Source: Glutamicibacter uratoxydans
GTDB taxonomy: Bacteria; Actinomycetota; Actinomycetes; Actinomycetales; Micrococcaceae
Assembly (NCBI RefSeq): GCF_006539925.1
Contig: NZ_BJNY01000007.1
Span: 124,001-188,000 of the forward strand
DNA: 64,000 nucleotides
Direction: 5' to 3'
The position numbers were made by a program, and so were the translations under genes. The stretch's first letter is position 1. Every line of letters begins with the position of its first letter. Under the pieces are notes generated by a model. That model saw only the letters and a list, made by a program, of their open reading frames with translations. It was not told the origin of the DNA and ran no database searches. Of this stretch, positions 1-64,000 are shown in pieces.

Positions 1-677
1 ACACCCGCAGCGTCAGAGATGCCAGCCACCAGCAGCAGCTGCGCCAAATCCTGCACAGCTTGCAGTCCTTGGCATCCATCGCAGCGCAATCCGGAGCCCG
101 CATCAACTTGAAAACCCACGAAGACCTAGCTTCCAACGAAGTGGCTGCTCTAGTCGAGCAGCTTGACCCGGCGGTCTTTTCCATTGGACTCGACGTCGCG
201 AACCTCGTAGTGCGCGGTGAAGATCCACTGGCAGTAGCGGAAAAGCTGAGTAACCGAATCGGCAGCACTCATCTTGAAGATCTGGTGCTTTTCCCCATCA
301 GCAGCGGCTATCGCCGCAGACTTCGCCCCATTGGAGAAGGCGTGCTGGACTACCACCGGCTCATTACCGTGCTCTGGGAAGCCGGTGTTCGAACTTTCAC
401 GTTGGAACAGCATCAGGGACGGTTTGATACCGAGGTCAGCAACCCCTCGTGGTTCGCGTCCGAACCGCACATCGACCCGGTACAGCTGGGCGCATTGGCT
501 GGCTATTCCTGGAAAACCTCGCAGCTTGTCCGGTCTGGATCCATCGCAGATCTGGCGCACTGGGATGAGAATCCCAGCGCAGAAACCAAGCTGTCACAGC
601 TGCAATCCTCAGCTGCGCAGCTGGCGAAGATCCTGGACGACGTATCAACCCGCAACGGATCTTTGGAGGAATCATGA
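1..677 (+). CDS. TIM-barrel sugar-phosphate isomerase/epimerase-like protein, 3' part
   Basis: The frame is open from base 3 to the TGA at 675-677, so the gene enters from the left and about 224 residues are visible. It carries the spaced motifs of the xylose-isomerase-like TIM-barrel family: KTHEDL, DVANLVVRGEDP, STHLEDLVL and IGEGVLDY. The same motifs recur in the complete gene at 6046-7101 (ETHEEI, DTANVVVRGEDP, ATHLRDFVL, IGQGVIDW), so the two are paralogues. Family members isomerise, epimerise or dehydrate sugar-like substrates using metal-bound Glu/Asp/His; the substrate here is unknown. The stop overlaps the next start (ATGA), which places it first in the ABC transporter operon. The N-terminus lies outside the window. 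Confidence 0.8.
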   Translation, partial: TRSVRDASHQQQLRQILHSLQSLASIAAQSGARINLKTHEDLASNEVAALVEQLDPAVFSIGLDVANLVVRGEDPLAVAEKLSNRIGSTHLEDLVLFPISSGYRRRLRPIGEGVLDYHRLITVLWEAGVRTFTLEQHQGRFDTEVSNPSWFASEPHIDPVQLGALAGYSWKTSQLVRSGSIADLAHWDENPSAETKLSQLQSSAAQLAKILDDVSTRNGSLEES

Positions 678-1552
678 CCTTAAGCGTTGCTTCCGTCCGA
701 GCCACCCAACAGCGCAGCAACCCCATCGCGGTCTTCCTGAAACGCGATATCCCGCTGAGCATTTTCCTTGGACTTTTTATCCTTCTGGTGGTCGGTCTCT
801 TGATCGGTCCATGGCTTTGGCCACTGAGCTCAGATGCCATCAATCTTTCCAATGTCCTTCAGGCCCCCAGTGCCGCCCATCCAATGGGAACTGATGACAC
901 AGGGCGCGACCTATTGGCCCGGTTCCTCGACGGTGGACGGACTTCGGTCTTTGCCGGGCTACTGATTGCAGTGATCGGCGCGGTCCTGGGATGTGCGCTG
1001 GCCTTGATGGCGGGTTCCATGCGAGGCTGGGTTGACTCGGTGTTCACTTGGTTGACCAACTCAATCCTGTGTTTTCCCGCCATTCTGCTGGCCATGGCCA
1101 TCGCGATGGCCATCCGCCCCGGCGTCACTGCGGTGGTCATCGGCCTGTCGCTGCACTCGTTCCCCTGGTATATGCGCACCTTGCGCAGCGAGGTCATGCG
1201 CCTCTACGGCCAGGATTTCATCCGCTCCACCGATGCGATTGGAGCACACCCCGTGCGGATCTTGCTCCGCCATGTGCTTCCGCATTTGATACCCACCATG
1301 ATCCTTCAGATGGCCGCAGTCTTCGGCGCATCGATCCTCTCGCTGGCGGCCTTGGGCTTCCTCGGCTTGGGCGCCCAACCGCCCACCGCTGAATGGGGCG
1401 CCATGATCACCGACGGTCAGCAGTTCTTCCTGACCGGACAGTGGTGGATCGCAGGCTTCCCTGGCCTTGGACTACTCGTTGCAGTAACCCTGACCACGCT
1501 GATTGCTGACCGCGCCCGCGAGGTGCTTGACCCCCGCTCGGACGCGGTCTAG
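674..1552 (+). CDS. Oligopeptide-type ABC transporter permease (DppC-like)
   Basis: Inner-membrane permease of the peptide/opine/nickel importer family, 292 residues with about six hydrophobic segments. The start of the conserved region reads HPMGTDDTGRDLLARF, as in DppC/OppC proteins. The cytoplasmic coupling (EAA) loop follows at IGAHPVRILLRHVLPHLIPT, and a typical C-terminal LGFLGLGAQPPTAEWGAM segment is present. It pairs with the DppB-like permease 15 bp downstream and with two ATPases and a lipoprotein in the same operon. The start is fixed by the 4-bp overlap with the upstream gene. The transported compound cannot be read from the sequence. Confidence 0.93.
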   Translation: MTLSVASVRATQQRSNPIAVFLKRDIPLSIFLGLFILLVVGLLIGPWLWPLSSDAINLSNVLQAPSAAHPMGTDDTGRDLLARFLDGGRTSVFAGLLIAVIGAVLGCALALMAGSMRGWVDSVFTWLTNSILCFPAILLAMAIAMAIRPGVTAVVIGLSLHSFPWYMRTLRSEVMRLYGQDFIRSTDAIGAHPVRILLRHVLPHLIPTMILQMAAVFGASILSLAALGFLGLGAQPPTAEWGAMITDGQQFFLTGQWWIAGFPGLGLLVAVTLTTLIADRAREVLDPRSDAV

Positions 1553-1567
1553 GAAAGGAAACAGCTG

Positions 1568-2584
1568 ATGCTCTCCACAATTCTGCGCCGCGTCGGTATT
1601 TCACTGGCAACTATCTTCGGCGCATCTGTCTTCGCATTCATCCTGCTGCGAGTGGTCCCCGGAGATCCTGCCCGCGCGATCGCCGGGGACATGGCCACCG
1701 AAGACGCCGTTGCAGCCCTGCGCGCCGATATGGGATTGGACCAGAACCTCTTCGTCCAGTACTGGCGCTACATGCGTGCTGTCTTTACTGGCGATCTCGG
1801 GTTTTCCTACTCCACCGGCGGAACGGTGAACTCTCTGCTCGGCGACCGCCTGCCAGCCACCATTGAATTGGGCGTTCTTGCGGTGATCTTCGCCATCGGT
1901 ACAGCGGTGCTCTTTGCCTCCCTCGCTGTCTACTCGAATTCGCGCTGGGCCGACAGGTTGCTGCGCACTGCATCATCGCTGGCTATGGGATCTCCTCCAT
2001 TCTGGATTGCGTTGCTGGCGCTGATGGTCTTCGCAGTGCAGTTCGGAGTCTTCCCCGGCCCGGAAGGACGGCTTAGCCCAGGGCTCGTGCCGCCAGCTGA
2101 CATCACCGGTCTGTATTCAGTGGATGCGCTGCTGGCTGGAAACATCCCTTTGATGTTCAACGCCCTATGGCATCTGGTCTTGCCGGCGGCAATCATCAGT
2201 ATCGGTCCCTTTGCATTCCTGTCCCGCCTCTACCGCTCTCAGCTTCGGAGCACCCGCCGCGAAACATTCGTGATGGTAGCCCGCAGCCACGGGCTGACTA
2301 AGTTCCCTGTCTTCAACCGACATATCGCACCGCATGGACTGCTATCCATCCTGCCTGCAGGTTCGCTGCTCTTCGCCGACCTGCTCACTGGCAGCCTGCT
2401 GGTGGAAAAGGTCTTCGGCTGGCCAGGCATTGGCTCGATGACAGCTGATGCCATTATCCAGAAAGACTTCGCAGTGGTGCAGGCAGTGCTGTTGCTGGCG
2501 GCAGTGCTCTACGTTGTTGTCAGCCTGCTGGCCGACGTGATTCTTACAACCGTTGACCCCCGCACTCGAGTAGGAGCCCGCTAA
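1568..2584 (+). CDS. Oligopeptide-type ABC transporter permease (DppB-like)
   Basis: Second membrane subunit of the importer, 338 residues. It shows the DppB hallmarks: an N-terminal membrane segment, then RVVPGDPARA, a periplasmic stretch with MGLDQNLFVQYWRYM and GDLGFSYSTG, and a coupling loop ARSHGLTKFPVFNRHIAPHG near the C-terminus followed by FGWPGIGSM. A purine-rich site (AGGAAAGGAAAC) lies just before the ATG. Its last base is the first base of the ATPase gene that follows, so the genes are probably translationally coupled. The order C before B is reversed relative to many dpp operons. Confidence 0.93.
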   Translation: MLSTILRRVGISLATIFGASVFAFILLRVVPGDPARAIAGDMATEDAVAALRADMGLDQNLFVQYWRYMRAVFTGDLGFSYSTGGTVNSLLGDRLPATIELGVLAVIFAIGTAVLFASLAVYSNSRWADRLLRTASSLAMGSPPFWIALLALMVFAVQFGVFPGPEGRLSPGLVPPADITGLYSVDALLAGNIPLMFNALWHLVLPAAIISIGPFAFLSRLYRSQLRSTRRETFVMVARSHGLTKFPVFNRHIAPHGLLSILPAGSLLFADLLTGSLLVEKVFGWPGIGSMTADAIIQKDFAVVQAVLLLAAVLYVVVSLLADVILTTVDPRTRVGAR

Positions 2585-3624
2585 TGCCTGTGAACACCGA
2601 GGTGCAGCGCGCCGGACAGGAACAATCCACGGCAACGCCTGTACTTGAAATCAACAACTTGTGTACCAACTTCGAGCTGCCGGGGTCTACCGTGCAAGCA
2701 GTGCGGGATGTCAGCTTCACCTTGTGCCCCGGCCAGCGTCTGGCCGTTGTCGGCGAATCTGGATCCGGCAAGTCCGCCATGGCTATGTCTCTCGTTGGCT
2801 TGATTCCTCCACCTGGAAAAGTAGCTTCGGGCTCGGTGAAGCTCCGCGGCAAGGAGCTGGTGGGCCTGGGCGACAAGGAAATCTCAGCGATCCGCGGCAA
2901 GGATATCGGGCTTGTCTTCCAGGACCCGATGGCAGGTCTAGACCCGCTGAAGACCATCGGCAGTCAGTTCGTCGAAACAATTCGAGTTCACCAAAACCTG
3001 TCAGTGCGTCAGGCCAAGGAACTTGCCTGTGAGCTGCTGGCCGAAGTCGGCGTCAACGATCCACGTCGACGTATTGAGGACTACCCACATCAGTACTCCG
3101 GAGGCATGCGCCAGCGTGTTCTCATCGCTATGGCCATTGCCAACGACCCCGCCGTGGTCATCGCCGATGAGCCAACCACCGCCTTGGACGTCACAACACA
3201 AGCCCAGGTGCTGGAGCTGCTGGAACGCATTTGCGATGAACGAGGCAACGCACTGATGATGATCACCCATAATTTGGGAATCGTGCGGCAGCTCTGCGAC
3301 AGCGTCAACGTCATGTATGCCGGCCGTGTTGTAGAGCAAACCAGCGTCAATGCCTTGTTCAACGAGCCGACGCACCCATATACCAAGGCGCTGCTGGACT
3401 GCATGATAGATCCCTACACCACCGTCCGTGGCCAGCTGCCTGCGATCCCCGGCTCCCCTCCAGATCTGGCAGCAGCTCAGCCGGGGTGTGCATTCGCTGA
3501 ACGCTGCCCGCTGGGTTCTGCAGAAAAAATCTGCCACGAGCAGCGTCCTGAAGCCGTCGTACTAGCTAGCGGTGCCGTCTCGCGTTGTCACTTCGCCCAT
3601 GAGCTTGAAGGAGCACAGTCATGA
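2584..3624 (+). CDS. ABC transporter ATP-binding protein (DppD/OppD-like)
   Basis: Cytoplasmic ATPase of 346 residues. Walker A is GESGSGKS at residues 57-64, the Q-loop lies in VFQDPMAGLDP, the ABC signature YSGGMRQR is at 171-178 and Walker B VVIADEP at 191-197. The C-terminal oligopeptide-transporter extension with conserved cysteines is present (GCAFAERCPLGSAEKIC). An N-terminal extension of about 20 residues precedes the domain, so a later start is possible, although the one-base overlap with the permease supports this one. It should form a heterodimer with the next ATPase. Confidence 0.93.
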   Translation: MPVNTEVQRAGQEQSTATPVLEINNLCTNFELPGSTVQAVRDVSFTLCPGQRLAVVGESGSGKSAMAMSLVGLIPPPGKVASGSVKLRGKELVGLGDKEISAIRGKDIGLVFQDPMAGLDPLKTIGSQFVETIRVHQNLSVRQAKELACELLAEVGVNDPRRRIEDYPHQYSGGMRQRVLIAMAIANDPAVVIADEPTTALDVTTQAQVLELLERICDERGNALMMITHNLGIVRQLCDSVNVMYAGRVVEQTSVNALFNEPTHPYTKALLDCMIDPYTTVRGQLPAIPGSPPDLAAAQPGCAFAERCPLGSAEKICHEQRPEAVVLASGAVSRCHFAHELEGAQS

Positions 3625-4421
3625 GCACAGAAGATTTGCTGGTGATCGAAAACCTCAATAAGTCCTACTCCACAGGATTTGGCGGTCGCAACAAAACCCA
3701 AATTCTGCATGATGTCAGCCTGTCGGTCGGGCGCGGTCAGACTTTAGGACTGGTCGGAGAATCCGGATCAGGCAAGTCCACCACCGCTTCCTGCGTCATG
3801 GGGCTTACAGCAGTGGACTCCGGTTCCATCAGATTCGATGGGCGAGAGATCACTGGCTTGTCCAAATCCGAACGACGTGCATTGCGCAGCAGTATGCAAA
3901 TGGTCTTCCAAGACCCCAACGGTTCCTTGGACCCCCGCTTCACTGTGCGTGAACTAGTGGAAGAACCTTTGATCATTCATGGGCACAAGGACCGGTCTGA
4001 GCGTGCGCTCAAAGTCGCCAAGACGCTAGATCTGGTGGGCCTGACGGAAAAGCAAGCTGAACGCTATCCCCATGCTTTTTCCGGTGGCCAGCGCCAGCGC
4101 ATCGCCATCGCCCGAGCCCTAGTGCTCAATCCACAGCTGGTCGTGCTCGATGAACCTGTTTCAGCTTTGGATGTCTCCATCCAAGCCCAAGTGCTGAATC
4201 TTCTGGCTCAGCTCCAGGATGAGCTGTCGCTGACCTATCTGTTCATCGTCCACGATCTAGCCGTTGCCAAGTTGATGAGCCATCAGATTGCTGTGATGCA
4301 TCGGGGCAAAGTCGTCGAGTATGGCACGTCTCAAGAAGTCTTTGAACAGACATCCCACCCCTACACCAAGGCATTGCTTGATGCCGTTCCCGGAACTAAG
4401 CAAGGAGTAGGCCATGCGTAA
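3621..4421 (+). CDS. ABC transporter ATP-binding protein (DppF/OppF-like)
   Basis: Second ATPase of the importer, 266 residues. Walker A GESGSGKS is at 46-53, the Q-loop in MVFQDPNGSLDPR, signature FSGGQRQR at 153-160 and Walker B LVVLDEP at 173-179. It lacks the long C-terminal Cys-rich extension of many OppF proteins and is therefore shorter than the usual 320 or so residues. It overlaps its neighbour upstream by ATGA. The lipoprotein gene starts within its last codons. Confidence 0.93.
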   Translation: MSTEDLLVIENLNKSYSTGFGGRNKTQILHDVSLSVGRGQTLGLVGESGSGKSTTASCVMGLTAVDSGSIRFDGREITGLSKSERRALRSSMQMVFQDPNGSLDPRFTVRELVEEPLIIHGHKDRSERALKVAKTLDLVGLTEKQAERYPHAFSGGQRQRIAIARALVLNPQLVVLDEPVSALDVSIQAQVLNLLAQLQDELSLTYLFIVHDLAVAKLMSHQIAVMHRGKVVEYGTSQEVFEQTSHPYTKALLDAVPGTKQGVGHA

Positions 4422-6009
4422 ATTATTGATCCGCGCTGCCGCGCTATTCACCGCAGGTGCAATGATGCTCACCGGCTGCGGAACCATTCCCGGGTCCGAG
4501 GATTCTCAGCGCCCCTTCACTGTCAACTGGGCAACTTCGCTGACAAATATCGATCCCGCCTTTGTTTGCGGAGGCGATGACAATTCTTTTGCTTCCAATT
4601 TCTATGCACGGTTGGTGCAGCTGGATACCGATACTCAAGAGGACGGTACGGTGGTGGCTAGTACCGAGCTCGACCGGGTCAAGCCGGACCTTGCCACAGG
4701 TTGGACGGTATCCGAGGACGGCAAGAACTACACCTTCAAGCTGCGCGAAGGTGCAAAATTCGCCAACGGCAACCCGCTGGATGCAGAAGCAGTCCGCTAT
4801 TCAATCATGCGCAATCTGACTATCGGCGCTTGTGGTGCGTTGGCCCTGCAGATTGGCATCACCGATCCGCCGTTGATCAAGGATGTTGTGGTTGTCGATC
4901 CCACCACAGTGCGACTGGAACTGTCCCGCGCCTATCCATCGATCCTGGTCACCATGGCTCAGTCCCGCGGCTCGATCTACGATCCTCAGGAAATCAAGAA
5001 GCATGGTGAAGACAAACAAGGTGTGCCAAACCAGTGGCTTGCTTCGCATACCGCCAGCAGTTCGGGCCCCTACGTGCTGGACACCTACGTCCCGAATAAC
5101 CACGCAATCCTCAAACGCAACCCGAACTACTATGGTCCGGCGCCCCTGGAAGAAACGGTGAGAATCAACTTCATCACTTCGGTGCCGACCCTGATGCTGC
5201 AGGCCCGGCGCGGCCAAGCCGATGTCACGCTAGGACTCCCACCCTATGTGGTTGCCCAGCTGGCTGGAGAGGAATGCTGCAAAGTCGCCACTGCTCCGGC
5301 CTTGTCGCCGGTCACGGTTTCTATGAACAATGCGGAGGGTGACAGCTCTAATGCGAAGCTGCGTGAAGCACTGACTCGTTCGGTGCCCTACGACCAAATC
5401 ATCAAAGAAGTTGCCCACGGATATGCCGATAGCTACTATGGTCCCTTCCCTCCAGGAGTCTCTGGCTACAACGAAAAGCTCAGCGCGCCACGACCGATGG
5501 ACTTGGACAAGGCTCGCAATCTGGTCAAAGAGTCAGGCATCAAGAATCCAACGCTGGATCTAATGATCAATCCGGCCGCACCCAGCGTATCCACGCTGGC
5601 TACCATCTTGAAGGCCGCCTGGGAAGAAATCGGAGTAACCGTCAACATTGACTCGCAAACTCCGACGTCTTTCGCGACCCGGTTCAATACCGGCAAATAC
5701 GAATCAGCCTTGCTTTTTGAAGGTGCCGGCTCTGTTGCCGCCTACGAGTTCCGCAAAAAGATGACTTGCGACTCCAGCTTCAACAATCAGCACATTTGTA
5801 TCGACGGCACTATGCCACTGCTGGAAAAACTGGGTCAGATTCCTAATCCTAAAGACCAGCAGCCGCTCATCGATGAACTGACCCAAAAATGGGTGGACAA
5901 CTCATCAACCGTCGTCTTGTATCGGGCACGCTTTACTGCGGTATTGAACAAGGACGTCAATCATTTCAAATACTCATCTTCGCTCCGTGTTTCGGAGTGG
6001 GGAAGTTAA
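4414..6009 (+). CDS. Substrate-binding lipoprotein of peptide-type ABC transporter (SBP family 5)
   Basis: Extracytoplasmic solute receptor of 531 residues. The signal peptide ends in a lipobox LTGC, with Cys22 as the lipidation site. Family 5 features follow: NIDPAFVC at the start of the mature part, KNYTFKLREGAKFANGNPLDAEAV, SGPYVLDTYVPNNHAILKRNPNYYG, and C-terminal YRARF/VSEWGS. Four cysteines in the mature domain (near DPAFVCGG, TIGACGAL, EECCKV) are unusual for this family and could form disulfides. It is the fifth transporter gene, overlapping the ATPase by 8 bp; the isomerase gene starts 36 bp after it. Confidence 0.92.
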   Translation: MRKLLIRAAALFTAGAMMLTGCGTIPGSEDSQRPFTVNWATSLTNIDPAFVCGGDDNSFASNFYARLVQLDTDTQEDGTVVASTELDRVKPDLATGWTVSEDGKNYTFKLREGAKFANGNPLDAEAVRYSIMRNLTIGACGALALQIGITDPPLIKDVVVVDPTTVRLELSRAYPSILVTMAQSRGSIYDPQEIKKHGEDKQGVPNQWLASHTASSSGPYVLDTYVPNNHAILKRNPNYYGPAPLEETVRINFITSVPTLMLQARRGQADVTLGLPPYVVAQLAGEECCKVATAPALSPVTVSMNNAEGDSSNAKLREALTRSVPYDQIIKEVAHGYADSYYGPFPPGVSGYNEKLSAPRPMDLDKARNLVKESGIKNPTLDLMINPAAPSVSTLATILKAAWEEIGVTVNIDSQTPTSFATRFNTGKYESALLFEGAGSVAAYEFRKKMTCDSSFNNQHICIDGTMPLLEKLGQIPNPKDQQPLIDELTQKWVDNSSTVVLYRARFTAVLNKDVNHFKYSSSLRVSEWGS

Positions 6010-6045
6010 GAATTACTCACCACAAAACCCTAAGGAGAAAAGACC

Positions 6046-7101
6046 ATGCGCGTTGGAGTAGACGGAAGCAAGATTCCGCACGAGGCCACCGACACCCCAT
6101 TCCAGATTCTGGATCGAGCGAAGAACTATGGGTTGGAAGGCGTGTACTTCCGCACAGTTCTCGATGTCTCCCCAACTCTTGACCGAGGTCTTCTAGCCGA
6201 AGTCCGCCAACATGCCGACGATTTGGGGCTCTACTTGCAAATGGGCCTGGCCAAGGTAAACCCCTATGCTGCGGCAGAAGCTCCGGCAGTGCGCCGTCTT
6301 GGCGACGGCGACTACACCCACGGCATGATCAAGATGATGGAAGCCTCCAGCCAGGCCGCCGGAGTCACCGACCTCTGGGTGGCCTGCGCCAACTACCAAA
6401 AGGGGCTGCCCGGCTACTACGTCTTCGACCGGTTCCGCACCGACGCGCCCTGGACCGACCAGCTGGCTGCCATTGAGAAGTTCCTCAAACTGCTGGCACC
6501 GGCAGCCCGCGAACACGGCGTCCACATGAACATTGAAACCCATGAGGAAATCACCAGCTACGAAGTGGTGCGCCTGGTCGAAGCCGTGGGTCCTGACGTC
6601 ACCGGCGTCACCTTCGATACCGCCAATGTGGTGGTACGTGGCGAAGACCCTGTAGCTGCTGCAAAACGAGTGGCGCCCTACACCCGAGCAACCCATTTGC
6701 GGGACTTTGTGCTGGGTGAACAGGACGGCGTCTTTGGCCGTGTATTTGCCACTATCGGTCAGGGTGTCATTGACTGGGACGCAGTACTCAAGATCTTGCA
6801 CGATGCCAATCCCGACTTGCCACTATCCATCGAAAATGCCGGGCCAACCCTGCATCTGCCCATCGGACTGGACGATCCCACATGGACTGCATTGCATCCA
6901 GATCTGAACAGCGCTGAGGTCGCGGAAATCCGACGACTGGCAGCTGACTACGCACAAAAAGTCGACCGTGGGGAACTTCCCAGCCTTCAAGAAATGCGAG
7001 AAGCCGGTTACGACGGGGAGAAAATGGTTCTTGAATCAGCAGTGCACCTGCGTGGCGCACTGGAACGATTGGGAATAGCCTCGGTTGGGTCCGCTCTCTA
7101 G
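6046..7101 (+). CDS. TIM-barrel sugar-phosphate isomerase/epimerase-like protein
   Basis: Complete 351-residue paralogue of the fragment at the left edge. It begins MRVGVDGSKIPHEATDTPF. The likely metal-binding residues lie in ETHEEITSYE, FDTANVVVRGEDP, THLRDFVL and LSIENAG, as expected for the AP-endonuclease-2/xylose-isomerase fold. The start follows a good ribosome site (AAGGAGAAAAGACC). The gene is last in the transporter operon and is followed by the hairpin at 7181-7224. Two related enzymes flanking one importer suggest consecutive or alternative steps on the imported compound; the reaction is unknown. Confidence 0.85.
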   Translation: MRVGVDGSKIPHEATDTPFQILDRAKNYGLEGVYFRTVLDVSPTLDRGLLAEVRQHADDLGLYLQMGLAKVNPYAAAEAPAVRRLGDGDYTHGMIKMMEASSQAAGVTDLWVACANYQKGLPGYYVFDRFRTDAPWTDQLAAIEKFLKLLAPAAREHGVHMNIETHEEITSYEVVRLVEAVGPDVTGVTFDTANVVVRGEDPVAAAKRVAPYTRATHLRDFVLGEQDGVFGRVFATIGQGVIDWDAVLKILHDANPDLPLSIENAGPTLHLPIGLDDPTWTALHPDLNSAEVAEIRRLAADYAQKVDRGELPSLQEMREAGYDGEKMVLESAVHLRGALERLGIASVGSAL

Positions 7102-7180
7102 CGGGCGGACATCTGGTCACCGACGTGGCCATCTTGCAGGTGCCTTGACAATCCAAGCCCGGCGAAGACTCACGTTATCC

Positions 7181-7224
7181 AGATAGTGAAGGGTATGGCT
7201 TTGAGGCCATACCCTTCACTATCT
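7181..7224. terminator. Bidirectional terminator between convergent operons
   Basis: A perfect 19-bp inverted repeat (7181-7199 and 7206-7224) with a 6-base loop sits between the end of the isomerase gene (7101) and the convergent MFS gene (7307). It is strong enough to stop transcription from both sides, although the T-run after it on the plus strand is short. Confidence 0.85.
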
Positions 7225-7306
7225 TGTCCAAAGATCTACCGGCACATCATTCACCATTGCTTGTGACGCTCATAGTTCGCGGAGCAGCTGGACGAACCGA
7301 ACCAAT

Positions 7307-8602
7307 TCAGTCGTTCTTCGTACTGATTTCTACCAGCTTCGTCGCATCATAGGCCCAGAACGAGGGCTGCCAGCGCATCAGCCAGGCTGCGATCAATACG
7401 CAGAGCAGGCCCCCGGCGATCAGCGTCCACGATTCCCCGATAAATGCAGAACCGGCGCCGGCCAGCAGCCCGCCGATATGCGGGCCTCCGGCTACGACGA
7501 CAATGAACACTCCCTGCAGGCGCCCGCGCATGTGATCCGGCGCCGCGGACTGCAAAATGGTGGTGCGGAAAATCGAGGAAACGGTATCCGCGACGCCGCC
7601 GATGAGCATGGCAAGCAGTGCCAATCCCAGCCACAGCCAGGATTCCTGCTGTGCTCCTCCGTGGCGCAGCGCGGCATAGGACGCCAGGCCAAGCCCGGCC
7701 ATGGACAGTCCCCAGAAGCATACGCCGATAAACACCGCCCGGCCCTGGTGCCGGATGCCGTTGAGCATTCCGGAGAAGAGCCCCACCACCGTGGCGCCGA
7801 CAGCCACTGCGGCCATCAGCAGCCCGACGGTCGTCTCGCCGCCGCCCAAGGCCACCGCCGCCAGCGCGGGCAGCAGCACGCGCGGGGCGGCAGAAATCAT
7901 CGCCACCAGGTCGATGATGAAGGTCATCCGGATATCGGGCTGGGTGCCCAGGTAGGCGAAGCCCTCCTTCACAGATTTCAGTCCGCGCACCGCTGATTCA
8001 AGCTGCGAGGGCATGGAGGGCAGCCGGTACACCGACCAGACGCTGGCGGCAAAGGTCACCGCGTCGATCGTGTAGGTCCAGCGGTAGCCGTAGTTGGCCA
8101 CCAGCAGGCCGCCGAGTACCGGGCCGAGCATCATCGCAATGCTGAAGGTCAGCATGTTCAGCGAATTGGCCGAGGGCAGCAGCTTGAGCCCAACAAGGTT
8201 CGGGATGATCGCGCCGCGGGTGGGCTGGTTGATGCCCGAGGCCCCCGAATGCACCGCCATGAGGATGTACAGCCACCACACGTTGCTGATTCCCGCCCAG
8301 GCTCCGATGGCAAGCATCAAGGACACGGCCCAGAGCACCAGGGCCGAGTACAGGGCCACCTTGCGCCGGTCGTGGGCGTCGGCGATGGCGCCGCCGTACA
8401 AGCCGGCAATCACCAGGGGAACGACAGTGAAAAGGCCCAGCAGGCCGACGGAGAAGCTGGAGGATGTCTCTGCGTACACCTGCAGGCTGACAGTCATGAT
8501 CGTCATTTGCGTGCCGATGGCTGACAGCGAATTGCCCAGCCACAGACGGCGGAAGGCCGGCGATGCTTTTAGCGGAGTGACATCAAGAAAGATCTTGGAC
8601 AC
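7307..8602 (-). CDS. MFS transporter (EntS-like exporter)
   Basis: Integral membrane protein of 431 residues with about 12 hydrophobic segments. The motif between segments 2 and 3 reads GGAIADAHDRRKVAL, the MFS signature of the MFS_3/EntS group, which exports siderophores and small drugs. The second half contains DHMRGRLQGVFIVVVAGGP, also typical. The gene stands alone and is convergent with the upstream operon; kdp lies behind its start. No specific substrate can be assigned. Confidence 0.88.
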   Translation of the reverse strand: MSKIFLDVTPLKASPAFRRLWLGNSLSAIGTQMTIMTVSLQVYAETSSSFSVGLLGLFTVVPLVIAGLYGGAIADAHDRRKVALYSALVLWAVSLMLAIGAWAGISNVWWLYILMAVHSGASGINQPTRGAIIPNLVGLKLLPSANSLNMLTFSIAMMLGPVLGGLLVANYGYRWTYTIDAVTFAASVWSVYRLPSMPSQLESAVRGLKSVKEGFAYLGTQPDIRMTFIIDLVAMISAAPRVLLPALAAVALGGGETTVGLLMAAVAVGATVVGLFSGMLNGIRHQGRAVFIGVCFWGLSMAGLGLASYAALRHGGAQQESWLWLGLALLAMLIGGVADTVSSIFRTTILQSAAPDHMRGRLQGVFIVVVAGGPHIGGLLAGAGSAFIGESWTLIAGGLLCVLIAAWLMRWQPSFWAYDATKLVEISTKND

Positions 8603-8943
8603 CCCAAGAGTTTAGCCGGTGCGCTGCTTGAATGATCAGTGCGTGACACTCGATCTTCTGGCGGCATACTCGATGATCCTGAAGGCTGAACGATCAACTG
8701 CTGCAGCCGCCGATGAAATCCAGCTACTTATCTAATCGACCCAGCCGCTGTGGAGCGCAGCGCAGGCACCGTGAAGAGGATCCGGCTCGACGCACTAGTG
8801 CATCTCACCTAGGCCAAACGCTAGAAATACCACGCAGCTGCGTCCAGGGCCGGACTTCTACAGCGAAGTCCCGCCCTTGGGGGTGTACAGTATTTGCGTC
8901 GCGGCAATCCCGGCATGGGACGAACCTAGAAAGTGCATGTGCA
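8603..8943. other. Intergenic region upstream of kdpF
   Basis: This 341-bp gap between the divergent MFS and kdp genes holds no convincing gene. Two structures stand out near its right end: the perfect 12-bp palindrome ACGCAGCTGCGT at 8832-8843 and, next to it, a 15-16 bp stem-loop at 8844-8880. They are listed separately. The kdp promoter should lie here; GTACAGTAT around 8886 is a possible -10 region but has no clear -35. Confidence 0.5.
8832..8880 (+). promoter_or_regulatory. Palindrome plus stem-loop upstream of kdpF
   Basis: ACGCAGCTGCGT (8832-8843) is a perfect palindrome. It abuts a hairpin with arms 8844-8858 and 8865-8880, loop TACAGC, with one mismatch and one bulge. The position 64-112 bases before kdpF suggests an operator plus a structured leader or an attenuator. 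Which it is cannot be decided from the sequence. Confidence 0.45.
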
Positions 8944-9033
8944 ATGCTTGTCATCAACATCGTCAGCGCGGTCATCGGCACCGCCGCCGTCGGCTACCTG
9001 ATTGCGGCGCTGCTGAAGCCCGAACGCATCTGA
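8944..9033 (+). CDS. kdpF: KdpF, small subunit of the potassium-transporting ATPase
   Basis: A 29-residue membrane peptide, MLVINIVSAVIGTAAVGYLI followed by AALLKPERI. It is one hydrophobic helix ending in the conserved L-x-x-P-E motif of KdpF, which stabilises the KdpFABC complex. The stop overlaps the kdpA start (TGATG at 9031-9035). The reading frame is open further upstream, but length and content match KdpF from this ATG. Confidence 0.92.
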   Translation: MLVINIVSAVIGTAAVGYLIAALLKPERI

Positions 9034-10649
9034 TGCCCTGGCTGAATGCGGCCGGCAACCTGCTGCTGGTGGCGGCCGCCATCGCGGTGCTCTACCGCCC
9101 GCTGGGCGACTACATGGCCTGGGTGTACACCGCGAGCGGCCACCTGCGCACCGAACGCTGGATCTACCGGCTGATCAGCGCCAAGCCAGAACAGCAGCAC
9201 TCCTGGCGCGGCTATCTGGGCGCTGTCTTCTCCTTCAGCCTGGCCGGCTTCATCCTGCTCTACGCGGTGCTGGCCTTCGACGGCATGGGCCCTGATCTGG
9301 CGTTCAACACGGCCGTGTCATTCGTCGCGAATACGAACTGGCAGTCCTATGTGCCGGAGCAGTCGATCAGCTACGTTGCCCAGATGGCAGGGCTGAGCGT
9401 GCAGAACTTCGTCTCCGCCGCGGTGAGCATGTGCGTGGCAGTGGCCCTGATCCGCGCCATCGCCGCACACCGGGCGGCGGCGCTGGGCAACTTCTGGGTG
9501 GATCTGGTGCGCACGAACCTGCGCATCCTGCTGCCGCTGTCAATTGTTTTTGCGGTGCTGCTGCTGGCCTGCGGGGTGGTGCAGAACTTCACCGAGTCCA
9601 CCGCGCTGCTGCCCGGCGGGCCGGTCGCATCGCAGGAGTCCATCAAAATGCTGGGCACCAACGGCGGCGGTTTCTACAACGCCAACTCGGCGCACCCCTT
9701 TGAAAACCCGACGCCGATCAGCAACCTCATGCAGGTGCTGATGCTGCTGCTGATCCCCTTCACCTTGCTGCGCACCTTCGGCACCATGGTGAGCGACCAG
9801 CGGGCAGGCTATGCGCTGCTGCTGACCATGTCGGTGCTGTTCCTGCTGGTCTACCTTCCGCTGACCTATTTCGAGCTGCACGGGTCCGGGACCGCGCCGC
9901 AGCTGGCGGGGGCTGCCATGGAGGGCAAGGAGCAGCGCTTCGGCATCATCGGCTCCACCCTGTTTGCCACCGCCACCACCGGGACCACCGGCGGCGCCGT
10001 GAATTCCATGCACGGCTCCTATACGGCGCTGGGCGGGCTGATGCTCATGGTGGACATGGTGCTGGGCGAGGTGGCTCCCGGCGGGGCTGGCTCGGGGCTG
10101 TATGCGGTGCTGGTGCTGGTGGTCATCGCCGTGTTCGTCACCGCCCTGCTGCTGGGGCGCACCCCGGTGTACCTGGGCAAGCAGCTGGGCACCCGGGAGC
10201 TGAAGCTGGTGAGCATCGCCATCCTCATCATGCCGGTGCTCTCCCTGGGCGGCATGGCGCTGGCTTCCGCGCTGCCCTATACCCGGGCGGAGATCATCGC
10301 AGGCATGGGCAATCCGGGATCCCACGGATTTTCCGAGGTGCTCTACGCGTTCATCTCCGCGGCGATCAACAACGGCTCGGCCTTCGCCGGGTTCAGCGCC
10401 AACACCCCGGGGCTCAATACCCTGCTGGGCCTGATCATCCTGGCCGGCCGCTTTGCGCCGATCAGCATCGTGCTGGCCTTGGCCGGCGCCCTGGCAACCG
10501 CGGAGCGCGCCAGCTCGCGCTCGGCGGAGCTGCCGCTGCACCGCCCGCAGTTCGTGGGCTTCCTGGTCAGCCTGATCATGTTCATCGCCGTGCCGACCTT
10601 CATTCCGCTGTTCCTGGTGGGGCCGCTGGCCGAGGGGCTGATGCCGTGA
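9033..10649 (+). CDS. kdpA: KdpA, potassium-binding channel-like subunit of the K+-ATPase
   Basis: A 538-residue membrane protein that binds and conducts K+. The four pore loops are recognisable: NTNWQSY in the first, TNGGGFYNANSAHPFENPTP around residue 210 in the second, TTGTTGGAVNSMH in the third and NNGSAFAGFSANTP in the fourth. The start at MPWLNAAG was chosen because it overlaps the kdpF stop; an open extension further left lies over kdpF in another frame. It overlaps kdpB by 4 bp. The GC content is distinctly higher than in the flanking operons. Confidence 0.97.
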   Translation: MPWLNAAGNLLLVAAAIAVLYRPLGDYMAWVYTASGHLRTERWIYRLISAKPEQQHSWRGYLGAVFSFSLAGFILLYAVLAFDGMGPDLAFNTAVSFVANTNWQSYVPEQSISYVAQMAGLSVQNFVSAAVSMCVAVALIRAIAAHRAAALGNFWVDLVRTNLRILLPLSIVFAVLLLACGVVQNFTESTALLPGGPVASQESIKMLGTNGGGFYNANSAHPFENPTPISNLMQVLMLLLIPFTLLRTFGTMVSDQRAGYALLLTMSVLFLLVYLPLTYFELHGSGTAPQLAGAAMEGKEQRFGIIGSTLFATATTGTTGGAVNSMHGSYTALGGLMLMVDMVLGEVAPGGAGSGLYAVLVLVVIAVFVTALLLGRTPVYLGKQLGTRELKLVSIAILIMPVLSLGGMALASALPYTRAEIIAGMGNPGSHGFSEVLYAFISAAINNGSAFAGFSANTPGLNTLLGLIILAGRFAPISIVLALAGALATAERASSRSAELPLHRPQFVGFLVSLIMFIAVPTFIPLFLVGPLAEGLMP

Positions 10650-12757
10650 ACCTGCGCTCCGCCGCATCGGTGTGCCTGGACGCACTGGTGAAATTCGACC
10701 CCCGCTACCTCTGGCACAACCCGGTGCTGCTGCTGACCGAGGCCGGCGCGGTGCTGTGCACCTTCATCGCCGTATCCGAAGCCCTGGTCCACGGGCCCAG
10801 CACCTCCGGAGGCACCACCCTGCCCGCCGGCTTCACCTGGCTGCTGTGCTTCGGGCTGTGGGCCACGCTGTTCGTCGCAACCCTGGCCGAATCCATCGCC
10901 GAGGGCCACGGGCGGCGCCAAAGCAGCCACCTGCACACCGCGGACGAGGACGTGCCGGCCACCTTGGTGCTGGACTACGACCAGCTCAAGGACGCGGCGG
11001 CGCGCACCGCACGCACCGAGCAGACCACCGCGGGCGAGCTGAAGCCCGGGGACGTGGTCCTGGTGGAGGCGGGCATGCAGATCCCCGCCGACGGTGAGGT
11101 CATCTGGGGCCGGGCCAGCGTGGACGAGTCCGAGCTGACCGGAGGGGTCGGCGAGGCGATCCGCCAGGCAGGCACCGACCGCACCGCCGTCACCGGCGGC
11201 ACCACGGTCTCCAGCGACCGGCTGGTGGTCAAGATCCAGGTGGGCCGCCAGGACAGCGTGCTCTCCCAGACCCTGAAGCTGGCCCGCGGCGCCCAGCGCC
11301 AGAAGTCCCCCATCGAAATGGCGCTGAACACGCTGCTGGCCTCCTTCTGCCTGGCCTTCATGCTGCTGGCCCTGAGCCTGAACCTCGCGGTCTCCGAGGT
11401 GGCGGCCCCGATCTCCATCCCGGTGCTGATCGCCGTGGTGGTGTGCCTGATCCCCACCGAGATCGCGGCGCTGATGAGCGTGACGGGCATCGCCAGCATG
11501 TACAAGCTGCTGCAGCGCGGCGTGCTGGTGGCCTCCGCCAAGGCGCTGGAAACCGCCGGCGGCATCACCACCGTGATCCTTGACAAGACCGGCACCATCA
11601 CCCGCGGCAACCGCACCGCCGTGGAATTCATCGTGCTGGGCGGCACCGCGCCCGACACCCTGCTGTCTGCCGCGGCGCTGGCCAGCGCCCAGGATCCCAC
11701 CCCGGAGGGGCGCAGCATCATCGAGCTGGCGAACCAGCTGGCCGACGGCACCCCCAGCGAAGGGCAGATCCGGCAGTGGGACCAGGAAGGCGGCACCCCG
11801 GTAGCCTTCAGCGCCTCCACCCGCATGTCCGGGCACGACCTGGCCGACGGCACGAAGATCCGCAAGGGCTCGCAGTCGGCGATCCTCGCCTGGCTCAAGG
11901 CCCAAGGCACCGCCCCGCGGCGCGAAATCGTCGCCCAAATGCGCGCCGAGGCGCTGGGGATCGCCCGCAACGGCGGCACCCCGCTGGTGGTGGCGGTCAA
12001 GGAGCCCGGCGCCCCGGGCCGCGCGCTGGGGCTGGTGGACCTGCGCGATGTCATCAAGGAGGGCGTCTCCGAGCGCATCACCCGCTTCCGCGAACTAGGC
12101 GTGCGCACCCTGATGGTCACCGGCGACGACCGGGTGGCCGCCGCAACCATCGCCGCCGCGGCGCAGATCGACGAGGTGGTGGGAGACGCGACCCCGCAGG
12201 ACAAGCTGGCGCTGATCGGCCAGGAGCAGGCGGCGGGGCACTTCGTGGCGATGAGCGGGGACGGCATCAACGACGCCCCGGCGCTGGCGCAGGCGGACAT
12301 CGGCGTGGCGATGAACTCCGCCGCGGCGGCCGCGAAGCAGGCGGCGAATATGGTGATCCTGGATGACAACCCCACCCACCTGGTGGACATTGTGGAGATC
12401 GGGCGCCGGCAGATGGCCACCCGCGGGGCGCTGATCACCTTCAACTTCGCCAATGACGTCATCCGCTATTTCACCCTCTTCCCTGCCCTGTTCGTCGGGG
12501 CGTTCCCGGGCCTTGCGGTGCTGAACATCCTGCAGCTGCATTCTCCTGCCTCCGCGATCATCTCCACGGTGATGTTCTCCGTGGTGGTCATGGGCATCCT
12601 GCTGCCGCTGGCGATTTGGGGCGTCCCCTACAAGGCGGCGAACCTGCAGTCAGCCCTGAGCCGCAACCTGCTGTACTGCGGGGTGCCGGGGCTGCTGGTT
12701 CCAGCCATCGGCATCAAGATCATCGACCTGTTCATCAGCATGATTCCGGGGTTCTAG
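10646..12757 (+). CDS. kdpB: KdpB, catalytic P-type ATPase subunit
   Basis: A 703-residue P1A-type ATPase that energises K+ uptake. The phosphorylated aspartate is Asp313 in DKTGT. Other conserved parts are the membrane motif IPTEIAALMSVTGIASMYK, the actuator-domain region SELTGGVGEAIRQAG (the glutamate of the usual TGES motif is replaced by a Gly-Gly-Val stretch, SELTGGVGE), MVTGDD and MSGDGINDAPALAQADIGVAMNS. GTG start overlapping the kdpA stop. KdpB proteins usually read SAITGESAPV at the actuator site, so the change here deserves a check. Confidence 0.96.
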   Translation: MNLRSAASVCLDALVKFDPRYLWHNPVLLLTEAGAVLCTFIAVSEALVHGPSTSGGTTLPAGFTWLLCFGLWATLFVATLAESIAEGHGRRQSSHLHTADEDVPATLVLDYDQLKDAAARTARTEQTTAGELKPGDVVLVEAGMQIPADGEVIWGRASVDESELTGGVGEAIRQAGTDRTAVTGGTTVSSDRLVVKIQVGRQDSVLSQTLKLARGAQRQKSPIEMALNTLLASFCLAFMLLALSLNLAVSEVAAPISIPVLIAVVVCLIPTEIAALMSVTGIASMYKLLQRGVLVASAKALETAGGITTVILDKTGTITRGNRTAVEFIVLGGTAPDTLLSAAALASAQDPTPEGRSIIELANQLADGTPSEGQIRQWDQEGGTPVAFSASTRMSGHDLADGTKIRKGSQSAILAWLKAQGTAPRREIVAQMRAEALGIARNGGTPLVVAVKEPGAPGRALGLVDLRDVIKEGVSERITRFRELGVRTLMVTGDDRVAAATIAAAAQIDEVVGDATPQDKLALIGQEQAAGHFVAMSGDGINDAPALAQADIGVAMNSAAAAAKQAANMVILDDNPTHLVDIVEIGRRQMATRGALITFNFANDVIRYFTLFPALFVGAFPGLAVLNILQLHSPASAIISTVMFSVVVMGILLPLAIWGVPYKAANLQSALSRNLLYCGVPGLLVPAIGIKIIDLFISMIPGF

Positions 12758-12758
12758 G

Positions 12759-13364
12759 ATGCGCCAAAAACTTGTCTCCGCACTCAGCTCGCTGGGCACC
12801 GCCGCCCGGCTGATGCTGGTCTTCACCCTGTTGCTCGGGGTGCTCTACCCGCTGTCCATCACCGCCGCCGGCCAATGGCTCTTCCCTGCCCAGGCCAATG
12901 GCTCGTTGCTGCGCAACGGCCAGGGCCAGGTGCTCGGCTCGGCGCTGATCGCCAAAAGCTACACCGATCCCGCCGGTGATGCGCTGCCGCAGTATTTCCA
13001 GCCGCGGCCTTCTGCAAACGACTATGACGCACTGGCATCCGGTGGCTCGAACCTGGGGCCTGAAAACCCCGAGCTGGTCAAGCAGATTCTGCTGCGCAAG
13101 ACCCAGCTGGCCAAGTTCAACCAGGTGCCCGAGGACCAGATCCCGCCCGACGCGCTCACCGCCTCAGGCTCCGGGCTGGATCCGGAGATCAGCCCGGCCA
13201 ACGCCCAGATGCAAAGCTCCCGGGTGGCCCGGGCCCGCGGGCTGTCTGCGCAGCAGGTGCAGCAGCTGGTGCGCGAACACACCACCGGGCCGACCCTTGG
13301 GTTTGTGGGCCAGGAACGGGTGAATGTGGTGGAGCTGAATGCCGCCCTGGATGAGCTGGGCTGA
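12759..13364 (+). CDS. kdpC: KdpC, periplasmic-facing subunit of the K+-ATPase
   Basis: A 201-residue protein with one N-terminal membrane segment (LMLVFTLLLGVLYPLSITA) and the conserved GSALIAKSYTDP, YFQPRPSANDYDALASGGSNLGPENP and ASGSGLDPEISPANAQMQ motifs of KdpC. It starts one base after the kdpB stop. No kdpD or kdpE sensor/regulator genes follow, so control must come from elsewhere. Its last codon and the DNA after it contain a short direct repeat (see findings). Confidence 0.97.
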   Translation: MRQKLVSALSSLGTAARLMLVFTLLLGVLYPLSITAAGQWLFPAQANGSLLRNGQGQVLGSALIAKSYTDPAGDALPQYFQPRPSANDYDALASGGSNLGPENPELVKQILLRKTQLAKFNQVPEDQIPPDALTASGSGLDPEISPANAQMQSSRVARARGLSAQQVQQLVREHTTGPTLGFVGQERVNVVELNAALDELG

Positions 13365-13409
13365 CGAAATCAGGCTGACGAAGAGAGCTGACAGCCAAAA
13401 CACAGATAT

Positions 13410-13421
13410 TTGGTATACCAT
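13410..13421 (+). promoter_or_regulatory. GntR-type operator candidate TTGGTATACCAT
   Basis: TTGGTATACCAT, a near-perfect palindrome in the 94-bp gap between kdpC and the amidohydrolase gene. It matches the repeated TTGGTATACCAA-like motif found around the gntR/ABC operon at 18.9-26.1 kb in 11 of 12 positions. Confidence 0.6.
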
Positions 13422-13458
13422 TATTGGCAAGTGTTCCCTGCGCCCAGGAAAGGCAGCC

Positions 13459-14508
13459 ATGTCCCAGCCATTGATCGTCCCCGGATTCGTCAACGCCCAC
13501 GTCCACCCGGACAAGACCTCCTTTGGCAGCACCTGGCTGCACCGCAAGCCGGCGCACAGCCTCAAGGACCTGATCTCCAACGACCTTGAAACCCAGCTGG
13601 CCTACGCCGACAGCGTCGAAACCCGCATGGGCGCCCTGGTTCAAGATGCCATCGCCTCCGGCGTCACCGCCATGCGCGCCCACGTGGACTTCGGGCCGCA
13701 GATCGGCTTGAAGAACATCCACGGCGCGGCCGCGGTGGCGGAAAAATACAAAGAGATGATCGACATCCAGATCGTCGCCTTCCCGCAGTTCGGCCTGCTG
13801 AGCAACCCCGGCGCGGTGGACCTGCTGGAGGCGGCGCTGGGCGAGGGTGCGCAGCTGGTCGGCGGCATCGACCCCGAGGGGCTGGAACAGGATCTGCACG
13901 GACACCTGGACGTGGTGTTTGGGCTGGCCGAAAAGTACGGCCGCCGCGCGGATATCCACGTGCATGACACCGGCGAGGTGGGCTACCGCGAAATCCAGGA
14001 GATCGCCCGCCGCACCCAGGCGCTGGGCATGAACGGCCAGGTCACCATCGGCCACGCCTTCGCCCTGGCCGACGCCCCGAGCGCCGAGCTGGAACGCACC
14101 TTGGATGCGGTGGCCGAGGCCGGCATCTGGATCGCCACCTGCGCCCTGGGCTCGGACCCGGTGCCTGACCTTGACCTGCTGGCCAAGCACGGGGTCAACG
14201 TGGACCTGGGCACCGACGGCGTGCGCGATGCCTGGTCGCCCTTCGGCACCGCCTCTATGATGGACCGCGCCCACCTGCTGGCCTACCGCACCAACGCCAT
14301 CACCGATGAGCAGCTCGAACGCTGCCTCGACATCGCCACCATCGAGGGAGCGAAGATGATGGGCATCGACCGCGTGCTGAACCCAGTGCAGGGCGACGGC
14401 GCCTACTTCGAGGCCGAGCACCGCGCCCAGCTGGTGGTGGACCGTCCGGCCGCCTACCAGGTGGTGCGGGGCGGTGTGCAGATCGCCGCGAACGGTCGCC
14501 TAAGCTAG
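13459..14508 (+). CDS. CodA-like amidohydrolase lacking the usual N-terminal segment
   Basis: Metal-dependent hydrolase of the cytosine-deaminase/AtzC branch of the amidohydrolase superfamily, 349 residues. Expected metal and catalytic residues are visible: His14-x-His16 in NAHVHPD, His167/His169 in DIHVHD, His199 in IGHAF and Asp253 in GTDGVRDAWSPFG. It is a paralogue of the 407-residue enzyme at 17672-18895 (both have HLDVVFGLAEKY). The protein begins only about eight residues before the first strand of the barrel, so the N-terminal half of the composite sandwich domain (about 45 residues) is missing; the sequence upstream does not encode it. The start follows AGGAAAGGCAGCC. Substrate unknown; cyclic amides, pyrimidines or aminotriazine-like compounds are typical. 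Confidence 0.82.
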   Translation: MSQPLIVPGFVNAHVHPDKTSFGSTWLHRKPAHSLKDLISNDLETQLAYADSVETRMGALVQDAIASGVTAMRAHVDFGPQIGLKNIHGAAAVAEKYKEMIDIQIVAFPQFGLLSNPGAVDLLEAALGEGAQLVGGIDPEGLEQDLHGHLDVVFGLAEKYGRRADIHVHDTGEVGYREIQEIARRTQALGMNGQVTIGHAFALADAPSAELERTLDAVAEAGIWIATCALGSDPVPDLDLLAKHGVNVDLGTDGVRDAWSPFGTASMMDRAHLLAYRTNAITDEQLERCLDIATIEGAKMMGIDRVLNPVQGDGAYFEAEHRAQLVVDRPAAYQVVRGGVQIAANGRLS

Positions 14509-14512
14509 GTCC

Positions 14513-14878
14513 ATGTCGACTTCCCTGTACTACACTGCCACCCGCGCGGCGGCGCTGACCGATCTCGAACACCACCAGCTGATGAGCGTCGCCAGGGCGT
14601 ACAACGACGAGTTCGAATTCGACTACGAGACGCTGTATTTCTATCCGACCCAGCGCGCGGACGAGGTGCTCAACGGCTCCACGAAGATCTCCATGGAGCC
14701 GGCGGAAATGGCGCCTTCGCTGCTGCACTGGCTTGCGGCGCTGACGCAGCTGCGCCACACGCTGCCCGATGCCCATTGGGAGGTCTCGTTGGACGAGGTC
14801 GACGTGGACTGGGACGAAGAACGCGGCTACAGCCTGCCGGGCCTAGAAGACATGGCGGCGATGCTCGAAGAGTTCTAG
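14513..14878 (+). CDS. Hypothetical protein, acidic, 121 residues
   Basis: I do not recognise this protein. It begins MSTSLYYTATRAAALTDLEHH, has no signal peptide or membrane segment, and is rich in Asp/Glu towards the C-terminus (SLDEVDVDWDEERGY). It starts 4 bp after the amidohydrolase stop, suggesting co-transcription. It ends with a 4-bp tail-to-tail overlap with trpS. High-GC codon use and a sensible composition support a real gene. Confidence 0.65.
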   Translation: MSTSLYYTATRAAALTDLEHHQLMSVARAYNDEFEFDYETLYFYPTQRADEVLNGSTKISMEPAEMAPSLLHWLAALTQLRHTLPDAHWEVSLDEVDVDWDEERGYSLPGLEDMAAMLEEF

Positions 14879-15915
14879 TACACCGTGCCCATCGTCGCAC
14901 GCACCTGCTCCAAGGTGGCTTCAGCTTGCTCGTTGGCCGTGAGCGCGCCGCGGGCCAGAACCTCGGAGGCGAGGCCGGGCTGGGCGGCCAACTGCGCCCG
15001 CCGGGCGCGGTGTCCTGCCAGAAAATCATTGACAGCATCAGTGGCAAGCTTCTTCAGCGCACCGCTGCCGGCATCGCCCAGCTGCTCTGCCAAGGTCTGC
15101 TCGTCGCTGCCCAGGCACAGCGCCGCGGTGGTCAGCAGGGCGGAAACGCCGGGCCGATTCTCCGGGGCGAAGCTGATCCGGCGGTCGGAATCGGTCTGCG
15201 CGCCGCGGATGAGCTTGGCCGTCTGGTCGGCGCTCATGCCCAGGGCAATGGCGTTGGAATAGCTCTTGGACATCTTCCTGCCGTCGAGGCCCGGAATCTG
15301 CGGCGACTGCGTGATCAACGCCTGCGGCTCCTCGAAGACTTGCCCATAGCGTTCATTGAAGCGCCGCGCGATGAGCCGCGTCATTTCCACGTGCGGCAGG
15401 TTGTCTTTGCCGACGGGAACCACATTGCCCCTGCAGAACAGGATGTCTGCCGCCTGGTGCACCGGGTAGGTCAGCAGCAAGCCTGACAGCGCCCTTCCGC
15501 TGGCTTCAAGCTCGGATTTGACCGTTGGGTTGCGGTGCAGCTCCGCCTCGGAGACCAGCGAAAGGAAGGGCAACATCAACTGGTTCAGCGCCGGCACCAT
15601 GGAGTGGGCAAAGATCGTCGTGCTCTGCGGGTCGAGCCCGGCGGCCAGGTAGTCGAGCACTGCCGAATGCACGTGGTCACGCACCTGGCCCATGGCATCA
15701 CGGTCGGTGATCACCTGATAGTCGGCAATCACGATGAAAGTCTCCACGCCCGCCTGCTGCAGCTTCACCCGCTCGATGATGCTGCCGAAGAAGTGCCCCA
15801 AATGCAGGGCGCCGGTCGGGCGCTCTCCGGTGAGCACGCGGTAGTTGTGCGGAGCCGAGGCAATTGCGTCGGCCAGCTGCGTCGAGCGCTGTTGGGTGGA
15901 AAGAAAAGCCTGCAT
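14875..15915 (-). CDS. trpS: Tryptophanyl-tRNA synthetase (auxiliary type)
   Basis: Class I aminoacyl-tRNA synthetase that charges tRNA-Trp, 346 residues. The HIGH motif is HLGH at residues 38-41 and the KMSKS loop at 214-218. The segment RPTGALHLGHFFGSI followed by IADYQVITD resembles the second, inducible TrpRS type known from Streptomyces (TrpRS1) and Deinococcus (TrpRS II) rather than the GNYxGAL form of the usual housekeeping enzyme; this is from memory. It sits behind a tryptophan-rich leader peptide (16033-16068), which fits control by tryptophan starvation. The ribosome site is weak (CGGGAATTTAC). Confidence 0.93.
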   Translation of the reverse strand: MQAFLSTQQRSTQLADAIASAPHNYRVLTGERPTGALHLGHFFGSIIERVKLQQAGVETFIVIADYQVITDRDAMGQVRDHVHSAVLDYLAAGLDPQSTTIFAHSMVPALNQLMLPFLSLVSEAELHRNPTVKSELEASGRALSGLLLTYPVHQAADILFCRGNVVPVGKDNLPHVEMTRLIARRFNERYGQVFEEPQALITQSPQIPGLDGRKMSKSYSNAIALGMSADQTAKLIRGAQTDSDRRISFAPENRPGVSALLTTAALCLGSDEQTLAEQLGDAGSGALKKLATDAVNDFLAGHRARRAQLAAQPGLASEVLARGALTANEQAEATLEQVRATMGTVY

Positions 15916-15987
15916 GTAAATTCCCGTTGAATATGTGGAGCGCCACGGCTCGCCACAAGGGAAAAGGCAGATGAAAATCTCAAGAAC

Positions 15988-16011
15988 CCACGAGCCGAAA
16001 ACAGCTCGTGG
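15988..16011 (-). terminator. Attenuator hairpin in the trpS leader
   Basis: On the minus strand CCACGAGC and GCTCGTGG form an 8-bp perfect stem around an 8-base loop (TGTTTTCG), between the leader peptide and trpS. The upstream segments CCGGGTTC and the GAACCC of the leader start region can pair with each other or with the GGGTTC that follows the hairpin, giving the alternative folds expected of attenuation. The T-run after the hairpin is short. Confidence 0.55.
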
Positions 16012-16032
16012 ACATGAAAGAACCCGGCTGCG

Positions 16033-16068
16033 CTACTGCAGCCACCACCAGTTCTGGATTGGGTTCAT
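16033..16068 (-). CDS. Tryptophan leader peptide of trpS (trpL-like)
   Basis: An 11-codon frame on the minus strand reads MNPIQNWWWLQ and then TAG: three consecutive Trp codons. It lies 117 bp before trpS and is followed by a hairpin. In ribosome-mediated attenuation, scarcity of charged tRNA-Trp stalls the ribosome at such codons and favours read-through into the synthetase gene; this is established for trp leaders and for the auxiliary trpS of Streptomyces coelicolor. There is no ribosome-binding site: the ATG lies six bases after a good -10 box, so it is probably translated from a leaderless transcript. Confidence 0.88.
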   Translation of the reverse strand: MNPIQNWWWLQ

Positions 16069-16074
16069 GGCAAG

Positions 16075-16104
16075 ATCATATTCCTGGATGCGGCAGATCC
16101 TCAA
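16075..16104 (-). promoter_or_regulatory. Promoter of trpS leader
   Basis: Minus strand TTGAGG (16104-16099) and TATGAT (16080-16075) with an 18-base spacer, a good match to the housekeeping promoter consensus. The predicted transcript start coincides with the leader-peptide ATG at 16068. Confidence 0.7.
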
Positions 16105-16119
16105 ACCGCTTCCGTTCGG

Positions 16120-16404
16120 CTAATCCTCCACAGCACGAATGCTGTACTGGCGCTCAATGCCTGCCGTGGCACTCCCCCACACACTGGATTGCACCCTGCT
16201 CTGGTGCGCGTCGAAGGCTTCCTGCCCGCTGAAAAGCTCGCTGACTTCCCATATCAAAGGATCAGATGTCGGGCGGACGAAGAATTCAATGCACCCCTCT
16301 TCGGCCCGAGACAGTTCGGTGTGAAGGGCCAGATGCTCGGCCACGGCATCCGTCTGACTGCTCGTGGAACATATCAAGCGGCCGCTGAGCTCAATCTTCG
16401 TCAC
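16120..16404 (-). CDS. Antibiotic-biosynthesis-monooxygenase (ABM) domain protein
   Basis: A 94-residue protein with the single ferredoxin-like ABM/YgiN fold pattern: MTKIELSGRLICSTS, LALHTELSRAEEGCIEFFV, WEVSELFSGQEAFDAHQSR. Family members are quinol or aromatic monooxygenases or stress proteins that act as dimers. It lies just upstream of the trpS promoter in the same direction, with only 16 bp between its stop and the -35 box, so partial read-through into trpS is possible. Confidence 0.8.
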   Translation of the reverse strand: MTKIELSGRLICSTSSQTDAVAEHLALHTELSRAEEGCIEFFVRPTSDPLIWEVSELFSGQEAFDAHQSRVQSSVWGSATAGIERQYSIRAVED

Positions 16405-16454
16405 TTCGGGTCATGTCCTTACGCGTTGCATCTCCACTTGTGCTCCACTTTATC

Positions 16455-16488
16455 CACTATTCGTATAGTGAAAGGCACTTCGAAGTGC
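16455..16488. promoter_or_regulatory. Two adjacent palindromes upstream of toxin-like gene
   Basis: CACTAT-TCGT-ATAGTG (16455-16470) and the perfect 14-bp GCACTTCGAAGTGC (16475-16488) lie side by side in the region between the divergent ABM gene and the toxin-like gene. Two dyads 4 bp apart are typical of operator pairs. No regulator can be assigned. Confidence 0.5.
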
Positions 16489-16604
16489 GAAGTAGATCCG
16501 GTGCTCTGTTGGGGCCACTTTACGGGCGCCGCGTTAAGTTCGCCTATCCACAGTACGACGTAGTCCACGCTAAACGATCTGACTTTCACCTAGGATCTGA
16601 TTGT

Positions 16605-17111
16605 ATGAGCCCAGATAAAAGACAGCGCCGAAGCGCTGGCAAGGGGCCACGAGAAAAAGCCCCAAGTCCAGCTATCAAGATCATGTCTTCAAGCGACGAT
16701 GAACATTTGATCGTTTATTTCAAACGAAACATGAACGAAGATCCTTCCGAGTCCATACCTGGCAGGGATTTTCTCAACTCATGTCCACCTTCAGTCCGAG
16801 CTAAAATGCGTGCGGTGCTTGTTGCGGTTGCTTCGGCCCCACCCAAAAAATTCTCAGGCGGTGGATATTTGGAAGCCATGCATGACGAGATGGTCGGCTG
16901 GTTCGAGATTCGCGTCGACGGACCGGGCAGGCGCCACTATCGTCTTTTCTGCAGACTCGACTACGATGCCCTGGAAATGACGAAGCCGCTTCTCGTAGTT
17001 ATTGACGGTCGCAGCAAACCTTTTAGAACAGTTTTGTCAGAGAGTGAGTACTCCCAGATCCGCAAACTGGGCGATGAGTATTTCGCGAATAATCCCCGCC
17101 ACATCACATAA
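16605..17111 (+). CDS. RelE/HigB-like (phage Gp49-type) toxin candidate
   Basis: Basic protein of 168 residues from the ATG at 16605 (AGGA 9 bases upstream); ATG 16683 would give a 142-residue form starting MSSSDDEHLI. The core VRAKMRAVLVAVASAPPKKF, then LEAMHDEMVGWFEIRVDGPGRRHYRLFCRLDYD resembles HigB/Gp49-type ribonuclease toxins, in which the F/W-E-I/L-R and YR-x-F/Y strands are conserved. GC content and codon use are lower than in the neighbours, suggesting transfer. The candidate antitoxin gene faces it tail to tail, 8 bp away, rather than following it. The frame is open further upstream without a credible start. Confidence 0.6.
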   Translation: MSPDKRQRRSAGKGPREKAPSPAIKIMSSSDDEHLIVYFKRNMNEDPSESIPGRDFLNSCPPSVRAKMRAVLVAVASAPPKKFSGGGYLEAMHDEMVGWFEIRVDGPGRRHYRLFCRLDYDALEMTKPLLVVIDGRSKPFRTVLSESEYSQIRKLGDEYFANNPRHIT

Positions 17112-17119
17112 ATCAGAAA

Positions 17120-17530
17120 TTACGCTGCAGTTGACGAAGTTTGACCAAACGCATCCAAACATTCGCCTAATTCTTTAGCATTTGCAGCATGTCCATCAAT
17201 CAATGGACGAGAAATCCATTCACGCTGGGAGTTCGATAATGGCTCAAGAGTAACTTTCATTCCCAACGCGGCGGCAACTTCAGAAAGAGTTCCTAGTGTT
17301 GGATTGGAGGCGGTCCCGGAAAAAAGCCTGCGCACGGTGGCGGGATTCGCATTGATAGCCCGTGCAAGGTCCGCTTTGCTCAGACCAGCCGCTACACGAG
17401 CACCATCCAGTTCATTCACGATGCTGTCAATAGTCGCAATTCGGACTGATTCCACAATGTATTCCCTGAGGAACTCAGGGTCTTCAAGATCCTTGCGCAA
17501 GTCTTCCCAGAATGTGTTTGGTGATTCCAT
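17120..17530 (-). CDS. XRE-family HTH protein, antitoxin-like
   Basis: A 136-residue protein with a helix-turn-helix at about residues 48-95 (ARVAAGLSKADLARAINANPATVRRLF ... LGTLSEVAAALGMKVTLEPL; written here in two parts), the pattern of HigA/XRE antitoxins. I take ATG 17530 (MESPNTFWED) as the start because GGGAG lies six bases upstream; a TTG four codons earlier is an alternative. A 54-bp nested palindrome overlaps the ribosome site. It is convergent with the toxin-like gene. Confidence 0.75.
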   Translation of the reverse strand: MESPNTFWEDLRKDLEDPEFLREYIVESVRIATIDSIVNELDGARVAAGLSKADLARAINANPATVRRLFSGTASNPTLGTLSEVAAALGMKVTLEPLSNSQREWISRPLIDGHAANAKELGECLDAFGQTSSTAA

Positions 17531-17537
17531 TGCCACT

Positions 17538-17591
17538 CCCAAAATCAGCTAAGTGCGTAACATAAATGTTACACACTTAGCTGATTTTGGG
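17538..17591. repeat. 54-bp nested palindrome covering the ribosome site of the XRE gene
   Basis: Outer arms 17538-17555 and 17574-17591 are perfect 18-bp inverted repeats; one mismatched pair follows, then perfect inner arms GTAACAT (17557-17563) and ATGTTAC (17566-17572) around AA. The inner part looks like an HTH operator. The outer arm includes the GGG of the GGGAG ribosome site, so in RNA the hairpin would hide the start of the antitoxin-like gene. Confidence 0.85.
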
Positions 17592-17610
17592 CAAGGAATG
17601 CCGAAGCCAT

Positions 17611-17653
17611 AAAAATAAACGGCCGCCGGGGACTCGCATACCCGGCGGCCGTT
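17611..17653 (-). terminator. Rho-independent terminator of the amidohydrolase/ABC operon
   Basis: Perfect 13-bp stem (17618-17630 with 17641-17653, GC-rich) and a 10-base loop, followed on the minus strand by a T-rich tract (TTTATTTTTAT). It lies directly after the stop of the amidohydrolase gene. Confidence 0.92.
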
Positions 17654-17671
17654 GGCCTTGATTCGCTACTT

Positions 17672-18895
17672 CTAGTAGCTGTTCTCCACAGAGAGAACCT
17701 TCAGCCCGTCGGCGACAACGCGGCCGTCGTGGATGACGGTGCGGTCTCTGCCGCGGTCCATGATGGTTGAAACAACCGTTTCGCCGTCAACCAGCACCAG
17801 GTCGGCGCGGTCGCCCACGGCAATGCCTGGACGATCGGCCACCGAAGCCAGACGCGGCACGTCCGGGCTCATGATCGACGCGCCGCCGATGGTGGCAACA
17901 GCCAGGCAGTGCTCGATCAGCTCGTCCTTGCGGAAGCCGTTGACGAAGGCCAGCTGCCAGGTGCGGTCCAGCAGATCGCAGTTGCCATAGGGGCTCCAGT
18001 AGTCGCGCTGGCCGTCTTCGCCCAGGCCGAAGCGCACGCCGGCTTCGGTCAGCGCGGCCAGGGACAGGTGGTTGGAGGTGCTCGGAGCCACCGAGGTCAT
18101 CGCGATGTCCAGCTCGGCAAAGGTGTCGATCAGGCGGCGGCTGGTGGCCTCGTTGACGCTGCCCAGCTCGTAGGCGTGGGAGATGGTGACCTTGCCCTGC
18201 ATGCCCAGCGCGCGGGTGCGCTCGGCAATCAGGTCAGCGGAGAAGACGCCCTGGGTGCCGTGCTCGTGCAGGTGGATGTCGATCTCGGTCTGGTACTTTT
18301 CGGCCAGACCGAACACCACGTCGAGGTGGCGGACCGGGTCGCGGTCCAGCTCGCAGGGGTCGATGCCGCCCATGACATCGGCGCCGGCCTTCAGCGCGTC
18401 TTCCAGGTACTTTTCGGTGCCCGGCTCCAGCAGGATGCCTGCCTGCGGGAAGACCATGATCTGGACTTCAGCCTCGTTGGCGAACTTCTCCTTGGCGGCG
18501 GCCACTGCCTCGTACTTCTCCAGCTTGCAGTCCACGTCCACTTGGGCGTAGGAGCGCACGCGGGTGGTACCGCGGGCGATCATGCGCTCCAGGGTGCCGG
18601 CAACGCGCTCGTTCAGTCCGATCTCTGCATTGCGCCAGTTCTCGCGGTCGTTGCTCATCATGCCCCAGACGCCCGGGCGGCCGGTGTGCTCGCGGAACGG
18701 CAGGCCGATGCGGGTGGAGTCCAGGTGCACGTGCACGTCGGAGAAGGATGGGATCAGGATGCGGCCGCGGCCGTCCACGTCGCCGGCTTCCAGTTGGCGC
18801 GATGGGTCGTGGGCGGTGATGGCGGTGATCTTCTCGCCCTCAATGGTGATGTCGCTGGCGTTGCCGCCCCAGGGGCGGGCGTTGCTGATCAGCAC
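17672..18895 (-). CDS. CodA-like amidohydrolase (cytosine deaminase/AtzC branch)
   Basis: Metal-dependent hydrolase of 407 residues. The N-terminal sandwich strand region (residues 1-50) leads to His55-x-His57 in DVHVHLD; further ligands are His208/His210/Glu211 in DIHLHEH, His240 in ISHAYE and Asp294 in GEDGQRDYWSPYG, the arrangement seen in E. coli cytosine deaminase. The substrate is unknown and need not be a pyrimidine. GTG start with GGAAGG nine bases upstream. It is last in the ABC operon, but the 48-bp gap before it contains its own copy of the TTGGTATACCAA-like motif, so it probably also has a separate promoter. Confidence 0.88.
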   Translation of the reverse strand: MLISNARPWGGNASDITIEGEKITAITAHDPSRQLEAGDVDGRGRILIPSFSDVHVHLDSTRIGLPFREHTGRPGVWGMMSNDRENWRNAEIGLNERVAGTLERMIARGTTRVRSYAQVDVDCKLEKYEAVAAAKEKFANEAEVQIMVFPQAGILLEPGTEKYLEDALKAGADVMGGIDPCELDRDPVRHLDVVFGLAEKYQTEIDIHLHEHGTQGVFSADLIAERTRALGMQGKVTISHAYELGSVNEATSRRLIDTFAELDIAMTSVAPSTSNHLSLAALTEAGVRFGLGEDGQRDYWSPYGNCDLLDRTWQLAFVNGFRKDELIEHCLAVATIGGASIMSPDVPRLASVADRPGIAVGDRADLVLVDGETVVSTIMDRGRDRTVIHDGRVVADGLKVLSVENSY

Positions 18896-18925
18896 TGTGT
18901 GTTTCCTTCCATAGCGGATGCGGTA

Positions 18926-18937
18926 TTGGTATACAGA
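18926..18937 (-). promoter_or_regulatory. GntR-type operator candidate before amidohydrolase
   Basis: TTGGTATACAGA (10 of 12 matches to TTGGTATACCAA) in the short gap between the ATPase stop and the amidohydrolase GTG. Confidence 0.55.
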
Positions 18938-18943
18938 ATAGTC

Positions 18944-19939
18944 CTAGGCGCCGACGGTTGCTGCCAGCGGCGCGTTGGGGAAGTGGCAGGCCATGGCCCC
19001 GGCCGGGACCTCGGTGGAACAGCGCTGCTTTCCTGCCTCGTCCAGAAGTTCGTAGGCGGGGCAGCGGGTGCGGAAGACGCAGCCCGAGGGCGGATTGCTC
19101 GGGGACGGCAGGTCGCCGCCCAGGCGGATGCGCTCGGTCAGCGCCGCGTCCAGATCCACGCTCGGCACCGCCGAAAGCAGGGCCCGGGTATACGGGTGGC
19201 GGGGGTTCTCAAAGAGCTCGCGCTTGTTGGCCTGCTCCATGATCTTGCCCAGGTACATCACCGCGACGTCGTCGGCCATGTGCTTGACCACCGCCAAGTC
19301 GTGGGCGATGAAGATGTACGAGACCCCGGTGTCTGCCTGGATGTCCTTGAGCAGGTTCACCACCTGGGCCTGCACCGACACGTCAAGCGCGGAGACCGGC
19401 TCGTCGCAGATCACCACATCCGGGTCCAGGGCCAGCGCCCGGGCAATGCCGATGCGCTGGCGCTGACCGCCGGAGAATTCGTGCGGGAAGCGGTTTGCAT
19501 GCTCCGGGCGCAGGCCCACGCGGTCCATCAGGTCGGCCACCTTGGCCTTGATGCCGCCGGGGACCTTGATGCGCTGCTCCACCAGCGGCGAGGCGATGGC
19601 CGCGCCGATGGACTGGCGCGGGTTCAGCGAGGAGGCAGGATTTTGGAAGACCATCTGCACGCGGCGGCGGAAGCCGTCCAGCTGCTTGCCTTTGAGCCCG
19701 GTGATGTCCTCCCCGTCGAGCTTGATGCTTCCAGAGGTCGGGTCCAGCAGGCGCATGAGCACCTTGCCGGTGGTGGACTTGCCGCAGCCTGATTCGCCCA
19801 CCAGGCCCAGGGTAGTGCCCTTTTCAAGGGTGAAGCTGACCCCGTCGACAGCCTTGACGGCTCCCACGGTGCGGCCCATCGAGCCCTTGATCGGGAAGTG
19901 CTTGGTCAGGTTCGTGACCTCTAAGAGTGGCGCGCTCAT
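18944..19939 (-). CDS. ABC transporter ATP-binding protein (OppF-like)
   Basis: ATPase of 331 residues: Walker A GESGCGKS at 48-55, Q-loop MVFQNPASSLNPR, signature FSGGQRQR at 155-162, Walker B VVICDEP at 175-181, and the C-terminal Cys-containing extension CVFRTRCPAYELLDEAGKQRC (last part) of peptide importers. It overlaps the OppD-like gene upstream by 4 bp. Subunit of the importer encoded at 18944-24735. Confidence 0.94.
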   Translation of the reverse strand: MSAPLLEVTNLTKHFPIKGSMGRTVGAVKAVDGVSFTLEKGTTLGLVGESGCGKSTTGKVLMRLLDPTSGSIKLDGEDITGLKGKQLDGFRRRVQMVFQNPASSLNPRQSIGAAIASPLVEQRIKVPGGIKAKVADLMDRVGLRPEHANRFPHEFSGGQRQRIGIARALALDPDVVICDEPVSALDVSVQAQVVNLLKDIQADTGVSYIFIAHDLAVVKHMADDVAVMYLGKIMEQANKRELFENPRHPYTRALLSAVPSVDLDAALTERIRLGGDLPSPSNPPSGCVFRTRCPAYELLDEAGKQRCSTEVPAGAMACHFPNAPLAATVGA

Positions 19940-20949
19940 GAGCCGGCTCCGATCAGGCTTGTCTCGTCAATCAATTTCAGTTCGTGCCCGTGGCAGCGCA
20001 CCGCGTGGTCGTCTTCCACGATCAGCTCCGGTCGCATGTTCAGGCAGCGGCCGTCGGGCACGATCTTCGCGAACTCGCAGCGGTCGGCGAAGATGCAGCC
20101 CTTGGGCAGGGCCAGCAGCGCCGGCGGCGAGCCGGGAATCGGGGTGAGGCGGTCGGTGTCCCCTGCCAGATGCGGCATGGAGGCCATGAGCCCTCGGGTG
20201 TAGGGGTGGGAGGGGCGCTGGAAGATCTGGCGGACGCTTGCCTGCTCCACGCACTGCCCGCCGTACATGACCACCACGCGCTTGCACAGCTGGGCCACCA
20301 CGCCCAGGTCGTGGGTCACGAAGATGACAGCTGAATTCGTTTCGGCCTGCAGGTCGGAGATCAAATCCAGGATCTGCGCCTGCACGGTGACATCCAGTGC
20401 GGTGGTCGGCTCGTCGGCGATCAGCAGCTCCGGTTCGCAGACCAGTGCCATGGCGATCATGGCGCGCTGGCGCATGCCGCCGGAGAATTCGTGCGGGTAG
20501 TTGTCCACCCGGCGCTTGGGATCCGGGATGCCTACACGCCCGAGCATGTCGATGGCCACCTGGCGGGCGGCCTTCTTGGAGACCTTGTTGTGTACCTGGT
20601 AGGCCTCGGCGATCTGCGCGCCCACGGTGTAGAAGGGGTGCATTGCAGAGAGCGGATCCTGGAAGATCATGCCGATCTTCTTGCCGCGGTAGGGGCGCAT
20701 GGCGTCTTCGCTCAGCGCCAGCAGGTCGGTGCCCTCGAAGGTGATCTCGCCGTCGATGACCGCGCGGGATTCCTTGAACAGGCCCATGATCGCCTGGCTG
20801 GTCACCGACTTGCCGGAGCCGGATTCGCCGACCAGGCCCACGGTCTCGCCGCGGTTCAGGGTCAGGTCCATGCCGTTCAGGGCGGCGACCATTCCGTCGT
20901 CGGTGGGGAACTTTACGGTCAGGTTCTTGACCGACAGCATCGGTTCCAT
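19936..20949 (-). CDS. ABC transporter ATP-binding protein (OppD-like)
   Basis: ATPase of 337 residues: Walker A GESGSGKS at 41-48, Q-loop [12 protein letters not shown], signature FSGGMRQR at 155-162, Walker B LLIADEP at 175-181, and a C-terminal CIFADRCEF cysteine motif. It starts directly next to the stop of the permease gene, so translation is probably coupled. Confidence 0.94.
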
Positions 20950-21951
20950 TTAGTTCACCTTGACTCTCGGATCGATGAAGGCGTAGGCAATGTCTACCAG
21001 GACGTTGAAGAAGATGATGAAGAAGGCAGCCAGCATGGTGATCGCCATGGTCACCGGCAGGTCGCCGCTGGTGGCGGCCTTCACTGCGGTGAAGCCCAAA
21101 CCCGGCACCGAGAAGATCTGCTCGGTGAGCACCGCGCCGCCCAGCAGGGCGCCGAGGTCAAGGCCCAGCATGGTGATGATCGGGGTGATGCCGGCGCGCA
21201 CGCCGTGCTTGAAGACGATCTTGCGGCGGGACAGGCCCTTGGCCCGTGCGGTGCGCATGAAGTCCTCGGAGAAGGTCTCGATCATGTTGTTGCGGGTGAT
21301 GCGCACATACTGTGCGGAGAACAGCACCGCCAGCGCGACCCAGGCCAGGAAGTAGTTGGTCACCCACGCCCCGAATCCTGCCTCACCGAAGGGAGAGACG
21401 ATCTGGTTGGTGGTGAAGGGGAACCAGCCCAGGGTGCCGACGAAGACCAGCAGCAGCACCAGGCCGGTCACCGGGATCGGCAGCGAGACGCCGATGGAGG
21501 ATGCTCCGACGATGAAGCGGTCGGTCAGCTTCCCCTTCCGCATGGCAGCCAGCAAGCCAAAACCTACGCCCACGATGGTCCACATGAGCACCGCGCCGAT
21601 GGCCAGCGAGAGGGTGTACGGCAGCGCGTTGGCGATCATGTCCGTGACGTTCTCGTTGGTCTGGAAGCTCTTGCCGAGGCAAGGCCAGGCGCACATCTGC
21701 TCTGCGCCCGGGGCTCCGAGCATGCGCGGGCCGACCAGGCCCGACAGGAAGGCGAAGTACTGGACGAAGAACGGCTTGTCCAAGCCCAGTGCCACGCGGG
21801 CCTGCTCGACGCGGTCCGGGGTGCATTCCTGTCCACAGGCGGCCGAGGCGGGGTCTGCCGGACCGAAGTGGAAGAGGGTGAAGGTAATGAAGCTGACGAC
21901 GAGAAGCAACAGGAGCATCGCGCCGAATCTGCGGAAGAGGAAACTAACCAT
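20950..21951 (-). CDS. Oligopeptide-type ABC transporter permease (DppB-like)
   Basis: Permease of 333 residues. I take ATG 21951 (MVSFLFRRFGAMLLLLLVVS) as the start: AAGGAAAA lies upstream, and the longer open frame reads into the binding-protein gene. Features are FHFGPADPASAACGQECTP, a periplasmic region with a second Cys pair (MCAWPCLGKSF) and the coupling loop ARAKGLSRRKIVFKHGVR. Paired cysteines of this kind are common in actinobacterial homologues and may form disulfides outside the membrane. Confidence 0.92.
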   Translation of the reverse strand: MVSFLFRRFGAMLLLLLVVSFITFTLFHFGPADPASAACGQECTPDRVEQARVALGLDKPFFVQYFAFLSGLVGPRMLGAPGAEQMCAWPCLGKSFQTNENVTDMIANALPYTLSLAIGAVLMWTIVGVGFGLLAAMRKGKLTDRFIVGASSIGVSLPIPVTGLVLLLVFVGTLGWFPFTTNQIVSPFGEAGFGAWVTNYFLAWVALAVLFSAQYVRITRNNMIETFSEDFMRTARAKGLSRRKIVFKHGVRAGITPIITMLGLDLGALLGGAVLTEQIFSVPGLGFTAVKAATSGDLPVTMAITMLAAFFIIFFNVLVDIAYAFIDPRVKVN

Positions 21952-21962
21952 GAGTGTTTTCC

Positions 21963-23684
21963 TTACTTGGCGACGCCGACCGTGCTCAGGTCGATAGCGC
22001 CGAAGAAGTAACCAACCTGGGCGTTGCGGATGTTGGATCCGACCACCGAGTTGGTGTAGCTGTGCATAGTCGGCACCAGTGGGTAGGTTGCCATGACTTC
22101 GTTGTAGATCTCGGACCACTTGGCGCCGAGCTCTTCAGGGGTGCCGTTGGCGCCGCGCAGCTCGTACATCTTCTTGGACAGGTCCTTGTCGTAGAAGCGT
22201 GGGATGTTGCTGAATCCGTAGGTCTTGCCATCCAGCGATGGGCCGAGGTTCGGATCAACGGTCATGCGTGCCGAGGAGGAGTCGGCGCCGCCGCACCAGC
22301 CGGAGCGGGCGATGTCAGGCATTTCCTTGCCGGCCAGGGTGGAGTAGTAGTTCGCTGCAGGAATCGGGCGCAGTTCCAGCTCGATGCCCAGTTCCTTCAG
22401 GTTCTGCTGCAGCACGGTGCCCACGTTCTTGTAGCGCTCGGTGGAGTTCGCGTAGCCGTAGACCAGATTCTTCGGGACGTCCTTGCCTTCCAGCAGCGCC
22501 TTGGCTTCTTCCAGCTTTGGCTTGCCGTCGGCCGACAGGTCGGTCTTCTGCTCGGTGACTCCCACCATCTGCGGGGTCAACTGGCTGGTGACCAGCTGGC
22601 CGAAGCGGGCTCCGCCGTACTGCACCTGGATGGCTTCGCGGTCCATCGCCAGGGCGATGGCCTTGCGAACATCCGGGTCCTTGATGGTTTCGGTGTTCAA
22701 GTCAATCACGTCGATGCAGCCCAGGAAGCCACTGGCGGTGCGGGCTTTGACCTTCGCATCGTTCAGGCTGGCGGTATCCGATGCCTGCATCGCGCCGTTG
22801 GAATCCAGGGTGATGGCGTTCGGATCGGCGTCAGAGATCAGCTTCTGCGAAATGGTCGCCTGCGAGCTGGAGAGGCTGAAGGTGAAGGTGTCAGGCAGGG
22901 CCGAACGGTTAGGATCGGTGGCCGGGTCCCAGTTCTCGTTGCGTTCGAGGACCAGTTCGCGTCCGCGGTCGTAGCTCTTGACCTTGTACGGGCCGGAGGA
23001 CACCGGGTGGTTGGTGTAGTCCAGCTTGGTGTCCTTCTTCTCCGGCACCGGTGCGGTGTTGGAGCGGGAAACCAGTGCAGGGAATTCAGCGAAAGGCTGC
23101 TTGAGGTGGAAGACAATGGTCTTGTCGTCCGGGGTCTCGATGGCTTCCAGATCATCATCCGAGTACGGGCCCTTGTAGCCGTCGTCGGTCAGTGCCGAGT
23201 TCAGCTCCTGCGGTGCCTGGGTGTAGACGTCGCGGGCATAGGTGCGCTCCACGCCGTACTTGATGTCCTTGGAGGTGATCGGGGTGCCGTCCTCGAACTT
23301 CAGCCCGTCCTTCAGGGTGTAGGTCCAGGTCTTGCCGTCCTTGGAGACCTTGCCGGTGTCGGTGGCCAGATCCGGAACGATCTTAGGAGGCTGGCCGGCA
23401 GTTTCCTTGGCCATGGTCAGGGTGCGGTAGTACAGCTGGCCGACGTTGGCGGTCTGCACGTAGTTCGAGTTGCCTGGATCCAGGGTCGCGAAGTCGGCCG
23501 ACATCAGTACGTTGACGTTGCCGCCCTTCTCGGCGAAGCCGGACTGCACGATCACTGGAGCATATGGATCGGCCTGTGCGCCGTCCTGCCCACCCTGTGG
23601 TGCCTTGGAACCGCCGGCGCAGCCGGTGAGTGCCAGGGCTGCGACTGCTGCAACGGACAGCAGTTTTGTAGCTCGCGAATTCAT
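21963..23684 (-). CDS. Substrate-binding lipoprotein of peptide-type ABC transporter (SBP family 5)
   Basis: Solute receptor of 573 residues with signal peptide and lipobox LTGC (Cys22). Family 5 motifs: FATLDPGNSNYVQ, KTWTYTLKDGLKFEDGTPIT, HPVSSGPYKVKSYDRGRELVLERNENWDP, and a C-terminal region GYFFGAIDLSTVGVAK. A strong ribosome site (AGGAGGAC) precedes the ATG. It should determine which compound reaches the operon's amidohydrolase; its sequence does not say which. Confidence 0.93.
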   Translation of the reverse strand: MNSRATKLLSVAAVAALALTGCAGGSKAPQGGQDGAQADPYAPVIVQSGFAEKGGNVNVLMSADFATLDPGNSNYVQTANVGQLYYRTLTMAKETAGQPPKIVPDLATDTGKVSKDGKTWTYTLKDGLKFEDGTPITSKDIKYGVERTYARDVYTQAPQELNSALTDDGYKGPYSDDDLEAIETPDDKTIVFHLKQPFAEFPALVSRSNTAPVPEKKDTKLDYTNHPVSSGPYKVKSYDRGRELVLERNENWDPATDPNRSALPDTFTFSLSSSQATISQKLISDADPNAITLDSNGAMQASDTASLNDAKVKARTASGFLGCIDVIDLNTETIKDPDVRKAIALAMDREAIQVQYGGARFGQLVTSQLTPQMVGVTEQKTDLSADGKPKLEEAKALLEGKDVPKNLVYGYANSTERYKNVGTVLQQNLKELGIELELRPIPAANYYSTLAGKEMPDIARSGWCGGADSSSARMTVDPNLGPSLDGKTYGFSNIPRFYDKDLSKKMYELRGANGTPEELGAKWSEIYNEVMATYPLVPTMHSYTNSVVGSNIRNAQVGYFFGAIDLSTVGVAK

Positions 23685-23736
23685 GAGTCCTCCTAAGGAT
23701 CTTCTACTGCGAGTGGTGAAAGGAAAAAGCTTGAGA

Positions 23737-24735
23737 CTAGCGCGAGGACTTGGGATCCAACGCGTCTCGCAGGGCGTCGCCCAGCAAGTTGAAGGCCAGC
23801 ACCGTCAGGATCAGCGCGATGCTCGGCACCGCCAGGAACCATGGATCCTGCAGGTACCAGTTGCCTGCCTGCGCTGCGTTGAGCATCTGTCCCCAGGAAG
23901 GGGTTGGATCCTTGACACCGACGCCCAGGAAGGACAGCGCCGCTTCGGCGGTGATATTGGTTGGGATCATCATCGTCGCGTACACCAGCACCACGCCGGT
24001 GACGTTCGGGATGACCTGCTTGATGATCATCGACCAGTTCTTCGTGCCGAAGGACTTGGCCGCATCGATGTATTCCTGCTCGCGGATCGAAAGCACCTGG
24101 CCTCGAACCACGCGGGCCAGATAGGCCCAGCCGAAGAATCCAAGCACGATCACCAGCGAGGCGATCGGGACGAAGGAGCCTCGGGCCAATGCGGTGCCCG
24201 AGAGTCGGGACTGCAGGATCGGTGCGATGGACAACACCAGCAGCAGGTGCGGGAAGGCCAGGAACAAGTCCATGATGCGGCTGATGACCATGTCGATCTT
24301 GCCGCCGAAGTAGCCTGCAGCGGCCCCGAGCACGGTGCCAAGGACGACGGAGACCAGGGTGGAGAGCAGCGCAATGATCAGCGACACCTGGGCGCCATAG
24401 GCGAGGCGTGCGAACAGGTCGCGGCCCAGGCCAGGCTCGACGCCCAGCCAGTGCTCTGCGCTGGGGTACATGTAGTACGGAAGCGGCAGGCCAGGGGTGT
24501 AGAAGTTATCCAGCACCTCGGGCGAGGTGTTGGTGGTGTTCGGGTCTTGTCCTTCAATCCCTACCAAGACCGGGGCGAGGATCGCGAAGAGCACCATGCC
24601 CACCACGATGGCCAAGCTGACCATTGCCACAGGACTTTTGCGGATGCGCATCCATGCCGTGGCCAGCAGTGAGCGCCCGGTGGCTACGGGCTTCGCCTTA
24701 GCCTGTTCCGAAGGTTTCGAGGCCGTTGCGGTCAT
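23737..24735 (-). CDS. Oligopeptide-type ABC transporter permease (DppC-like), first gene of operon
   Basis: Permease of 332 residues with a 40-residue cytoplasmic N-terminus, then membrane segments. Motifs: HWLGVEPGLGRDLFARLAYG, the coupling loop DAAKSFGTKNWSMIIKQVIPN and ALSFLGVGVKDPTPSWGQM. It is the first gene of the operon, with operator-like palindromes 47-170 bases upstream (24782-24902). The order permease C, binding protein, permease B, two ATPases, amidohydrolase differs from the first ABC operon in the window. Confidence 0.93.
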   Translation of the reverse strand: MTATASKPSEQAKAKPVATGRSLLATAWMRIRKSPVAMVSLAIVVGMVLFAILAPVLVGIEGQDPNTTNTSPEVLDNFYTPGLPLPYYMYPSAEHWLGVEPGLGRDLFARLAYGAQVSLIIALLSTLVSVVLGTVLGAAAGYFGGKIDMVISRIMDLFLAFPHLLLVLSIAPILQSRLSGTALARGSFVPIASLVIVLGFFGWAYLARVVRGQVLSIREQEYIDAAKSFGTKNWSMIIKQVIPNVTGVVLVYATMMIPTNITAEAALSFLGVGVKDPTPSWGQMLNAAQAGNWYLQDPWFLAVPSIALILTVLAFNLLGDALRDALDPKSSR

Positions 24736-24781
24736 TGGCCGGTCCCCCTAGTGCTAGTGAGTGATCTAAGTAACAGAAGAA

Positions 24782-24816
24782 ACCGTATACCAAAAAGCGC
24801 CATCTTGGAATACCAA
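24782..24816 (-). promoter_or_regulatory. Pair of GntR-type operator candidates before the ABC operon
   Basis: ACCGTATACCAA (24782-24793, 9 of 12 matches) and TTGGAATACCAA (24805-24816, 11 of 12). Their centres are 23 bp apart, about two helical turns, and they lie 47-81 bases before the first permease codon. Confidence 0.65.
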
Positions 24817-24890
24817 AAATAGAAGAGTTGGCAAGAATCTTAAAATATTCAGATCAAATCGCGAGATCAAGCGATTAACTAAAGCAAAAT

Positions 24891-24902
24891 TTCGGATACC
24901 AA
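24891..24902 (-). promoter_or_regulatory. GntR-type operator candidate (distal)
   Basis: TTCGGATACCAA, 10 of 12 matches to the motif, 75 bp behind the 24805-24816 copy and in the same gap. Confidence 0.45.
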
Positions 24903-24972
24903 ACAATTGCTTCATATTCACATTAGGGATGAAAGTCAGACTTGCGGTATCCCGCGAGTGCGGGCAAGAGAA

Positions 24973-25019
24973 AAGACCCGCCCCTCGCCGCCTGAGAGGC
25001 GGGCACAGGGGCAGGTCTT
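24973..25019 (-). terminator. Terminator of gntR
   Basis: Long interrupted stem: AAGACC/GGTCTT outside, CCCCT/AGGGG in the middle and CCGCCT/AGGCGG at the top. On the minus strand it is followed by TTTTCTCTT. It lies 26 bases after the gntR stop. Confidence 0.75.
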
Positions 25020-25044
25020 GCTCCGAGAAAAATTCCGAGCGACG

Positions 25045-25704
25045 CTAGTGTGCGCCAACGGCCACTTTGGCCTGCCGGGCGTTGGCGCTGGCGCGACTAG
25101 TTTCCAGGTGCTCGGGAATCAATTCGTCCATGGCCGCCGCATCACGGGCGGCGATTGCCTCATAGAGGCGCTCGTGTTCCAGAGCCATCTGCATGAGGTC
25201 GTCATGCTGGGCCATCAGCCATCGCATGCGCCCTCCCAGCGACCTGTGCAGCTCGCAGAGTAGTTCATTGCCCGCCATAGAATTGACCAGATCGTGGAAT
25301 CTCGCCCCCGCACGACGCGAGACTACTGCATCGCCGCTGCGTGCGCTGTCGATTTCCTCATCCAGCACTTCTCTCAAGTCGCTCAGCGACTGGCGCGTGT
25401 ACCGCTGGGCCGCGAGCTTGAATGTCATCAGCTCCAAGGCCACGCGCACCTCAATCACATCGGCGATGTCAGCAGCCTTAAACTCCCTGACCGTCGCGCA
25501 GCTGCGCGGACGCTGTAGCACTAGCCCCTCGGAGATCAGCACCTTGAGCGCCTCGCGCACAGGAAGTCGGCTCACACCCAGCTCTGCAGCTACTTCACGC
25601 TCGATCAACTTCGACCCAGGAAGCTTCAGGCCGTCAATAATGGCAGAACGCAGCTGCTCTGCAACCCGAACCGCCTCCGGTTCAAAATCTTGCTTTTCGG
25701 ACAC
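25045..25704 (-). CDS. GntR-family transcriptional regulator (FadR/VanR type, FCD domain)
   Basis: A 219-residue regulator. The winged HTH is in residues 10-75 (GSKLIEREVAAELGVSRLPV, REALKVLISEGLV). The C-terminal all-helical FCD ligand domain has the spaced histidines in RFHDLVNSM, LEHERLYEAI and EHLETSR that often bind a metal and a carboxylate ligand. GTG start with AGGAGG seven bases upstream; the frame stays open to 25971 but that extension is not protein-like. TTGGTATNCCAA is the kind of dyad GntR/FadR proteins bind, and copies flank this gene and the ABC operon, so it is the likely local repressor and probably regulates itself. Confidence 0.9.
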   Translation of the reverse strand: MSEKQDFEPEAVRVAEQLRSAIIDGLKLPGSKLIEREVAAELGVSRLPVREALKVLISEGLVLQRPRSCATVREFKAADIADVIEVRVALELMTFKLAAQRYTRQSLSDLREVLDEEIDSARSGDAVVSRRAGARFHDLVNSMAGNELLCELHRSLGGRMRWLMAQHDDLMQMALEHERLYEAIAARDAAAMDELIPEHLETSRASANARQAKVAVGAH

Positions 25705-25915
25705 CTTAAAACCTCCTGCTGAATTTGAGAATGCGATGGGCGGCAGAATTCGCCGCAATAAGAATTGATAAACATCCGCTACCGCCAGGACGCCCGTCCT
25801 GATGCTTTGCCAGCCTCGGTGAGCGTGGCGACCGTATGCGGCAGGCTCCCAGGAGCTGCAACAGTTCAGCACATCAGGGCGGAACCGCGGGATGTCCTCA
25901 CACCCTATCCTTTTT

Positions 25916-25927
25916 GGTATTCCAAAG
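25916..25927 (-). promoter_or_regulatory. GntR-type operator candidate upstream of gntR
   Basis: TTGGTATTCCAA (11 of 12), the exact reverse complement of the copy at 24805-24816. It is extended by one matching pair (TTTGG...CCAAA) and lies 212 bases before the gntR start. Confidence 0.65.
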
Positions 25928-26102
25928 ATAGGTATTTTTGAAAGTTGATCGAGTATTACTTCAACCGCCAATACTCGCTGTCATTCAATCGCATTCTCAA
26001 GACCATTAAGGGCCTGTAGTAGAGGTTTTCCACGGGAGCCTTGTTTATCAAACCCAACTCATTACACGAGTTAGAGGCGAGGAATCCTCCCACGGAACAA
26101 CT

Positions 26103-26114
26103 TCGGTATACCTT
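26103..26114. promoter_or_regulatory. Weak GntR-type operator candidate
   Basis: TCGGTATACCTT: the core GGTATACC is perfect and the outer bases diverge (9 of 12). It could be chance. Confidence 0.3.
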
Positions 26115-26500
26115 TGCATCCCATAGTGCCGTAATTCTCAGCGCTAGCCAAGCAGAAGCACGCCCGCCGCGAGAAGCCCCAGCAGAACTAGGCAGGTGCA
26201 GTGAAGCCCCCGACGGGCCGAGGCAGGTAGAAAATCATAGGTCTGCGCAACGTCCGCGCAGGCCGGACGTTCGCACAGCGTCGGCTCAGTCATCACCGCA
26301 CTCCTCGCAGCCTGGGAATCTTGTTCACTCCCCCAGTCTTATGGGTAGGCGCCGCAGGAATCCACGCCATAGGACATATGCCGATATACGGCGGCGCGAT
26401 CAGCGTTGTTTCGACGCAGAAGTTCATAAATGCCTGCCATCCCGGATCCAGTGCCGCTTGCAGCGTCATGCTGGGACTTATTACGCTGCACCGCTGGCGG

Positions 26501-26941
26501 CTAGTTTCGCCAGGCGTTCAGGATCTCCATGGGACATTGCGAGTCGGGATCATTGCCCACGAAGTTGATTTCAAGTACGCGCGTCCTGCCCGAGTAGCGA
26601 TCGAAGGCATCGCGCACTATCGCATCAAGCCGGCCGGACAGCACGCTGAAAAATAGCAGCCGGCCGTCTTTCCACCGCGAGGTGTGGCCTTGTCCGAAAC
26701 GCTCGTGGCCCACCAGCACGCTGTCGGCAAATCCGTTGAGCATCTGGCAGGTGTCCTTGAAATCCAGCCCTCGAACCAGGAATTCTGGATGGCCGGCCTT
26801 GGTCAATCCCACGGTGTAGCCATAGGACTGGGTACGAGGCCCCGGTTCCACAAACACCACCGCGCGCCCATATTTCTTGATCCACCCGTCGGTCCGTTCC
26901 TGCACTTCTTTTCGGCTCATGCCATTGCATTGGTCGCACAT
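26501..26941 (-). CDS. DUF4262 family protein
   Basis: A 146-residue protein. It begins MCDQCNG, and C-x-x-C starts are common in DUF4262 proteins. The core is YGYTVGLTKAGHPEFLVRGL, the family hallmark (T-V-G-L followed by G-H-P-E), then LNGFADSVLVGHERFGQG. Function is unknown; such proteins occur singly in actinobacteria and in toxin or immunity settings. A 6-bp hairpin (26494-26513) holds the stop codon in its loop. It lies 11 bp downstream of the next gene and probably shares its transcript. Confidence 0.78.
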   Translation of the reverse strand: MCDQCNGMSRKEVQERTDGWIKKYGRAVVFVEPGPRTQSYGYTVGLTKAGHPEFLVRGLDFKDTCQMLNGFADSVLVGHERFGQGHTSRWKDGRLLFFSVLSGRLDAIVRDAFDRYSGRTRVLEINFVGNDPDSQCPMEILNAWRN

Positions 26942-26952
26942 GTCCTACCGCC

Positions 26953-27312
26953 CTAATAGATGTGGGCTAGGAGCATGCGCGTGCCTCGCGGGTAGAGCGC
27001 GTCCAACACTTCATCCCCGGTGACAGGATCGATCTCCTCGTCGAAGTACACCGGGTCATCAGCCACGCCGTAGCAGGGCTCCTCGTCAAAGCGGCAGCCT
27101 TCGGCGACCAGATCCACAGCATCCGACAGCACCTCGCCTGCCACCTCATCGCCATGCGAGATGATCGCCAGCTCGGGATGGTCGTAATGCCCCATCCCGT
27201 AGGTGCAGGCGACGCTGCCTTCGCCGTCGTCCGCTTCATATCTCAGGATGACGACCACTACCGCGGCAGGCTCGGCTTCGGGCTCGACTTCCGGTTGTTG
27301 TTGTGAGCTCAT
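26953..27312 (-). CDS. DUF4262-like acidic protein
   Basis: A 119-residue, strongly acidic protein. ATG 27312 (MSSQQQPEVEPEAEP) is preceded by GGAGTAG. The segment ACTYGMGHYDHPELAIISHG mirrors the DUF4262 core of its neighbour (G-x-Y/G ... HPE), followed by CYGVADDPVYFDEEID. I infer that it is a diverged relative of the downstream gene. No signal peptide or membrane segment. Function unknown. Confidence 0.65.
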   Translation of the reverse strand: MSSQQQPEVEPEAEPAAVVVVILRYEADDGEGSVACTYGMGHYDHPELAIISHGDEVAGEVLSDAVDLVAEGCRFDEEPCYGVADDPVYFDEEIDPVTGDEVLDALYPRGTRMLLAHIY

Positions 27313-27421
27313 GGGAACTACTCCATTTCTCTTGGGGTAGTTCAAGTGTTCGTTCAAGGCCAGCTGCGTGGAGCGCAGAGGCTGCAGGTTGTGGACAACC
27401 GGCAAAATTCCCTGCAGAACA

Positions 27422-27469
27422 GCACAGGGCGCCGCACCGGATCGTTTGATCCGGCACGACGCCCTGTGC
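27422..27469 (-). terminator. Terminator after malic enzyme gene
   Basis: Stem with outer arms GCACAGGGCG/CGCCCTGTGC (27422-27431, 27460-27469), a symmetric 5-base internal loop, and inner arms CCGGATC/GATCCGG around GTTT. It lies 65 bases after the malic enzyme stop. No strong T-run on either strand. Confidence 0.8.
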
Positions 27470-27533
27470 GCCCGGGGAGCTCTCCAACTACACCCGGAAG
27501 ATCCTTCTCTGTGCGAGAAGAACTTTCAGTGAC

Positions 27534-28703
27534 TTACTCAGCCGAAGCTGCGGCCACAGCTGCCGCCACGGCTGGCATGACGCGCTCGTCGATAGCCGAA
27601 GGGATGATGTAGTCAGCTGCCAGGTCATCGCCCACCAGGTCGGCGATGGCGTGGGCGGCTGCAACCTTCATTGCCTCGGTGATCTTCTTGGCGCCCGCAT
27701 CCAGCGCACCGCGGAAGATGCCTGGGAATGCCAGAACGTTGTTGATCTGGTTAGGGAAGTCGCTGCGGCCGGTAGCTACAACTGCAGCGTACTTGGCGGC
27801 GACATCCGGCATGATCTCCGGGGTTGGGTTCGACAGAGCGAAGATGATCGCGTTGTCGTTCATCTTGGCAACTGCTTCCTCAGGGAACTGCGAGGAGGAC
27901 AGGCCGACGACGACGTCTGCGCCTTCCAGTGCCTCGGCCAGGCCGCCGATGACGTCATCGCGGTTGGTGCGGGAAGCCAGTTCTGCCTTGATCTCGTTCA
28001 GGTCGTCGCGCTGGCGGTTGATGGTGCCGCGGGAGTCAAGAACGATTACGTCGGCAACGCCTGCCGAGAGCAGCAGGTTGGTCACTGCAACGCCTGCGGA
28101 GCCGGCGCCGGAGACGACGACCTTCAGCGAGCTGATGTCGCGCTTGGTCTGGCGGGCTGCGCCGATCAGGGCTGCCAGGGTCACCACTGCGGTGCCGTGC
28201 TGGTCATCGTGCATGACCGGCATGTCCAGTGCTTCGATGAGGCGGCGCTCGATCTCGAAGCAGCGTGGTGCGGAGATGTCTTCCAGGTTCACTGCGCCGA
28301 AGCTTGGGCTCAGGCGGACGATGGTCTCAACGATCTCGTCGACATCGGTGGTGTTCAGAACCAGCGGGATGGAGTTCAGGTCGGCGTACTGCTTGAACAG
28401 CGCGGCCTTGCCTTCCATGACCGGCAGGGAGGCGGCTGGGCCGATGTTGCCCAGGCCCAGGACTGCGGTGCCGTCGGAGACGACTGCAACCAGGCGGCCG
28501 GTCCAGGTGTGGGTTTCGTGCTTGGCTGGATCGTCGGCGATTGCCTGCGAAACCTTGGCAACACCCGGAGTGTAGGCGATGGACAGATCGCGCTTGGTGG
28601 ACAGCGGCATCTTCGAGCCGATGGTCAGCTTGCCACCCAGGTGGGCGTTGAAGATCTCTTCATCGGTGATGGTTGACAGGTCATTGGTGGATTCAACGGA
28701 CAT
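27534..28703 (-). CDS. NAD(P)-dependent malic enzyme
   Basis: Cytoplasmic enzyme that oxidatively decarboxylates malate to pyruvate, giving NAD(P)H; 389 residues, the usual length of the short bacterial type. Visible motifs: SIAYTPGVAKVSQAI, VSDGTAVLGLGNIGPAASLPVMEGK (given in parts), NLEDISAPRCFEIE with the metal-binding acid, MHDDQHGTAVVTLAAL, the Rossmann motif GAGSAGVA and LSNPTPE. GAAGAG precedes the ATG. The enzyme links C4 acids to pyruvate and NADPH; pntAB is encoded nearby. Confidence 0.95.
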   Translation of the reverse strand: MSVESTNDLSTITDEEIFNAHLGGKLTIGSKMPLSTKRDLSIAYTPGVAKVSQAIADDPAKHETHTWTGRLVAVVSDGTAVLGLGNIGPAASLPVMEGKAALFKQYADLNSIPLVLNTTDVDEIVETIVRLSPSFGAVNLEDISAPRCFEIERRLIEALDMPVMHDDQHGTAVVTLAALIGAARQTKRDISSLKVVVSGAGSAGVAVTNLLLSAGVADVIVLDSRGTINRQRDDLNEIKAELASRTNRDDVIGGLAEALEGADVVVGLSSSQFPEEAVAKMNDNAIIFALSNPTPEIMPDVAAKYAAVVATGRSDFPNQINNVLAFPGIFRGALDAGAKKITEAMKVAAAHAIADLVGDDLAADYIIPSAIDERVMPAVAAAVAAASAE

Positions 28704-29058
28704 TGAATAACTCTTCTTTCAAGAAAGTTCTATATGACGAATAACGAGTACCCACGAAACTTGTGGCATAGCGAAGGGACAGGCAATAAGACCATTCATC
28801 CGACCGCAATAGAGCTTGGTCCCGCGCACTTAAGGCAGGCCAAGGCATCCATGTGCACAATTCCTCGCGGGTTCCGCCTGGTAAGGCCGAGCAGCCCGAC
28901 ATGGTGTGCCGGAAGATGGCGTGGTCAATACTTTCTTTAGACCCTTGAATTTCCACGATACGATAAATAATGATCATTAGGCAAGAACTTTTTGTCGCAA
29001 TCTCGTCATATTCGACAATTGGCGGCTCATCGTGCGAGCCGTCAGGTTCTGAGGCAGA
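28704..29058. other. Intergenic region between malic enzyme and HTH gene
   Basis: 355 bp between divergent genes. It contains a perfect 12-bp palindrome TAATGATCATTA at 28968-28979, 80 bases before the HTH gene, and an inverted pair TTGTCG/CGACAA around 28993-29018. Frames open here on the minus strand are not protein-like. Confidence 0.5.
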
Positions 29059-29478
29059 ATGAGTTCTATGGCTTCTGGAACCTCTGCGCTGGGTAATCTG
29101 CGAACCTTTGAAGCGCTCGATGAGAAAACCACAGCACGCCTGCGTCGTGCCTTGGAAGATTCAAGTGACACTACAGTATTTGTCAACGGAACGGCACTAC
29201 AACTGCCTGTTAACGCGCATGAAGCCCTGATAGAGGTCCTCAATCGCTTCGCCGCCGGAGAGTCGGTGAGCATCGGAACCCCGGAGCTGCTGCTGAACAC
29301 CTCGCAGGCGGCGCAGATGGCAGGAATTTCCAACACCTACCTGCGCAAACTCGCCGATGCAGGGATCATCCAGGTCGAGTACCGCGGCACCCACCGACGC
29401 ATCAAGCCAAGCTCCATCCAGGCATGGCTGGATTCGCGCGCCGCCTCCCACCCGGTGCCTTCAGCCGACCAGGAATGA
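29059..29478 (+). CDS. Excisionase-type HTH DNA-binding protein
   Basis: A 139-residue protein. The C-terminal half is an excisionase/MerR-like winged helix: LLNTSQAAQMAGISNTYLRK, LADAGIIQVEYRGTHRRIK. The N-terminal half (LRTFEALDEKTTARLRRALE) resembles the dimerising part of Xre-like antitoxins paired with PIN-type toxins. The partner here is a membrane protein, which overlaps by 4 bp. ATG 29068 is an alternative start. Confidence 0.8.
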   Translation: MSSMASGTSALGNLRTFEALDEKTTARLRRALEDSSDTTVFVNGTALQLPVNAHEALIEVLNRFAAGESVSIGTPELLLNTSQAAQMAGISNTYLRKLADAGIIQVEYRGTHRRIKPSSIQAWLDSRAASHPVPSADQE

Positions 29479-30302
29479 GGCCGCGGACCGTCCCCTGGTG
29501 GGACCGTTTGCTCATCCGCATGCCCGCCTACTTGTTGCTGGCCTGGATGGGCTGCTACGGCATGTTCCAGAACGGCTGGGTTCCGTTCTCCAGCTTGGTC
29601 CTAATCTTCTTCGCCGCCGCGCTGCCCCTGCTGGCAGGATGGCAGCTGCTTCGAGTGTTCCTGGAACACCGAGCCAGGCGCGTCTGGGAGGCAGAGCATG
29701 CGACGACCCCCAACCAGCTGGGCCTGCCAGATCCGGCCGAGGTCGCCGCCCAGCTGGCGGCCATCAATGCCAGCTATCCGCGGGTGCTGCCCATGGCGCC
29801 GCCCAAGCACGGCGTGCCACTGGCCCTGCTGGCAGCTGTGGGGATCATCGGCGCCGGGGCCGGCGCCGCATGGCTTGCCTGGTGGCTGGGGGCCGGAAGA
29901 TTCACCGCGCCAGTCGCCATCGCTGTAGTTTTGGCCCTACTGGCGCCGTGGCCGAACAACATCATCCGGCGTCGCATCATCCGAAATTACGGCGGCCTGC
30001 AGCTGCAGGCCCAGAAAATACAGCTGCGGGTCAACGAGCAGCGCTACGCCCCCAGCGGCTCGCGGGACACTGGCGCCGCGGACTCTGCCCTGCAGTTGGC
30101 GGCCCAGGCCAACCGCGCCATGGAATCCTTCGCCGCCGCCGATCGCCACGATGCGGCAGCGGCGAGCTTGGATGTGCTGGCAGACATCTCCCGCCGCTGC
30201 TTCGCGGCAGACAGCAGGCTAGCCAAGACTATTGCCGGCGCGCAGCGCAGGTGCCATGCAGCCCAAGCTGAGCTGATGCAAAAGCCCTCGCTGCTCGCCT
30301 GA
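29475..30302 (+). CDS. Membrane protein of unknown function, 275 residues
   Basis: I do not recognise the family. The start ATG 29475 overlaps the HTH stop (ATGA). Hydrophobic segments lie at about residues 15-30 and 33-56 (LVLIFFAAALPLLAGWQLL) and 113-160 (VPLALLAAVGIIGAGAGAAW, IAVVLALLAPW). The last 100 residues are Ala-rich, helical and probably cytoplasmic. Tight coupling to the HTH gene suggests a functional pair, either a regulator with its membrane target or a toxin-antitoxin-like unit. Confidence 0.65.
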   Translation: MRPRTVPWWDRLLIRMPAYLLLAWMGCYGMFQNGWVPFSSLVLIFFAAALPLLAGWQLLRVFLEHRARRVWEAEHATTPNQLGLPDPAEVAAQLAAINASYPRVLPMAPPKHGVPLALLAAVGIIGAGAGAAWLAWWLGAGRFTAPVAIAVVLALLAPWPNNIIRRRIIRNYGGLQLQAQKIQLRVNEQRYAPSGSRDTGAADSALQLAAQANRAMESFAAADRHDAAAASLDVLADISRRCFAADSRLAKTIAGAQRRCHAAQAELMQKPSLLA

Positions 30303-30394
30303 CTCTTGCCATTCCGTGTTCTTCCTGCTGGAATACAAAAGTAGATTATTAGTAAACTTTCAGGCCGCTGCGGCAGCCCGTCCAAGGAGTACAC

Positions 30395-31618
30395 ATGACA
30401 GCAGAGCAGGCAAAGACGCACGAGGCGCTTTTCTCCGAACGGGCCGCGGGAATCAAGCAGTCGGCGGTGCGCGACGTGTTCGAGCTGTCGCTGGATCCTT
30501 CGCTGGTGTCCTTGGCCGGCGGCAACCCCTACCTGCAGCTGCTGCCGCTGGAAAAGATCGGCCAGATCGCCCAGCGCATCATCGTGGAGCAGGGCCCGGT
30601 GGCGCTGCAGTACGGTTCGGGACTGGGCACCGAAGAGCTGCGCGCACAGATCCTGGAGGTCATGGCCGCCGAGGGCATCACGAACGTCGGCTTTGACGAT
30701 GTGGTGGTCACCAACGGCTCGCAGTCGGCCCAGGACATGGCCTGTAAGGTATTCTGCGACCCGGGCGACACCGTATTGTGCGAAGACCCCACCTATGTGG
30801 GCGCGCTGAACACCTTCGAGGCCTACCAGGTCACCGCCCGCCCGGTGGGCACCGACGAGAACGGCCTGATCCCCGCTGCGCTGCGCGAGCGCATCGCCGA
30901 GCTGCGCGCTGCCGGCGAGCGCATCAAGTTCCTCTACACCATCCCGAACTTCAACAACCCCTCGGGCATCACCCTGGCCGCCGAGCGCCGCCAGGAGATC
31001 GTAGACATCTGCCGCGAGGAAGGCATCCTGATCCTCGAGGACAACCCCTATGGCATGCTGCGCTACGAGGGCGAGGCCGCCCCGACCCTGCGCAGCCTTG
31101 ACGCAGAAAACGTCATCTACATGGGCTCCTTCTCCAAGATCTTCGCCCCTGGCCTGCGCATTGGCTGGGCCGCGGTGCCCACCCACCTGTTCCGCCGCTT
31201 CTACCTGGCAGGCGAGGCGGTGGCGCTGTGCCCGCCGACCCTGAACCAGATGATCATCAGCAGCTACCTCGAAGAGCACGACTGGAAGGGGCAGGTCGCC
31301 AAATACAACGAGCTCTACCGCTCGCGCCGTGACGCAATGCTGGCAGCGCTGGCCAAATACCTGCCAGCGGGCATCACCCACACCCACCCGGCCGGCGGCT
31401 TTTTCATCTGGCTGACCCTGCCGGAGGGCATCGACACCTATGAGCTGCTGCAGGAAGGCGTGAAGGCGGGAGTGATCTTCATTCCGGGAGCAGCCTTCAG
31501 CCCGAGCGGCGAGGCGAGCAACAAGCTGCGCCTGGCGTTCTGCTCGGTGGACGAGGACACCATCACCGAGGGCGTGCGCCGCCTGTCACTGCTTTTGCAG
31601 CAGGCCCTCGCGTCCTGA
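30395..31618 (+). CDS. PLP-dependent aminotransferase (class I/II, 2-aminoadipate aminotransferase-like)
   Basis: A 407-residue aminotransferase. The PLP lysine is Lys248 in GSFSKIFAPGLRIGW. Other motifs: LVSLAGGNPYLQLLP, VTNGSQSAQDMACKVFCDPGD (in part), TIPNFNNPSGIT and EDNPYGMLRY. It lacks the HTH of MocR regulators. Relatives use 2-aminoadipate, kynurenine, branched-chain or aromatic amino acids; the substrate is not clear. A good ribosome site (AAGGAG) precedes the ATG. The last 33 bases overlap the end of the convergent EamA gene. Confidence 0.92.
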   Translation: MTAEQAKTHEALFSERAAGIKQSAVRDVFELSLDPSLVSLAGGNPYLQLLPLEKIGQIAQRIIVEQGPVALQYGSGLGTEELRAQILEVMAAEGITNVGFDDVVVTNGSQSAQDMACKVFCDPGDTVLCEDPTYVGALNTFEAYQVTARPVGTDENGLIPAALRERIAELRAAGERIKFLYTIPNFNNPSGITLAAERRQEIVDICREEGILILEDNPYGMLRYEGEAAPTLRSLDAENVIYMGSFSKIFAPGLRIGWAAVPTHLFRRFYLAGEAVALCPPTLNQMIISSYLEEHDWKGQVAKYNELYRSRRDAMLAALAKYLPAGITHTHPAGGFFIWLTLPEGIDTYELLQEGVKAGVIFIPGAAFSPSGEASNKLRLAFCSVDEDTITEGVRRLSLLLQQALAS

Positions 31619-32518
31619 CAGCTCGCTGCGGCGCTGCGCGATCTGCATGATCGCCGCGGCGCCTAGGATCAGCGCCACCCCTGCCAGCGCGGCGGCATCG
31701 AAGTCTTCGCCCAGGAAGACGATGCCGATCCCCATGGCGAACACCGGCGGAATGTAGCTGGCGGTGGAGGCGGTCACCGCGCCCAGCGAGGCGACGATGA
31801 TGTAGTAGAGCACGAACACCACGCCGGTGCCCATGACGCCCAGGCCCAGCACCACCGAGGCCAGGGCGCCCGGGTCCCGGGCGATGTTGGTGATGCCCTC
31901 CAGATCGGTGAACAGCGCCAGACCGATGGCTGCGAGCACCGTCTGGTAGGAGGCCGCGGCCGCCGCCGGGATGCCCAGCGGCGTGATGAACCGCCTGGCA
32001 TAGCCATAGGACAGCCCCAGGCTGGCCGAGCCGAGCAGCATCCACAGCACCCCGGCGGCATCGATGCTCGCAGCGTTCCACGGCTGCGCGATGACCACCA
32101 CGCCCGCCGCGCCGAGCAGCAGGCCGGCCGTCTTGGGCGCCGTCAGCTTCTCGGTGCGGAAGACCAGCACCGCGCCGATGGCGGCGAACAGCGGGATCGA
32201 GCCGCTCAGCGCCCCGGCGATTCCGCTGTCCAGCATGAAGGTGCCGGTGGCATAGGCGAAGTAGTACAGCCCTGCGCCCAGGATCGCCTGTGGAATGAAG
32301 CGGTGGGCAAAACGCAGGTGCCGCACGGAGAAGGAACCGGTGGCTGCGGCGAAGATGATGATCGGCACGGCCCCGAACACCAGCCGCAGCAGCGCGGTCT
32401 GCCCCGCACTGATGTACGGGGCGGCCGCCTGCATGAACAGGAAGTTGGTTCCCCAGATGGCGCTGAGCAGCCCGTAGGCGGCCAGTGCGCCGCGCCGGTT
32501 CACCGAAGAAAAACGCAT
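31586..32518 (-). CDS. EamA/DMT-family transporter
   Basis: Ten-helix metabolite exporter type, 310 residues, two EamA repeats. Characteristic starts are LLSAIWGTNFLFMQAAAPY in the first half and GVLWMLLGSASLGLSYGYARRF in the second, with GAVTASTASYIPPVFAMGIG at the end. It begins 23 bp after pntB in the same direction and may be its last operon member. Substrate unknown; amino acids and amines are typical. Confidence 0.9.
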   Translation of the reverse strand: MRFSSVNRRGALAAYGLLSAIWGTNFLFMQAAAPYISAGQTALLRLVFGAVPIIIFAAATGSFSVRHLRFAHRFIPQAILGAGLYYFAYATGTFMLDSGIAGALSGSIPLFAAIGAVLVFRTEKLTAPKTAGLLLGAAGVVVIAQPWNAASIDAAGVLWMLLGSASLGLSYGYARRFITPLGIPAAAAASYQTVLAAIGLALFTDLEGITNIARDPGALASVVLGLGVMGTGVVFVLYYIIVASLGAVTASTASYIPPVFAMGIGIVFLGEDFDAAALAGVALILGAAAIMQIAQRRSELSGREGLLQKQ

Positions 32519-32541
32519 GGGTTAAACGCTACCTGCTGGAC

Positions 32542-33942
32542 TCACAGCGTCCGAAGGATGTCTTCCACCCGCTCTTTTGCGTCGCCGAAGAGCATCTGCG
32601 AATTCTCCCTGAAGAACAGCGGGTTCTGCACCCCGGCATAGCCGCTGGCCATGGAGCGCTTAAAGACCACCACGTTCTTCGCCTCCCACACCCGCAGCAC
32701 CGGCATGCCGGCGATCGGGCTGCCCGGATCCTCGGCCGCGGCCGGGTTCACCGTGTCATTCGCGCCGATCACCAGCACCACCGTGGTCTCGGACAGCTCG
32801 TCGTTGACCTCGTCCATTTCGAAGACGATGTCATAGGGCACCTTGGCCTCGGCCAGCAGCACGTTCATGTGCCCGGGCAGGCGCCCTGCCACCGGGTGGA
32901 TGCCGAAGCGCACCTTGACCCCCTTGGCCGCCAACCTTCCGGCAAGCTCGGCCACCGGGTACTGCGCCTGGGCCACCGCCATGCCGTAGCCCGGGGTGAT
33001 CACCACGCTGTCCGCTTCCGAGAGCAGCTGCGCGGTCTGCTCCGCGGAGATCTCACGGTGCTCGCCGTAGTCTTCATCGCTCTTCGAGGCCGCCTCGATG
33101 CCGAAGCCTCCGGCGATCACGGAGAAGAACGAGCGGTTCATCGCCTTGCACATGATGTATGACAGGTAGGCGCCGGAGGAGCCCACCAGCGCGCCGGTGA
33201 TGATCAGCAGGTCGTTGTTCAGCAGGAAGCCGGCCGCGGCGGCCGCCCAGCCGGAGTAGCTGTTGAGCATCGAGACGACCACCGGCATGTCTCCGCCGCC
33301 GATGGATGCCACCAGATGCCAGCCCAGGGCGAAGGACAGCCCCGTGGCCGCCGCCAGCATCCACAGTTCGGTGGTGTTCACGTAGAGCACCGTGAGCACC
33401 GCGAAGAGCGCGATGGCCCCCAGGTTGATGGCATTCTTCCCGGGCAGCACCAGCGCCTTGGACTTGATCCGCCCGGAGAGCTTCAGGAAGGCGACGATCG
33501 AGCCGGTGAAGGTCACCCCGCCGATGAAGATGCCGATGAACACCTCCGCCCGGTGGATCGTTTCCAGCTGTCCCGACAGGACGGGGTGCTCCAGATGCCC
33601 GTTCCAGCCCACCAGCACGGCGGCTAGTCCCACGAAACTGTGCAGCAGGGCGATCAGCTCGGGCATGCCGGTCATCTCCACCACGCGGGCGCGCCACAGG
33701 CCGACGGCCCCGCCGATCAGCACCGCGAGCACCAGCAGGATCATGCCGGTGCGCAGCTGCGGACCGGGCTGGGCCCCGCTGAAGCTGAGCACGATCGTGG
33801 CGCCCAAGGACAGCGCCATGCCGGCGATGCCGTAGGCGACGCCGCGCTTAGCGGTTTCGTGCCGGCTCAGCCCGGCGAGGCTGAGGATGAAGAGCAGCCC
33901 GGCGGTGATGTAGGCGGCGCCGGTGATGGATTCAGGACTCAC
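32542..33942 (-). CDS. pntB: NAD(P) transhydrogenase subunit beta
   Basis: Proton-translocating transhydrogenase subunit, 466 residues. The N-terminal part (about residues 1-260) has nine or so membrane helices with [20 protein letters not shown]; the C-terminal NADP-binding domain III has [49 protein letters not shown] and [21 protein letters not shown] start (33942) after AAGGGAG; the frame stays open upstream without homology. Confidence 0.96.
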
Positions 33943-33991
33943 AGGTGGGCTCCCTTGGGAAGATCGAAAGAAAATGGCGTGCGCTGGGTCA

Positions 33992-35539
33992 TCAGGAGCC
34001 GCTCCCGCGGGAGAACATTGCCAGCATGCGGCGGGTGACGGCGAAGCCGCCGAAGATATTGACTGCCGCCAGCAGCACCGCACCTGCGGCCAGCAGCTGC
34101 ACTGCCAGGCTGCCGGAGGTGATCTGCACGATCGCGCCGACCACAATGATGCCGGAGATCGCGTTGGTCACCGACATCAGCGGCGTATGCAGCGCATGCT
34201 TGACCTTGCCGATCACGTAGAAGCCGATGACCACCGACAAGATCAGCACGGTGAAGTGCTGGGACAGCGGGGCCGGGGCGGCGGCGTTGACCAGGAACAG
34301 CAGCGCCATGCCAGCGATGAAAGCCAGCACCTTGGCACCGGCTCCGAATTTCTTCGGCTCCTGGGTTGTTTCTGCCGGCGCGGCCGGCTGCGCCTCCTTG
34401 GCGGCCGGGGCCGAGACCTGCACGGGTGGCGGCGGCCAGGTCAGTTCCCCGCGCCTAACCACGGTGACCGAACGCTGCACCACGTCCTCGAAGTCGAGGC
34501 TCAGCACCCCGTCCTTGTTCGGCGTCAGCAGCTTGAGCAGGTTGAGGATGTTCGTGCCGTACAGCTGCGATGCCTGGGCCGGCAGCCTGCCCGGCAGGTC
34601 GGTGTAGCCGAGGATGACCACACCGTTCTCGGTGACAATGCGCTCGCCGGCCACCGATCCTTCGACATTGCCTCCCTGTCCGGCGGCCATGTCGACAATG
34701 ACGCTGCCGGCCTTCATCAGCGCGATGTCTGCTGCGGTGATCAGCCGGGGCGCAGTGCGCCCTGGAATCAGCGCGGTGGTGATGATGATGTCCACCTCGG
34801 CGGCCTGCTCCGTGTAGATTTCGGCGGCGCGCTGGTTGTAGGCCTCGCTGGTGGCCTTGGCATAGCCGTCCGAGGAGTTCATGGCTTCCTCGACCTCGAC
34901 CTTGAGGTATTCCCCGCCGATGGACTTCACCTGGTCGGCGACCTCGGGCCGCGGGTCGGTGGCCCTGACTACCGCGCCGAGGCTGCTGGCCGCGCCGATG
35001 GCTGCCAGGCCCGCCACGCCGGCGCCCGCAACAAGGACCTTGGCCGGGGGCACCTTGCCGGCGGCGGTGACCTGTCCGGTGAAGAAGCGGCCGAACTCGT
35101 GGGCGGCTTCAATCACTGCGCGGTAGCCGGCGATATTTGCCATGGAGCTGAGCACGTCCATCGACTGGGCGCGCGAAATGCGCGGCACCGCGTCCAGCGC
35201 CAGGGCGGTGATGGGCTTGTGGGCGAGCTTATCCACCAGCTCGGGGTGCAGTGCCGGGCCCAGCTGGGCGATCAGCGTGGCGTCGGGCGCCAGCAGCTCG
35301 ATCTCTGCGTCGGTGGGTTCATTGATTTTCAGCACCACGTCGCTGGCCCAGGTTCTGCGTGTGCCGCCCAGCTGCGCACCGGCTTGGGCGTAGGCTTCAT
35401 CAGAGAAGGCCGAAGCGCTCCCTGCACCGGATTCCACGAGAACTTCATAGCCCAGGGCTGTCAGCTGCCGCACGGTAGCTGGAGTTGCGGCCACGCGCGT
35501 CTCCGGCTGCTGTTCCGCCACGATTCCAATTCGAGTCAA
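33992..35539 (-). CDS. pntA: NAD(P) transhydrogenase subunit alpha
   Basis: A 515-residue subunit carrying both the NAD(H)-binding domain I ([17 protein letters not shown], Rossmann [26 protein letters not shown]) and a C-terminal four-helix membrane part after a Pro/Ala-rich linker at about 370-395. This is the fused form, as in E. coli, rather than the split PntAA/PntAB form. With PntB it uses the proton gradient to make NADPH from NADH. The start is TTG with a poor ribosome site; no better start is nearby. pntB follows after 49 bp. Confidence 0.95.
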
Positions 35540-35852
35540 GTCGGCTCGCTTTCAGTCATTGCACCAAGCTCAGTGCTGTGCAGTCCATGCTCCATTTTGG
35601 CTGATATGCCATTGATATATGAGAAGCACTATAACCAAAGCGCGGGGATTCATCTAGGGATCAGCAAGAAATTTGCCAGACAATTCCACCCTGTGGACGC
35701 GGGGGAAAATTCTGCAGGAAATCTCTTGCGCGACGGCACGAGCGCATGTCACCATCATTGGTATATCAGTTGAACATCAGGAAGTTCTCTTGATATCTGC
35801 CAATTATTCCGGCCCGCAACTGGCCGCCTTATCCACTCAATGAGGAGGGGAA
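35540..35852. other. Divergent regulatory region between pntA and the 50-residue peptide gene
   Basis: 313 bp. CTGATATGCC (35601-35610) and GGTATATCAG (35760-35769) are inverted copies with one difference, about 150 bp apart. TTGATATAT (35613-35621) and TTGATATC (35790-35797) add further TGATAT words. TTGGTATATCAG at 35758 also resembles the GntR-type motif (10 of 12) but fits the local repeat better. Confidence 0.45.
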
Positions 35853-36005
35853 ATGCGTAATTTAATTGACGATTTGACCACTTGGAACTCCAACGGAATG
35901 AAGGGATTCTCATCCCCCGCGGAGTCCTTGAACGCTGGCGCCCAGGACTCGGCGGCGTGGCCGTGGTTCGGGTCAGCCGACGCCTATGAAGCGGCAGCAG
36001 GCTAA
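35853..36005 (+). CDS. Orphan 50-residue peptide
   Basis: Starts MRNLIDDLTTWNSNGMKGFS and ends AAWPWFGSADAYEAAAG. A very strong ribosome site (GAGGAGGGGAA) sits directly before the ATG, and a 15-bp hairpin (36031-36066) follows 25 bases after the stop, so this looks like a complete, well-translated unit. No signal peptide or membrane helix. Features are an acidic N-terminus, three Trp, a compact WPWFG motif and an Ala-rich tail. I do not recognise a family. It could be a secreted or signalling peptide, a modified-peptide precursor or a small regulator; no maturation enzyme is encoded beside it. Confidence 0.6.
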   Translation: MRNLIDDLTTWNSNGMKGFSSPAESLNAGAQDSAAWPWFGSADAYEAAAG

Positions 36006-36030
36006 GCGCCGGCCGCAGCAAGCAACCAAG

Positions 36031-36066
36031 ACATGCCCGTGGACTTCACCTAGTCCGCGGGCATGT
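36031..36066. terminator. Bidirectional terminator
   Basis: 15-bp stem (36031-36045 with 36052-36066, one T-G pair) and a 6-base loop, between the convergent 50-residue peptide gene and iclR. Confidence 0.75.
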
Positions 36067-36072
36067 CCCGTC

Positions 36073-36843
36073 CTAGGCCAGCCTGCCGCCGAAGTCGTCG
36101 GCGATGTCTCGGGCCGCCTGCTGCAGGCGCGGCAGCAGCACCTCGGAGATGTTCTGCGCATCGGCCCGTTCGCGCTGCACCGAGATGTTCAGCGCACCGA
36201 GCAGCTGGTCCCCGCGGTAGACCGGGACCGCCAGCCCGCGCAGCCCCTCGTCCAGCTCCTGGTTGACCAGACACCAGCCCTGGTCGGCGACCTTCTGCAG
36301 TTCGGCCTTCAGCGCCGGCAGATCAGCCAGGGTGTGCTCGGTGTATTGACGCAGGTCCGAGTCCTGCAGGAAGTCTTCCTGCTCTTGGGGGCTCAGCGCG
36401 GCGATGAGCACCCGGCCCATGGAGGTCACCCAGGCCGGCAGCCGGTTGCCGATGGCCACGTTCATCGAGTGCAGCCGCGGCGAGGACACCCGCTCCACAT
36501 AGAGAATGTCCTGGCCTTCCAGCACGCACAGCGCGGCGGTCTCCCCCAGCTCGCGGGCCAGCGATTCCAGATGCACGGTGGCGGCCTTGGGCAGGGTCAG
36601 CCCTGAGAGGTAGGAGGCTCCCAAATCCAGCACCCGGGCGGTGAGCCGGAAGTTGCCGCCGTTGGCTTCCAAGTAGCCCAGGTCGGTGAGCGTGAGCAGG
36701 AAGCGGCGGGCCGAGGCGCGGGTCTGGTCGGTGGCCGCCGCCACCTGGGAGACCGTCATTTCTGGGTTGCCACCGTTGAACGCGAGCAGCACGTCGAGGG
36801 TCTTTGCCGTGGATTTAACAAAGTAGTCGGCCCGCTCGGTCAC
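36073..36843 (-). CDS. IclR-family regulator of the shikimate/protocatechuate cluster
   Basis: A 256-residue regulator. The N-terminal winged HTH is in residues 8-65 (STAKTLDVLLAFNGGNPEMT, VSQVAAATDQTRASARRFLL). The C-terminal IclR effector domain has DILYVERVSSPRLHSMNVAIG (in part) and GWCLVNQELDEGLRGLAVPV. GTG start after AAGGAGAACGCAGC. It is third in the qsuD-qsuB-iclR operon, 20 bp behind qsuB. IclR proteins often control protocatechuate-type pathways (PcaU/PobR-like), which fits; Corynebacterium uses a LysR regulator instead. Confidence 0.92.
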   Translation of the reverse strand: MTERADYFVKSTAKTLDVLLAFNGGNPEMTVSQVAAATDQTRASARRFLLTLTDLGYLEANGGNFRLTARVLDLGASYLSGLTLPKAATVHLESLARELGETAALCVLEGQDILYVERVSSPRLHSMNVAIGNRLPAWVTSMGRVLIAALSPQEQEDFLQDSDLRQYTEHTLADLPALKAELQKVADQGWCLVNQELDEGLRGLAVPVYRGDQLLGALNISVQRERADAQNISEVLLPRLQQAARDIADDFGGRLA

Positions 36844-36863
36844 GCTGCGTTCTCCTTGGGTCC

Positions 36864-38708
36864 CTAGTGTGAATTCCAGCGGCTGCGCTCGAACTGCGCC
36901 GCCAGCCGGATGGGGGCGTTCGGAGCCCCGTAACCATCGTAGCCAGTGCGGCGTTCAACCACTTCAAAAAACATGTTTCCTACGCGCTGGGTGTAAAAAT
37001 GCAGGAATTCGCCACGGCCGTCGCGGTCATAGAGCAGGTTCAGCTCCTGCAGCGCAGTCAGCAGTGCCGGGTCCAGGTCGAAGCGCGCGGCCAGGTCCTC
37101 ATAATAGTTCGCCGGGATGGGCAGGAATTCCATGCCGGCGGCCAGCGCGCGGCGCGCCAGCGCAATGATGTCATCGGTGCCCACGGCAATGTGCTCGGGG
37201 TACTCGTGCTGCCGGTCAAGCAGCGTGGCAAGGCCCGCCGGGACGATGTTCAGCGCAAGGCGCACGCCAGCGTCATCGGTGGCCAGCACCTGGGAGCGGA
37301 CCAGCCCCCTGGGGCTTGGCACCTCGGTGCCTGGCAGCGCGTGCAGGTTCAGCACGCTGGTGTAGAAGAGCACCGACTCGTCGAAGGACTGCCAGGGCTG
37401 GGCCAGGTTGATGTGGTCGATGCCGGTGACGGCTCCCGGCTCCCGTTCCGCGGCGGCGAGCGGCTCGCCGCCGAATTCCAGGTCCCAGCCGGACTTATCG
37501 GCGCTGAAGAAGATTTCGGTGTCATCCGGTGCCCTGAACCCCGGCAGGTCAGCCTCGCTGTCAAGGTGCAGCCGCGGAACCTCGGGCGCCAGCAGCGCCT
37601 GGGCGCGCTCGGCCGCTTCGCCGGCCTGGGGCATGCGCACGCCGAACCCGCAGACCTCTGCTTCGATGCCGGAGCTGCGCTGGGAGTTGAGCACAATGCG
37701 GGCGTCGTTGCTGCGGAAGAGCTGCACCGGCTTGCGGCGGTGCTGGCCGCAGAATTCAAAGCCCAGCTGGACCAGCAGGCGGGCCACCGGTTCGGGGTCC
37801 TCGGTGCGAATTTCGGTGAAGTCGAAGCCCGCCGCCTGTTGGCGCCCGGGCAGCGCATGCAGCTCAAGGTGGCTGCTGATTCCCTCCGCTTCAAGCAGCG
37901 CCGCGGTCTGTGACTGCAGCCAGATCAGCGAGCGCAGGCCATCCACCGCGGTGCGCTGCACATTTGACTGGCGGAACACGTCGTTGAAGATTTCCAGGGA
38001 GATGATCCCCGCATAGCCGCTGCGCGCCAGGCAGCCCAGGAACTCGTCGAGCTTGAAGCCTCCCTGGCCGGGGAACACCCGGTAGTGCCGGGACCAGGAG
38101 AGCACGTCCATGCTCAGCACCGGGGCGTCGGCCAGCTGGACGAAGAAGATTTTCTCCCCCGGGATCTGCGCAATCTGCGCCGGGTCGTCCCCGCGCGAGA
38201 GGATGTGGAAGCTGTCGATGCAGATGCCAACATTTGGCCGGTCCACTGCCTGGGCGATCTTCCAGGAGTGCTGGTAGGTGTTCACGTATTTGCCCCAGGC
38301 CAGCGCTTCGTAGGCGATGCGCACTTCGTACTTCGCCGCGAGGTCTGCCAGCTGGCGGATCTGGGCGGCGAACAGCTCGTCGTCGTTGATCGTGGCGGTG
38401 GCGACATTGGAACACAGCAGGATCAGGTCCATGCCCAGTCGCTGCATGAGCTGGAACTTGGCCTCGGCCCTGCGCAGGTTTTCCTTCAGGGTGTCCTCGT
38501 CCACGCCTTCGAAGTCGCGGAAGGGCTGGAACAAATCAAGGCTCAGGCCCAGCCGGGCCGCCAGCGCCCTGACTTCCTCGGGAGACATCTGGCTGACCAG
38601 CAGGTCCTGTTCGAAGATCTCGATGCCGTCGAATCCCGCCCTGGCGCAGGCGTACATTTTTTCTTCAAGGCTGCCCGAGAGGCAGACGGTGGCGATGGAG
38701 GTGCGCAT
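36864..38708 (-). CDS. qsuB: 3-dehydroshikimate dehydratase, two-domain (QsuB type)
   Basis: Converts 3-dehydroshikimate to protocatechuate; 614 residues, close to the 618 of Corynebacterium QsuB. The N-terminal TIM barrel (about 1-280) is the dehydratase, with GFDGIEIFEQDLL, EALAWGKYVN, CIDSFHIL and SLEIFNDVFRQ supplying metal ligands. The C-terminal half (about 290-610) is an HPPD-like VOC domain with GIDHINLA and HIAVGTDDIIALARRAL and the end FFEVVERR. It starts 3 bp after qsuD. The C-terminal domain's role in the family is not settled. Confidence 0.93.
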   Translation of the reverse strand: MRTSIATVCLSGSLEEKMYACARAGFDGIEIFEQDLLVSQMSPEEVRALAARLGLSLDLFQPFRDFEGVDEDTLKENLRRAEAKFQLMQRLGMDLILLCSNVATATINDDELFAAQIRQLADLAAKYEVRIAYEALAWGKYVNTYQHSWKIAQAVDRPNVGICIDSFHILSRGDDPAQIAQIPGEKIFFVQLADAPVLSMDVLSWSRHYRVFPGQGGFKLDEFLGCLARSGYAGIISLEIFNDVFRQSNVQRTAVDGLRSLIWLQSQTAALLEAEGISSHLELHALPGRQQAAGFDFTEIRTEDPEPVARLLVQLGFEFCGQHRRKPVQLFRSNDARIVLNSQRSSGIEAEVCGFGVRMPQAGEAAERAQALLAPEVPRLHLDSEADLPGFRAPDDTEIFFSADKSGWDLEFGGEPLAAAEREPGAVTGIDHINLAQPWQSFDESVLFYTSVLNLHALPGTEVPSPRGLVRSQVLATDDAGVRLALNIVPAGLATLLDRQHEYPEHIAVGTDDIIALARRALAAGMEFLPIPANYYEDLAARFDLDPALLTALQELNLLYDRDGRGEFLHFYTQRVGNMFFEVVERRTGYDGYGAPNAPIRLAAQFERSRWNSH

Positions 38709-38711
38709 GGC

Positions 38712-39584
38712 CTACAGCCCCTTCTCAAGCATTTCCAGCAGGTGGGCGCGCATACGCGCCGCATCCGGCTTGATCCCGGTGAAGATTTCAAAGGCGTCCA
38801 CCGCCTGGCCCACCGCCATATGTCCGCCGTCCAGCACCCGGCAGCCGCGCTGTCGGGCCGCGATGATCAGCTCGGTGTCCACCGGGCGGTAGATGCAGTC
38901 CGAAACCCAGTGGCGGGCTTCGAGCAGGGAGGTGTCGAAGGGGGTGCCCGGGTGATTGAACATGCCGATCGGCGTCGCGTTGAGCACCCCGTCCACCTGG
39001 GGCAGCAGCTGCGGCACCTGGTCCGGGCTGGCCGCGATGACCTGCGCCTGGGCGAAGAGCCTCTGCAATTCGGCGGCGCGGGCCGCGGCGCGTTCGGCGT
39101 CCGGGTCCACCAGGTAGAGCGTGGTGGTTCCGGAGTTCAACAGGGCGTAGGCCACTGCCGATCCGGCGCCGCCGGCGCCCAGCTGCAGCACCGTGTCCTG
39201 CTTGGCGCCGGGCAGGCCCTGGGCGAAGCCGCGGGCAAAGCCGGAGGCGTCGGTGTTATAGCCGTGGAACTTCCCGTCCTTGATCACCACGGTGTTCACC
39301 GCGCCGATATCGCGGGCGTTGGGCGAGATCTCGTCTAGGTGTTCAATGACCAGCTGCTTGCAGGGATGGGTGATGTTGAATGCGTTGAAGCCGAGATCCG
39401 CCCCGGCGCGCAGCAGCTCGCCGACGTCTTCTGCCCTGCGCCCGAGCACCGTGAGGTCGATGGGCCGGTAAAGGTAGCGCAGGTTCTGCGCGTCGGCTTC
39501 CTGCTCATGCATGGGCGGTGTGAGCGAGACGGTGATGCCGTCTCCGATGAGTCCCACCAGGAAGGACTGCGCTGTTGTACTCAT
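38712..39584 (-). CDS. qsuD: Quinate/shikimate dehydrogenase (QsuD/AroE family)
   Basis: NAD(P)-dependent oxidoreductase, 290 residues. The substrate pocket is VSLTPPMHEQEAD, the catalytic Lys is in FNITHPCKQ, and NTDASGFARGF plus the Rossmann GAGGAGSAVAYAL are conserved. The T-P-P-M-H sequence in place of the S-K-S-P of biosynthetic AroE matches the catabolic QsuD branch. ATG 39584 has GGGGAA upstream; a longer frame to 39635 is less likely. First gene of the operon, divergent from the carrier gene. It would feed 3-dehydroshikimate to QsuB. Confidence 0.88.
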   Translation of the reverse strand: MSTTAQSFLVGLIGDGITVSLTPPMHEQEADAQNLRYLYRPIDLTVLGRRAEDVGELLRAGADLGFNAFNITHPCKQLVIEHLDEISPNARDIGAVNTVVIKDGKFHGYNTDASGFARGFAQGLPGAKQDTVLQLGAGGAGSAVAYALLNSGTTTLYLVDPDAERAAARAAELQRLFAQAQVIAASPDQVPQLLPQVDGVLNATPIGMFNHPGTPFDTSLLEARHWVSDCIYRPVDTELIIAARQRGCRVLDGGHMAVGQAVDAFEIFTGIKPDAARMRAHLLEMLEKGL

Positions 39585-39681
39585 GATTTTTTCCCCGCAT
39601 TCTGTCATCACCGGCACATTGGGTATTGCCCTCAATGTGATTTAGATCTACTGTAAACCCATGAACACATTCCGAACAAGT

Positions 39682-39696
39682 GGTCGCATAGCGAAC
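39682..39696. promoter_or_regulatory. IclR-type operator candidate
   Basis: GGTCGCATAGCGAAC, an imperfect dyad (GTTCGC-TAT-GCGACC read on the other strand) in the 162-bp region between divergent qsuD and the carrier gene. IclR-family boxes are commonly 15-bp pseudo-palindromes of this kind. Confidence 0.45.
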
Positions 39697-39746
39697 ATTT
39701 AGGAATTCGACCCAAGGTCTTCGCCTCATCTTCAAGGAGCAATCCG

Positions 39747-41084
39747 ATGCAAACCACTCGAAAGTCAGCGGCATCCGCAGCAGGGCAGGCGGGGAAGCGC
39801 ACGCCGGTCAAGGCGGCGCTTGCCAGCTTCATGGGCAGCGCCGTTGAATACTACGATTTCTTCATCTTCGGCTCCGCCGCGGCGCTGATCTTCCCCCACA
39901 TTTTCTTCCCCGACGCCAGCACCAACGCGGCGGTGATGTCCCTGGCAACCTTCGGCTTCGCCTATGTCGCCCGGCCCATCGGCGCGATCATCCTGGGGCA
40001 CTTCGGCGACAAGATCGGCCGGCAGAAGGTGCTGATGTTCACCCTGGTGGTCATGGGCGCTTCCACCTTCGCCATCGGCTGCCTGCCCACCTTCGAGCAG
40101 GTCGGATGGCTCTCCCCCGCGCTGCTGGTGTTCGCCCGCCTGCTGCAGGGCCTCTCGGCGGCCGGCGAGCAGGCAGGCGCCTCCTCACTCTCGCTGGAGC
40201 ATGCGCCGGATCACCGCCGCAGCTTCTTCACCTCCTGGACCTTGACCGGCACCCAGGGCGGGCAGATCCTGGCCGCGATGATCTTCATCCCGGTGGTGGC
40301 GCTACCGGATGAGATCAAGTACTCCATCGGCTGGCGCATCCCATTCTGGCTTTCGGCAGCGGTAGTGGTCGTCACCTTCTTCATCCGCCGCTCGCTGCAC
40401 GAAACCCCTGAATTCGAGGAAGCCAAGAAGAACAACGAGATCGCCAAGCTCCCGCTGGCAGTGCTGCTGCGCTTCCACTGGAAGGACGTGCTGCGCGTGG
40501 TGCTGTGCGCCTTCATCGCCGCGGTGTCCACCGTGTACGGCACCCTGGCAATCTCCTATGGCAAGACCATCGGCAACATGGACGAATCGATCACCCTGTG
40601 GCTGGTCGTGGCAGGCAATATCGGCGCGCTGTTCACCCAGCCGCTGTTCGGCATGCTGGCTGACAAGATCGGACGCAAGCCGGTCTTCATCTACGGCGCG
40701 CTGGCTTCCGCGGCCATCATGCCCTTCTACCTTCGCTCCATGGAGACTGACAATACGCTGGCCCAGTTCGGGCTCTCGCTGCTGGTCTTCTCCTGCGCCT
40801 ACGCAGCGGCCAACGCCGTGTGGCCGAGCTTCTATGCGGAGATGTTCTCCTCCCAGGTGCGCTTCTCCGGCCTTGCCATCGGCACCCAGCTGGGCTTTTT
40901 GATGGCAGGCTTCGCCCCGTCCATCGTGGCAGCCATCGGCGGCCTGGAGCCGGGCGGATGGGTGCAGATCAGCCTGTTCACCGCGGGCATCGCAGTGGTC
41001 GCGGCAGTCTCCGCGATGACAGCCCGCGAGACCTTCCGGGTGCCCACCGCGCAGCTGGGGCATCAGGTCACCAAGGCCGCCTAG
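39747..41084 (+). CDS. MFS metabolite:H+ symporter (shikimate transporter ShiA-like)
   Basis: A 445-residue carrier with about 12 membrane helices. The start GSAVEYYDFFIFGSAAALIF and FGFAYVARPIGAIILGHFGDKIGRQKVL (in parts) are hallmarks of the MHS family, together with RLLQGLSAAGEQAGASSLSLEHAP (in part). ShiA and the quinate/shikimate carriers belong here. Divergent from qsuDB-iclR and preceded by AAGGAG; this context makes shikimate, quinate or dehydroshikimate the likely substrate. The end overlaps the convergent LysR gene by 4 bp. Confidence 0.9.
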   Translation: MQTTRKSAASAAGQAGKRTPVKAALASFMGSAVEYYDFFIFGSAAALIFPHIFFPDASTNAAVMSLATFGFAYVARPIGAIILGHFGDKIGRQKVLMFTLVVMGASTFAIGCLPTFEQVGWLSPALLVFARLLQGLSAAGEQAGASSLSLEHAPDHRRSFFTSWTLTGTQGGQILAAMIFIPVVALPDEIKYSIGWRIPFWLSAAVVVVTFFIRRSLHETPEFEEAKKNNEIAKLPLAVLLRFHWKDVLRVVLCAFIAAVSTVYGTLAISYGKTIGNMDESITLWLVVAGNIGALFTQPLFGMLADKIGRKPVFIYGALASAAIMPFYLRSMETDNTLAQFGLSLLVFSCAYAAANAVWPSFYAEMFSSQVRFSGLAIGTQLGFLMAGFAPSIVAAIGGLEPGGWVQISLFTAGIAVVAAVSAMTARETFRVPTAQLGHQVTKAA

Positions 41085-42001
41085 ATCCCGGCCACCGCGA
41101 TCTCCCGCAGTTCCTGCTCCGCCAGCGAGGGAACGTGGCTGGCGGACCAGATGATGCGCAGTTCGCGCACCAGCGCAGGCCCGTCGAAGGGGATCTCCAC
41201 AATGGTGCCGAGCTTCAGCTGGGACTGCACCGCCAGCTGGCTGAGCACCGCGGGCCCCATGCCGGCCGCCACGCACTGGCAGATCGTCGAGTTCGAATTG
41301 AACTCGGCGATCGGCTTGGGCCGCTCGGCATGGGCGATGTAGTCCAGGAAGGCTCGGGTGCCCGAGCCGTCCTCGCGCTCGATCAGCGCGGTGGTGGCAA
41401 GCTCGTGCACCGGCAACGGCGTGGTGCGCTGGGCCCAGGGGTGGCCAGGATCGGTGACGATGAGCATTTCATCGGAGAACACCCGCTGGGATTTCAGTCC
41501 GATGGGGATGTGCGGGGTTTCGACAAAGCCGAAGTCCACCTCGCCGTGCTGCACGGCCCGGATGACATCCTGCGAGTTCATGATCCGCATGCGCGGCTTG
41601 ACCTGGGGCATGGTGCGGTGCAGGGCGCCGATCCAGCCCGGGGCCAGGAATTCGGCCACCGTCATGCTGGCCCCGAAGTCCAGCTCGGCCTGGCCGAGGT
41701 CGGCCAGGGTGCGCGCCCCGGCGGCGAAGTGCTGCAGGCTGTCAAGCACATCGCGGGCCCACTGCACGGTGAGCACGCCCTCGGCGGTGAGCGTGGAGCC
41801 GGTGGTCTTGCGCTCGATCAGCTGGTAGCCCAGCCGGCGCTCCATGGTTTTCAGCGCCCGGGTGGCGTTGGGCTGGGCGATTCCAGCGGCCCGGGCCCCA
41901 GCGCTGAGGCTGCCGTGGTCGGCGATGCCCACCAGCAGGCTGAGCGTTGAAAATTGCATCCAGTGCGCGATGCTGTTCAGTGATGACGGGTCCTGCTCCA
42001 T
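41081..42001 (-). CDS. LysR-family regulator (divergent to yeiH-like gene)
   Basis: A 306-residue regulator. The HTH is in residues 14-75 (VGIADHGSLSAGARAAGIAQ, PNATRALKTMERRLG); the C-terminal periplasmic-binding-like domain follows. ATG 42001 is chosen because the longer frame to 42079 crosses the divergent gene's start. LysR regulators beside YeiH-family genes usually control them, and some sense sulfur compounds. Confidence 0.92.
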   Translation of the reverse strand: MEQDPSSLNSIAHWMQFSTLSLLVGIADHGSLSAGARAAGIAQPNATRALKTMERRLGYQLIERKTTGSTLTAEGVLTVQWARDVLDSLQHFAAGARTLADLGQAELDFGASMTVAEFLAPGWIGALHRTMPQVKPRMRIMNSQDVIRAVQHGEVDFGFVETPHIPIGLKSQRVFSDEMLIVTDPGHPWAQRTTPLPVHELATTALIEREDGSGTRAFLDYIAHAERPKPIAEFNSNSTICQCVAAGMGPAVLSQLAVQSQLKLGTIVEIPFDGPALVRELRIIWSASHVPSLAEQELREIAVAGI

Positions 42002-42073
42002 ATCAGCATCATATGACGGTGATAGCCACAGAGGGAATACCGCAAAGCTGGCGCCCCGACAAGACTTGTATAT

Positions 42074-43105
42074 ATGCAACGCACCAAGAAACCAGCCGAA
42101 TCCGTCCCGGCAGAAGCCACGGGCAAGCCGCCGAGGATTTTCAAGGGGCTGCTGTTGTGCCTGGCGGTCGGCGCCGCCTGCATGGTCGCCAGCAAGTACC
42201 TCAACGGGTTAAGCGCCCTGCTGCTGGCCATCGTGCTTGGCGCCCTGTGGCGCAACCTCGCCCCGGTCCCTGCGGCGCTGGAACCGGGCATCGCCTGGTC
42301 GGCCAAGAAGCTGCTGCGCTGGGGCATCGTGGTGCTGGGCCTGCAGCTGTCGCTGAGCACCATCCTAGGCCTGGGCCCGGGCGTGCTACTGGTGGTCTTC
42401 CTCTCCGTAGGCATCACCTTCCTGGTGACCTTGTGGATCGGCGCACGCATGGGCATCGACCTGAAGCAGCGCATGCTCATCGCCACCGGCTTCTCTATCT
42501 GCGGCGCGGCCGCCGTGGCCGGAGCCGAAAATGTGGTGCGGGCCAAGCAGAACCAAGTGGCCACCGCGGTGGGCCTGGTGGTGCTGTTCGGCACGCTGAT
42601 GATCCCCGCGATGCCGGCGCTCGGCGCGCTGCTGGGTATGGATGACCGCAGCATCGGCATGCTGGTCGGCGCTTCCACCCACGAGGTGGCCCAGGTGGTG
42701 GCCGCCAGCGGCTCGGTCTCCGCCGCGGCCCTAGAAGTTGCTGTCACGGTCAAGCTCGCCCGCGTGGTGCTGCTGGCACCGATCATCGCCGGCGTCGGGG
42801 TGTACATGCGCACCAAGCATTCGGTGGTCGGCGGCAAGAACCCTCCACTGATCCCGCTGTTCGTCGTGGGCTTCATTGCAGCCATGCTGCTGCGCACCAC
42901 CGGCATCGTCCCAGCCCCCGTGCTGGATGCGGCCCAGATGGTGCAGACCCTGTTGCTGGCGGCCGCCATGTTCGCCCTGGGCCTTGGCGTGCACCTGCGC
43001 AGCATCGTGAAGTCCGGCGGCAAGGCGCTGATCCTGGGCCTGTTGGCAACCCTGGTGATCATTGTGGTGGCAACCTCCGGCACCCTGCTCTTCCCTCCTC
43101 AGTAG
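42074..43105 (+). CDS. YeiH-family putative sulfate exporter
   Basis: A 343-residue membrane protein with about ten helices. The family signature GIVVLGLQLSL leads to GFSICGAAAVAGAENVV, and GASTHEVAQVVAASGSVS is also conserved. The family (UPF0324/PSE) is linked to sulfite/sulfate export during degradation of organosulfonates; direct evidence is limited. The LysR regulator is divergent. Confidence 0.9.
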   Translation: MQRTKKPAESVPAEATGKPPRIFKGLLLCLAVGAACMVASKYLNGLSALLLAIVLGALWRNLAPVPAALEPGIAWSAKKLLRWGIVVLGLQLSLSTILGLGPGVLLVVFLSVGITFLVTLWIGARMGIDLKQRMLIATGFSICGAAAVAGAENVVRAKQNQVATAVGLVVLFGTLMIPAMPALGALLGMDDRSIGMLVGASTHEVAQVVAASGSVSAAALEVAVTVKLARVVLLAPIIAGVGVYMRTKHSVVGGKNPPLIPLFVVGFIAAMLLRTTGIVPAPVLDAAQMVQTLLLAAAMFALGLGVHLRSIVKSGGKALILGLLATLVIIVVATSGTLLFPPQ

Positions 43106-43124
43106 GAAAGCTAGACTGATCTGC

Positions 43125-43838
43125 ATGCAGACTTCACCAAACCCCGACACCCCCGGTTCAGCGGTTCGAATCCGCAAGGCAGCCAGCGTCCTGCTGCTGC
43201 GCCAGGCGGGTGCGGGGTTTGAAGTCTTTGTGCAGCACCGCGTGAACACCATGGACTTCGCTGCCGGCATGGTGGTGTATCCAGGAGGCCGGGTGGACCC
43301 GCAGGATGCCCAGGCTGTTTCCCGGGGCGAAATTCCTGCCCAGCTGATGGCGGCACATGCCCTGCGCTGGGCCGGCTGCTCGGTCGCCGAGGCTGACACC
43401 GAGGCGCAGCGCGAAGAGAATGCAGGCATTGTGCTGGCGGCGGCCCGGCGCGAGGTCTTAGAGGAAACCGGGCTGCTGCTTGATGCCCAGCAGCTACTGC
43501 CCTGGGCCAATTGGGTCACCCCCGCAGGATTCCCGCGGCGCTTCGACACCTATTTCTTTGTGGCGGCGCTGCGCGAGGGGCAGGAACCGGTGCACCAGAC
43601 CACCGAAGCAGTGGTCTCCCGCTGGGTCGCCCCTCAAGCGCTCTTCGCCTCGCTTGAACGCGGGGAGATCAAGATGATGCGCCCCACCCAGCGCACGCTG
43701 CTCGACGCGATGGCGCTGGGCGGGATCGAGCAGATTACCGCCGCGCAGCATCAGATCCTCAGCGTGCACCCCGACGGGACCGATACCTCCTCGGCCAGCC
43801 CCGTCAGGGACAGCGAGCTGTGCCCAAGGAACTTCTAA
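43125..43838 (+). CDS. NUDIX hydrolase
   Basis: A 237-residue protein. The Nudix helix AARREVLEETGLLL contains the R-E-x-x-E-E-x-G metal site; the family Gly-x5-Glu part (YPGGRVDPQDAQ) is separated from it by an insertion of about 45 residues, as in the longer CoA-pyrophosphatase/ADP-ribose type proteins. ATG 43125 has AGGAAAG only at a distance of 15 bases, while TAGACT ends seven bases before the ATG, so a leaderless transcript is possible. Confidence 0.88.
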   Translation: MQTSPNPDTPGSAVRIRKAASVLLLRQAGAGFEVFVQHRVNTMDFAAGMVVYPGGRVDPQDAQAVSRGEIPAQLMAAHALRWAGCSVAEADTEAQREENAGIVLAAARREVLEETGLLLDAQQLLPWANWVTPAGFPRRFDTYFFVAALREGQEPVHQTTEAVVSRWVAPQALFASLERGEIKMMRPTQRTLLDAMALGGIEQITAAQHQILSVHPDGTDTSSASPVRDSELCPRNF

Positions 43839-44220
43839 TCTGGTCGTTCTCCGTCCTGGCACCTGTCAATGCCACTCATTTTCAGGATCATTCTCAGAGT
43901 TGGCTCCAAACAAAGAGCGTTCCTTTAGACGCTATCCGACAGACCGCTCGTGTCAGAAATAATGCCGCTCATATATGGTGACCAGTCCATACTTCTTTTG
44001 GATGTTGCGTGAGTGAAGCCCTGCCAGCATTTGGAAATCAGGTCATCTCTGCGCCACTCGTCTTCAAGATCAATCTGCAGAGCCACTACAAGCTAATCCT
44101 AGATTCACACCCCGTCATCCAACGCATACCAGCGGATCTGCAACGTGAAAAGATAATTTAAAAGCAGAATCCCGGCCGTTTGATCGGTCTTTCGAAAAAG
44201 ACTACAGGGACGGTTCCGGG
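43839..44220. other. AT-richer intergenic stretch upstream of Abi-like gene
   Basis: 382 bp with clearly lower GC than the flanks. A 50-codon GTG frame (44009-44161) is the only open unit and has no ribosome site or recognisable content. A 6-bp hairpin GTCTTT-CGAA-AAAGAC lies at 44187-44202, just before the Abi-like gene. Confidence 0.45.
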
Positions 44221-44931
44221 ATGTTCTCTTCTATTTTAGATGACGTGGTACAGATGGCCAACCTTCAATCTTGGGAATTTTACGAGTTTCATTTCGGAGC
44301 TGCACGCCTCAAGCACTACCTCAATGAATGTGGCGGACATCAGAACCAAGCCATACTACTCTTCAATTGGAACTCGGATATCTCAGCTGCCTTCTGGGAA
44401 TCTCTCGGCCATCTAGAAGTGGGCTTAAGAAACGCTATCGACAGGCAGATGAGCGCTCGACACACAGCCAAAGGACGGACCGGCCATTGGATCTTCGATG
44501 ATGCTCGGGAATTGGGGCGTGATGCAGGCAGAAGCCCGCGACGTCATGCCTATCCATTTATTGATATCGACGCAGCTATGTCCCGCGTTCGTAAAAACCG
44601 CATGCCCATGGATTCAGGGCAGGTCATCTCTGAAATCTCTTTCGGATTCTGGCATCAGATGGTTTCAAAGAGTCAGATGTTCCTCTGGCCGGACTTAGCT
44701 GCAGCATTCCCCTATATGAAAGGGCGCAGCCAAACGCAGGTCAGCACAAAGGTCGGCGAACTTCGAAACCTAAGGAACAGAATCGGTCATCACCATCGAA
44801 TCTGGGCTTCGGACTTGGAGAAGAAATTTGATGATCTTGTCGCATTAGCAGGCTATATCGACCCAAATTTCGGCCAGTGGATCAAAAACGGGAGCCCAGT
44901 CCCGCATCTGCTTCTCGAACAGCCCAAATAA
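44221..44931 (+). CDS. Abi-like protein (HEPN domain)
   Basis: A 236-residue protein of the Abi-like group (related to AbiD/AbiF). Characteristic parts are ARLKHYLNECGG, LFNWNSDISAAFWESLGHLE and VGLRNAIDRQM in the first half, and LRNLRNRIGHHHRIW near the end, which has the R-x4-6-H pattern of HEPN ribonucleases. Such proteins act in abortive infection by cutting RNA. ATG 44254 (MANLQSWEF) is an equally possible start. Low GC and an isolated position between chromosomal genes suggest acquisition. Confidence 0.82.
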   Translation: MFSSILDDVVQMANLQSWEFYEFHFGAARLKHYLNECGGHQNQAILLFNWNSDISAAFWESLGHLEVGLRNAIDRQMSARHTAKGRTGHWIFDDARELGRDAGRSPRRHAYPFIDIDAAMSRVRKNRMPMDSGQVISEISFGFWHQMVSKSQMFLWPDLAAAFPYMKGRSQTQVSTKVGELRNLRNRIGHHHRIWASDLEKKFDDLVALAGYIDPNFGQWIKNGSPVPHLLLEQPK

Positions 44932-44982
44932 TCGTTTTGGTACTGGCTAAAGATTCCCTATCCCTGTTCCCTCAATCAGGAG

Positions 44983-45007
44983 AAGGCGGCCCATTGTGGG
45001 CCGCCTT
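44983..45007. terminator. Bidirectional terminator
   Basis: Perfect 11-bp GC-rich stem (44983-44993 with 44997-45007) with a 3-base loop, between the Abi-like gene and the convergent acyl-CoA dehydrogenase gene. Confidence 0.85.
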
Positions 45008-45087
45008 AAGGCACGTATAAATTTCGTACCCATGCACGAATCGCGGCTAGCTCATCATCGAGCGGGGCCTTGCGATTCACGTCAGGA

Positions 45088-46224
45088 TTACCCGTCGATC
45101 AGGCTGCGCCCGACGATCAGCGACATGATCTCGTTGGTGCCTTCAAGGATCTGGTGCACGCGCAAATCGCGGACCGTCTTTTCCAGCCCGTAGTCGCTGA
45201 GGTAGCCATAGCCGCCGTGCAGCTGGATGGCGCTGTTCGCGGCGTTGAAGCCTGCATCGGTGGCGACCTTCTTGGCCATCGCGCACAGGCGCACCGCCTG
45301 CGGGGTCTTGGCATCCAGGGCGGCGGCGGCGCGGCGCAGCAGCGAACGGGCGGCCTCCAGCTCCATGTCCATTTCCGCCAGCTTGAAGACCAGCGCCTCC
45401 TGCCGGGTCAGCGGGCCGCCGAAGGCCTTGCGCTCCTTGAGGTAGGCGGTGGACTTCTCCAGCGCGAACTGCCCGCCGCCCAGCGAGCAGGCCGCGATAT
45501 TCAGCCGGCCGCCGTTCAGCGCCTGCATGGCCATGGAGAAGCCTTCGCCCTCGGCGCCGAGCAGATTGGCCGCGGGGATGCGCACATTGTCCATGATGAC
45601 TTGGCGGGTGGGTTGGGCCTTCCAACCCATCTTCTTTTCATTCGGGCCGAAGCTCAGTCCCTCGCTGTCCAGCGGGACCAGGAAGGCGCTGATGCCGCGC
45701 GCGCCGGTATCCGCGGTGCGGGCCATGACGATGTAGACCTTGGAGGCGCCGGCGCCGGAGATGAACTGCTTAACGCCGTTGAGCACATATTCGTCGCCCT
45801 GCTTTTCGGCGCGCGTGGTCAGCGCCGCGGCGTCCGATCCGATGCCCGGCTCGGTCAGGCAGTAGGAGCCCAGATCCTGCATGCTGGTCATTGAAGGCAG
45901 CCACTTGGCCTGCTGCTCGCGGTTTCCGAAGCGGTCGATCATCCACACCACCATGTTGTGGATGGAGATATAGGCGGAGATGGTGGGGTCGGCCTTGGCC
46001 AGCTCTTCGAAAACCAGGATGGCGTCGGAGCGGGTCAGCGCCGACCCGCCGAATTCTTCGCCTGCATAGATGCCGCCCATGCCCAGCGCACCCGCCTCGG
46101 CGAGCACGTCGACGGGGAAATGCTTGTTCTCGTCCCAGTCGAGCGCGTTGGGCGCAATGCGTGTTTCGGCGAAATCGTGGACCATCTCCACTAGTGCCTG
46201 CTGGTCTTCGCTAAGTTCGAGCAT
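45088..46224 (-). CDS. Acyl-CoA dehydrogenase, isobutyryl-CoA dehydrogenase-like
   Basis: FAD enzyme of 378 residues. YCLTEPGIGSDAAAL is the FAD/substrate signature, QLHGGYGYLSDYGLEKTVRDLR (in part) and ILEGTNEIMSLIVGR form the C-terminal signature with the catalytic Glu in EGTNE. The N-terminal SAYISIHNMVVWMID is typical of the branch that oxidises isobutyryl-CoA or 2-methylbutyryl-CoA in valine/isoleucine breakdown. It stands alone, downstream of hxlR in the same direction. Confidence 0.9.
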   Translation of the reverse strand: MLELSEDQQALVEMVHDFAETRIAPNALDWDENKHFPVDVLAEAGALGMGGIYAGEEFGGSALTRSDAILVFEELAKADPTISAYISIHNMVVWMIDRFGNREQQAKWLPSMTSMQDLGSYCLTEPGIGSDAAALTTRAEKQGDEYVLNGVKQFISGAGASKVYIVMARTADTGARGISAFLVPLDSEGLSFGPNEKKMGWKAQPTRQVIMDNVRIPAANLLGAEGEGFSMAMQALNGGRLNIAACSLGGGQFALEKSTAYLKERKAFGGPLTRQEALVFKLAEMDMELEAARSLLRRAAAALDAKTPQAVRLCAMAKKVATDAGFNAANSAIQLHGGYGYLSDYGLEKTVRDLRVHQILEGTNEIMSLIVGRSLIDG

Positions 46225-46295
46225 GTTTGGCTCCTCCCTATCACTGCGGCACCCATTCGGTTAAGGGTCCCTAACCGCATTGTATGTGATTCAGG

Positions 46296-46679
46296 TTACA
46301 AGCGGGAGGCCTCTTCGCGGTCATCGAAATCGTCTCTGGCTTGCAGGACCTTGGGCACATGCTCTTCCGACCACACCCTGATTGCCTGCATGGGGCCGAG
46401 CAGGCTTTGGCCCAGCTCGCTCAGCTCATAGTCCACCCGGACCGGCACCTGCGCGGTGACGGTGCGCAGCACCAAGCCGTCACGTTCTAGCGTGCGCAGG
46501 GTGCTGGTCAGTACCTTGGGAGTGACGGTGCCGATGCGCTGGCGCAGCACGGTGAAGCGCAGCGGGCCTTCGGCGAGCGCCAGCAGCACCAAGGGGGTCC
46601 ACTTGTCCCCCAGCCGCTGCATGATCTCCCGCGAGGGGCAGCCCTGCACCAGCACATTGAAGGACTGGTCGCTATCCAT
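46296..46679 (-). CDS. HxlR-family transcriptional regulator
   Basis: A 127-residue winged-helix regulator: CPSREIMQRLGDKWTPLVLL with a cysteine near the N-terminus (Cys14, in VQGCPSR) as in redox- or aldehyde-sensing HxlR/YodB proteins, then GTVTPKVLTSTLRTLERDGL. ATG 46679 is chosen; the longer frame runs into the divergent promoter. The dyad TATCTT-A-AAGATA at 46710-46722 in the gap to the divergent NAD(P)-binding gene is its likely operator. Confidence 0.92.
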   Translation of the reverse strand: MDSDQSFNVLVQGCPSREIMQRLGDKWTPLVLLALAEGPLRFTVLRQRIGTVTPKVLTSTLRTLERDGLVLRTVTAQVPVRVDYELSELGQSLLGPMQAIRVWSEEHVPKVLQARDDFDDREEASRL

Positions 46680-46709
46680 GAGGAAACCTAGTTTCGTTGT
46701 AGTAGTCGA

Positions 46710-46722
46710 TATCTTAAAGATA
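46710..46722. promoter_or_regulatory. HxlR operator candidate
   Basis: TATCTT-A-AAGATA, a perfect 13-bp dyad between divergent hxlR and the NAD(P)-binding protein gene. Confidence 0.65.
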
Positions 46723-46773
46723 CCATTGAGTCGAAGCAAGCAGCTGGGGTCCACCAGTACAGAGAGGAACACC

Positions 46774-47382
46774 ATGAAAATTGCAGTCTACGGAGCCACC
46801 GGAATGGTCGGCAGCGAGGTCGTCGCCGAGGCCGTCTCCCGCGGCCACGAGGTCACCGCGGTCAGCCGCTCGGGCAAGGAAGTTGAAGGCGCCACCGCAC
46901 TGGCAGCCGAGCTGGGCGACGGCGCAGCCTACCGCGAGCTGGGCAAGGACAACGACGTGATCGTCGTTGCCGTGCCGCCATCGCGCACCGGCGGCGACCA
47001 CCAGGAATACCTGGACGCCTTCGAGCAGATCACCGAAACCCTGACCGACGCCCGCCTGGTCGTTGTCGGCGGCGCCGGCGCCACCGAGGTCAACGGCGTG
47101 CGCCTGGTGGACACCCCGGGCTTCCCGGAGGAATACAAGGCCGAGGCCCTGACCTGCGCCGAGGTCTACGACATGTTCACCTCGGTCTCCGGCATTACCT
47201 GGACGGTTGTTGCACCAGCCCCTGTCATCGCGCCGGGCACCCGCACCGGCAGCTACACCCTGGGCACCGATTCGCCGGCCGGCGACTTCGTCTCCTCCCA
47301 GGACTTCGCCGTGGCGATCCTCGATGAGATCGAAACCCCGGTCCACGCAAACCGCCGCATGACCGTAGCCAGCGAAAAGTAG
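46774..47382 (+). CDS. NAD(P)H-binding protein (atypical SDR, YwnB-like)
   Basis: A 202-residue Rossmann protein. The N-terminal GATGMVGSEVVAEAVSRGHE is the dinucleotide-binding motif; LVVVGGAGATEV, TWTVVAPAPVIAPGTRTG and the end IETPVHANRRMTVASEK follow the NAD(P)H-binding PF13460 pattern. Expressed divergently from hxlR, it fits a redox or electrophile response. AGAGAGGAAC precedes the ATG. Confidence 0.87.
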   Translation: MKIAVYGATGMVGSEVVAEAVSRGHEVTAVSRSGKEVEGATALAAELGDGAAYRELGKDNDVIVVAVPPSRTGGDHQEYLDAFEQITETLTDARLVVVGGAGATEVNGVRLVDTPGFPEEYKAEALTCAEVYDMFTSVSGITWTVVAPAPVIAPGTRTGSYTLGTDSPAGDFVSSQDFAVAILDEIETPVHANRRMTVASEK

Positions 47383-47398
47383 CCAGCAGCTGCCCACC

Positions 47399-47453
47399 GC
47401 CACCCAAGGTGTGAACTGGATGACAAGCTATCCTCCGTTCCCCCTTGGGTGGC
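47399..47453. repeat. 11-bp inverted repeat with long loop
   Basis: GCCACCCAAGG (47399-47409) and CCTTGGGTGGC (47443-47453), 33 bases apart, between the NAD(P)-binding gene and the third ABC operon. It could be a terminator for the former or an operator for the latter. Confidence 0.5.
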
Positions 47454-47507
47454 TATGGTTAAAGGTGGTCATCACACTCATCGATACAACGAGGTATGTT
47501 TCCACTC

Positions 47508-49172
47508 ATGCAGAAGAACCAGCGCGCTGCCCGCGTGCTTTCAAGCGCCCTCGCCCTGGGCCTGGTCTCGGCGGTCCTCGCAGGCTGCTCGGGCACCGAT
47601 ACTCCATCAACCGCCGATGCCACTGCCGCGCCAAGCGCCGGCGGCACCCTGGTCTACGCCTCGGGCGACGCCGAGCCAAGCTGCCTTGACCCGCACGTGG
47701 GCGGCAACTACCCGCAGGCCCTGGTCTCCAGCCAGTACCTAGAACCGCTGTTCACCAAGGACGCCGAGGGCAAGATCATCCCGTGGCTGGCCGAAAGCAC
47801 CGAGGTCTCGCAGGATGGGCTGACCCGCACCATCAAGCTGCGCGAGGGAATCAGCTTCACCGACGGCACCAAGCTGACTAGCGAGGCCGTCAAGGCGAAC
47901 ATCGAGCACCTGCAGGACCCGAAGACCGCCTCCTCCACCGGCTACCTGGCGGTGGGCAAGGTCAAGAAGATCGAGCTGCCCGACGAGCTGACCGCCAAGC
48001 TGACCCTGTCCGCCCCGGACAATGCACTGCTTGAGTCGCTGTCCATGCCGTGGACCTCCATCGAATCCCCCAAAGCCCTGAAGCGCGACCAGGCCGCGAA
48101 CTGCGCCGCCCCGGTGGGCACCGGCCCGTTCAAGGTCGAATCCTGGGAGCACCAGAAGCAGGTGAACCTGGTCCGCAACGAGGACTACGTTGCACCGGTT
48201 CCAGAAGCCGGGCGCAGCCAGCAGACCGCCTACCTGGACGGCATCACCTGGCGCTTCATCCCAGAGGCAGCCACCCGCTACGCCGCGCTGCAGTCAGGCG
48301 AGGTCGACGTGATCGACAACGCCCAGCCTGACACCATTTCCTCCGCGGCCAAGGACAACGCGCTGGGCCACCTGGATGCCCCGCGTCCAGGCGCCTCCAA
48401 CCGCATCGAGCTGAACAGCGCCAAGGCGCCGTTTGACAACGCCAAGGTGCGCGAGGCATTCATCCGCTCGCTGGATGTCAACGCCGGCATCAGCTCGCTG
48501 TACTTCGACACCGCCAAGCGCAGCTACTCGCTGCTTTCCAGCGTGGAGCCGCTGGGCATCAGCGACGAGGCGCTGTTCACCACCGATGTGGCCAAGGCCA
48601 ACGCGCTGCTCGACGAAGCAGGCTGGACCGAACGCGATGCCGCCGGCTACCGCGCCAAGGACGGCAAGCGCCTGAGCGTCACCTTCCCGGTCTCCACCAA
48701 CCAGTCGGTGCCTGCCGAGCAGTCGCTGTTCCAGCAGTTCCAGGCCTCGGCCAAGGCCGTGGGCTTCGAGGTGAAGATCGAGCTGCTTGATTTGTCCAGC
48801 TGGTACGGCGCGCTGGCCAAGCACGAGTACAACCTGGTCTCCGCCCCGTACACCAAGGTGGGCCCGTCGGTGCTGCGCATCCTGTACCACTCCGACTCCA
48901 CCGTTCCTGCGCCCTCTGGCTACTTCGCCAACAACGCCCAGGTGAAGAACGATCAGCTGGACAAGCTGCTGACCGAGGCGGAGCAGACCAGCGACGAAGC
49001 CCAGCGTGCTGACCTCTACGCCCAGGCGCAGAAGATCGTGCTGGAGGGCTACTACGTACTGCCGCTCTACGACCAGCAGAACCACTTCCTGTACGGCAAG
49101 AAGGTCCAGGGCATGGGCGCCACCACCACGGTGTCCTCGCCGACCTACTACGACGTGTTCCTGGCCAAGTAG
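47508..49172 (+). CDS. Substrate-binding lipoprotein of peptide-type ABC transporter (SBP family 5)
   Basis: Receptor of about 554 residues. The signal peptide ends in VLAGC with Cys27 as the lipid site. Family 5 motifs: SCLDPHVGGNYPQAL, TRTIKLREGISFTDGTKLTSEAV (in part), GTGPFKVESWEHQKQVNLVRN, and a C-terminal LPLYDQQNHFLYGKKVQGMG. ATG 47508 is chosen; ATG 47496 is one base from GAGG and so less likely. First gene of the third importer operon in the window (47508-52485). Confidence 0.92.
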   Translation: MQKNQRAARVLSSALALGLVSAVLAGCSGTDTPSTADATAAPSAGGTLVYASGDAEPSCLDPHVGGNYPQALVSSQYLEPLFTKDAEGKIIPWLAESTEVSQDGLTRTIKLREGISFTDGTKLTSEAVKANIEHLQDPKTASSTGYLAVGKVKKIELPDELTAKLTLSAPDNALLESLSMPWTSIESPKALKRDQAANCAAPVGTGPFKVESWEHQKQVNLVRNEDYVAPVPEAGRSQQTAYLDGITWRFIPEAATRYAALQSGEVDVIDNAQPDTISSAAKDNALGHLDAPRPGASNRIELNSAKAPFDNAKVREAFIRSLDVNAGISSLYFDTAKRSYSLLSSVEPLGISDEALFTTDVAKANALLDEAGWTERDAAGYRAKDGKRLSVTFPVSTNQSVPAEQSLFQQFQASAKAVGFEVKIELLDLSSWYGALAKHEYNLVSAPYTKVGPSVLRILYHSDSTVPAPSGYFANNAQVKNDQLDKLLTEAEQTSDEAQRADLYAQAQKIVLEGYYVLPLYDQQNHFLYGKKVQGMGATTTVSSPTYYDVFLAK

Positions 49173-49175
49173 GAC

Positions 49176-50108
49176 ATGGCGTACCTTGGCTGGGCCGCCA
49201 GGAAGATCGGCGGGGCGCTGGTGGTGCTGTGGCTGGTTGCCACCGCCATCTTCATCGGCATCCGCATGATCCCCGGCGACCCGGCCGAGGCCATCATGGG
49301 CGGTCCGGGCTCGCAGGCCTCCGCCGAGGCCCTGGCCGCCGCCCGCGCCGAGTTCGGCCTGGACCGGCCGATCGGCGTGCAATACCTGATGTACCTGGGC
49401 AAGCTGGCGCAGCTTGACTTCGGCACCTCCTATTCGCTCAAGCGCCCGGTCACCGAGGTGATGGGCGAGGTGCTGCCCAACACCCTGTGGCTGGCGCTGG
49501 TCTCCCTGGCCGCCGCCTGGCTGCTGGCGCTGCTCTTCGCCGCCGCTTCCATGCGGGCCAGCCGGCTAGGCTCCTGGCTGGGCAGCATGTTTGAAATCAT
49601 CGCCGCCGCGGTGCCGCATTTCTGGCTCGGATCGGTGCTGATCATGCTCTTCTCCTCCGCCCTGGGCTGGCTGCCGGCGGTGGACAACGGCACCGCCGCG
49701 GGCCTGCTGCTGCCGGTGCTCACCCTGGCCCTGCCGCTGGCAGGCTTCCTGACCCAGCTCATGCGCGATTCCCTGGCCGCCGCCATGGGTAGCCAGTTCG
49801 CGCTGGCCGCCAGGGCGCGCGGGGAAAGCAGGCTCATGGTCTTCTGGCGCCACGGTCTGCGCCACGCCTCCCTGCCGGCGCTGAACCTGACCGGCTGGGC
49901 CTTCGCCTCGCTGCTCTCCGGTGCAGTGGTGGTGGAGGCGATCTTCGCCCGCCCGGGGCTCGGCCGCTCCCTGCTCTCCGCGGTGCTGGCCCGCGACATC
50001 CCCATGGTCACCGGCATCGCCCTGTTCTCCGCGCTGGTCTACATCCTGGTGATGGCAGTTGCCGAGGGCATCGAGAAGTTCATCGACCCGGCGGGAGCCG
50101 GAGCATGA
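49176..50108 (+). CDS. Oligopeptide-type ABC transporter permease (DppB-like)
   Basis: Permease of 310 residues. Typical features are RMIPGDPAEAIMGGPGSQAS, FGLDRPIGVQYLMYLGKLAQ, a coupling loop ARARGESRLMVFWRHGLRHA and FARPGLGRSLLSAVLARDIP. It begins 3 bp after the lipoprotein stop and overlaps the next permease by 4 bp. Confidence 0.93.
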   Translation: MAYLGWAARKIGGALVVLWLVATAIFIGIRMIPGDPAEAIMGGPGSQASAEALAAARAEFGLDRPIGVQYLMYLGKLAQLDFGTSYSLKRPVTEVMGEVLPNTLWLALVSLAAAWLLALLFAAASMRASRLGSWLGSMFEIIAAAVPHFWLGSVLIMLFSSALGWLPAVDNGTAAGLLLPVLTLALPLAGFLTQLMRDSLAAAMGSQFALAARARGESRLMVFWRHGLRHASLPALNLTGWAFASLLSGAVVVEAIFARPGLGRSLLSAVLARDIPMVTGIALFSALVYILVMAVAEGIEKFIDPAGAGA

Positions 50109-50902
50109 GCCGCACCGCAAAGATCCTCAGCCTGGCCTTCATCGCCTTCTGGCTGCTCACCGCCCTGGCCCCGTCGCTGATCGCCCCCGGCGACCCGCTG
50201 GCCATCAACCCCGCCCAGGCCTTCCAGAAGCCGGGGCTCGGGCACCTTTTCGGCACCGACGAATCAGGCCGCGACGTCTACACCCGCGTGGTCCACGGCG
50301 CCCGGGACTCGCTGTTCATCGGCATAGCCGCCACGGCCCTGGGCATGGGGCTTGCCATCGTACTGGGCACCGCCGCCGCGCTGTCCCCGCGCTGGCTGGA
50401 CGAGGCCATCCTGCGCGTGCTCGAAGCCCTCTATGCGGTGCCTTCCCTGCTGATGGCGCTGCTGATCATCGCGTTCACCGGACCGGGTGTGGGCCCTGCC
50501 ATTGTGGCGGTGGGCCTGTCCACGGCACCCGGCTATGCCCGGCTGGTGCGCAGCCAGATCCGCACGCTGCGCCGTTCGGAAATGCTGGAAGCCGCCACGG
50601 TGCTGGGCCGCGGGCCCTGGGCCAAGGTGCGCAACCACCTGGTGCCCAATGCGCTCAAGCCGCTGCTGGCGCTGGTGACCTTGGGCATCGGCCAGGCGGT
50701 CATCTGGGCCGCTGCCCTGTCATTCCTGGGCCTTGGCACTCCCCCGCCGGCTCCCGAATGGGGCGCCATGCTCTCCGCCGGCCGCACCTACCTGCACCTG
50801 GCCTGGTGGATGAGCCTGTTCCCCGGCCTTGCCATCGTCGTCGTCGCGGCCGGAGCCACCTTGATCGGCCGGGCCCTGGGCGGAAAGGTCAAAGCACTAT
50901 GA
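50105..50902 (+). CDS. Oligopeptide-type ABC transporter permease (DppC-like)
   Basis: Permease of 265 residues, short for the family. It has HLFGTDESGRDVYTRVVHGA, the coupling loop EAATVLGRGPWAKVRNHLVPN and AALSFLGLGTPPPAPEWGAM. Overlaps both neighbours by ATGA. Confidence 0.93.
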   Translation: MSRTAKILSLAFIAFWLLTALAPSLIAPGDPLAINPAQAFQKPGLGHLFGTDESGRDVYTRVVHGARDSLFIGIAATALGMGLAIVLGTAAALSPRWLDEAILRVLEALYAVPSLLMALLIIAFTGPGVGPAIVAVGLSTAPGYARLVRSQIRTLRRSEMLEAATVLGRGPWAKVRNHLVPNALKPLLALVTLGIGQAVIWAAALSFLGLGTPPPAPEWGAMLSAGRTYLHLAWWMSLFPGLAIVVVAAGATLIGRALGGKVKAL

Positions 50903-52485
50903 ACCAGCCGGTGATTGCCGTCGAGAACCTCAGGGTGTCCTTCGGTGGAACGACCGCCGTGGACGGCGTCAGCTTCACCCTGCACGCCGGCCGCGCCCTG
51001 GCGCTGGTGGGCGAATCAGGCTCCGGAAAATCTGTCACCGCCCGCAGCCTGCTGGGCCTGAGCGGAGGCAGGGCCGCGGCCGATGCGCTGGAGATCTGCG
51101 GTCAGGATGCCAGGGATCTATCCGACGGGCAATGGCGGCAGATCCGCGGCACCAGGATCTCCATGATCCTGCAGGATGCGCTCATGGCGCTGGATCCGCT
51201 GCGCCCCGTGGGCCGCGAAATCGGCGACGCGCTCAAGGCCCATGGCTCAGCCCCTGCGTCGGCACGCCGCGCACAGGTGATCGACGCCCTGGCGGCCGTG
51301 CGCGTGCCGGAGCCCGAACGCCGGGCCAGGCAGCGCTCCACCGAGCTCTCCGGCGGCATGCGCCAACGGGCGCTGATCGCCCAGGCGCTGATCGGCGACC
51401 CGCAGGTGGTCATCGCCGATGAGGCCACCACGGCACTGGATTCCCAGCTCACCGCGCTGGTGCTTTCCCAGCTGCGGGACATCAAGGAGCAGGGCCGGGC
51501 GGTGCTGATGATCAGCCACGACCTGGCCCAGGTGGCGCAGCTGGCAGATGACATTGCGGTCATGCGCCAGGGGAAAATCGTCGAGTTCGGTCCGGCGATC
51601 GAGGTGTTGGGCAGTCCGCAGCACGAATACACCAAGACCCTGCTGCAGGCGGTGCCTTCAGGGGTTCCGCGCTTCTCCTCGCTCTCCCCCGGCTCTGCCG
51701 TGCCGCAGTGCCCGGCCCGTCCCAACACCACCTCCGCCGCGCTGCGCGTGAACAGCCTGTCAAAGAGCTTCGGCGGACACCCGGCGGTCCAGGATGTCAG
51801 CTTCGAGCTGCCCCGGGGCAAAACCCTGGGCATCGTCGGCGAATCAGGCTCCGGGAAGACCACCACGGCACGCATGGTCTTGGGCATTGAAAGGCCGGAT
51901 TCCGGAACGGTGGAACTGCTAGGTCAGGGCTTCGTCCCGCAGCGAGAATCGGCGCGCCGCGAACTGCGCCGCCAGATGGGTGCGATCTACCAGAACCCGC
52001 TGGGTTCCTTCGACCCGCGCTATTCGGTCTCCCAGCTGCTCACCGATGCGTTAAGCCAAGGCAGAACCAAGCGTTCGAGCCAGTACCGCGACGAGGTGGC
52101 ACGGCTTCTTGAGCAGGTGGAGCTCGATCCAGCGCTGGGCGGCCGCAACCCTGTCGAACTCTCCGGCGGGCAGCGCCAGCGTCTGGCCATTGCCCGCGCC
52201 CTCGCCGCCAAGCCTGCGGTGCTGATTCTTGACGAGCCGGTCTCCGCTCTGGATGTGTCGGTGCAGGCAACGGTGCTGGACCTGCTGGACAGGATCCAGC
52301 TGGAAACCGGCACCAGCTACCTGTTCATCAGCCACGACCTATCGGTCATCGAGCATATGAGCGATGCCGTGGCGGTGATGTACCAGGGCCGCATTGTCGA
52401 GCAGGGGCCCACCGAGCAGATCTTCGGCGACCCGCAGCAGGACTATACGAAGCAGCTGCTGTCGGCGATGCCGCGGCTGCGCTAG
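50899..52485 (+). CDS. Fused ABC transporter ATPase (DppD-DppF fusion)
   Basis: Two ATPase domains in one 528-residue chain. Domain 1: Walker A GESGSGKS 38-45, signature LSGGMRQR 150-157, Walker B VVIADEA 170-176, with Ala where Pro is usual. Domain 2: Walker A GESGSGKT about 314-321, signature LSGGQRQR about 420, Walker B VLILDEP. The Cys-rich peptide-transporter extensions are missing. ATG 50899 overlaps the permease stop; the frame is open further left only as an antiphase of the permease gene. Last gene of the operon. Confidence 0.94.
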   Translation: MNQPVIAVENLRVSFGGTTAVDGVSFTLHAGRALALVGESGSGKSVTARSLLGLSGGRAAADALEICGQDARDLSDGQWRQIRGTRISMILQDALMALDPLRPVGREIGDALKAHGSAPASARRAQVIDALAAVRVPEPERRARQRSTELSGGMRQRALIAQALIGDPQVVIADEATTALDSQLTALVLSQLRDIKEQGRAVLMISHDLAQVAQLADDIAVMRQGKIVEFGPAIEVLGSPQHEYTKTLLQAVPSGVPRFSSLSPGSAVPQCPARPNTTSAALRVNSLSKSFGGHPAVQDVSFELPRGKTLGIVGESGSGKTTTARMVLGIERPDSGTVELLGQGFVPQRESARRELRRQMGAIYQNPLGSFDPRYSVSQLLTDALSQGRTKRSSQYRDEVARLLEQVELDPALGGRNPVELSGGQRQRLAIARALAAKPAVLILDEPVSALDVSVQATVLDLLDRIQLETGTSYLFISHDLSVIEHMSDAVAVMYQGRIVEQGPTEQIFGDPQQDYTKQLLSAMPRLR

Positions 52486-52621
52486 AAACCACAGAGTGGA
52501 GCAAGCCGCGGGGAACCTGCTGAATCTCTGCTTCGCACCTATTGCCTCAAGATGAAGCGTCATCGCTCTCTTGCTACGGAAGACTCTTCATCCCCATTCT
52601 TGCGCGCTCCGTTCGCCAAAG

Positions 52622-53560
52622 TTAGGCCGCTTCGATCTTGTCACCTGTCTCGACAGGCGGGAGCATGCGCCTTTCCCTGGCACGACGCTCTATCCGAGCT
52701 CCGAATATGGTGGCCGCGACAATGAAGGCAATCCCCGCTGCTTGGACCGGCCCTATGAACTCGCCGCCGAGGGACACTCCTATAGCTACTGCCCAAATGG
52801 GTTCGGTTCCCATAAGAAGGCTCACCCTTGCCGCAGAACTGCGCCTCACAGCCCAGGCTTGAACGAGAAATGCGAAAACGCTGCAGGCCAGCCCGAGGAA
52901 TATGGCGTCAGCCCATGCTGATTCGTCCATACGGACAATATTTACTACTAAGTTCGGAGCACTCAAACCGGTGAATATCACCAGCCCGGAAAAGATCTGC
53001 AAACTAATGATCAGAGGTAGATCGTCGCCTTCTTTCAGAAATTTTGCTGTGGCAATGACGTGACCTGCTCTCACTAGCGCGGCAACTATCACAAACAGAT
53101 CCCCTGCACCTGGCATGCGCAGGCCGCTGCCCGAGGCAAGTAGGACCGCACCGAGCATTCCCAGCAAAGCCATCAGGTAGAAGACTTTCGGCAGGACTCT
53201 GCGCAGTACAAGTACTTCGAGCAGGGGCGTGAGAATCAAGCTCAGACTAATGAGAACGCCCGCATTACTGGAGCTGGTCAGTCGCACTCCAGAAGTTTCC
53301 AACCAGAGAATAGCGGCCTGACTCAGACCGAGCCCGACTCCAAGCAGGAGAACATGTCGATTCAGCGTGACCGAGCGACGAATGAAGAGAAAAATCAACA
53401 TACCCGCTAGCGCGACCCCATACCTGAGTGTCAAAGCCGTATTTACATCGGTAGCTGCAACCAAGTTCTTAGCCGAAAGGTAACTGCCACCCCAGGTCGC
53501 TGCAACAGCGATCAACAGTAAATCGGGAATTATGGCTTTGGCGAAAGGCTTCTGGTGCAT
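52622..53560 (-). CDS. EamA/DMT-family transporter
   Basis: Exporter of 312 residues with ten hydrophobic segments and two EamA repeats (ATWGGSYLSAKNLVAATDVN; ACSVFAFLVQAWAVRRSSAA). ATG 53560 lacks a ribosome site. Codon use is less GC-rich than the ABC operons on either side. The divergent LysR gene starts 73 bp away and is the probable regulator. Confidence 0.88.
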   Translation of the reverse strand: MHQKPFAKAIIPDLLLIAVAATWGGSYLSAKNLVAATDVNTALTLRYGVALAGMLIFLFIRRSVTLNRHVLLLGVGLGLSQAAILWLETSGVRLTSSSNAGVLISLSLILTPLLEVLVLRRVLPKVFYLMALLGMLGAVLLASGSGLRMPGAGDLFVIVAALVRAGHVIATAKFLKEGDDLPLIISLQIFSGLVIFTGLSAPNLVVNIVRMDESAWADAIFLGLACSVFAFLVQAWAVRRSSAARVSLLMGTEPIWAVAIGVSLGGEFIGPVQAAGIAFIVAATIFGARIERRARERRMLPPVETGDKIEAA

Positions 53561-53612
53561 ATCTACAATGTTTGTCGCACCAAGACTAAAGAACAATCTT
53601 TACTTACTGAAC

Positions 53613-53632
53613 TAAATATTTAGAATTATCTA
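53613..53632 (+). promoter_or_regulatory. Candidate promoter/operator for LysR gene
   Basis: The 10-bp palindrome TAAATATTTA (53613-53622) overlaps a -10-like TAGAAT (53621-53626), which ends six bases before the LysR ATG. No ribosome site fits in between, so the LysR mRNA may be leaderless and self-regulated. Confidence 0.4.
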
Positions 53633-54559
53633 ATGCAACTCTACGAGCTTCGGATCCTGCGAGAACTTGGCGAGCGAGGCAGCGTCGCAGCTGTCGCTCA
53701 AGCCCTTTTGGTGACGCCATCTGCCGTTTCCCAACAGCTGAGCACTCTTCAGCGCGGTTTCGGAACTCCGTTGACCACACGTCGCGGACGCCGATTGGAA
53801 CTGACCCAAGCGGGATGGGCGCTAGCGACCGCCGGCACCAAGGTCGCTGCGGCGATGGCAGATGCGGCCTCGTCCGTAGATGATTTTCTGGCAGATCCCA
53901 GCGAGCCAGTCAGCGTCTCGGCCTTTCACAGTGCGGGGCTGGCTTGGTTCGCTCCGCTGCTGGAGGCAACTCAAGACTTACCCACCGTCAATTTATCGGA
54001 TGAGGATGTTCCTCGGTCCGACTTTGCTGCACTGACGCTGAAGCATGACATCGTCATTGCCCATCGACTGCCCCACGATCCACCGTGGCCACAGGGTCGC
54101 GTCATAAGCACCGCTCTGGTATCCGAACCTCTAGATGTCGCTGTTGCCACGAACCACCCTTTGGCTTCACGGCAAAGTATCAGCACCCTGGACCTAGCCA
54201 GCGAGCGCTGGATCTCAGTACATGAGGGCTTCCCCTTGTCCCAGCTGCTGGCTCCAATCGCAGTGCGCCATGGTCAACCACTCGACATTGCGCATCGGGT
54301 CAATGAGTTTTTCGTTGCAGCAACGATCATTCGCACGGGCCAGGCCATTGGGCTGATGCCGCGCTACACCATGAGTTCTGCCAGCCTCGAAGGCATTGCC
54401 CTGCTTCCGCTCAACGATCTGCCATTGGCACGCCAGATCGACGCACTCTCACGACCCGAAGCGCTCCACCGAGCGTCGGTTCGCAAGGTGCTGAACCTGT
54501 TAAGCTCCATTGCCAGTGACAGCGCGGCAGCTGAGAGACCATCGACTCCCTGCAGCTAA
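53633..54559 (+). CDS. LysR-family transcriptional regulator
   Basis: A 308-residue regulator. The HTH is at residues 1-60 (MQLYELRILRELGERGSVAA, VAQALLVTPSAVSQQLSTLQ). The effector domain has HDIVIAHRLPHDPP and VAVATNHPLA. It is divergent from the EamA exporter gene, a common arrangement for regulator and target. Lower GC than average for the window. Confidence 0.92.
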   Translation: MQLYELRILRELGERGSVAAVAQALLVTPSAVSQQLSTLQRGFGTPLTTRRGRRLELTQAGWALATAGTKVAAAMADAASSVDDFLADPSEPVSVSAFHSAGLAWFAPLLEATQDLPTVNLSDEDVPRSDFAALTLKHDIVIAHRLPHDPPWPQGRVISTALVSEPLDVAVATNHPLASRQSISTLDLASERWISVHEGFPLSQLLAPIAVRHGQPLDIAHRVNEFFVAATIIRTGQAIGLMPRYTMSSASLEGIALLPLNDLPLARQIDALSRPEALHRASVRKVLNLLSSIASDSAAAERPSTPCS

Positions 54560-54591
54560 ATAGCCAACAGACCTGTCGCGGCTCGGCTGCG

Positions 54592-56280
54592 TTAGACGGT
54601 GTCGCTGAGCTGGTCCTTGACCTGCTTGCGCAGGATCTTGCCCAGCATTGAGCGCGGCATCTCGTCGATGGCGACAATCCGCTTGGGCACCTTGTAGGCG
54701 GCCAGCAGCGAACGGCAGTGCTCGCGCAGTTCCTCTTCATTCAGGCTCGCGCCTTCTTCGAGCTGCACTGCCGCCACAACCATTTCTCCGCCGCGGGCCA
54801 GCGGCTTGCCGAAGGCGGCGGCATCGGCCACATCTGCATGCTGGCGCAGCGCAATTTCCACCTCGGTCGGAGAGACGTTGAAGCCGCCGGTGATGATCAG
54901 CTCCTTGGCGCGGTCCACCACCTTGGCGAATCCCGCCTCATCCACGGTGACCACGTCGCCCGAGCGCAGCCAGCCATCTGCGGTCATGGTCTTGGCTGTT
55001 TCCTCGGGGTTGTTCCAATAGCCCTTGAAGACCTGCGGTCCCTTGATCAACAGCTCCCCGGGTTCCCCCTGGGCTACTTCGCTAGTCGGGTCATCCAGAT
55101 CGACGACCTTCATCAGGGTGGAGGGGAAGGGCACGCCGATGGTTCCGGTGCGACGCGCGGGGTGGAAGGGATTGCCCAGGGCCACTGGAGAGGATTCGGT
55201 CATGCCGTAGCCTTCCACCAGCAGTCCGCCTGACATGGATTCCCAGAGTTCCACCACGTGGTCCGGCAGGTTCATGGCACCGGAGATGCAGTACTTGGCG
55301 GATTTGAGCGACATGCCGCGCTCCTTGGCCGCCAGCGCCGTGCGCTCGTAGATCGGAGGGACCGCGCAGTACACGGTGGCAGGCGACTTCTTCCACGCAT
55401 CCAGGATCATTGCCGGGTCGAACTTCGGGAAGAGCACCAGCAAACCCTGCTTCTTCACTCCGAAGGTCAGGTACAGGGTCATGCCGAAAGCATGGAACAT
55501 CGGAAGGATCGCATAGAGGATCTCCTTGCGCTCCTGCGCTCCGTGCATCCAGGCTTCGCCCTGCAGTGCGTTGGAGTAGAGGTTGAAATGGGTGAGCATC
55601 GCGCCCTTGGGGCGGCCGGTGGTTCCCGAGGTGTATTGGATGACTGCAAGGTCTTCCACCTGCGGGTAGGGGTGGGAGCGGTCGAGCGTTCCACTGGCCA
55701 GCAGCTGCTTCCAGGCAGTGGTGCCGCGGGTTCGCGCGGTCAGCGAGGCCTTGGTTTCGCGCAGCTTCTTCAGCGGAAGGTTCAGCGCCAGGCGCTTGAC
55801 GGCGGGGAATGCTTCGAGCAGGTTGACGGCGACGATGGCGTCGAGCTGCACGTCTTCGGGGAACTGCTGCAGGTTTTCCACGACCTTGTCCCAGGCGATG
55901 ACCACGCGGGCCTGGTGGTCCTCGAACTGGTGGCGCAGCTCGCGCGAGGTGTACAGCGGATTGTGCTCAACCACCACCGCGCCCAGGCGCAGCACCGCAT
56001 AGAAGGCAATGACATGCTGCGGGCAGTTGGGAAGCACCAGGGCCACGCGGTCGCCGGCGCGCACGCCGAGCTGGCGCAGGCCTTCGGCTGCCTGCTGTAC
56101 CTGTTCGCCGAGTTCCCTGTAGCTCATGCGCCGCCCGAAGAACTCGGTGGCGGGGCTGTCGCCCGCCTGCTGCACCGAGTGCTCGAACATGTGGCTCAGC
56201 GATTCGGTGGGCAGCACAATTTCGGCGGGAACTCCGGGCTGGTAGTTGGCAACCCAGGGATGATCAGCAGAATTCTCCAT
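54592..56280 (-). CDS. Long-chain fatty-acid--CoA ligase (AMP-binding)
   Basis: Adenylate-forming enzyme of 562 residues that makes acyl-CoA from fatty acid, ATP and CoA. AMP-binding P-loop YTSGTTGRPKGAMLTH, EGYGMTESSPVALGNP, DGWLRSGDVVTVDEAGF, DRAKELIITGGFNVSPTEVE and the terminal catalytic lysine in SMLGKILRKQ. ATG 56280 (MENSADHPW) is chosen over a longer frame. Convergent with the LysR gene and divergent from the amidase gene. Confidence 0.94.
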   Translation of the reverse strand: MENSADHPWVANYQPGVPAEIVLPTESLSHMFEHSVQQAGDSPATEFFGRRMSYRELGEQVQQAAEGLRQLGVRAGDRVALVLPNCPQHVIAFYAVLRLGAVVVEHNPLYTSRELRHQFEDHQARVVIAWDKVVENLQQFPEDVQLDAIVAVNLLEAFPAVKRLALNLPLKKLRETKASLTARTRGTTAWKQLLASGTLDRSHPYPQVEDLAVIQYTSGTTGRPKGAMLTHFNLYSNALQGEAWMHGAQERKEILYAILPMFHAFGMTLYLTFGVKKQGLLVLFPKFDPAMILDAWKKSPATVYCAVPPIYERTALAAKERGMSLKSAKYCISGAMNLPDHVVELWESMSGGLLVEGYGMTESSPVALGNPFHPARRTGTIGVPFPSTLMKVVDLDDPTSEVAQGEPGELLIKGPQVFKGYWNNPEETAKTMTADGWLRSGDVVTVDEAGFAKVVDRAKELIITGGFNVSPTEVEIALRQHADVADAAAFGKPLARGGEMVVAAVQLEEGASLNEEELREHCRSLLAAYKVPKRIVAIDEMPRSMLGKILRKQVKDQLSDTV

Positions 56281-56410
56281 AAGCTCATCTTGCCTTGTTT
56301 GCACTGGCCGGTTCAACGAATCAAGGTGTTCGCAATGGACTAACTCATCACGTAAACACAATTGTCATCATCGTTGACATTGTTGATGATTCTCCATAAT
56401 CTCATATCAC

Positions 56411-56426
56411 TGAGACGCACGTCTCA
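56411..56426. promoter_or_regulatory. Operator-like palindrome TGAGACG-CA-CGTCTCA
   Basis: A perfect 7+2+7 dyad 28 bases before the amidase start, in the gap shared with the divergent acyl-CoA ligase gene. A second, looser inverted pair (ATCATC/GATGAT) lies about 56369-56393. The size and form fit a TetR-type regulator; none is encoded nearby. Confidence 0.5.
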
Positions 56427-56453
56427 CCCGATATTTTGAATGGAGCTCCACCG

Positions 56454-57887
56454 ATGCAGCTGCACCACCTCACCGCCACCGAAGCAGGCAAACTCTTCAG
56501 GAGCCGGGAGCTGTCCCCCGTTGAACTTCTTGATGCGGTGGCGGCCCGCAGCGCACAGGCCGAGCCGTCGATCAACGCGTTGACCGAGCAAATGCTCGAC
56601 ACTGCCTATGAGGACGCCCGCGAATCGGAGAAGAAGTTCGCCGCCGGCTCAGCAAATCTCGGCGCTCTGGAAGGCATCCCGCTGCTGCTCAAGGAAGAGC
56701 AGCCGATCGCCGGATACAAGGCAGAAGAAGGATCGCTGACTGAGCAGGGCACGATCGCCGAGGTGTCGCACCCAATCGTCGAACGTATCTTTGCCGCCGG
56801 CGCCGTGGTGCACGGCCGCACCACCACCCCCGAATTCTGCTGCGCTCCCTACACCCATTCGAAGCTCTGGGGCGTCACCCGCAACCCGTGGAACACCGAG
56901 CTGACTCCCGGCGGTTCCTCGGGCGGTTCGGGCGCGGCGCTGGCAGCCGGCGAATCCATCCTCGCCACCGGTTCGGATATCGGCGGAAGCATCCGCATCC
57001 CCTCGTCCTTCTGCGGCATCGTCGGCTTCAAGCCTCCCTTCGGCCGGGTGCCAGGCATGGCCCCGTTCAACCAAGACACCTACTGCGCCGACGGCCCGAT
57101 GGGACGCAGCGTGGCCGACGTGGCAATGCTGCAGAACGTCATCGCCGGCCCGCACCACACCGACCAGGCATCACTGCGCCCCGCGCTGCAGCTGCCGGAG
57201 CCCCAGGCCTCCGCTGCCAAGGGAATGAAGGTGGCGCTGTGCATCAATCTCGGAGACTACCCGGTGGACCCGGTCATCGAGGCGAACACCCGCCAAGCCG
57301 CCCAGGCGCTGCGCAATGCAGGGGTCACCGTTGACGAGGTCAGCCTGCCATGGACCCGCGAGAAGATCATCAATGCCGCATGGTCCCACTTCGGCGGGAT
57401 CATGGGCCCCTTCATCACCGAGGTGGCTGGAGCGGACGGCGACCTGCTCATGGACTACACCAAGGACTTCGCCCGCCGCGCGGCCCAGGCCGGCAGCTTT
57501 GCCGAGGGCCTGATCGCAGAGGCCGAAGTCTACGAACCGCTGGGCGTGCTGCTCGGCGAATACGACGCGCTGCTCTGCCCAACCTTGGGCGTGACCGGCA
57601 TGGCCGCGGACTTCCCGGACCCGGCGGCGCTGCTGGAAGTCAACGGCTCTTCGGTGAGCTGGATCGAATCTGCGCTGACGGTGCCGTTCAATGTCATCGG
57701 CCGCGTTCCGGTGCTGGCGCTGCCTTCGGGCCTGGCGCCCAACGGGCTGCCCACGGGTGTCCAGATTGTCGGCCGCACCTATGACGACGCTACTGTCTTC
57801 ACCCTGGGCGCGGCGCTGGAGAAGGAACTGGACCTGTGGACCAAGGCCTCATGGTGGCCGCAGGTGCAGGAGGCGCTGAAGGCCTAG
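56454..57887 (+). CDS. Amidase (amidase signature family)
   Basis: Hydrolyses amides to acid and ammonia; 477 residues. The Ser-cisSer-Lys triad is visible: Lys in PLLLKEEQPIAG, the glycine/serine-rich signature PGGSSGGSGAALAAGESILA with the cis-Ser, and TGSDIGGSIRIPSSFCGIVG with the nucleophile Ser. GGAG lies ahead of ATG 56454. Closest described relatives are acylamidases/6-aminohexanoate-cyclic-dimer-type hydrolases; substrate unknown. Confidence 0.93.
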   Translation: MQLHHLTATEAGKLFRSRELSPVELLDAVAARSAQAEPSINALTEQMLDTAYEDARESEKKFAAGSANLGALEGIPLLLKEEQPIAGYKAEEGSLTEQGTIAEVSHPIVERIFAAGAVVHGRTTTPEFCCAPYTHSKLWGVTRNPWNTELTPGGSSGGSGAALAAGESILATGSDIGGSIRIPSSFCGIVGFKPPFGRVPGMAPFNQDTYCADGPMGRSVADVAMLQNVIAGPHHTDQASLRPALQLPEPQASAAKGMKVALCINLGDYPVDPVIEANTRQAAQALRNAGVTVDEVSLPWTREKIINAAWSHFGGIMGPFITEVAGADGDLLMDYTKDFARRAAQAGSFAEGLIAEAEVYEPLGVLLGEYDALLCPTLGVTGMAADFPDPAALLEVNGSSVSWIESALTVPFNVIGRVPVLALPSGLAPNGLPTGVQIVGRTYDDATVFTLGAALEKELDLWTKASWWPQVQEALKA

Positions 57888-57910
57888 ACTCGACGCAGGC
57901 ATTTCCAGTT

Positions 57911-57946
57911 CTGCCGGAACGGATAGTCGTCTATCCGCTCCGGCAG
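57911..57946. terminator. Bidirectional terminator
   Basis: 16-bp stem with one mismatch (57911-57926 with 57931-57946) and TCGT loop, between the amidase stop and the stop of the convergent SnoaL-like gene, which it almost touches. Confidence 0.85.
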
Positions 57947-57948
57947 AG

Positions 57949-58314
57949 CTATTTAACGTCGTCCTGTTCGAGGTTGATGACAAAGGCCCGGCGTTCGCAG
58001 ATCAACGACCCGCGCATCACGAAGACCTCGGCCATCACCATACGGACTTCTTCGCCGTCGGCCCGGTGGGTTCGCCCGTGGATTTCAGCCATGATCGTTT
58101 CGCCTTCTTCCACCATCCGCACGATGTGCAGCTCGGGGTATCCGCTGAAATCTTCGTTCTCAATCGCCGCATCGTAGGCAGGCTTGCCGCTGATCCTGAA
58201 ATGTCCGTACACGGTCCACACGATGTCATCGGTCAGGCAATCGAGGATCTGCGTGTGGTCGTTCTTGTTGAATCCGTCGATATACCTGCGCACAGTTGCC
58301 TTGTTCTCTGACAT
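57949..58314 (-). CDS. SnoaL-like/NTF2-fold protein
   Basis: A 121-residue protein with the cone-shaped NTF2 fold pattern: MSENKATVRRYIDGFNKNDH, ILDCLTDDIVWTVYGHFRIS, then beta strands ending FVMRGSLICERRAFVINLE. Members include polyketide cyclases, isomerases and binding proteins without activity. ATG 58314 is chosen. Separated from the cupin operon by a terminator. Confidence 0.8.
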   Translation of the reverse strand: MSENKATVRRYIDGFNKNDHTQILDCLTDDIVWTVYGHFRISGKPAYDAAIENEDFSGYPELHIVRMVEEGETIMAEIHGRTHRADGEEVRMVMAEVFVMRGSLICERRAFVINLEQDDVK

Positions 58315-58385
58315 TTTTGCCCTTTGGAAGTTGAGCCGGAACAGCAATGGATTTCAGGCTAAGCGCGGCGGGGGTATTTGAACAA

Positions 58386-58427
58386 GGCAAAGCCGCGTGA
58401 ACGTTTTTTCGTTCACGCGGCTTTGCC
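58386..58427 (-). terminator. Terminator of the cupin/ABC operon
   Basis: Perfect 18-bp stem (58386-58403 with 58410-58427) with a loop of six T, ten bases after the cupin stop. On the minus strand the stem is followed by TTGTTCAAAT. Confidence 0.9.
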
Positions 58428-58436
58428 GGTGGTTCG

Positions 58437-58817
58437 CTACTTTGCCATGTAGACCTTGCGCAGCGGCTGGTCCACGACCCAGGTGGTGTGCATGCCTTCG
58501 CGCAGGTGGCAGATGCTGCCTGGCACCAGGGAAAACACTTCAGCCTCAAACCCGTTGGCTGCATGGACAGTGACGGTTGCCTGGCCAGCCAGCACGATGA
58601 ACAGCTCTTCGGCCTCGATGTCTGTCATCGCGCCTTCGCTCATCTCCCACAGGCCGAACTCGACCCCGAAGATCTCGCCCAAGCTCTGCACTGCGGTGCA
58701 GGGTGAACCAGCCACCAGCTGGCTGCCTTCCACAGGGTCCAGCGCCAGCTCAATCTTCAGCGCGTCGATGCTGCGGGTGTCGTAGTGCTCTTCAAAGACC
58801 GTTGAATTATTGTTCAT
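58437..58817 (-). CDS. Cupin-domain protein (DUF861-like)
   Basis: A 126-residue single-domain cupin. EEHYDTRSIDALKIELALDP, VEFGLWEMSEGAMTDIEAEE and LFIVLAGQATVTVHAANGFE form the first barrel motif and VPGSICHLREGMHTTWVV the second, as in cupin_3 proteins related to ureidoglycine aminohydrolase. It overlaps the oxidoreductase stop by 4 bp. It probably binds or transforms the product of that enzyme. Confidence 0.85.
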   Translation of the reverse strand: MNNNSTVFEEHYDTRSIDALKIELALDPVEGSQLVAGSPCTAVQSLGEIFGVEFGLWEMSEGAMTDIEAEELFIVLAGQATVTVHAANGFEAEVFSLVPGSICHLREGMHTTWVVDQPLRKVYMAK

Positions 58818-60259
58818 GAGTCGAATCCCATACCGATCGCGTCCATGGTTCGCAGGAACAACCCGCGCTTGCCCTCGTTGCGGTCCGAGCGGGCCATGGC
58901 GGCGGTCATCATCTTCACGCCCAGCCAGGCAGCCGGTTCCGGAGGGAACGGCAGAGGCTTTTTCTTCACCATCTTCAGCTCGGTCAACTCGGTCTTCTTG
59001 CCCTCCAAAAGATCAAGCATGACCTTGGCGGCGAAGTGGGTGGCACCCACGCCGAGCCCGGTGAATCCGGCCGCCGAGGCAACCTTGCCGTTATAGGCCA
59101 GGTCGAAGAAGGAGAAGAAGCGGCTGCAGGAGTCGATGGCTCCGCCCCAGGCGTGGGAGAACTTCAGGTCCTTCAGCTCAGGAAAGGTCGCGAAGAAGTG
59201 CGCAGCCAGGCGAGCGTAGGTGGCTTCGCTGTTGTAGTGTTTGCGGTCCACTGCGCCGCCGAAGAAATACAGTGCGTCGTATCCGCCGTAGAGGATTCTG
59301 AAGTCCCCGTTCTCGTCAACGATCGGACGGGAATAGTGGAAGCGGCTGTTCAGGTCCACCAGGCCGGTGAGGGTATCCCAGCCGATGGCTTCGCGCTGTG
59401 CTGCAGTGAGCGGCTCGGTGACCAGTGCGTAGTCGTAGACCGGGACGGTCATCAGGGCGTTGCGCTTGAGCAGCGGTTGGAACACGTTGGTGCCCAGCGC
59501 AACCTTCTTGGCCAGCACCCGGCCGTCTGCGGTGGCGGCGGCGACCAGCTCGCCCTGCTCGGAAAGGGATTCCACGCGAGACTGCTCGTAGACCTTGACG
59601 CCCAGCTCTTCGCAGGCCTTGAGCAGGCCCCAGACCAGCTTGGCAGGGTGCACCAGTACGGTGTCTTCCTTCGACCAGGACCCTGAGATGAACGCGGTGG
59701 AGCGGATCATCTTGGAGGTCTCTTCACGGTCCAGGTAGAGGACATCTTCGCCGTTGGCTTCCTCGCGCAGCCACTGGTCCTGGTGCGGCTCGATGGCCAC
59801 GCTCAGCGAGCCTTCTTCGAACAGGTCGCAGTCGATGCCATAGCGGCGGATGGCGTCGACCAGTTCGGCGAGGTTCTCCTCGCCGAGTTCGGTCAGCCGC
59901 GCGTTCTCCTCTGGCAGATGGCTTTCTCCGTTGGATTCGCCGTGGACCAGCGAGGCTTCACAGAAGCCGCCGTTGCGGCCCGAGGCTTCATCGCCCACCC
60001 AGCCTGCTTCCAGCAGCACGACCTTGGCTTCCGAGTTGCGCTCCTTGGCCTGCAGCGCAGTCCACAGGCCGGTGTAGCCACCGCCGACCACCAGCAGGTC
60101 TGCGGTGATCTGCTCGGCGAGCTTGGGGCGAGCGCCGGGGCGGTTGGGGTCGTCAAGCCAGTAGACGGCCCGCTTGGTATCGCGCAAAGCTGCTGCGGTG
60201 AGGGCTGGATCGATGGTCTTTTCGGCATTCTCGAAGAATGTCGGCGTAGAAGTAGTCAT
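58814..60259 (-). CDS. FAD-dependent amine oxidoreductase (DAO family, PuuB-like)
   Basis: A 481-residue flavoprotein. ADLLVVGGGYTGLWTALQAK is the FAD-binding Rossmann motif and EAGWVGDEASGRNGGFCEAS the DAO/gamma-glutamylputrescine oxidase signature; VHPAKLVWGLLKACEELG and GFTGLGVGATHFAAKVMLDL follow. Such enzymes oxidise secondary amines or amino acids to imines with release of H2O2. Encoded between an importer and a cupin, it probably acts on the imported amine. ATG 60259 is preferred to the GTG one codon earlier. Confidence 0.9.
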   Translation of the reverse strand: MTTSTPTFFENAEKTIDPALTAAALRDTKRAVYWLDDPNRPGARPKLAEQITADLLVVGGGYTGLWTALQAKERNSEAKVVLLEAGWVGDEASGRNGGFCEASLVHGESNGESHLPEENARLTELGEENLAELVDAIRRYGIDCDLFEEGSLSVAIEPHQDQWLREEANGEDVLYLDREETSKMIRSTAFISGSWSKEDTVLVHPAKLVWGLLKACEELGVKVYEQSRVESLSEQGELVAAATADGRVLAKKVALGTNVFQPLLKRNALMTVPVYDYALVTEPLTAAQREAIGWDTLTGLVDLNSRFHYSRPIVDENGDFRILYGGYDALYFFGGAVDRKHYNSEATYARLAAHFFATFPELKDLKFSHAWGGAIDSCSRFFSFFDLAYNGKVASAAGFTGLGVGATHFAAKVMLDLLEGKKTELTELKMVKKKPLPFPPEPAAWLGVKMMTAAMARSDRNEGKRGLFLRTMDAIGMGFDS

Positions 60260-60269
60260 CACTGTTTCT

Positions 60270-61916
60270 CTAATAGGAGTTGTTGTCTGCCGGTTCGCGC
60301 ACTGGCTCGTCTTTGGCCCAGCGCGGGCGCGGCACCGAAGCCAGCAGGGACTTCGTGTACTCGTGGGCCGGGTGGTTCAGCACCTGCCCGGTGGGGCCGG
60401 ATTCGACGATGCGGCCGTGCTGCACGACGACCAGCTCGTCGCAGATCTCTCCGACGATGCCCAGGTCGTGGCTGATAAACAGCACCGCGACGCCGTTTTC
60501 GCGGCGCAGCTTGTTCACCAGCTCCAGCACCTTGGCCTGCACCGAGACATCCAGCGCGCTGGTGGCCTCGTCCAGCACCAGCAGGCGCGGGTTCAGCGCC
60601 ATGGCCTTGGCGATGGCAACACGCTGGCGCTGGCCGCCGGAGAGCTTGCGCGGCAGCAGGTTAGCGTGCTTCTCCTCCAGGCCGACGCTTGCCAGCAGTT
60701 CGCTGATGCGCGCCTTCATGGCCTTGGCATCCAGCTTGTAGTGCAGCTTCAGCACCCGTTCCAGCGCCTTGGCCGGGGTGATGCGCGAATCCAGCGACTG
60801 GTAGGGGTCCTGGAAGACCATCTGCACCCTGGAGGCGCGGGCCAGCCGGCGCTCCTTGGCGGAGCCGGTTTCGATCTGTCCTCCGGCCACCGTCATGGTG
60901 CCCTCGTCCTGCTCCTCCAGGCCTGCAACAATGCGTCCCAGGGTGGACTTGCCGGAGCCTGATTCGCCCACGATCGCCAGGCCGCCGCCGGCGGGGATGG
61001 AGATCGAGACGTCCTGCACTGCCTTCACCGCAGGCTGTCCGGAGGGGTGGTAGGTCTTGAAGGCGTTTTCCACCTTCAGCACCAGCTCCGCGCCCTCGGT
61101 GGACGGCAGGGTGTGCACGCCGGCCGCAGGGCCCGAGCGCATGGACGGGGTGGAGGCGATCAGCTTCTTGGTGTAGTCGGCTGTCGGCGCGGTGAAGATC
61201 TGCCGGGTGTCCCCCGCTTCCTGCACCTCGCCGCGGCGCAGCACATAGGTGCGGTCGGCAATGGAGGCCGCCAACGCCAGGTCGTGGGTGATGAACAGCA
61301 TGCCCATGTCGCGTTCGCGCACCGCGGTGGAGAGCAGTTCCATGACCGCCGCCTGAGTGGTGACATCCAATGCGGTGGTGGACTCGTCGCAGATCAGCAA
61401 CTGCGGGTCGTTCATCAGCGCACCGGCGATCATCACACGCTGCAGCATGCCGCCGGAGAGCTCATGCGGGTACTGCTTCATGCGCGCCTCGGGATTACTC
61501 AGGCCCATGGAGCCCAGCAGTCCCACGGCGCGGGCCTCAAGTTCGGCCCGGTTGGACCCCGGCACCTGCAGCATCGGCTCGATCAGGTGCGCGCCCAGGG
61601 TGCGCACCGGGTTGATCGACGAGCGCGGGTCCTGGAACACCATGGCCGCTGTGGTGCGGCGCACCTGGCGCAGCGCCGCCTTGGAGGCGCCGAGGATTTC
61701 GGTGCCGTCGAGGTTGATGGACCCATGGGTGGTGGCGTGGGCCGGCAGCAGGCCGAGCACCGCGCGAGCGGTCAGCGACTTGCCGGAACCGGATTCGCCC
61801 ACCAGCGCCACGCTTTCCCCGCTATTGATCTGCAGCGACACCTCGTGCAGCAGCCTGTTGGTCAGGCCGTTGACGCGAATGTCGATACCCAGGTTCTGAA
61901 TTTCTAACAGGCTCAT
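60270..61916 (-). CDS. Fused ABC transporter ATPase (DppD-DppF fusion)
   Basis: A 548-residue chain with two nucleotide-binding domains. Domain 1: Walker A GESGSGKS 40-47, signature LSGGMLQR (Leu instead of the usual Arg), Walker B LLICDES. Domain 2: Walker A GESGSGKS about 317-324, signature LSGGQRQR, Walker B LLVLDEA. In both domains the Walker B ending departs from DEP. Overlaps the permease upstream by 4 bp and is followed by the oxidoreductase gene after 10 bp. Confidence 0.93.
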   Translation of the reverse strand: MSLLEIQNLGIDIRVNGLTNRLLHEVSLQINSGESVALVGESGSGKSLTARAVLGLLPAHATTHGSINLDGTEILGASKAALRQVRRTTAAMVFQDPRSSINPVRTLGAHLIEPMLQVPGSNRAELEARAVGLLGSMGLSNPEARMKQYPHELSGGMLQRVMIAGALMNDPQLLICDESTTALDVTTQAAVMELLSTAVRERDMGMLFITHDLALAASIADRTYVLRRGEVQEAGDTRQIFTAPTADYTKKLIASTPSMRSGPAAGVHTLPSTEGAELVLKVENAFKTYHPSGQPAVKAVQDVSISIPAGGGLAIVGESGSGKSTLGRIVAGLEEQDEGTMTVAGGQIETGSAKERRLARASRVQMVFQDPYQSLDSRITPAKALERVLKLHYKLDAKAMKARISELLASVGLEEKHANLLPRKLSGGQRQRVAIAKAMALNPRLLVLDEATSALDVSVQAKVLELVNKLRRENGVAVLFISHDLGIVGEICDELVVVQHGRIVESGPTGQVLNHPAHEYTKSLLASVPRPRWAKDEPVREPADNNSY

Positions 61917-62770
61917 GCGAACGGGTCTCCCAACTTATCTGATAGCCAGCCACCGATGGAGTTGACTGCCACGACGATCAGCACCACTGCCAGCGAAGGA
62001 ATCATTGCGGGCAGGAAGTTGCCTGCCACCAGGGCGCTTTGGCCCTCGTTGATCATGTTGCCCCAGTCCGCGGCCGGAGCCTGGATGCCCAGGCCCAGGA
62101 AGGACAGGGCCGCCAGCTCCACCAGCACATAGCCGAAGTTCTGGGTAGTCTGCGAACCGACCACGCCCAGCACATTGGGCATGACCGCGCGAGTGGCGAT
62201 CCAGCCCGGAGCGAAGCCCTGAACCTGGTAGGCGGAGACGTACTGGCGGTTCTTCTCCCCGGAGACCAGTTGGCGGGTGAGCCTGCCGATGTACGGGGTG
62301 TAGGCGATGGACATCGCGATGATCGGGGCGGTCAGCCCCTTGCCGAACAGCGCCACGGCCAAGATGGCCAGCAGCAGCGCTGGGAAGGCCAGCACGATGT
62401 CGAAGATGCGGGTGATCACCGCATCGATGATGCCGCCGGCCCAGCCGGCCCACAGTCCCAGGATCACGCCGAGGATGGTGGAGAGCAGGATGACGAAGAT
62501 CGGCCCATACAGCGCGGTGCGCGCGCCGTAGATCATCCGGGACAGGGTGTCGCGGCCCAGCGCGTCGGTGCCCAGCAGGTGGGCGGCGCTCGGGGCGGAG
62601 TTCACGTTCAGCAGGTCGACTGCCGCCGGCGGATACGGGGAGACCAGCGGGGCGAAAACCGCCGCCAGGATCACCACCACCACAAAAATGGCTGAAATCA
62701 GCAGGCCCCAGCGGGTGCGGTGCAGGCTCAGGCGGCTGATCGCCTTGCGCGGTGCTTCTTGGATGCTCAT
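61913..62770 (-). CDS. Oligopeptide-type ABC transporter permease (DppC-like)
   Basis: Permease of 285 residues. Features are HLLGTDALGRDTLSRMIYGA, FDIVLAFPALLLAILAVALF, coupling loop SAYQVQGFAPGWIATRAVMP and AALSFLGLGIQAPAADWGNM. Overlaps both neighbours by 4 bp. Confidence 0.93.
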   Translation of the reverse strand: MSIQEAPRKAISRLSLHRTRWGLLISAIFVVVVILAAVFAPLVSPYPPAAVDLLNVNSAPSAAHLLGTDALGRDTLSRMIYGARTALYGPIFVILLSTILGVILGLWAGWAGGIIDAVITRIFDIVLAFPALLLAILAVALFGKGLTAPIIAMSIAYTPYIGRLTRQLVSGEKNRQYVSAYQVQGFAPGWIATRAVMPNVLGVVGSQTTQNFGYVLVELAALSFLGLGIQAPAADWGNMINEGQSALVAGNFLPAMIPSLAVVLIVVAVNSIGGWLSDKLGDPFA

Positions 62771-63792
62771 CTAGCTCCCTTTCCTGCCTTCAAGCGGGGG
62801 TCGACTACCGGGCCGAGCAGATCGACCAGGGTGTTGATGGCGACGAATGCCGTCACGACGATCAGCACGATCGCCTGGACTACCGGGAAGTCCAGCCGGT
62901 CCACCGAGGAGACCAGCAGGGATCCGAGCCCAGCCAGGCCGAAGGCCTGCTCGACGATGGCCGAGGAGACCAACAGGCCTGCCACCAGCAGGCCGGAGAC
63001 CGTCATGATCGGGCCCAGCGAGTTGCGCAGCACGTGGCGGAAGACCACTGCCACTTCGGTGATGCCGCGGGAGCGGGCCACCTCGACGTGTTCGCGGGAG
63101 AATTCCTCCATCATGGCCGAGCGGGTCACGCGGCCCACCACGGCGATGAAGGACAGCGCCAGCGCCAGGGACGGTAGCACCAGGTGGTAGATCATGTCCC
63201 CGAAGCCTTCGCCGGAGCCGAAGGAGGGGAACATGCCCAGCTGGATGGAGAAGATCGCGATCAGCACGATCGCGCCGACGAAGGACGGGATGGCAGCCAG
63301 CGCGGACATGCCGGCGATGATGCCGCGGTCGATCCAGCTGCCGCGGAACAGCGCCGCTGCGATGCCTGCTGCCAGGCCCAGCACCGCGATCATCAGCCCA
63401 GCCATGACCACCAGGCCCAGGGTGACCGGCAGGCGGTCAAGGATCACGTCGGTGACGTCCTGGCGGTACTGCAGCGAGCGGCCGAAGTCGCCCTGCAGCA
63501 CCCCGGTAATCCAGTGCCAGTACTGCTCCAGCGGCGGCTTGTCCAGCCCGTAGATCGCGGTGACTTCCGCGATGGCCTCCGGGTTGGGGCTGCGTCCGCG
63601 CAGCAGGAAGTTGATCGGGTCCCCGGGCACCAGCCAGCGGGAGAAGAACACGATCACCGAGGAGATGAACACGGTGAACACGAAGCCGAAAAGCTTCATG
63701 GCGATCATTTTCAGGTTCGCCAGCAGCGTTGATTCTTTGTCTGCGCGCGCACGTGCCGGGGGCAGTGCGGTTGCGAGGTTACTTTGCGCCAA
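62767..63792 (-). CDS. Oligopeptide-type ABC transporter permease (DppB-like)
   Basis: Permease of 341 residues from the TTG at 63792, which overlaps the lipoprotein gene by 14 bp; ATG 63708 would remove 28 residues of charged N-terminus. Neither has a clear ribosome site. Motifs: WLVPGDPINFLLRGRSPNPE, YGLDKPPLEQYWHWITGVLQ, GDFGRSLQYRQDVTD, coupling loop ARSRGITEVAVVFRHVLRNS and FGLAGLGSLLVSSV. Confidence 0.92.
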   Translation of the reverse strand: MAQSNLATALPPARARADKESTLLANLKMIAMKLFGFVFTVFISSVIVFFSRWLVPGDPINFLLRGRSPNPEAIAEVTAIYGLDKPPLEQYWHWITGVLQGDFGRSLQYRQDVTDVILDRLPVTLGLVVMAGLMIAVLGLAAGIAAALFRGSWIDRGIIAGMSALAAIPSFVGAIVLIAIFSIQLGMFPSFGSGEGFGDMIYHLVLPSLALALSFIAVVGRVTRSAMMEEFSREHVEVARSRGITEVAVVFRHVLRNSLGPIMTVSGLLVAGLLVSSAIVEQAFGLAGLGSLLVSSVDRLDFPVVQAIVLIVVTAFVAINTLVDLLGPVVDPRLKAGKGAR

Positions 63793-64000
63793 TTTGTGCC
63801 GCCCAAGGGTAGTAGAGGTAGTTCACCGAAACGTCGGTTCCGGTGACCCGGTCGCTCATCCACAGCGTGGTGGGGGTTTCATACAACGGCAGCCATGGCA
63901 GCTGCTCGTTGAGGATCTTCTGTGCTTCCAGCAGGTTCTTCGACTCGCCCTCAGGCTTTTCGCTGAACAGCGCCTGGTTGACTGCCTTGTCGTACTTCGG
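63779..64000 (-). CDS. Substrate-binding lipoprotein of peptide-type ABC transporter, C-terminal part
   Basis: On the minus strand the last 73 codons are visible, entering from the right edge: ...EAQKILNEQLPWLPLYETPT, then TLWMSDRVTGTDV and the end NYLYYPWAAQIGAK. The I-L-N-E-x-x-P-W-L-P-L-Y stretch near the C-terminus is typical of SBP family 5. It is upstream of the permease genes and so probably leads the fourth importer operon. Confidence 0.85.
   Translation of the reverse strand, partial: PKYDKAVNQALFSEKPEGESKNLLEAQKILNEQLPWLPLYETPTTLWMSDRVTGTDVSVNYLYYPWAAQIGAK

Follow-up and report, generated by a model that had tools for sequence, protein, structure and literature searches.

Gene content and transcriptional organization

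The analyzed window (the whole 64,000-nucleotide stretch of Glutamicibacter uratoxydans DNA) carries, at 17672-25704 on the minus strand, genes for an FCD-type GntR regulator, for all components of an Opp/Dpp-type importer and for an amidohydrolase resembling AtzC and CodA (hereafter AH). This gene content, proposed by an earlier sequence-only reading as an FCD-GntR regulator, a peptide-type ABC importer and a CodA-like amidohydrolase, is borne out by domain matches. The regulator gene gntR1 (25045..25704, minus strand; 219 aa from the ATG at 25704, with the listed open reading frame extending to 25971) is assigned to the FCD subfamily by both of its domains, the FCD domain PF07729 (73.1 bits, cut-off 24.3) and the DNA-binding domain PF00392 (57.3 bits, cut-off 27), and its best matches in eight other AH-bearing genomes reach 57-62%.

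The importer, encoded on the same strand, comprises an OppC/DppC-type permease (23737..24735; PF00528, PF12911), a family-5 solute-binding protein identified by a profile match (SBP_bac_5; 21963..23684), an OppB/DppB-type permease (20950..21951; 333 aa from the ATG at 21951; PF00528, PF19300) and two ATPases with an oligo_HPY region, one of OppD type (19936..20949) and one of OppF type (18944..19939). No subunit reaches the cut-off of a named dipeptide, oligopeptide, nickel or glutathione importer among the equivalog families shown (for the ATPases, the best 25 of 189 and the best 25 of 185), the nearest approach among them being 404.9 vs. a cut-off of 408 for a subfamily model. For the binding protein, AlphaFold gave a poor model (mean pLDDT 46.8), from which no conclusion about the ligand was drawn.

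AH itself (17672..18895, minus strand; 407 aa, PRK05985-like) retains all of its catalytic residues (H55, H57, Q151, H208, H240 and D294). A second amidohydrolase of the same family, AH2 (13459..14508, plus strand; 349 aa), is N-terminally shorter and 35% identical to AH; this gene and the dyad in front of it had been overlooked in the sequence-only reading. With the PRK05985 model (NF004636, cut-off 408 bits), AH scores 398.5, AH2 393.6 and the AH2 of P. aurescens 406.5, each slightly short of it. AH is far below the NCBIfam cytosine deaminase cut-offs (127.8/483, 126.5/438 and 101.2/403), and under those of the hydantoinase and allantoinase models TIGR02033 (22.3/393.25) and TIGR03178 (19.4/357.85).

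The strong terminator said to close the unit is real: a hairpin with a T-rich tail at 17588..17660 (minus strand) folds with -39.5 kcal/mol (z -4.84). This hairpin was picked up by its folding-energy z-score and is absent from the listing of the terminator pattern scan, which returned 7 sites in the window vs. 8.4 in shuffles, i.e., no excess. The notion of a single same-strand unit holds for the strand but probably not for the transcript: a terminator-like hairpin with a T-tail (25004-24976, minus strand; z -2.61), which this pattern scan does list, lies between gntR and the importer and argues against their cotranscription, and the region is thus probably composed of two transcription units, with gntR apart from the importer and AH. 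A small ABM-domain protein (16120..16404, minus strand) stands here 1.3 kb from AH with other genes intervening; in L021, the closest of the relatives that share this operon, it is encoded directly behind AH, and it is possibly a former operon member. An Rfam search of the window gave no match.

Candidate operators and a predicted dispersed regulon

The dyad TTGGTATACCAA occurs 15 times in the window with up to three mismatches, as compared with a shuffle mean of 6.4 and with none of 100 shuffles reaching 15. The sequence-only reading had placed dyads at the control points of the unit, and two of these are strong. The putative main operator, TTGGAATACCAA (24805..24816; one mismatch), lies 76 bp before the permease start and is identical in L021, 74 bp before the permease gene. 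The dyad TTGGTATTCCAA (25914..25925, one mismatch; noted earlier as 25916) lies ~210 bp ahead of where gntR starts and is a likely autoregulatory operator of this gene; it is identical in L021, where it stands 59 bp before an OCD gene that precedes gntR. (Genes in the relatives were called by a rule of G+C per codon position, by which starts and small open reading frames are rough.) A remnant of this OCD gene was searched for upstream of gntR in the window but did not turn up, all matches having E above 0.08. The second upstream dyad (24891..24902, two mismatches) and a flanking one (24782..24793, three mismatches) are weaker, while TTGGTATACAGA (18926..18937, two mismatches), between the ATPase and amidohydrolase genes, may be a chance occurrence since L021 has no counterpart. 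The overlooked site in front of AH2, TTGGTATACCAT (13410..13421), is a good match.

Co-occurrence across genomes lends comparative support to the proposed GntR control of the import-and-hydrolysis unit. A GntR match of at least 57% identity is present in 9 of the 39 AH-bearing genomes (this one included), and a dyad with at most one mismatch is found in the AH locus of all nine vs. 4 of the 30 others; three of these four have another GntR-type gene (33-50%). Among the 80 named loci, a site with at most two mismatches precedes the PRK06151 gene in 28 of 35 cases and the importer permease gene in 20 of 26, with an average of 0.3 and a highest value of 7 for 59 permuted palindromes used as a control.

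Within the Glutamicibacter genome, 11 sites with at most one mismatch are found vs. 4 for the reversed pattern; ten are at this gene set or at other permease/deaminase genes, and one is within a coding region. Apart from the import-and-hydrolysis unit, the dyad stands before the enzyme genes AH2, a PRK06151 homologue, one of the OCD family and a cytidine-type deaminase, before the CynX and ProY transporter genes and before an NCS1 permease-racemase pair. A protein search was used to locate the OCD and PRK06151 genes, which cluster with AH in other genomes, and in both cases the top match lies immediately 3' of a dyad; assignment to the PRK06151 chlorohydrolase family (NF004801, cut-off 416) is supported by scores of 522.8 in this genome and 601.4 and 536 elsewhere. 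The CynX and ProY members came to light via their sites. A GlcD-like gene beside CynX was considered as a further member and rejected, since in 12 named loci none had a dyad (at most one mismatch) within 500 bp before the gene. A dyad precedes the NCS1-racemase pair in Glutamicibacter (GTGGTATACCAA), in Streptomyces (an exact one; the racemase is 81% identical) and in Amycolatopsis, where a xanthine-permease cluster is divergent to AH (503.8 bits, cut-off 414.15, for the one of seven members tested).

An explanation confined to a cis-acting operon was rejected, as dyads also precede dispersed genes elsewhere in the genome; the description of a closed unit is too narrow for what appears to be one piece of a dispersed regulon. 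Overall, an FCD-GntR regulon with a common operator is well supported at the level of sequence. AH as such is not tied to it, because 26 of the 39 AH-bearing genomes are without a dyad (at most one mismatch) in the fetched AH locus and 24 of the 80 named loci are without any partner gene as scored. Genome-wide site counts were barely higher than the control in G007 (5/4), G016 (5/4) and G037 (2/2).

It may be argued that the importer and AH are mere neighbours and that FCD-GntR regulators unrelated to one another, but of a single motif class, use the dyads, an explanation we consider quite unlikely. Motifs resembling TTGGTATACCAA are common for FCD regulators (UxuR/ExuR), this genome also encodes a paralogue, GntR2, elsewhere and a third homologue, and the importer is shared by only 2 of 38 other AH loci (G007 and G086; a set separate from the 80 named loci). 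Against it, the importer binding protein and ATPase occur together with AH in 29 of the 80 named loci, and the dispersed OCD and PRK06151 genes still keep the dyad. A DppB query gave a match of at least 60% in 32 of the 80 loci. In these loci DppB genes were detected by clustering and AH2 genes with the AH query, and for four of them (L068, L089, L099 and L127) the gene caller returned no AH open reading frame.

The enzyme pair extends to alphaproteobacterial plasmids: in 8 of the 10 regions examined there, AH adjoins PRK06151 and is accompanied by an Opp importer of another kind, and some regions add a racemase, a nucleoside deaminase, an allantoinase and a GntR gene. The operator is not common to these plasmids, as TTGGTATACCAA with at most two mismatches is found in none of the 10 annotated regions; some carry TTGT-NN-ACAA-like dyads instead. 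Likewise, no orthology is claimed for the plasmid importer, since its binding proteins share just 24-26% identity with each of the two binding proteins in the window.

Substrate class and proposed mechanism

The gene set, the intact catalytic residues, the conserved putative operators and the membership of a predicted regulon across genera can be read from sequence comparison; as to function, the best reading, which we regard as reasonably probable, is an FCD-GntR regulon that would recover nitrogen from nucleobase-like or ureide-like rings. The amide- or peptide-linked substrate suggested earlier is less likely, as much of the company of AH points more to such a ring: a xanthine permease, an allantoin-type NCS1 permease, a hydantoin racemase, a nucleoside deaminase, a second aminohydrolase and, in one relative, a barbiturase-family gene. 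Counted against this reading is the importer class, for which a peptide annotation is usual. In the proposed mechanism, GntR1 and GntR2 would repress the dispersed regulon via TTTGGTATACCAAA-type operators until the FCD domain binds an inducer, which is probably a compound of the pathway and which the sequence-only reading supposed to be carboxylate-like; the importer would take up a small nitrogen-rich ring of the nucleobase or cyclic-ureide kind; and AH, AH2 and the PRK06151 enzyme would strip exocyclic amino groups or open ring amides, with products feeding carbon and nitrogen metabolism.

An alternative assigns the regulon to cyclic compounds linked to amino acids or peptides (hydroimidazolones, N-acyl amino acids and cyclic derivatives of arginine or proline): a secreted prolidase/arginine-carboxypeptidase-like enzyme would cut outside, the Opp importer would take up the product, AH would open the ring and the OCD-family enzyme would reduce the cyclic imine. 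The importer class with its OppA2-like binding protein, a secreted amidohydrolase akin to arginine carboxypeptidases and Xaa-Pro dipeptidases, the sites at ProY and APC permeases, a pyrroline-2-carboxylate reductase as nearest to OCD, and an M24 peptidase in L059 and next to an S. meliloti cluster are all consistent with it. The xanthine and NCS1 permeases, racemase, nucleoside deaminase and barbiturase-family gene are a poor fit, and the secreted enzyme and OCD are both under curated family cut-offs; we consider this alternative unlikely. ProY, the APC permeases, OCD and the prolidase-like secreted enzyme suit amino-acid derivatives at least equally well.

The barbiturase/AtzD-family genes bear on a specialised s-triazine pathway of the melamine/atrazine type, in which PRK06151 would correspond to AtzB/TriA, AH to AtzC and the ring-opening amidohydrolase to AtzD. 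One genome (G086) has two such genes, one behind an exact dyad (TIGR02714, 185.4 bits, cut-off 153.1) and the other sharing an operon with genes for a xanthine-type permease and a CynX-like protein, 3' of a two-mismatch site; the copy in the Glutamicibacter genome (37%) has only a two-mismatch site. AH matches the folds of AtzC (its second structural match), 5-methylcytosine deaminase and CodA, PRK06151 has weak matches to triazine hydrolases, and CynX-type transporters recur. Nevertheless, this assignment is quite improbable: AH is only 26-27% identical to AtzC, the ring-opening amidohydrolase is closer to barbiturase (167 bits, its best solved relative) than to cyanuric acid hydrolase (129) and falls under the AtzD cut-off (NF052395, 173.1 of 360), the gene is missing from 11 of the 14 genomes searched, and the hosts come from habitats as varied as soil, deep sea and skin.

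A further reading, which is unlikely, makes the FCD-GntR regulon a naturally occurring equivalent of the lower atrazine/melamine pathway. An Opp-type importer, which Actinomycetota and Alphaproteobacteria would have recruited independently, would import an amino-substituted nitrogen ring, possibly after the secreted amidohydrolase had released it extracellularly from an amino-acid conjugate; amino groups would be removed by the PRK06151 enzyme (AtzB/TriA-like) and by AH (AtzC-like), and a barbiturase/AtzD-like enzyme would open the resulting ring in some hosts.

The claim that no pathway with this gene set has been described agrees with our search of open-licence literature, which found no description of it; a text search for the TTGGTATACCAA motif in open-access literature gave only unrelated matches. 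The literature searched assigns no substrate to this conserved, probably catabolic regulon with a shared operator, or to the enzyme pair recurring in two phyla. The operator and the partner list make the regulon directly testable. Identification of the substrate would show what two enzyme subfamilies that now bear pesticide-derived or "cytosine deaminase" labels naturally act on, would correct "peptide transporter" annotations and could bear on the origin of atrazine-degrading enzyme types.

Comparison with known systems

AH resembles AtzC and the CodA/5-methylcytosine deaminase branch in fold (TM ~0.86 to AtzC, ~0.8 to CodA) and catalytic residues, but its identity to them is 26-28%, and AtzC has Asp where AH carries Glu at position 211. 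The closest solved relative of AH is 6nbo (269 bits, 38% identity), by entry name alone the N-isopropylammelide isopropylaminohydrolase of Burkholderia multivorans. The barbiturase/cyanuric acid hydrolase family is linked to the regulon by the G086 member behind its exact dyad; the window encodes no member, and the family has the patchy distribution given above. For the binding protein, the best solved relative is OppA2 from the gene cluster for clavulanic acid in Streptomyces clavuligerus (222-225 bits, next 90-98), which differs in taking its name from a biosynthetic cluster. In the excerpt of a report on Mycobacterium smegmatis (PMC4617892), msmeg_5727, 5729, 5730 and 5731, given as allantoicase, hydantoin racemase, allantoin-family permease and GntR, are all upregulated when nitrogen is limiting. 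That excerpt names no AtzC-like gene alongside them. In gene type they are like the C2 locus of the Glutamicibacter genome, whose NCS1-racemase pair bears the dyad.

Regulator, importer and amidohydrolase unit

Transcribed entirely from the minus strand, the unit at 17672-25704 begins with an FCD-type gntR gene (25045-25704; product GntR1). Next come the OppC-type permease gene (23737-24735), the gene of a family-5 binding protein (21963-23684), that of an OppB-type permease (20950-21951) and two ATPase genes (19936-20949 and 18944-19939); the last gene encodes an AtzC/CodA-like amidohydrolase, AH (17672-18895). The sequence-only reading had described one same-strand unit closed by a strong terminator; the gene set, the strand and the closing hairpin with its T-rich tail at the 3' end (z -4.84) stand, but gntR is probably a transcription unit separate from importer and AH, because gntR and the permease gene have a further terminator-like hairpin between them. 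Among the families shown in the profile search, no importer subunit reached a named-family cut-off; for the binding protein, OppA2 from the clavulanic acid cluster is the closest solved relative.

In the profile search, AH falls slightly short of the PRK05985 subfamily cut-off (398.5 of 408 bits) and far short of those for cytosine deaminase, hydantoinase and allantoinase. The nearest solved relative is 6nbo (269 bits), ahead of AtzC (148-153) and, after it, cytosine deaminases (97-107); the structure matches of its predicted model (mean pLDDT 84.3, low-confidence stretches at about 63-74 and 294-304) rank identically. Because of these matches, and because the catalytic residues H55, H57, Q151, H208, H240 and D294 are invariant in 82/82 aligned sequences (72 named orthologues, three of the second amidohydrolase AH2, four alphaproteobacterial and two distant actinobacterial homologues, and AH itself), AH is very probably a functional metal-dependent hydrolase belonging to the AtzC/CodA branch. 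In a Glutamicibacter relative (L050, genome G005), AH looks disrupted, being split into two pieces that lie in different frames.

Two neighbouring features deserve mention. AH is separated from the ABM gene, with which it is contiguous in the related genome G007, by a Cro/C1-type HTH gene (17120-17542, minus strand) convergent with an ORF (16413-17111, plus strand) whose part 16599-17111 has no Pfam match; this pair (16413-17542) is possibly a toxin-antitoxin-like insertion. Ahead of a gene resembling tryptophanyl-tRNA synthetase (14875-15915, minus strand, named by eye), the leader contains a short ORF (16033-16068, minus strand; MNPIQNWWWLQ) with three consecutive Trp codons, followed by hairpins, and a pattern scan places a terminator-like hairpin at 16044-16025; it looks like a Trp leader-peptide attenuator, and an Rfam scan of the region gave no match.

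Candidate operators and predicted regulon

The 12-base palindromic dyad occurs 15 times in the window at up to three mismatches, vs. 6.4 expected, a number reached in 0/100 shuffles. Partner genes were scored in 80 named loci, those retained from 227 places encoding a relative, against 59 permuted palindromes in the same gene classes. In these counts, which are not independent (PRK06151 and OppC-type genes are often divergent with common sites, and the loci share ancestry), a dyad with at most two mismatches lies 5' of 28/35 genes of the chlorohydrolase-family partner PRK06151, 20/26 OppC-type, 11/26 CynX, 3/3 OCD and 2/2 DUF3100 genes, 6/11 close and 2/28 other GntR genes, 17/76 AH genes and 2/33 binding-protein genes, with control class means of 0 to 0.34 and a best single control of 7; the NCS2 count (4/7) has no weight, since one control palindrome reached 7/7. 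At up to one mismatch the values are 4/7 for NCS2, 14/35 for PRK06151, 9/26 for OppC, 11/26 for CynX, 3/3 for OCD, 3/11 for GntR and 13/76 for AH (controls 0-1). Of 400 other genes sampled, 5 had a site. An additional T/A pair beyond the selected bases is present in 66% of 83 sites with at most one mismatch, giving TTTGGTATACCAAA. The excess over shuffles and the enrichment before partner genes bear out in outline the dyads noted in the sequence-only reading and argue that they are operators.

A GntR match of at least 57% identity is found in 9 of 39 AH-bearing genomes (this one included). A dyad with at most one mismatch is present in the AH locus in all nine vs. 4/30 others (Fisher p 3e-6, kinship uncorrected), five of which have a GntR match at 47-49%, and at up to two mismatches in 9/9 vs. 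8/30; the scan covered 15 kb of the window and about 20 kb in most other genomes. Judged from these genomes, GntR and the putative operators travel together.

Within the G. uratoxydans genome, 11 sites have at most one mismatch vs. 4 for the reversed pattern, and the predicted regulon reaches beyond the GntR-importer-AH unit. Sites precede gntR1, the importer and AH2 (13459-14508, plus strand), the last absent from the sequence-only reading, as well as a PRK06151 homologue (site at contig C7:122765; the gene begins some 1.3 kb to the left of the window) that is transcribed divergently from a second Opp-type operon. Others lie 5' of an OCD-family gene adjoining the paralogue GntR2 (L147 4340-5002, contig C2; 55% identity to GntR1, near allantoin-type genes), a CynX transporter, a ProY-type permease, an APC permease and a cytidine-deaminase-fold gene. 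One separates an NCS1 permease-racemase pair from four genes resembling, by eye, hydroxypyruvate isomerase, tartronate semialdehyde reductase, glyoxylate carboligase and allantoinase (confirmed only for the allantoinase-like gene, and there only as an amidohydrolase domain), and one within a coding region is taken as chance. Protein searches for OCD and PRK06151 converged on the places marked by the sites; CynX, ProY, APC and deaminase genes were reached via their sites. A secreted amidohydrolase (60% to its counterpart in the related genome G086, twin-arginine signal by eye), followed by MFS and Asp/Glu/hydantoin racemase genes, has a 2-mismatch site. The second Opp-type operon (674-7101 plus left flank), right of the divergent PRK06151 gene, includes two xylose-isomerase-like TIM-barrel genes, and comparable operons occur in G086 (L226, dyad nearby) and Microbacterium sp. 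Au-Mic1 (L232, last gene barbiturase-family).

Partners and sites in other genomes

Site numbers against the reversed control are 7/3 in P. aurescens TC1, 4/0 in Streptomyces, 3/0 in Amycolatopsis, 3/1 in Microbacterium and 8/3 in G086; raw counts alone would show no regulon in G007 (5/4), G016 (5/4) and G037 (2/2), given their controls. Sites at or inside ill-fitting genes number several in G086 and G016 and one each in P. aurescens TC1 and Amycolatopsis. The secreted amidohydrolase follows a 1-mismatch site in G086, P. aurescens TC1 and Streptomyces sp. NBC_01016 and a 2-mismatch site in G016, G007 and G023; it reached no curated-family cut-off in the profile search. This protein (L225 8089-9426, L177 2070-3404, L206 5618-6961), with dyads in several genera, is kin of arginine carboxypeptidases, prolidases and ochratoxinase. 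One P. aurescens TC1 site is flanked by AH2 and an APC permease, and NCS1-racemase genes follow a site that is exact in Streptomyces and has one mismatch in Amycolatopsis.

Among the 80 loci, partners are PRK06151 (35), CynX (26), close GntR (9), a xanthine-permease cluster (7), OCD (3) and DUF3100 (2), and 24 have none of the scored partners. Importer binding protein and ATPase both accompany AH in 29 (23 with PRK06151, 19 with CynX), in hosts including Glutamicibacter, Microbacterium, Paenarthrobacter, Streptomyces, Kitasatospora and Saccharopolyspora. AH adjoins PRK06151 in 8 of 10 opened annotated alphaproteobacterial plasmid regions (Sinorhizobium, Alloyangia, Phyllobacterium, Gemmobacter, Defluviimonas, Haematobacter, Paroceanicella and Marinovum; of the exceptions, L212 has PRK06151 only and L217 AH only), with Opp-type importer genes beside the pair in 8/8, and in some also GntR, flavin reductase, racemase, nucleoside deaminase or allantoinase. 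Since identity between the two groups is about 38-41% for AH and PRK06151 (racemases, 38-42%) but only 24-26% for binding proteins, the enzyme pair is conserved between these plasmids and actinobacteria, and the importer may be a separate acquisition.

An exact TTGGTATACCAA is located in G086 about 86 bp 5' of an AtzD/barbiturase-family gene, whose ring-opening protein scores 185.4 bits against TIGR02714 (cut-off 153.1) and 173.1 of 360 against the AtzD model, with barbiturase (167 bits) and then cyanuric acid hydrolase (129) as the nearest solved relatives. A second such gene there shares an operon with genes for an NCS2 permease and a CynX-like transporter, and upstream of it is a weak site, TTGGGATCCCAA. 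The G. uratoxydans homologue (37%, C7:202598-203686) has a site with two mismatches 30 bp ahead of the match; that of Microbacterium sp. Au-Mic1 (74%) adjoins an importer resembling the window's second one, with no site of up to two mismatches within the stretch read. Because the gene is missing from 11 of 14 genomes searched, the 80 loci and the 10 plasmid regions, the ring-opening enzyme is, on gene content, an occasional and not a constant partner. By eye, the G. uratoxydans gene (L231 8587-9861, C7:202586-203860) lies directly 5' of a second kdp-like set; AH2 likewise adjoins kdp-like genes.

Substrate class and relation to known systems

Overall, these patterns support an FCD-GntR regulon comprising an importer and several amidohydrolases. 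FCD-GntR regulators usually repress until a pathway compound binds, and by analogy GntR would repress this regulon in the same way. The peptide-type importer, the ProY and APC permeases, OCD and the secreted prolidase-like enzyme would be in keeping with amino-acid-linked substrates. The favoured role is nevertheless to scavenge nitrogen from a ring resembling a nucleobase or ureide, because a xanthine permease or allantoin-type NCS1 permeases stand in for the Opp importer at AH or carry its operator, and because the sites also predict co-regulation of a hydantoin-type racemase, a nucleoside-type deaminase and, in G086, the barbiturase-like enzyme. It is further favoured by M. smegmatis, where one study numbers a GntR gene beside those for allantoicase, hydantoin racemase and an allantoin-family permease, and nitrogen limitation induces all of them (PMC4617892).

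As a kind of system, the FCD-GntR catabolic regulon is known. In the open-licence library searched, we found no description of this regulon or of the AH-PRK06151-Opp importer pairing, and the earlier statement that no described pathway has this exact gene set holds within that scope. In the boldest reading, the parts joined would form a natural parallel of AtzB-AtzC-AtzD.
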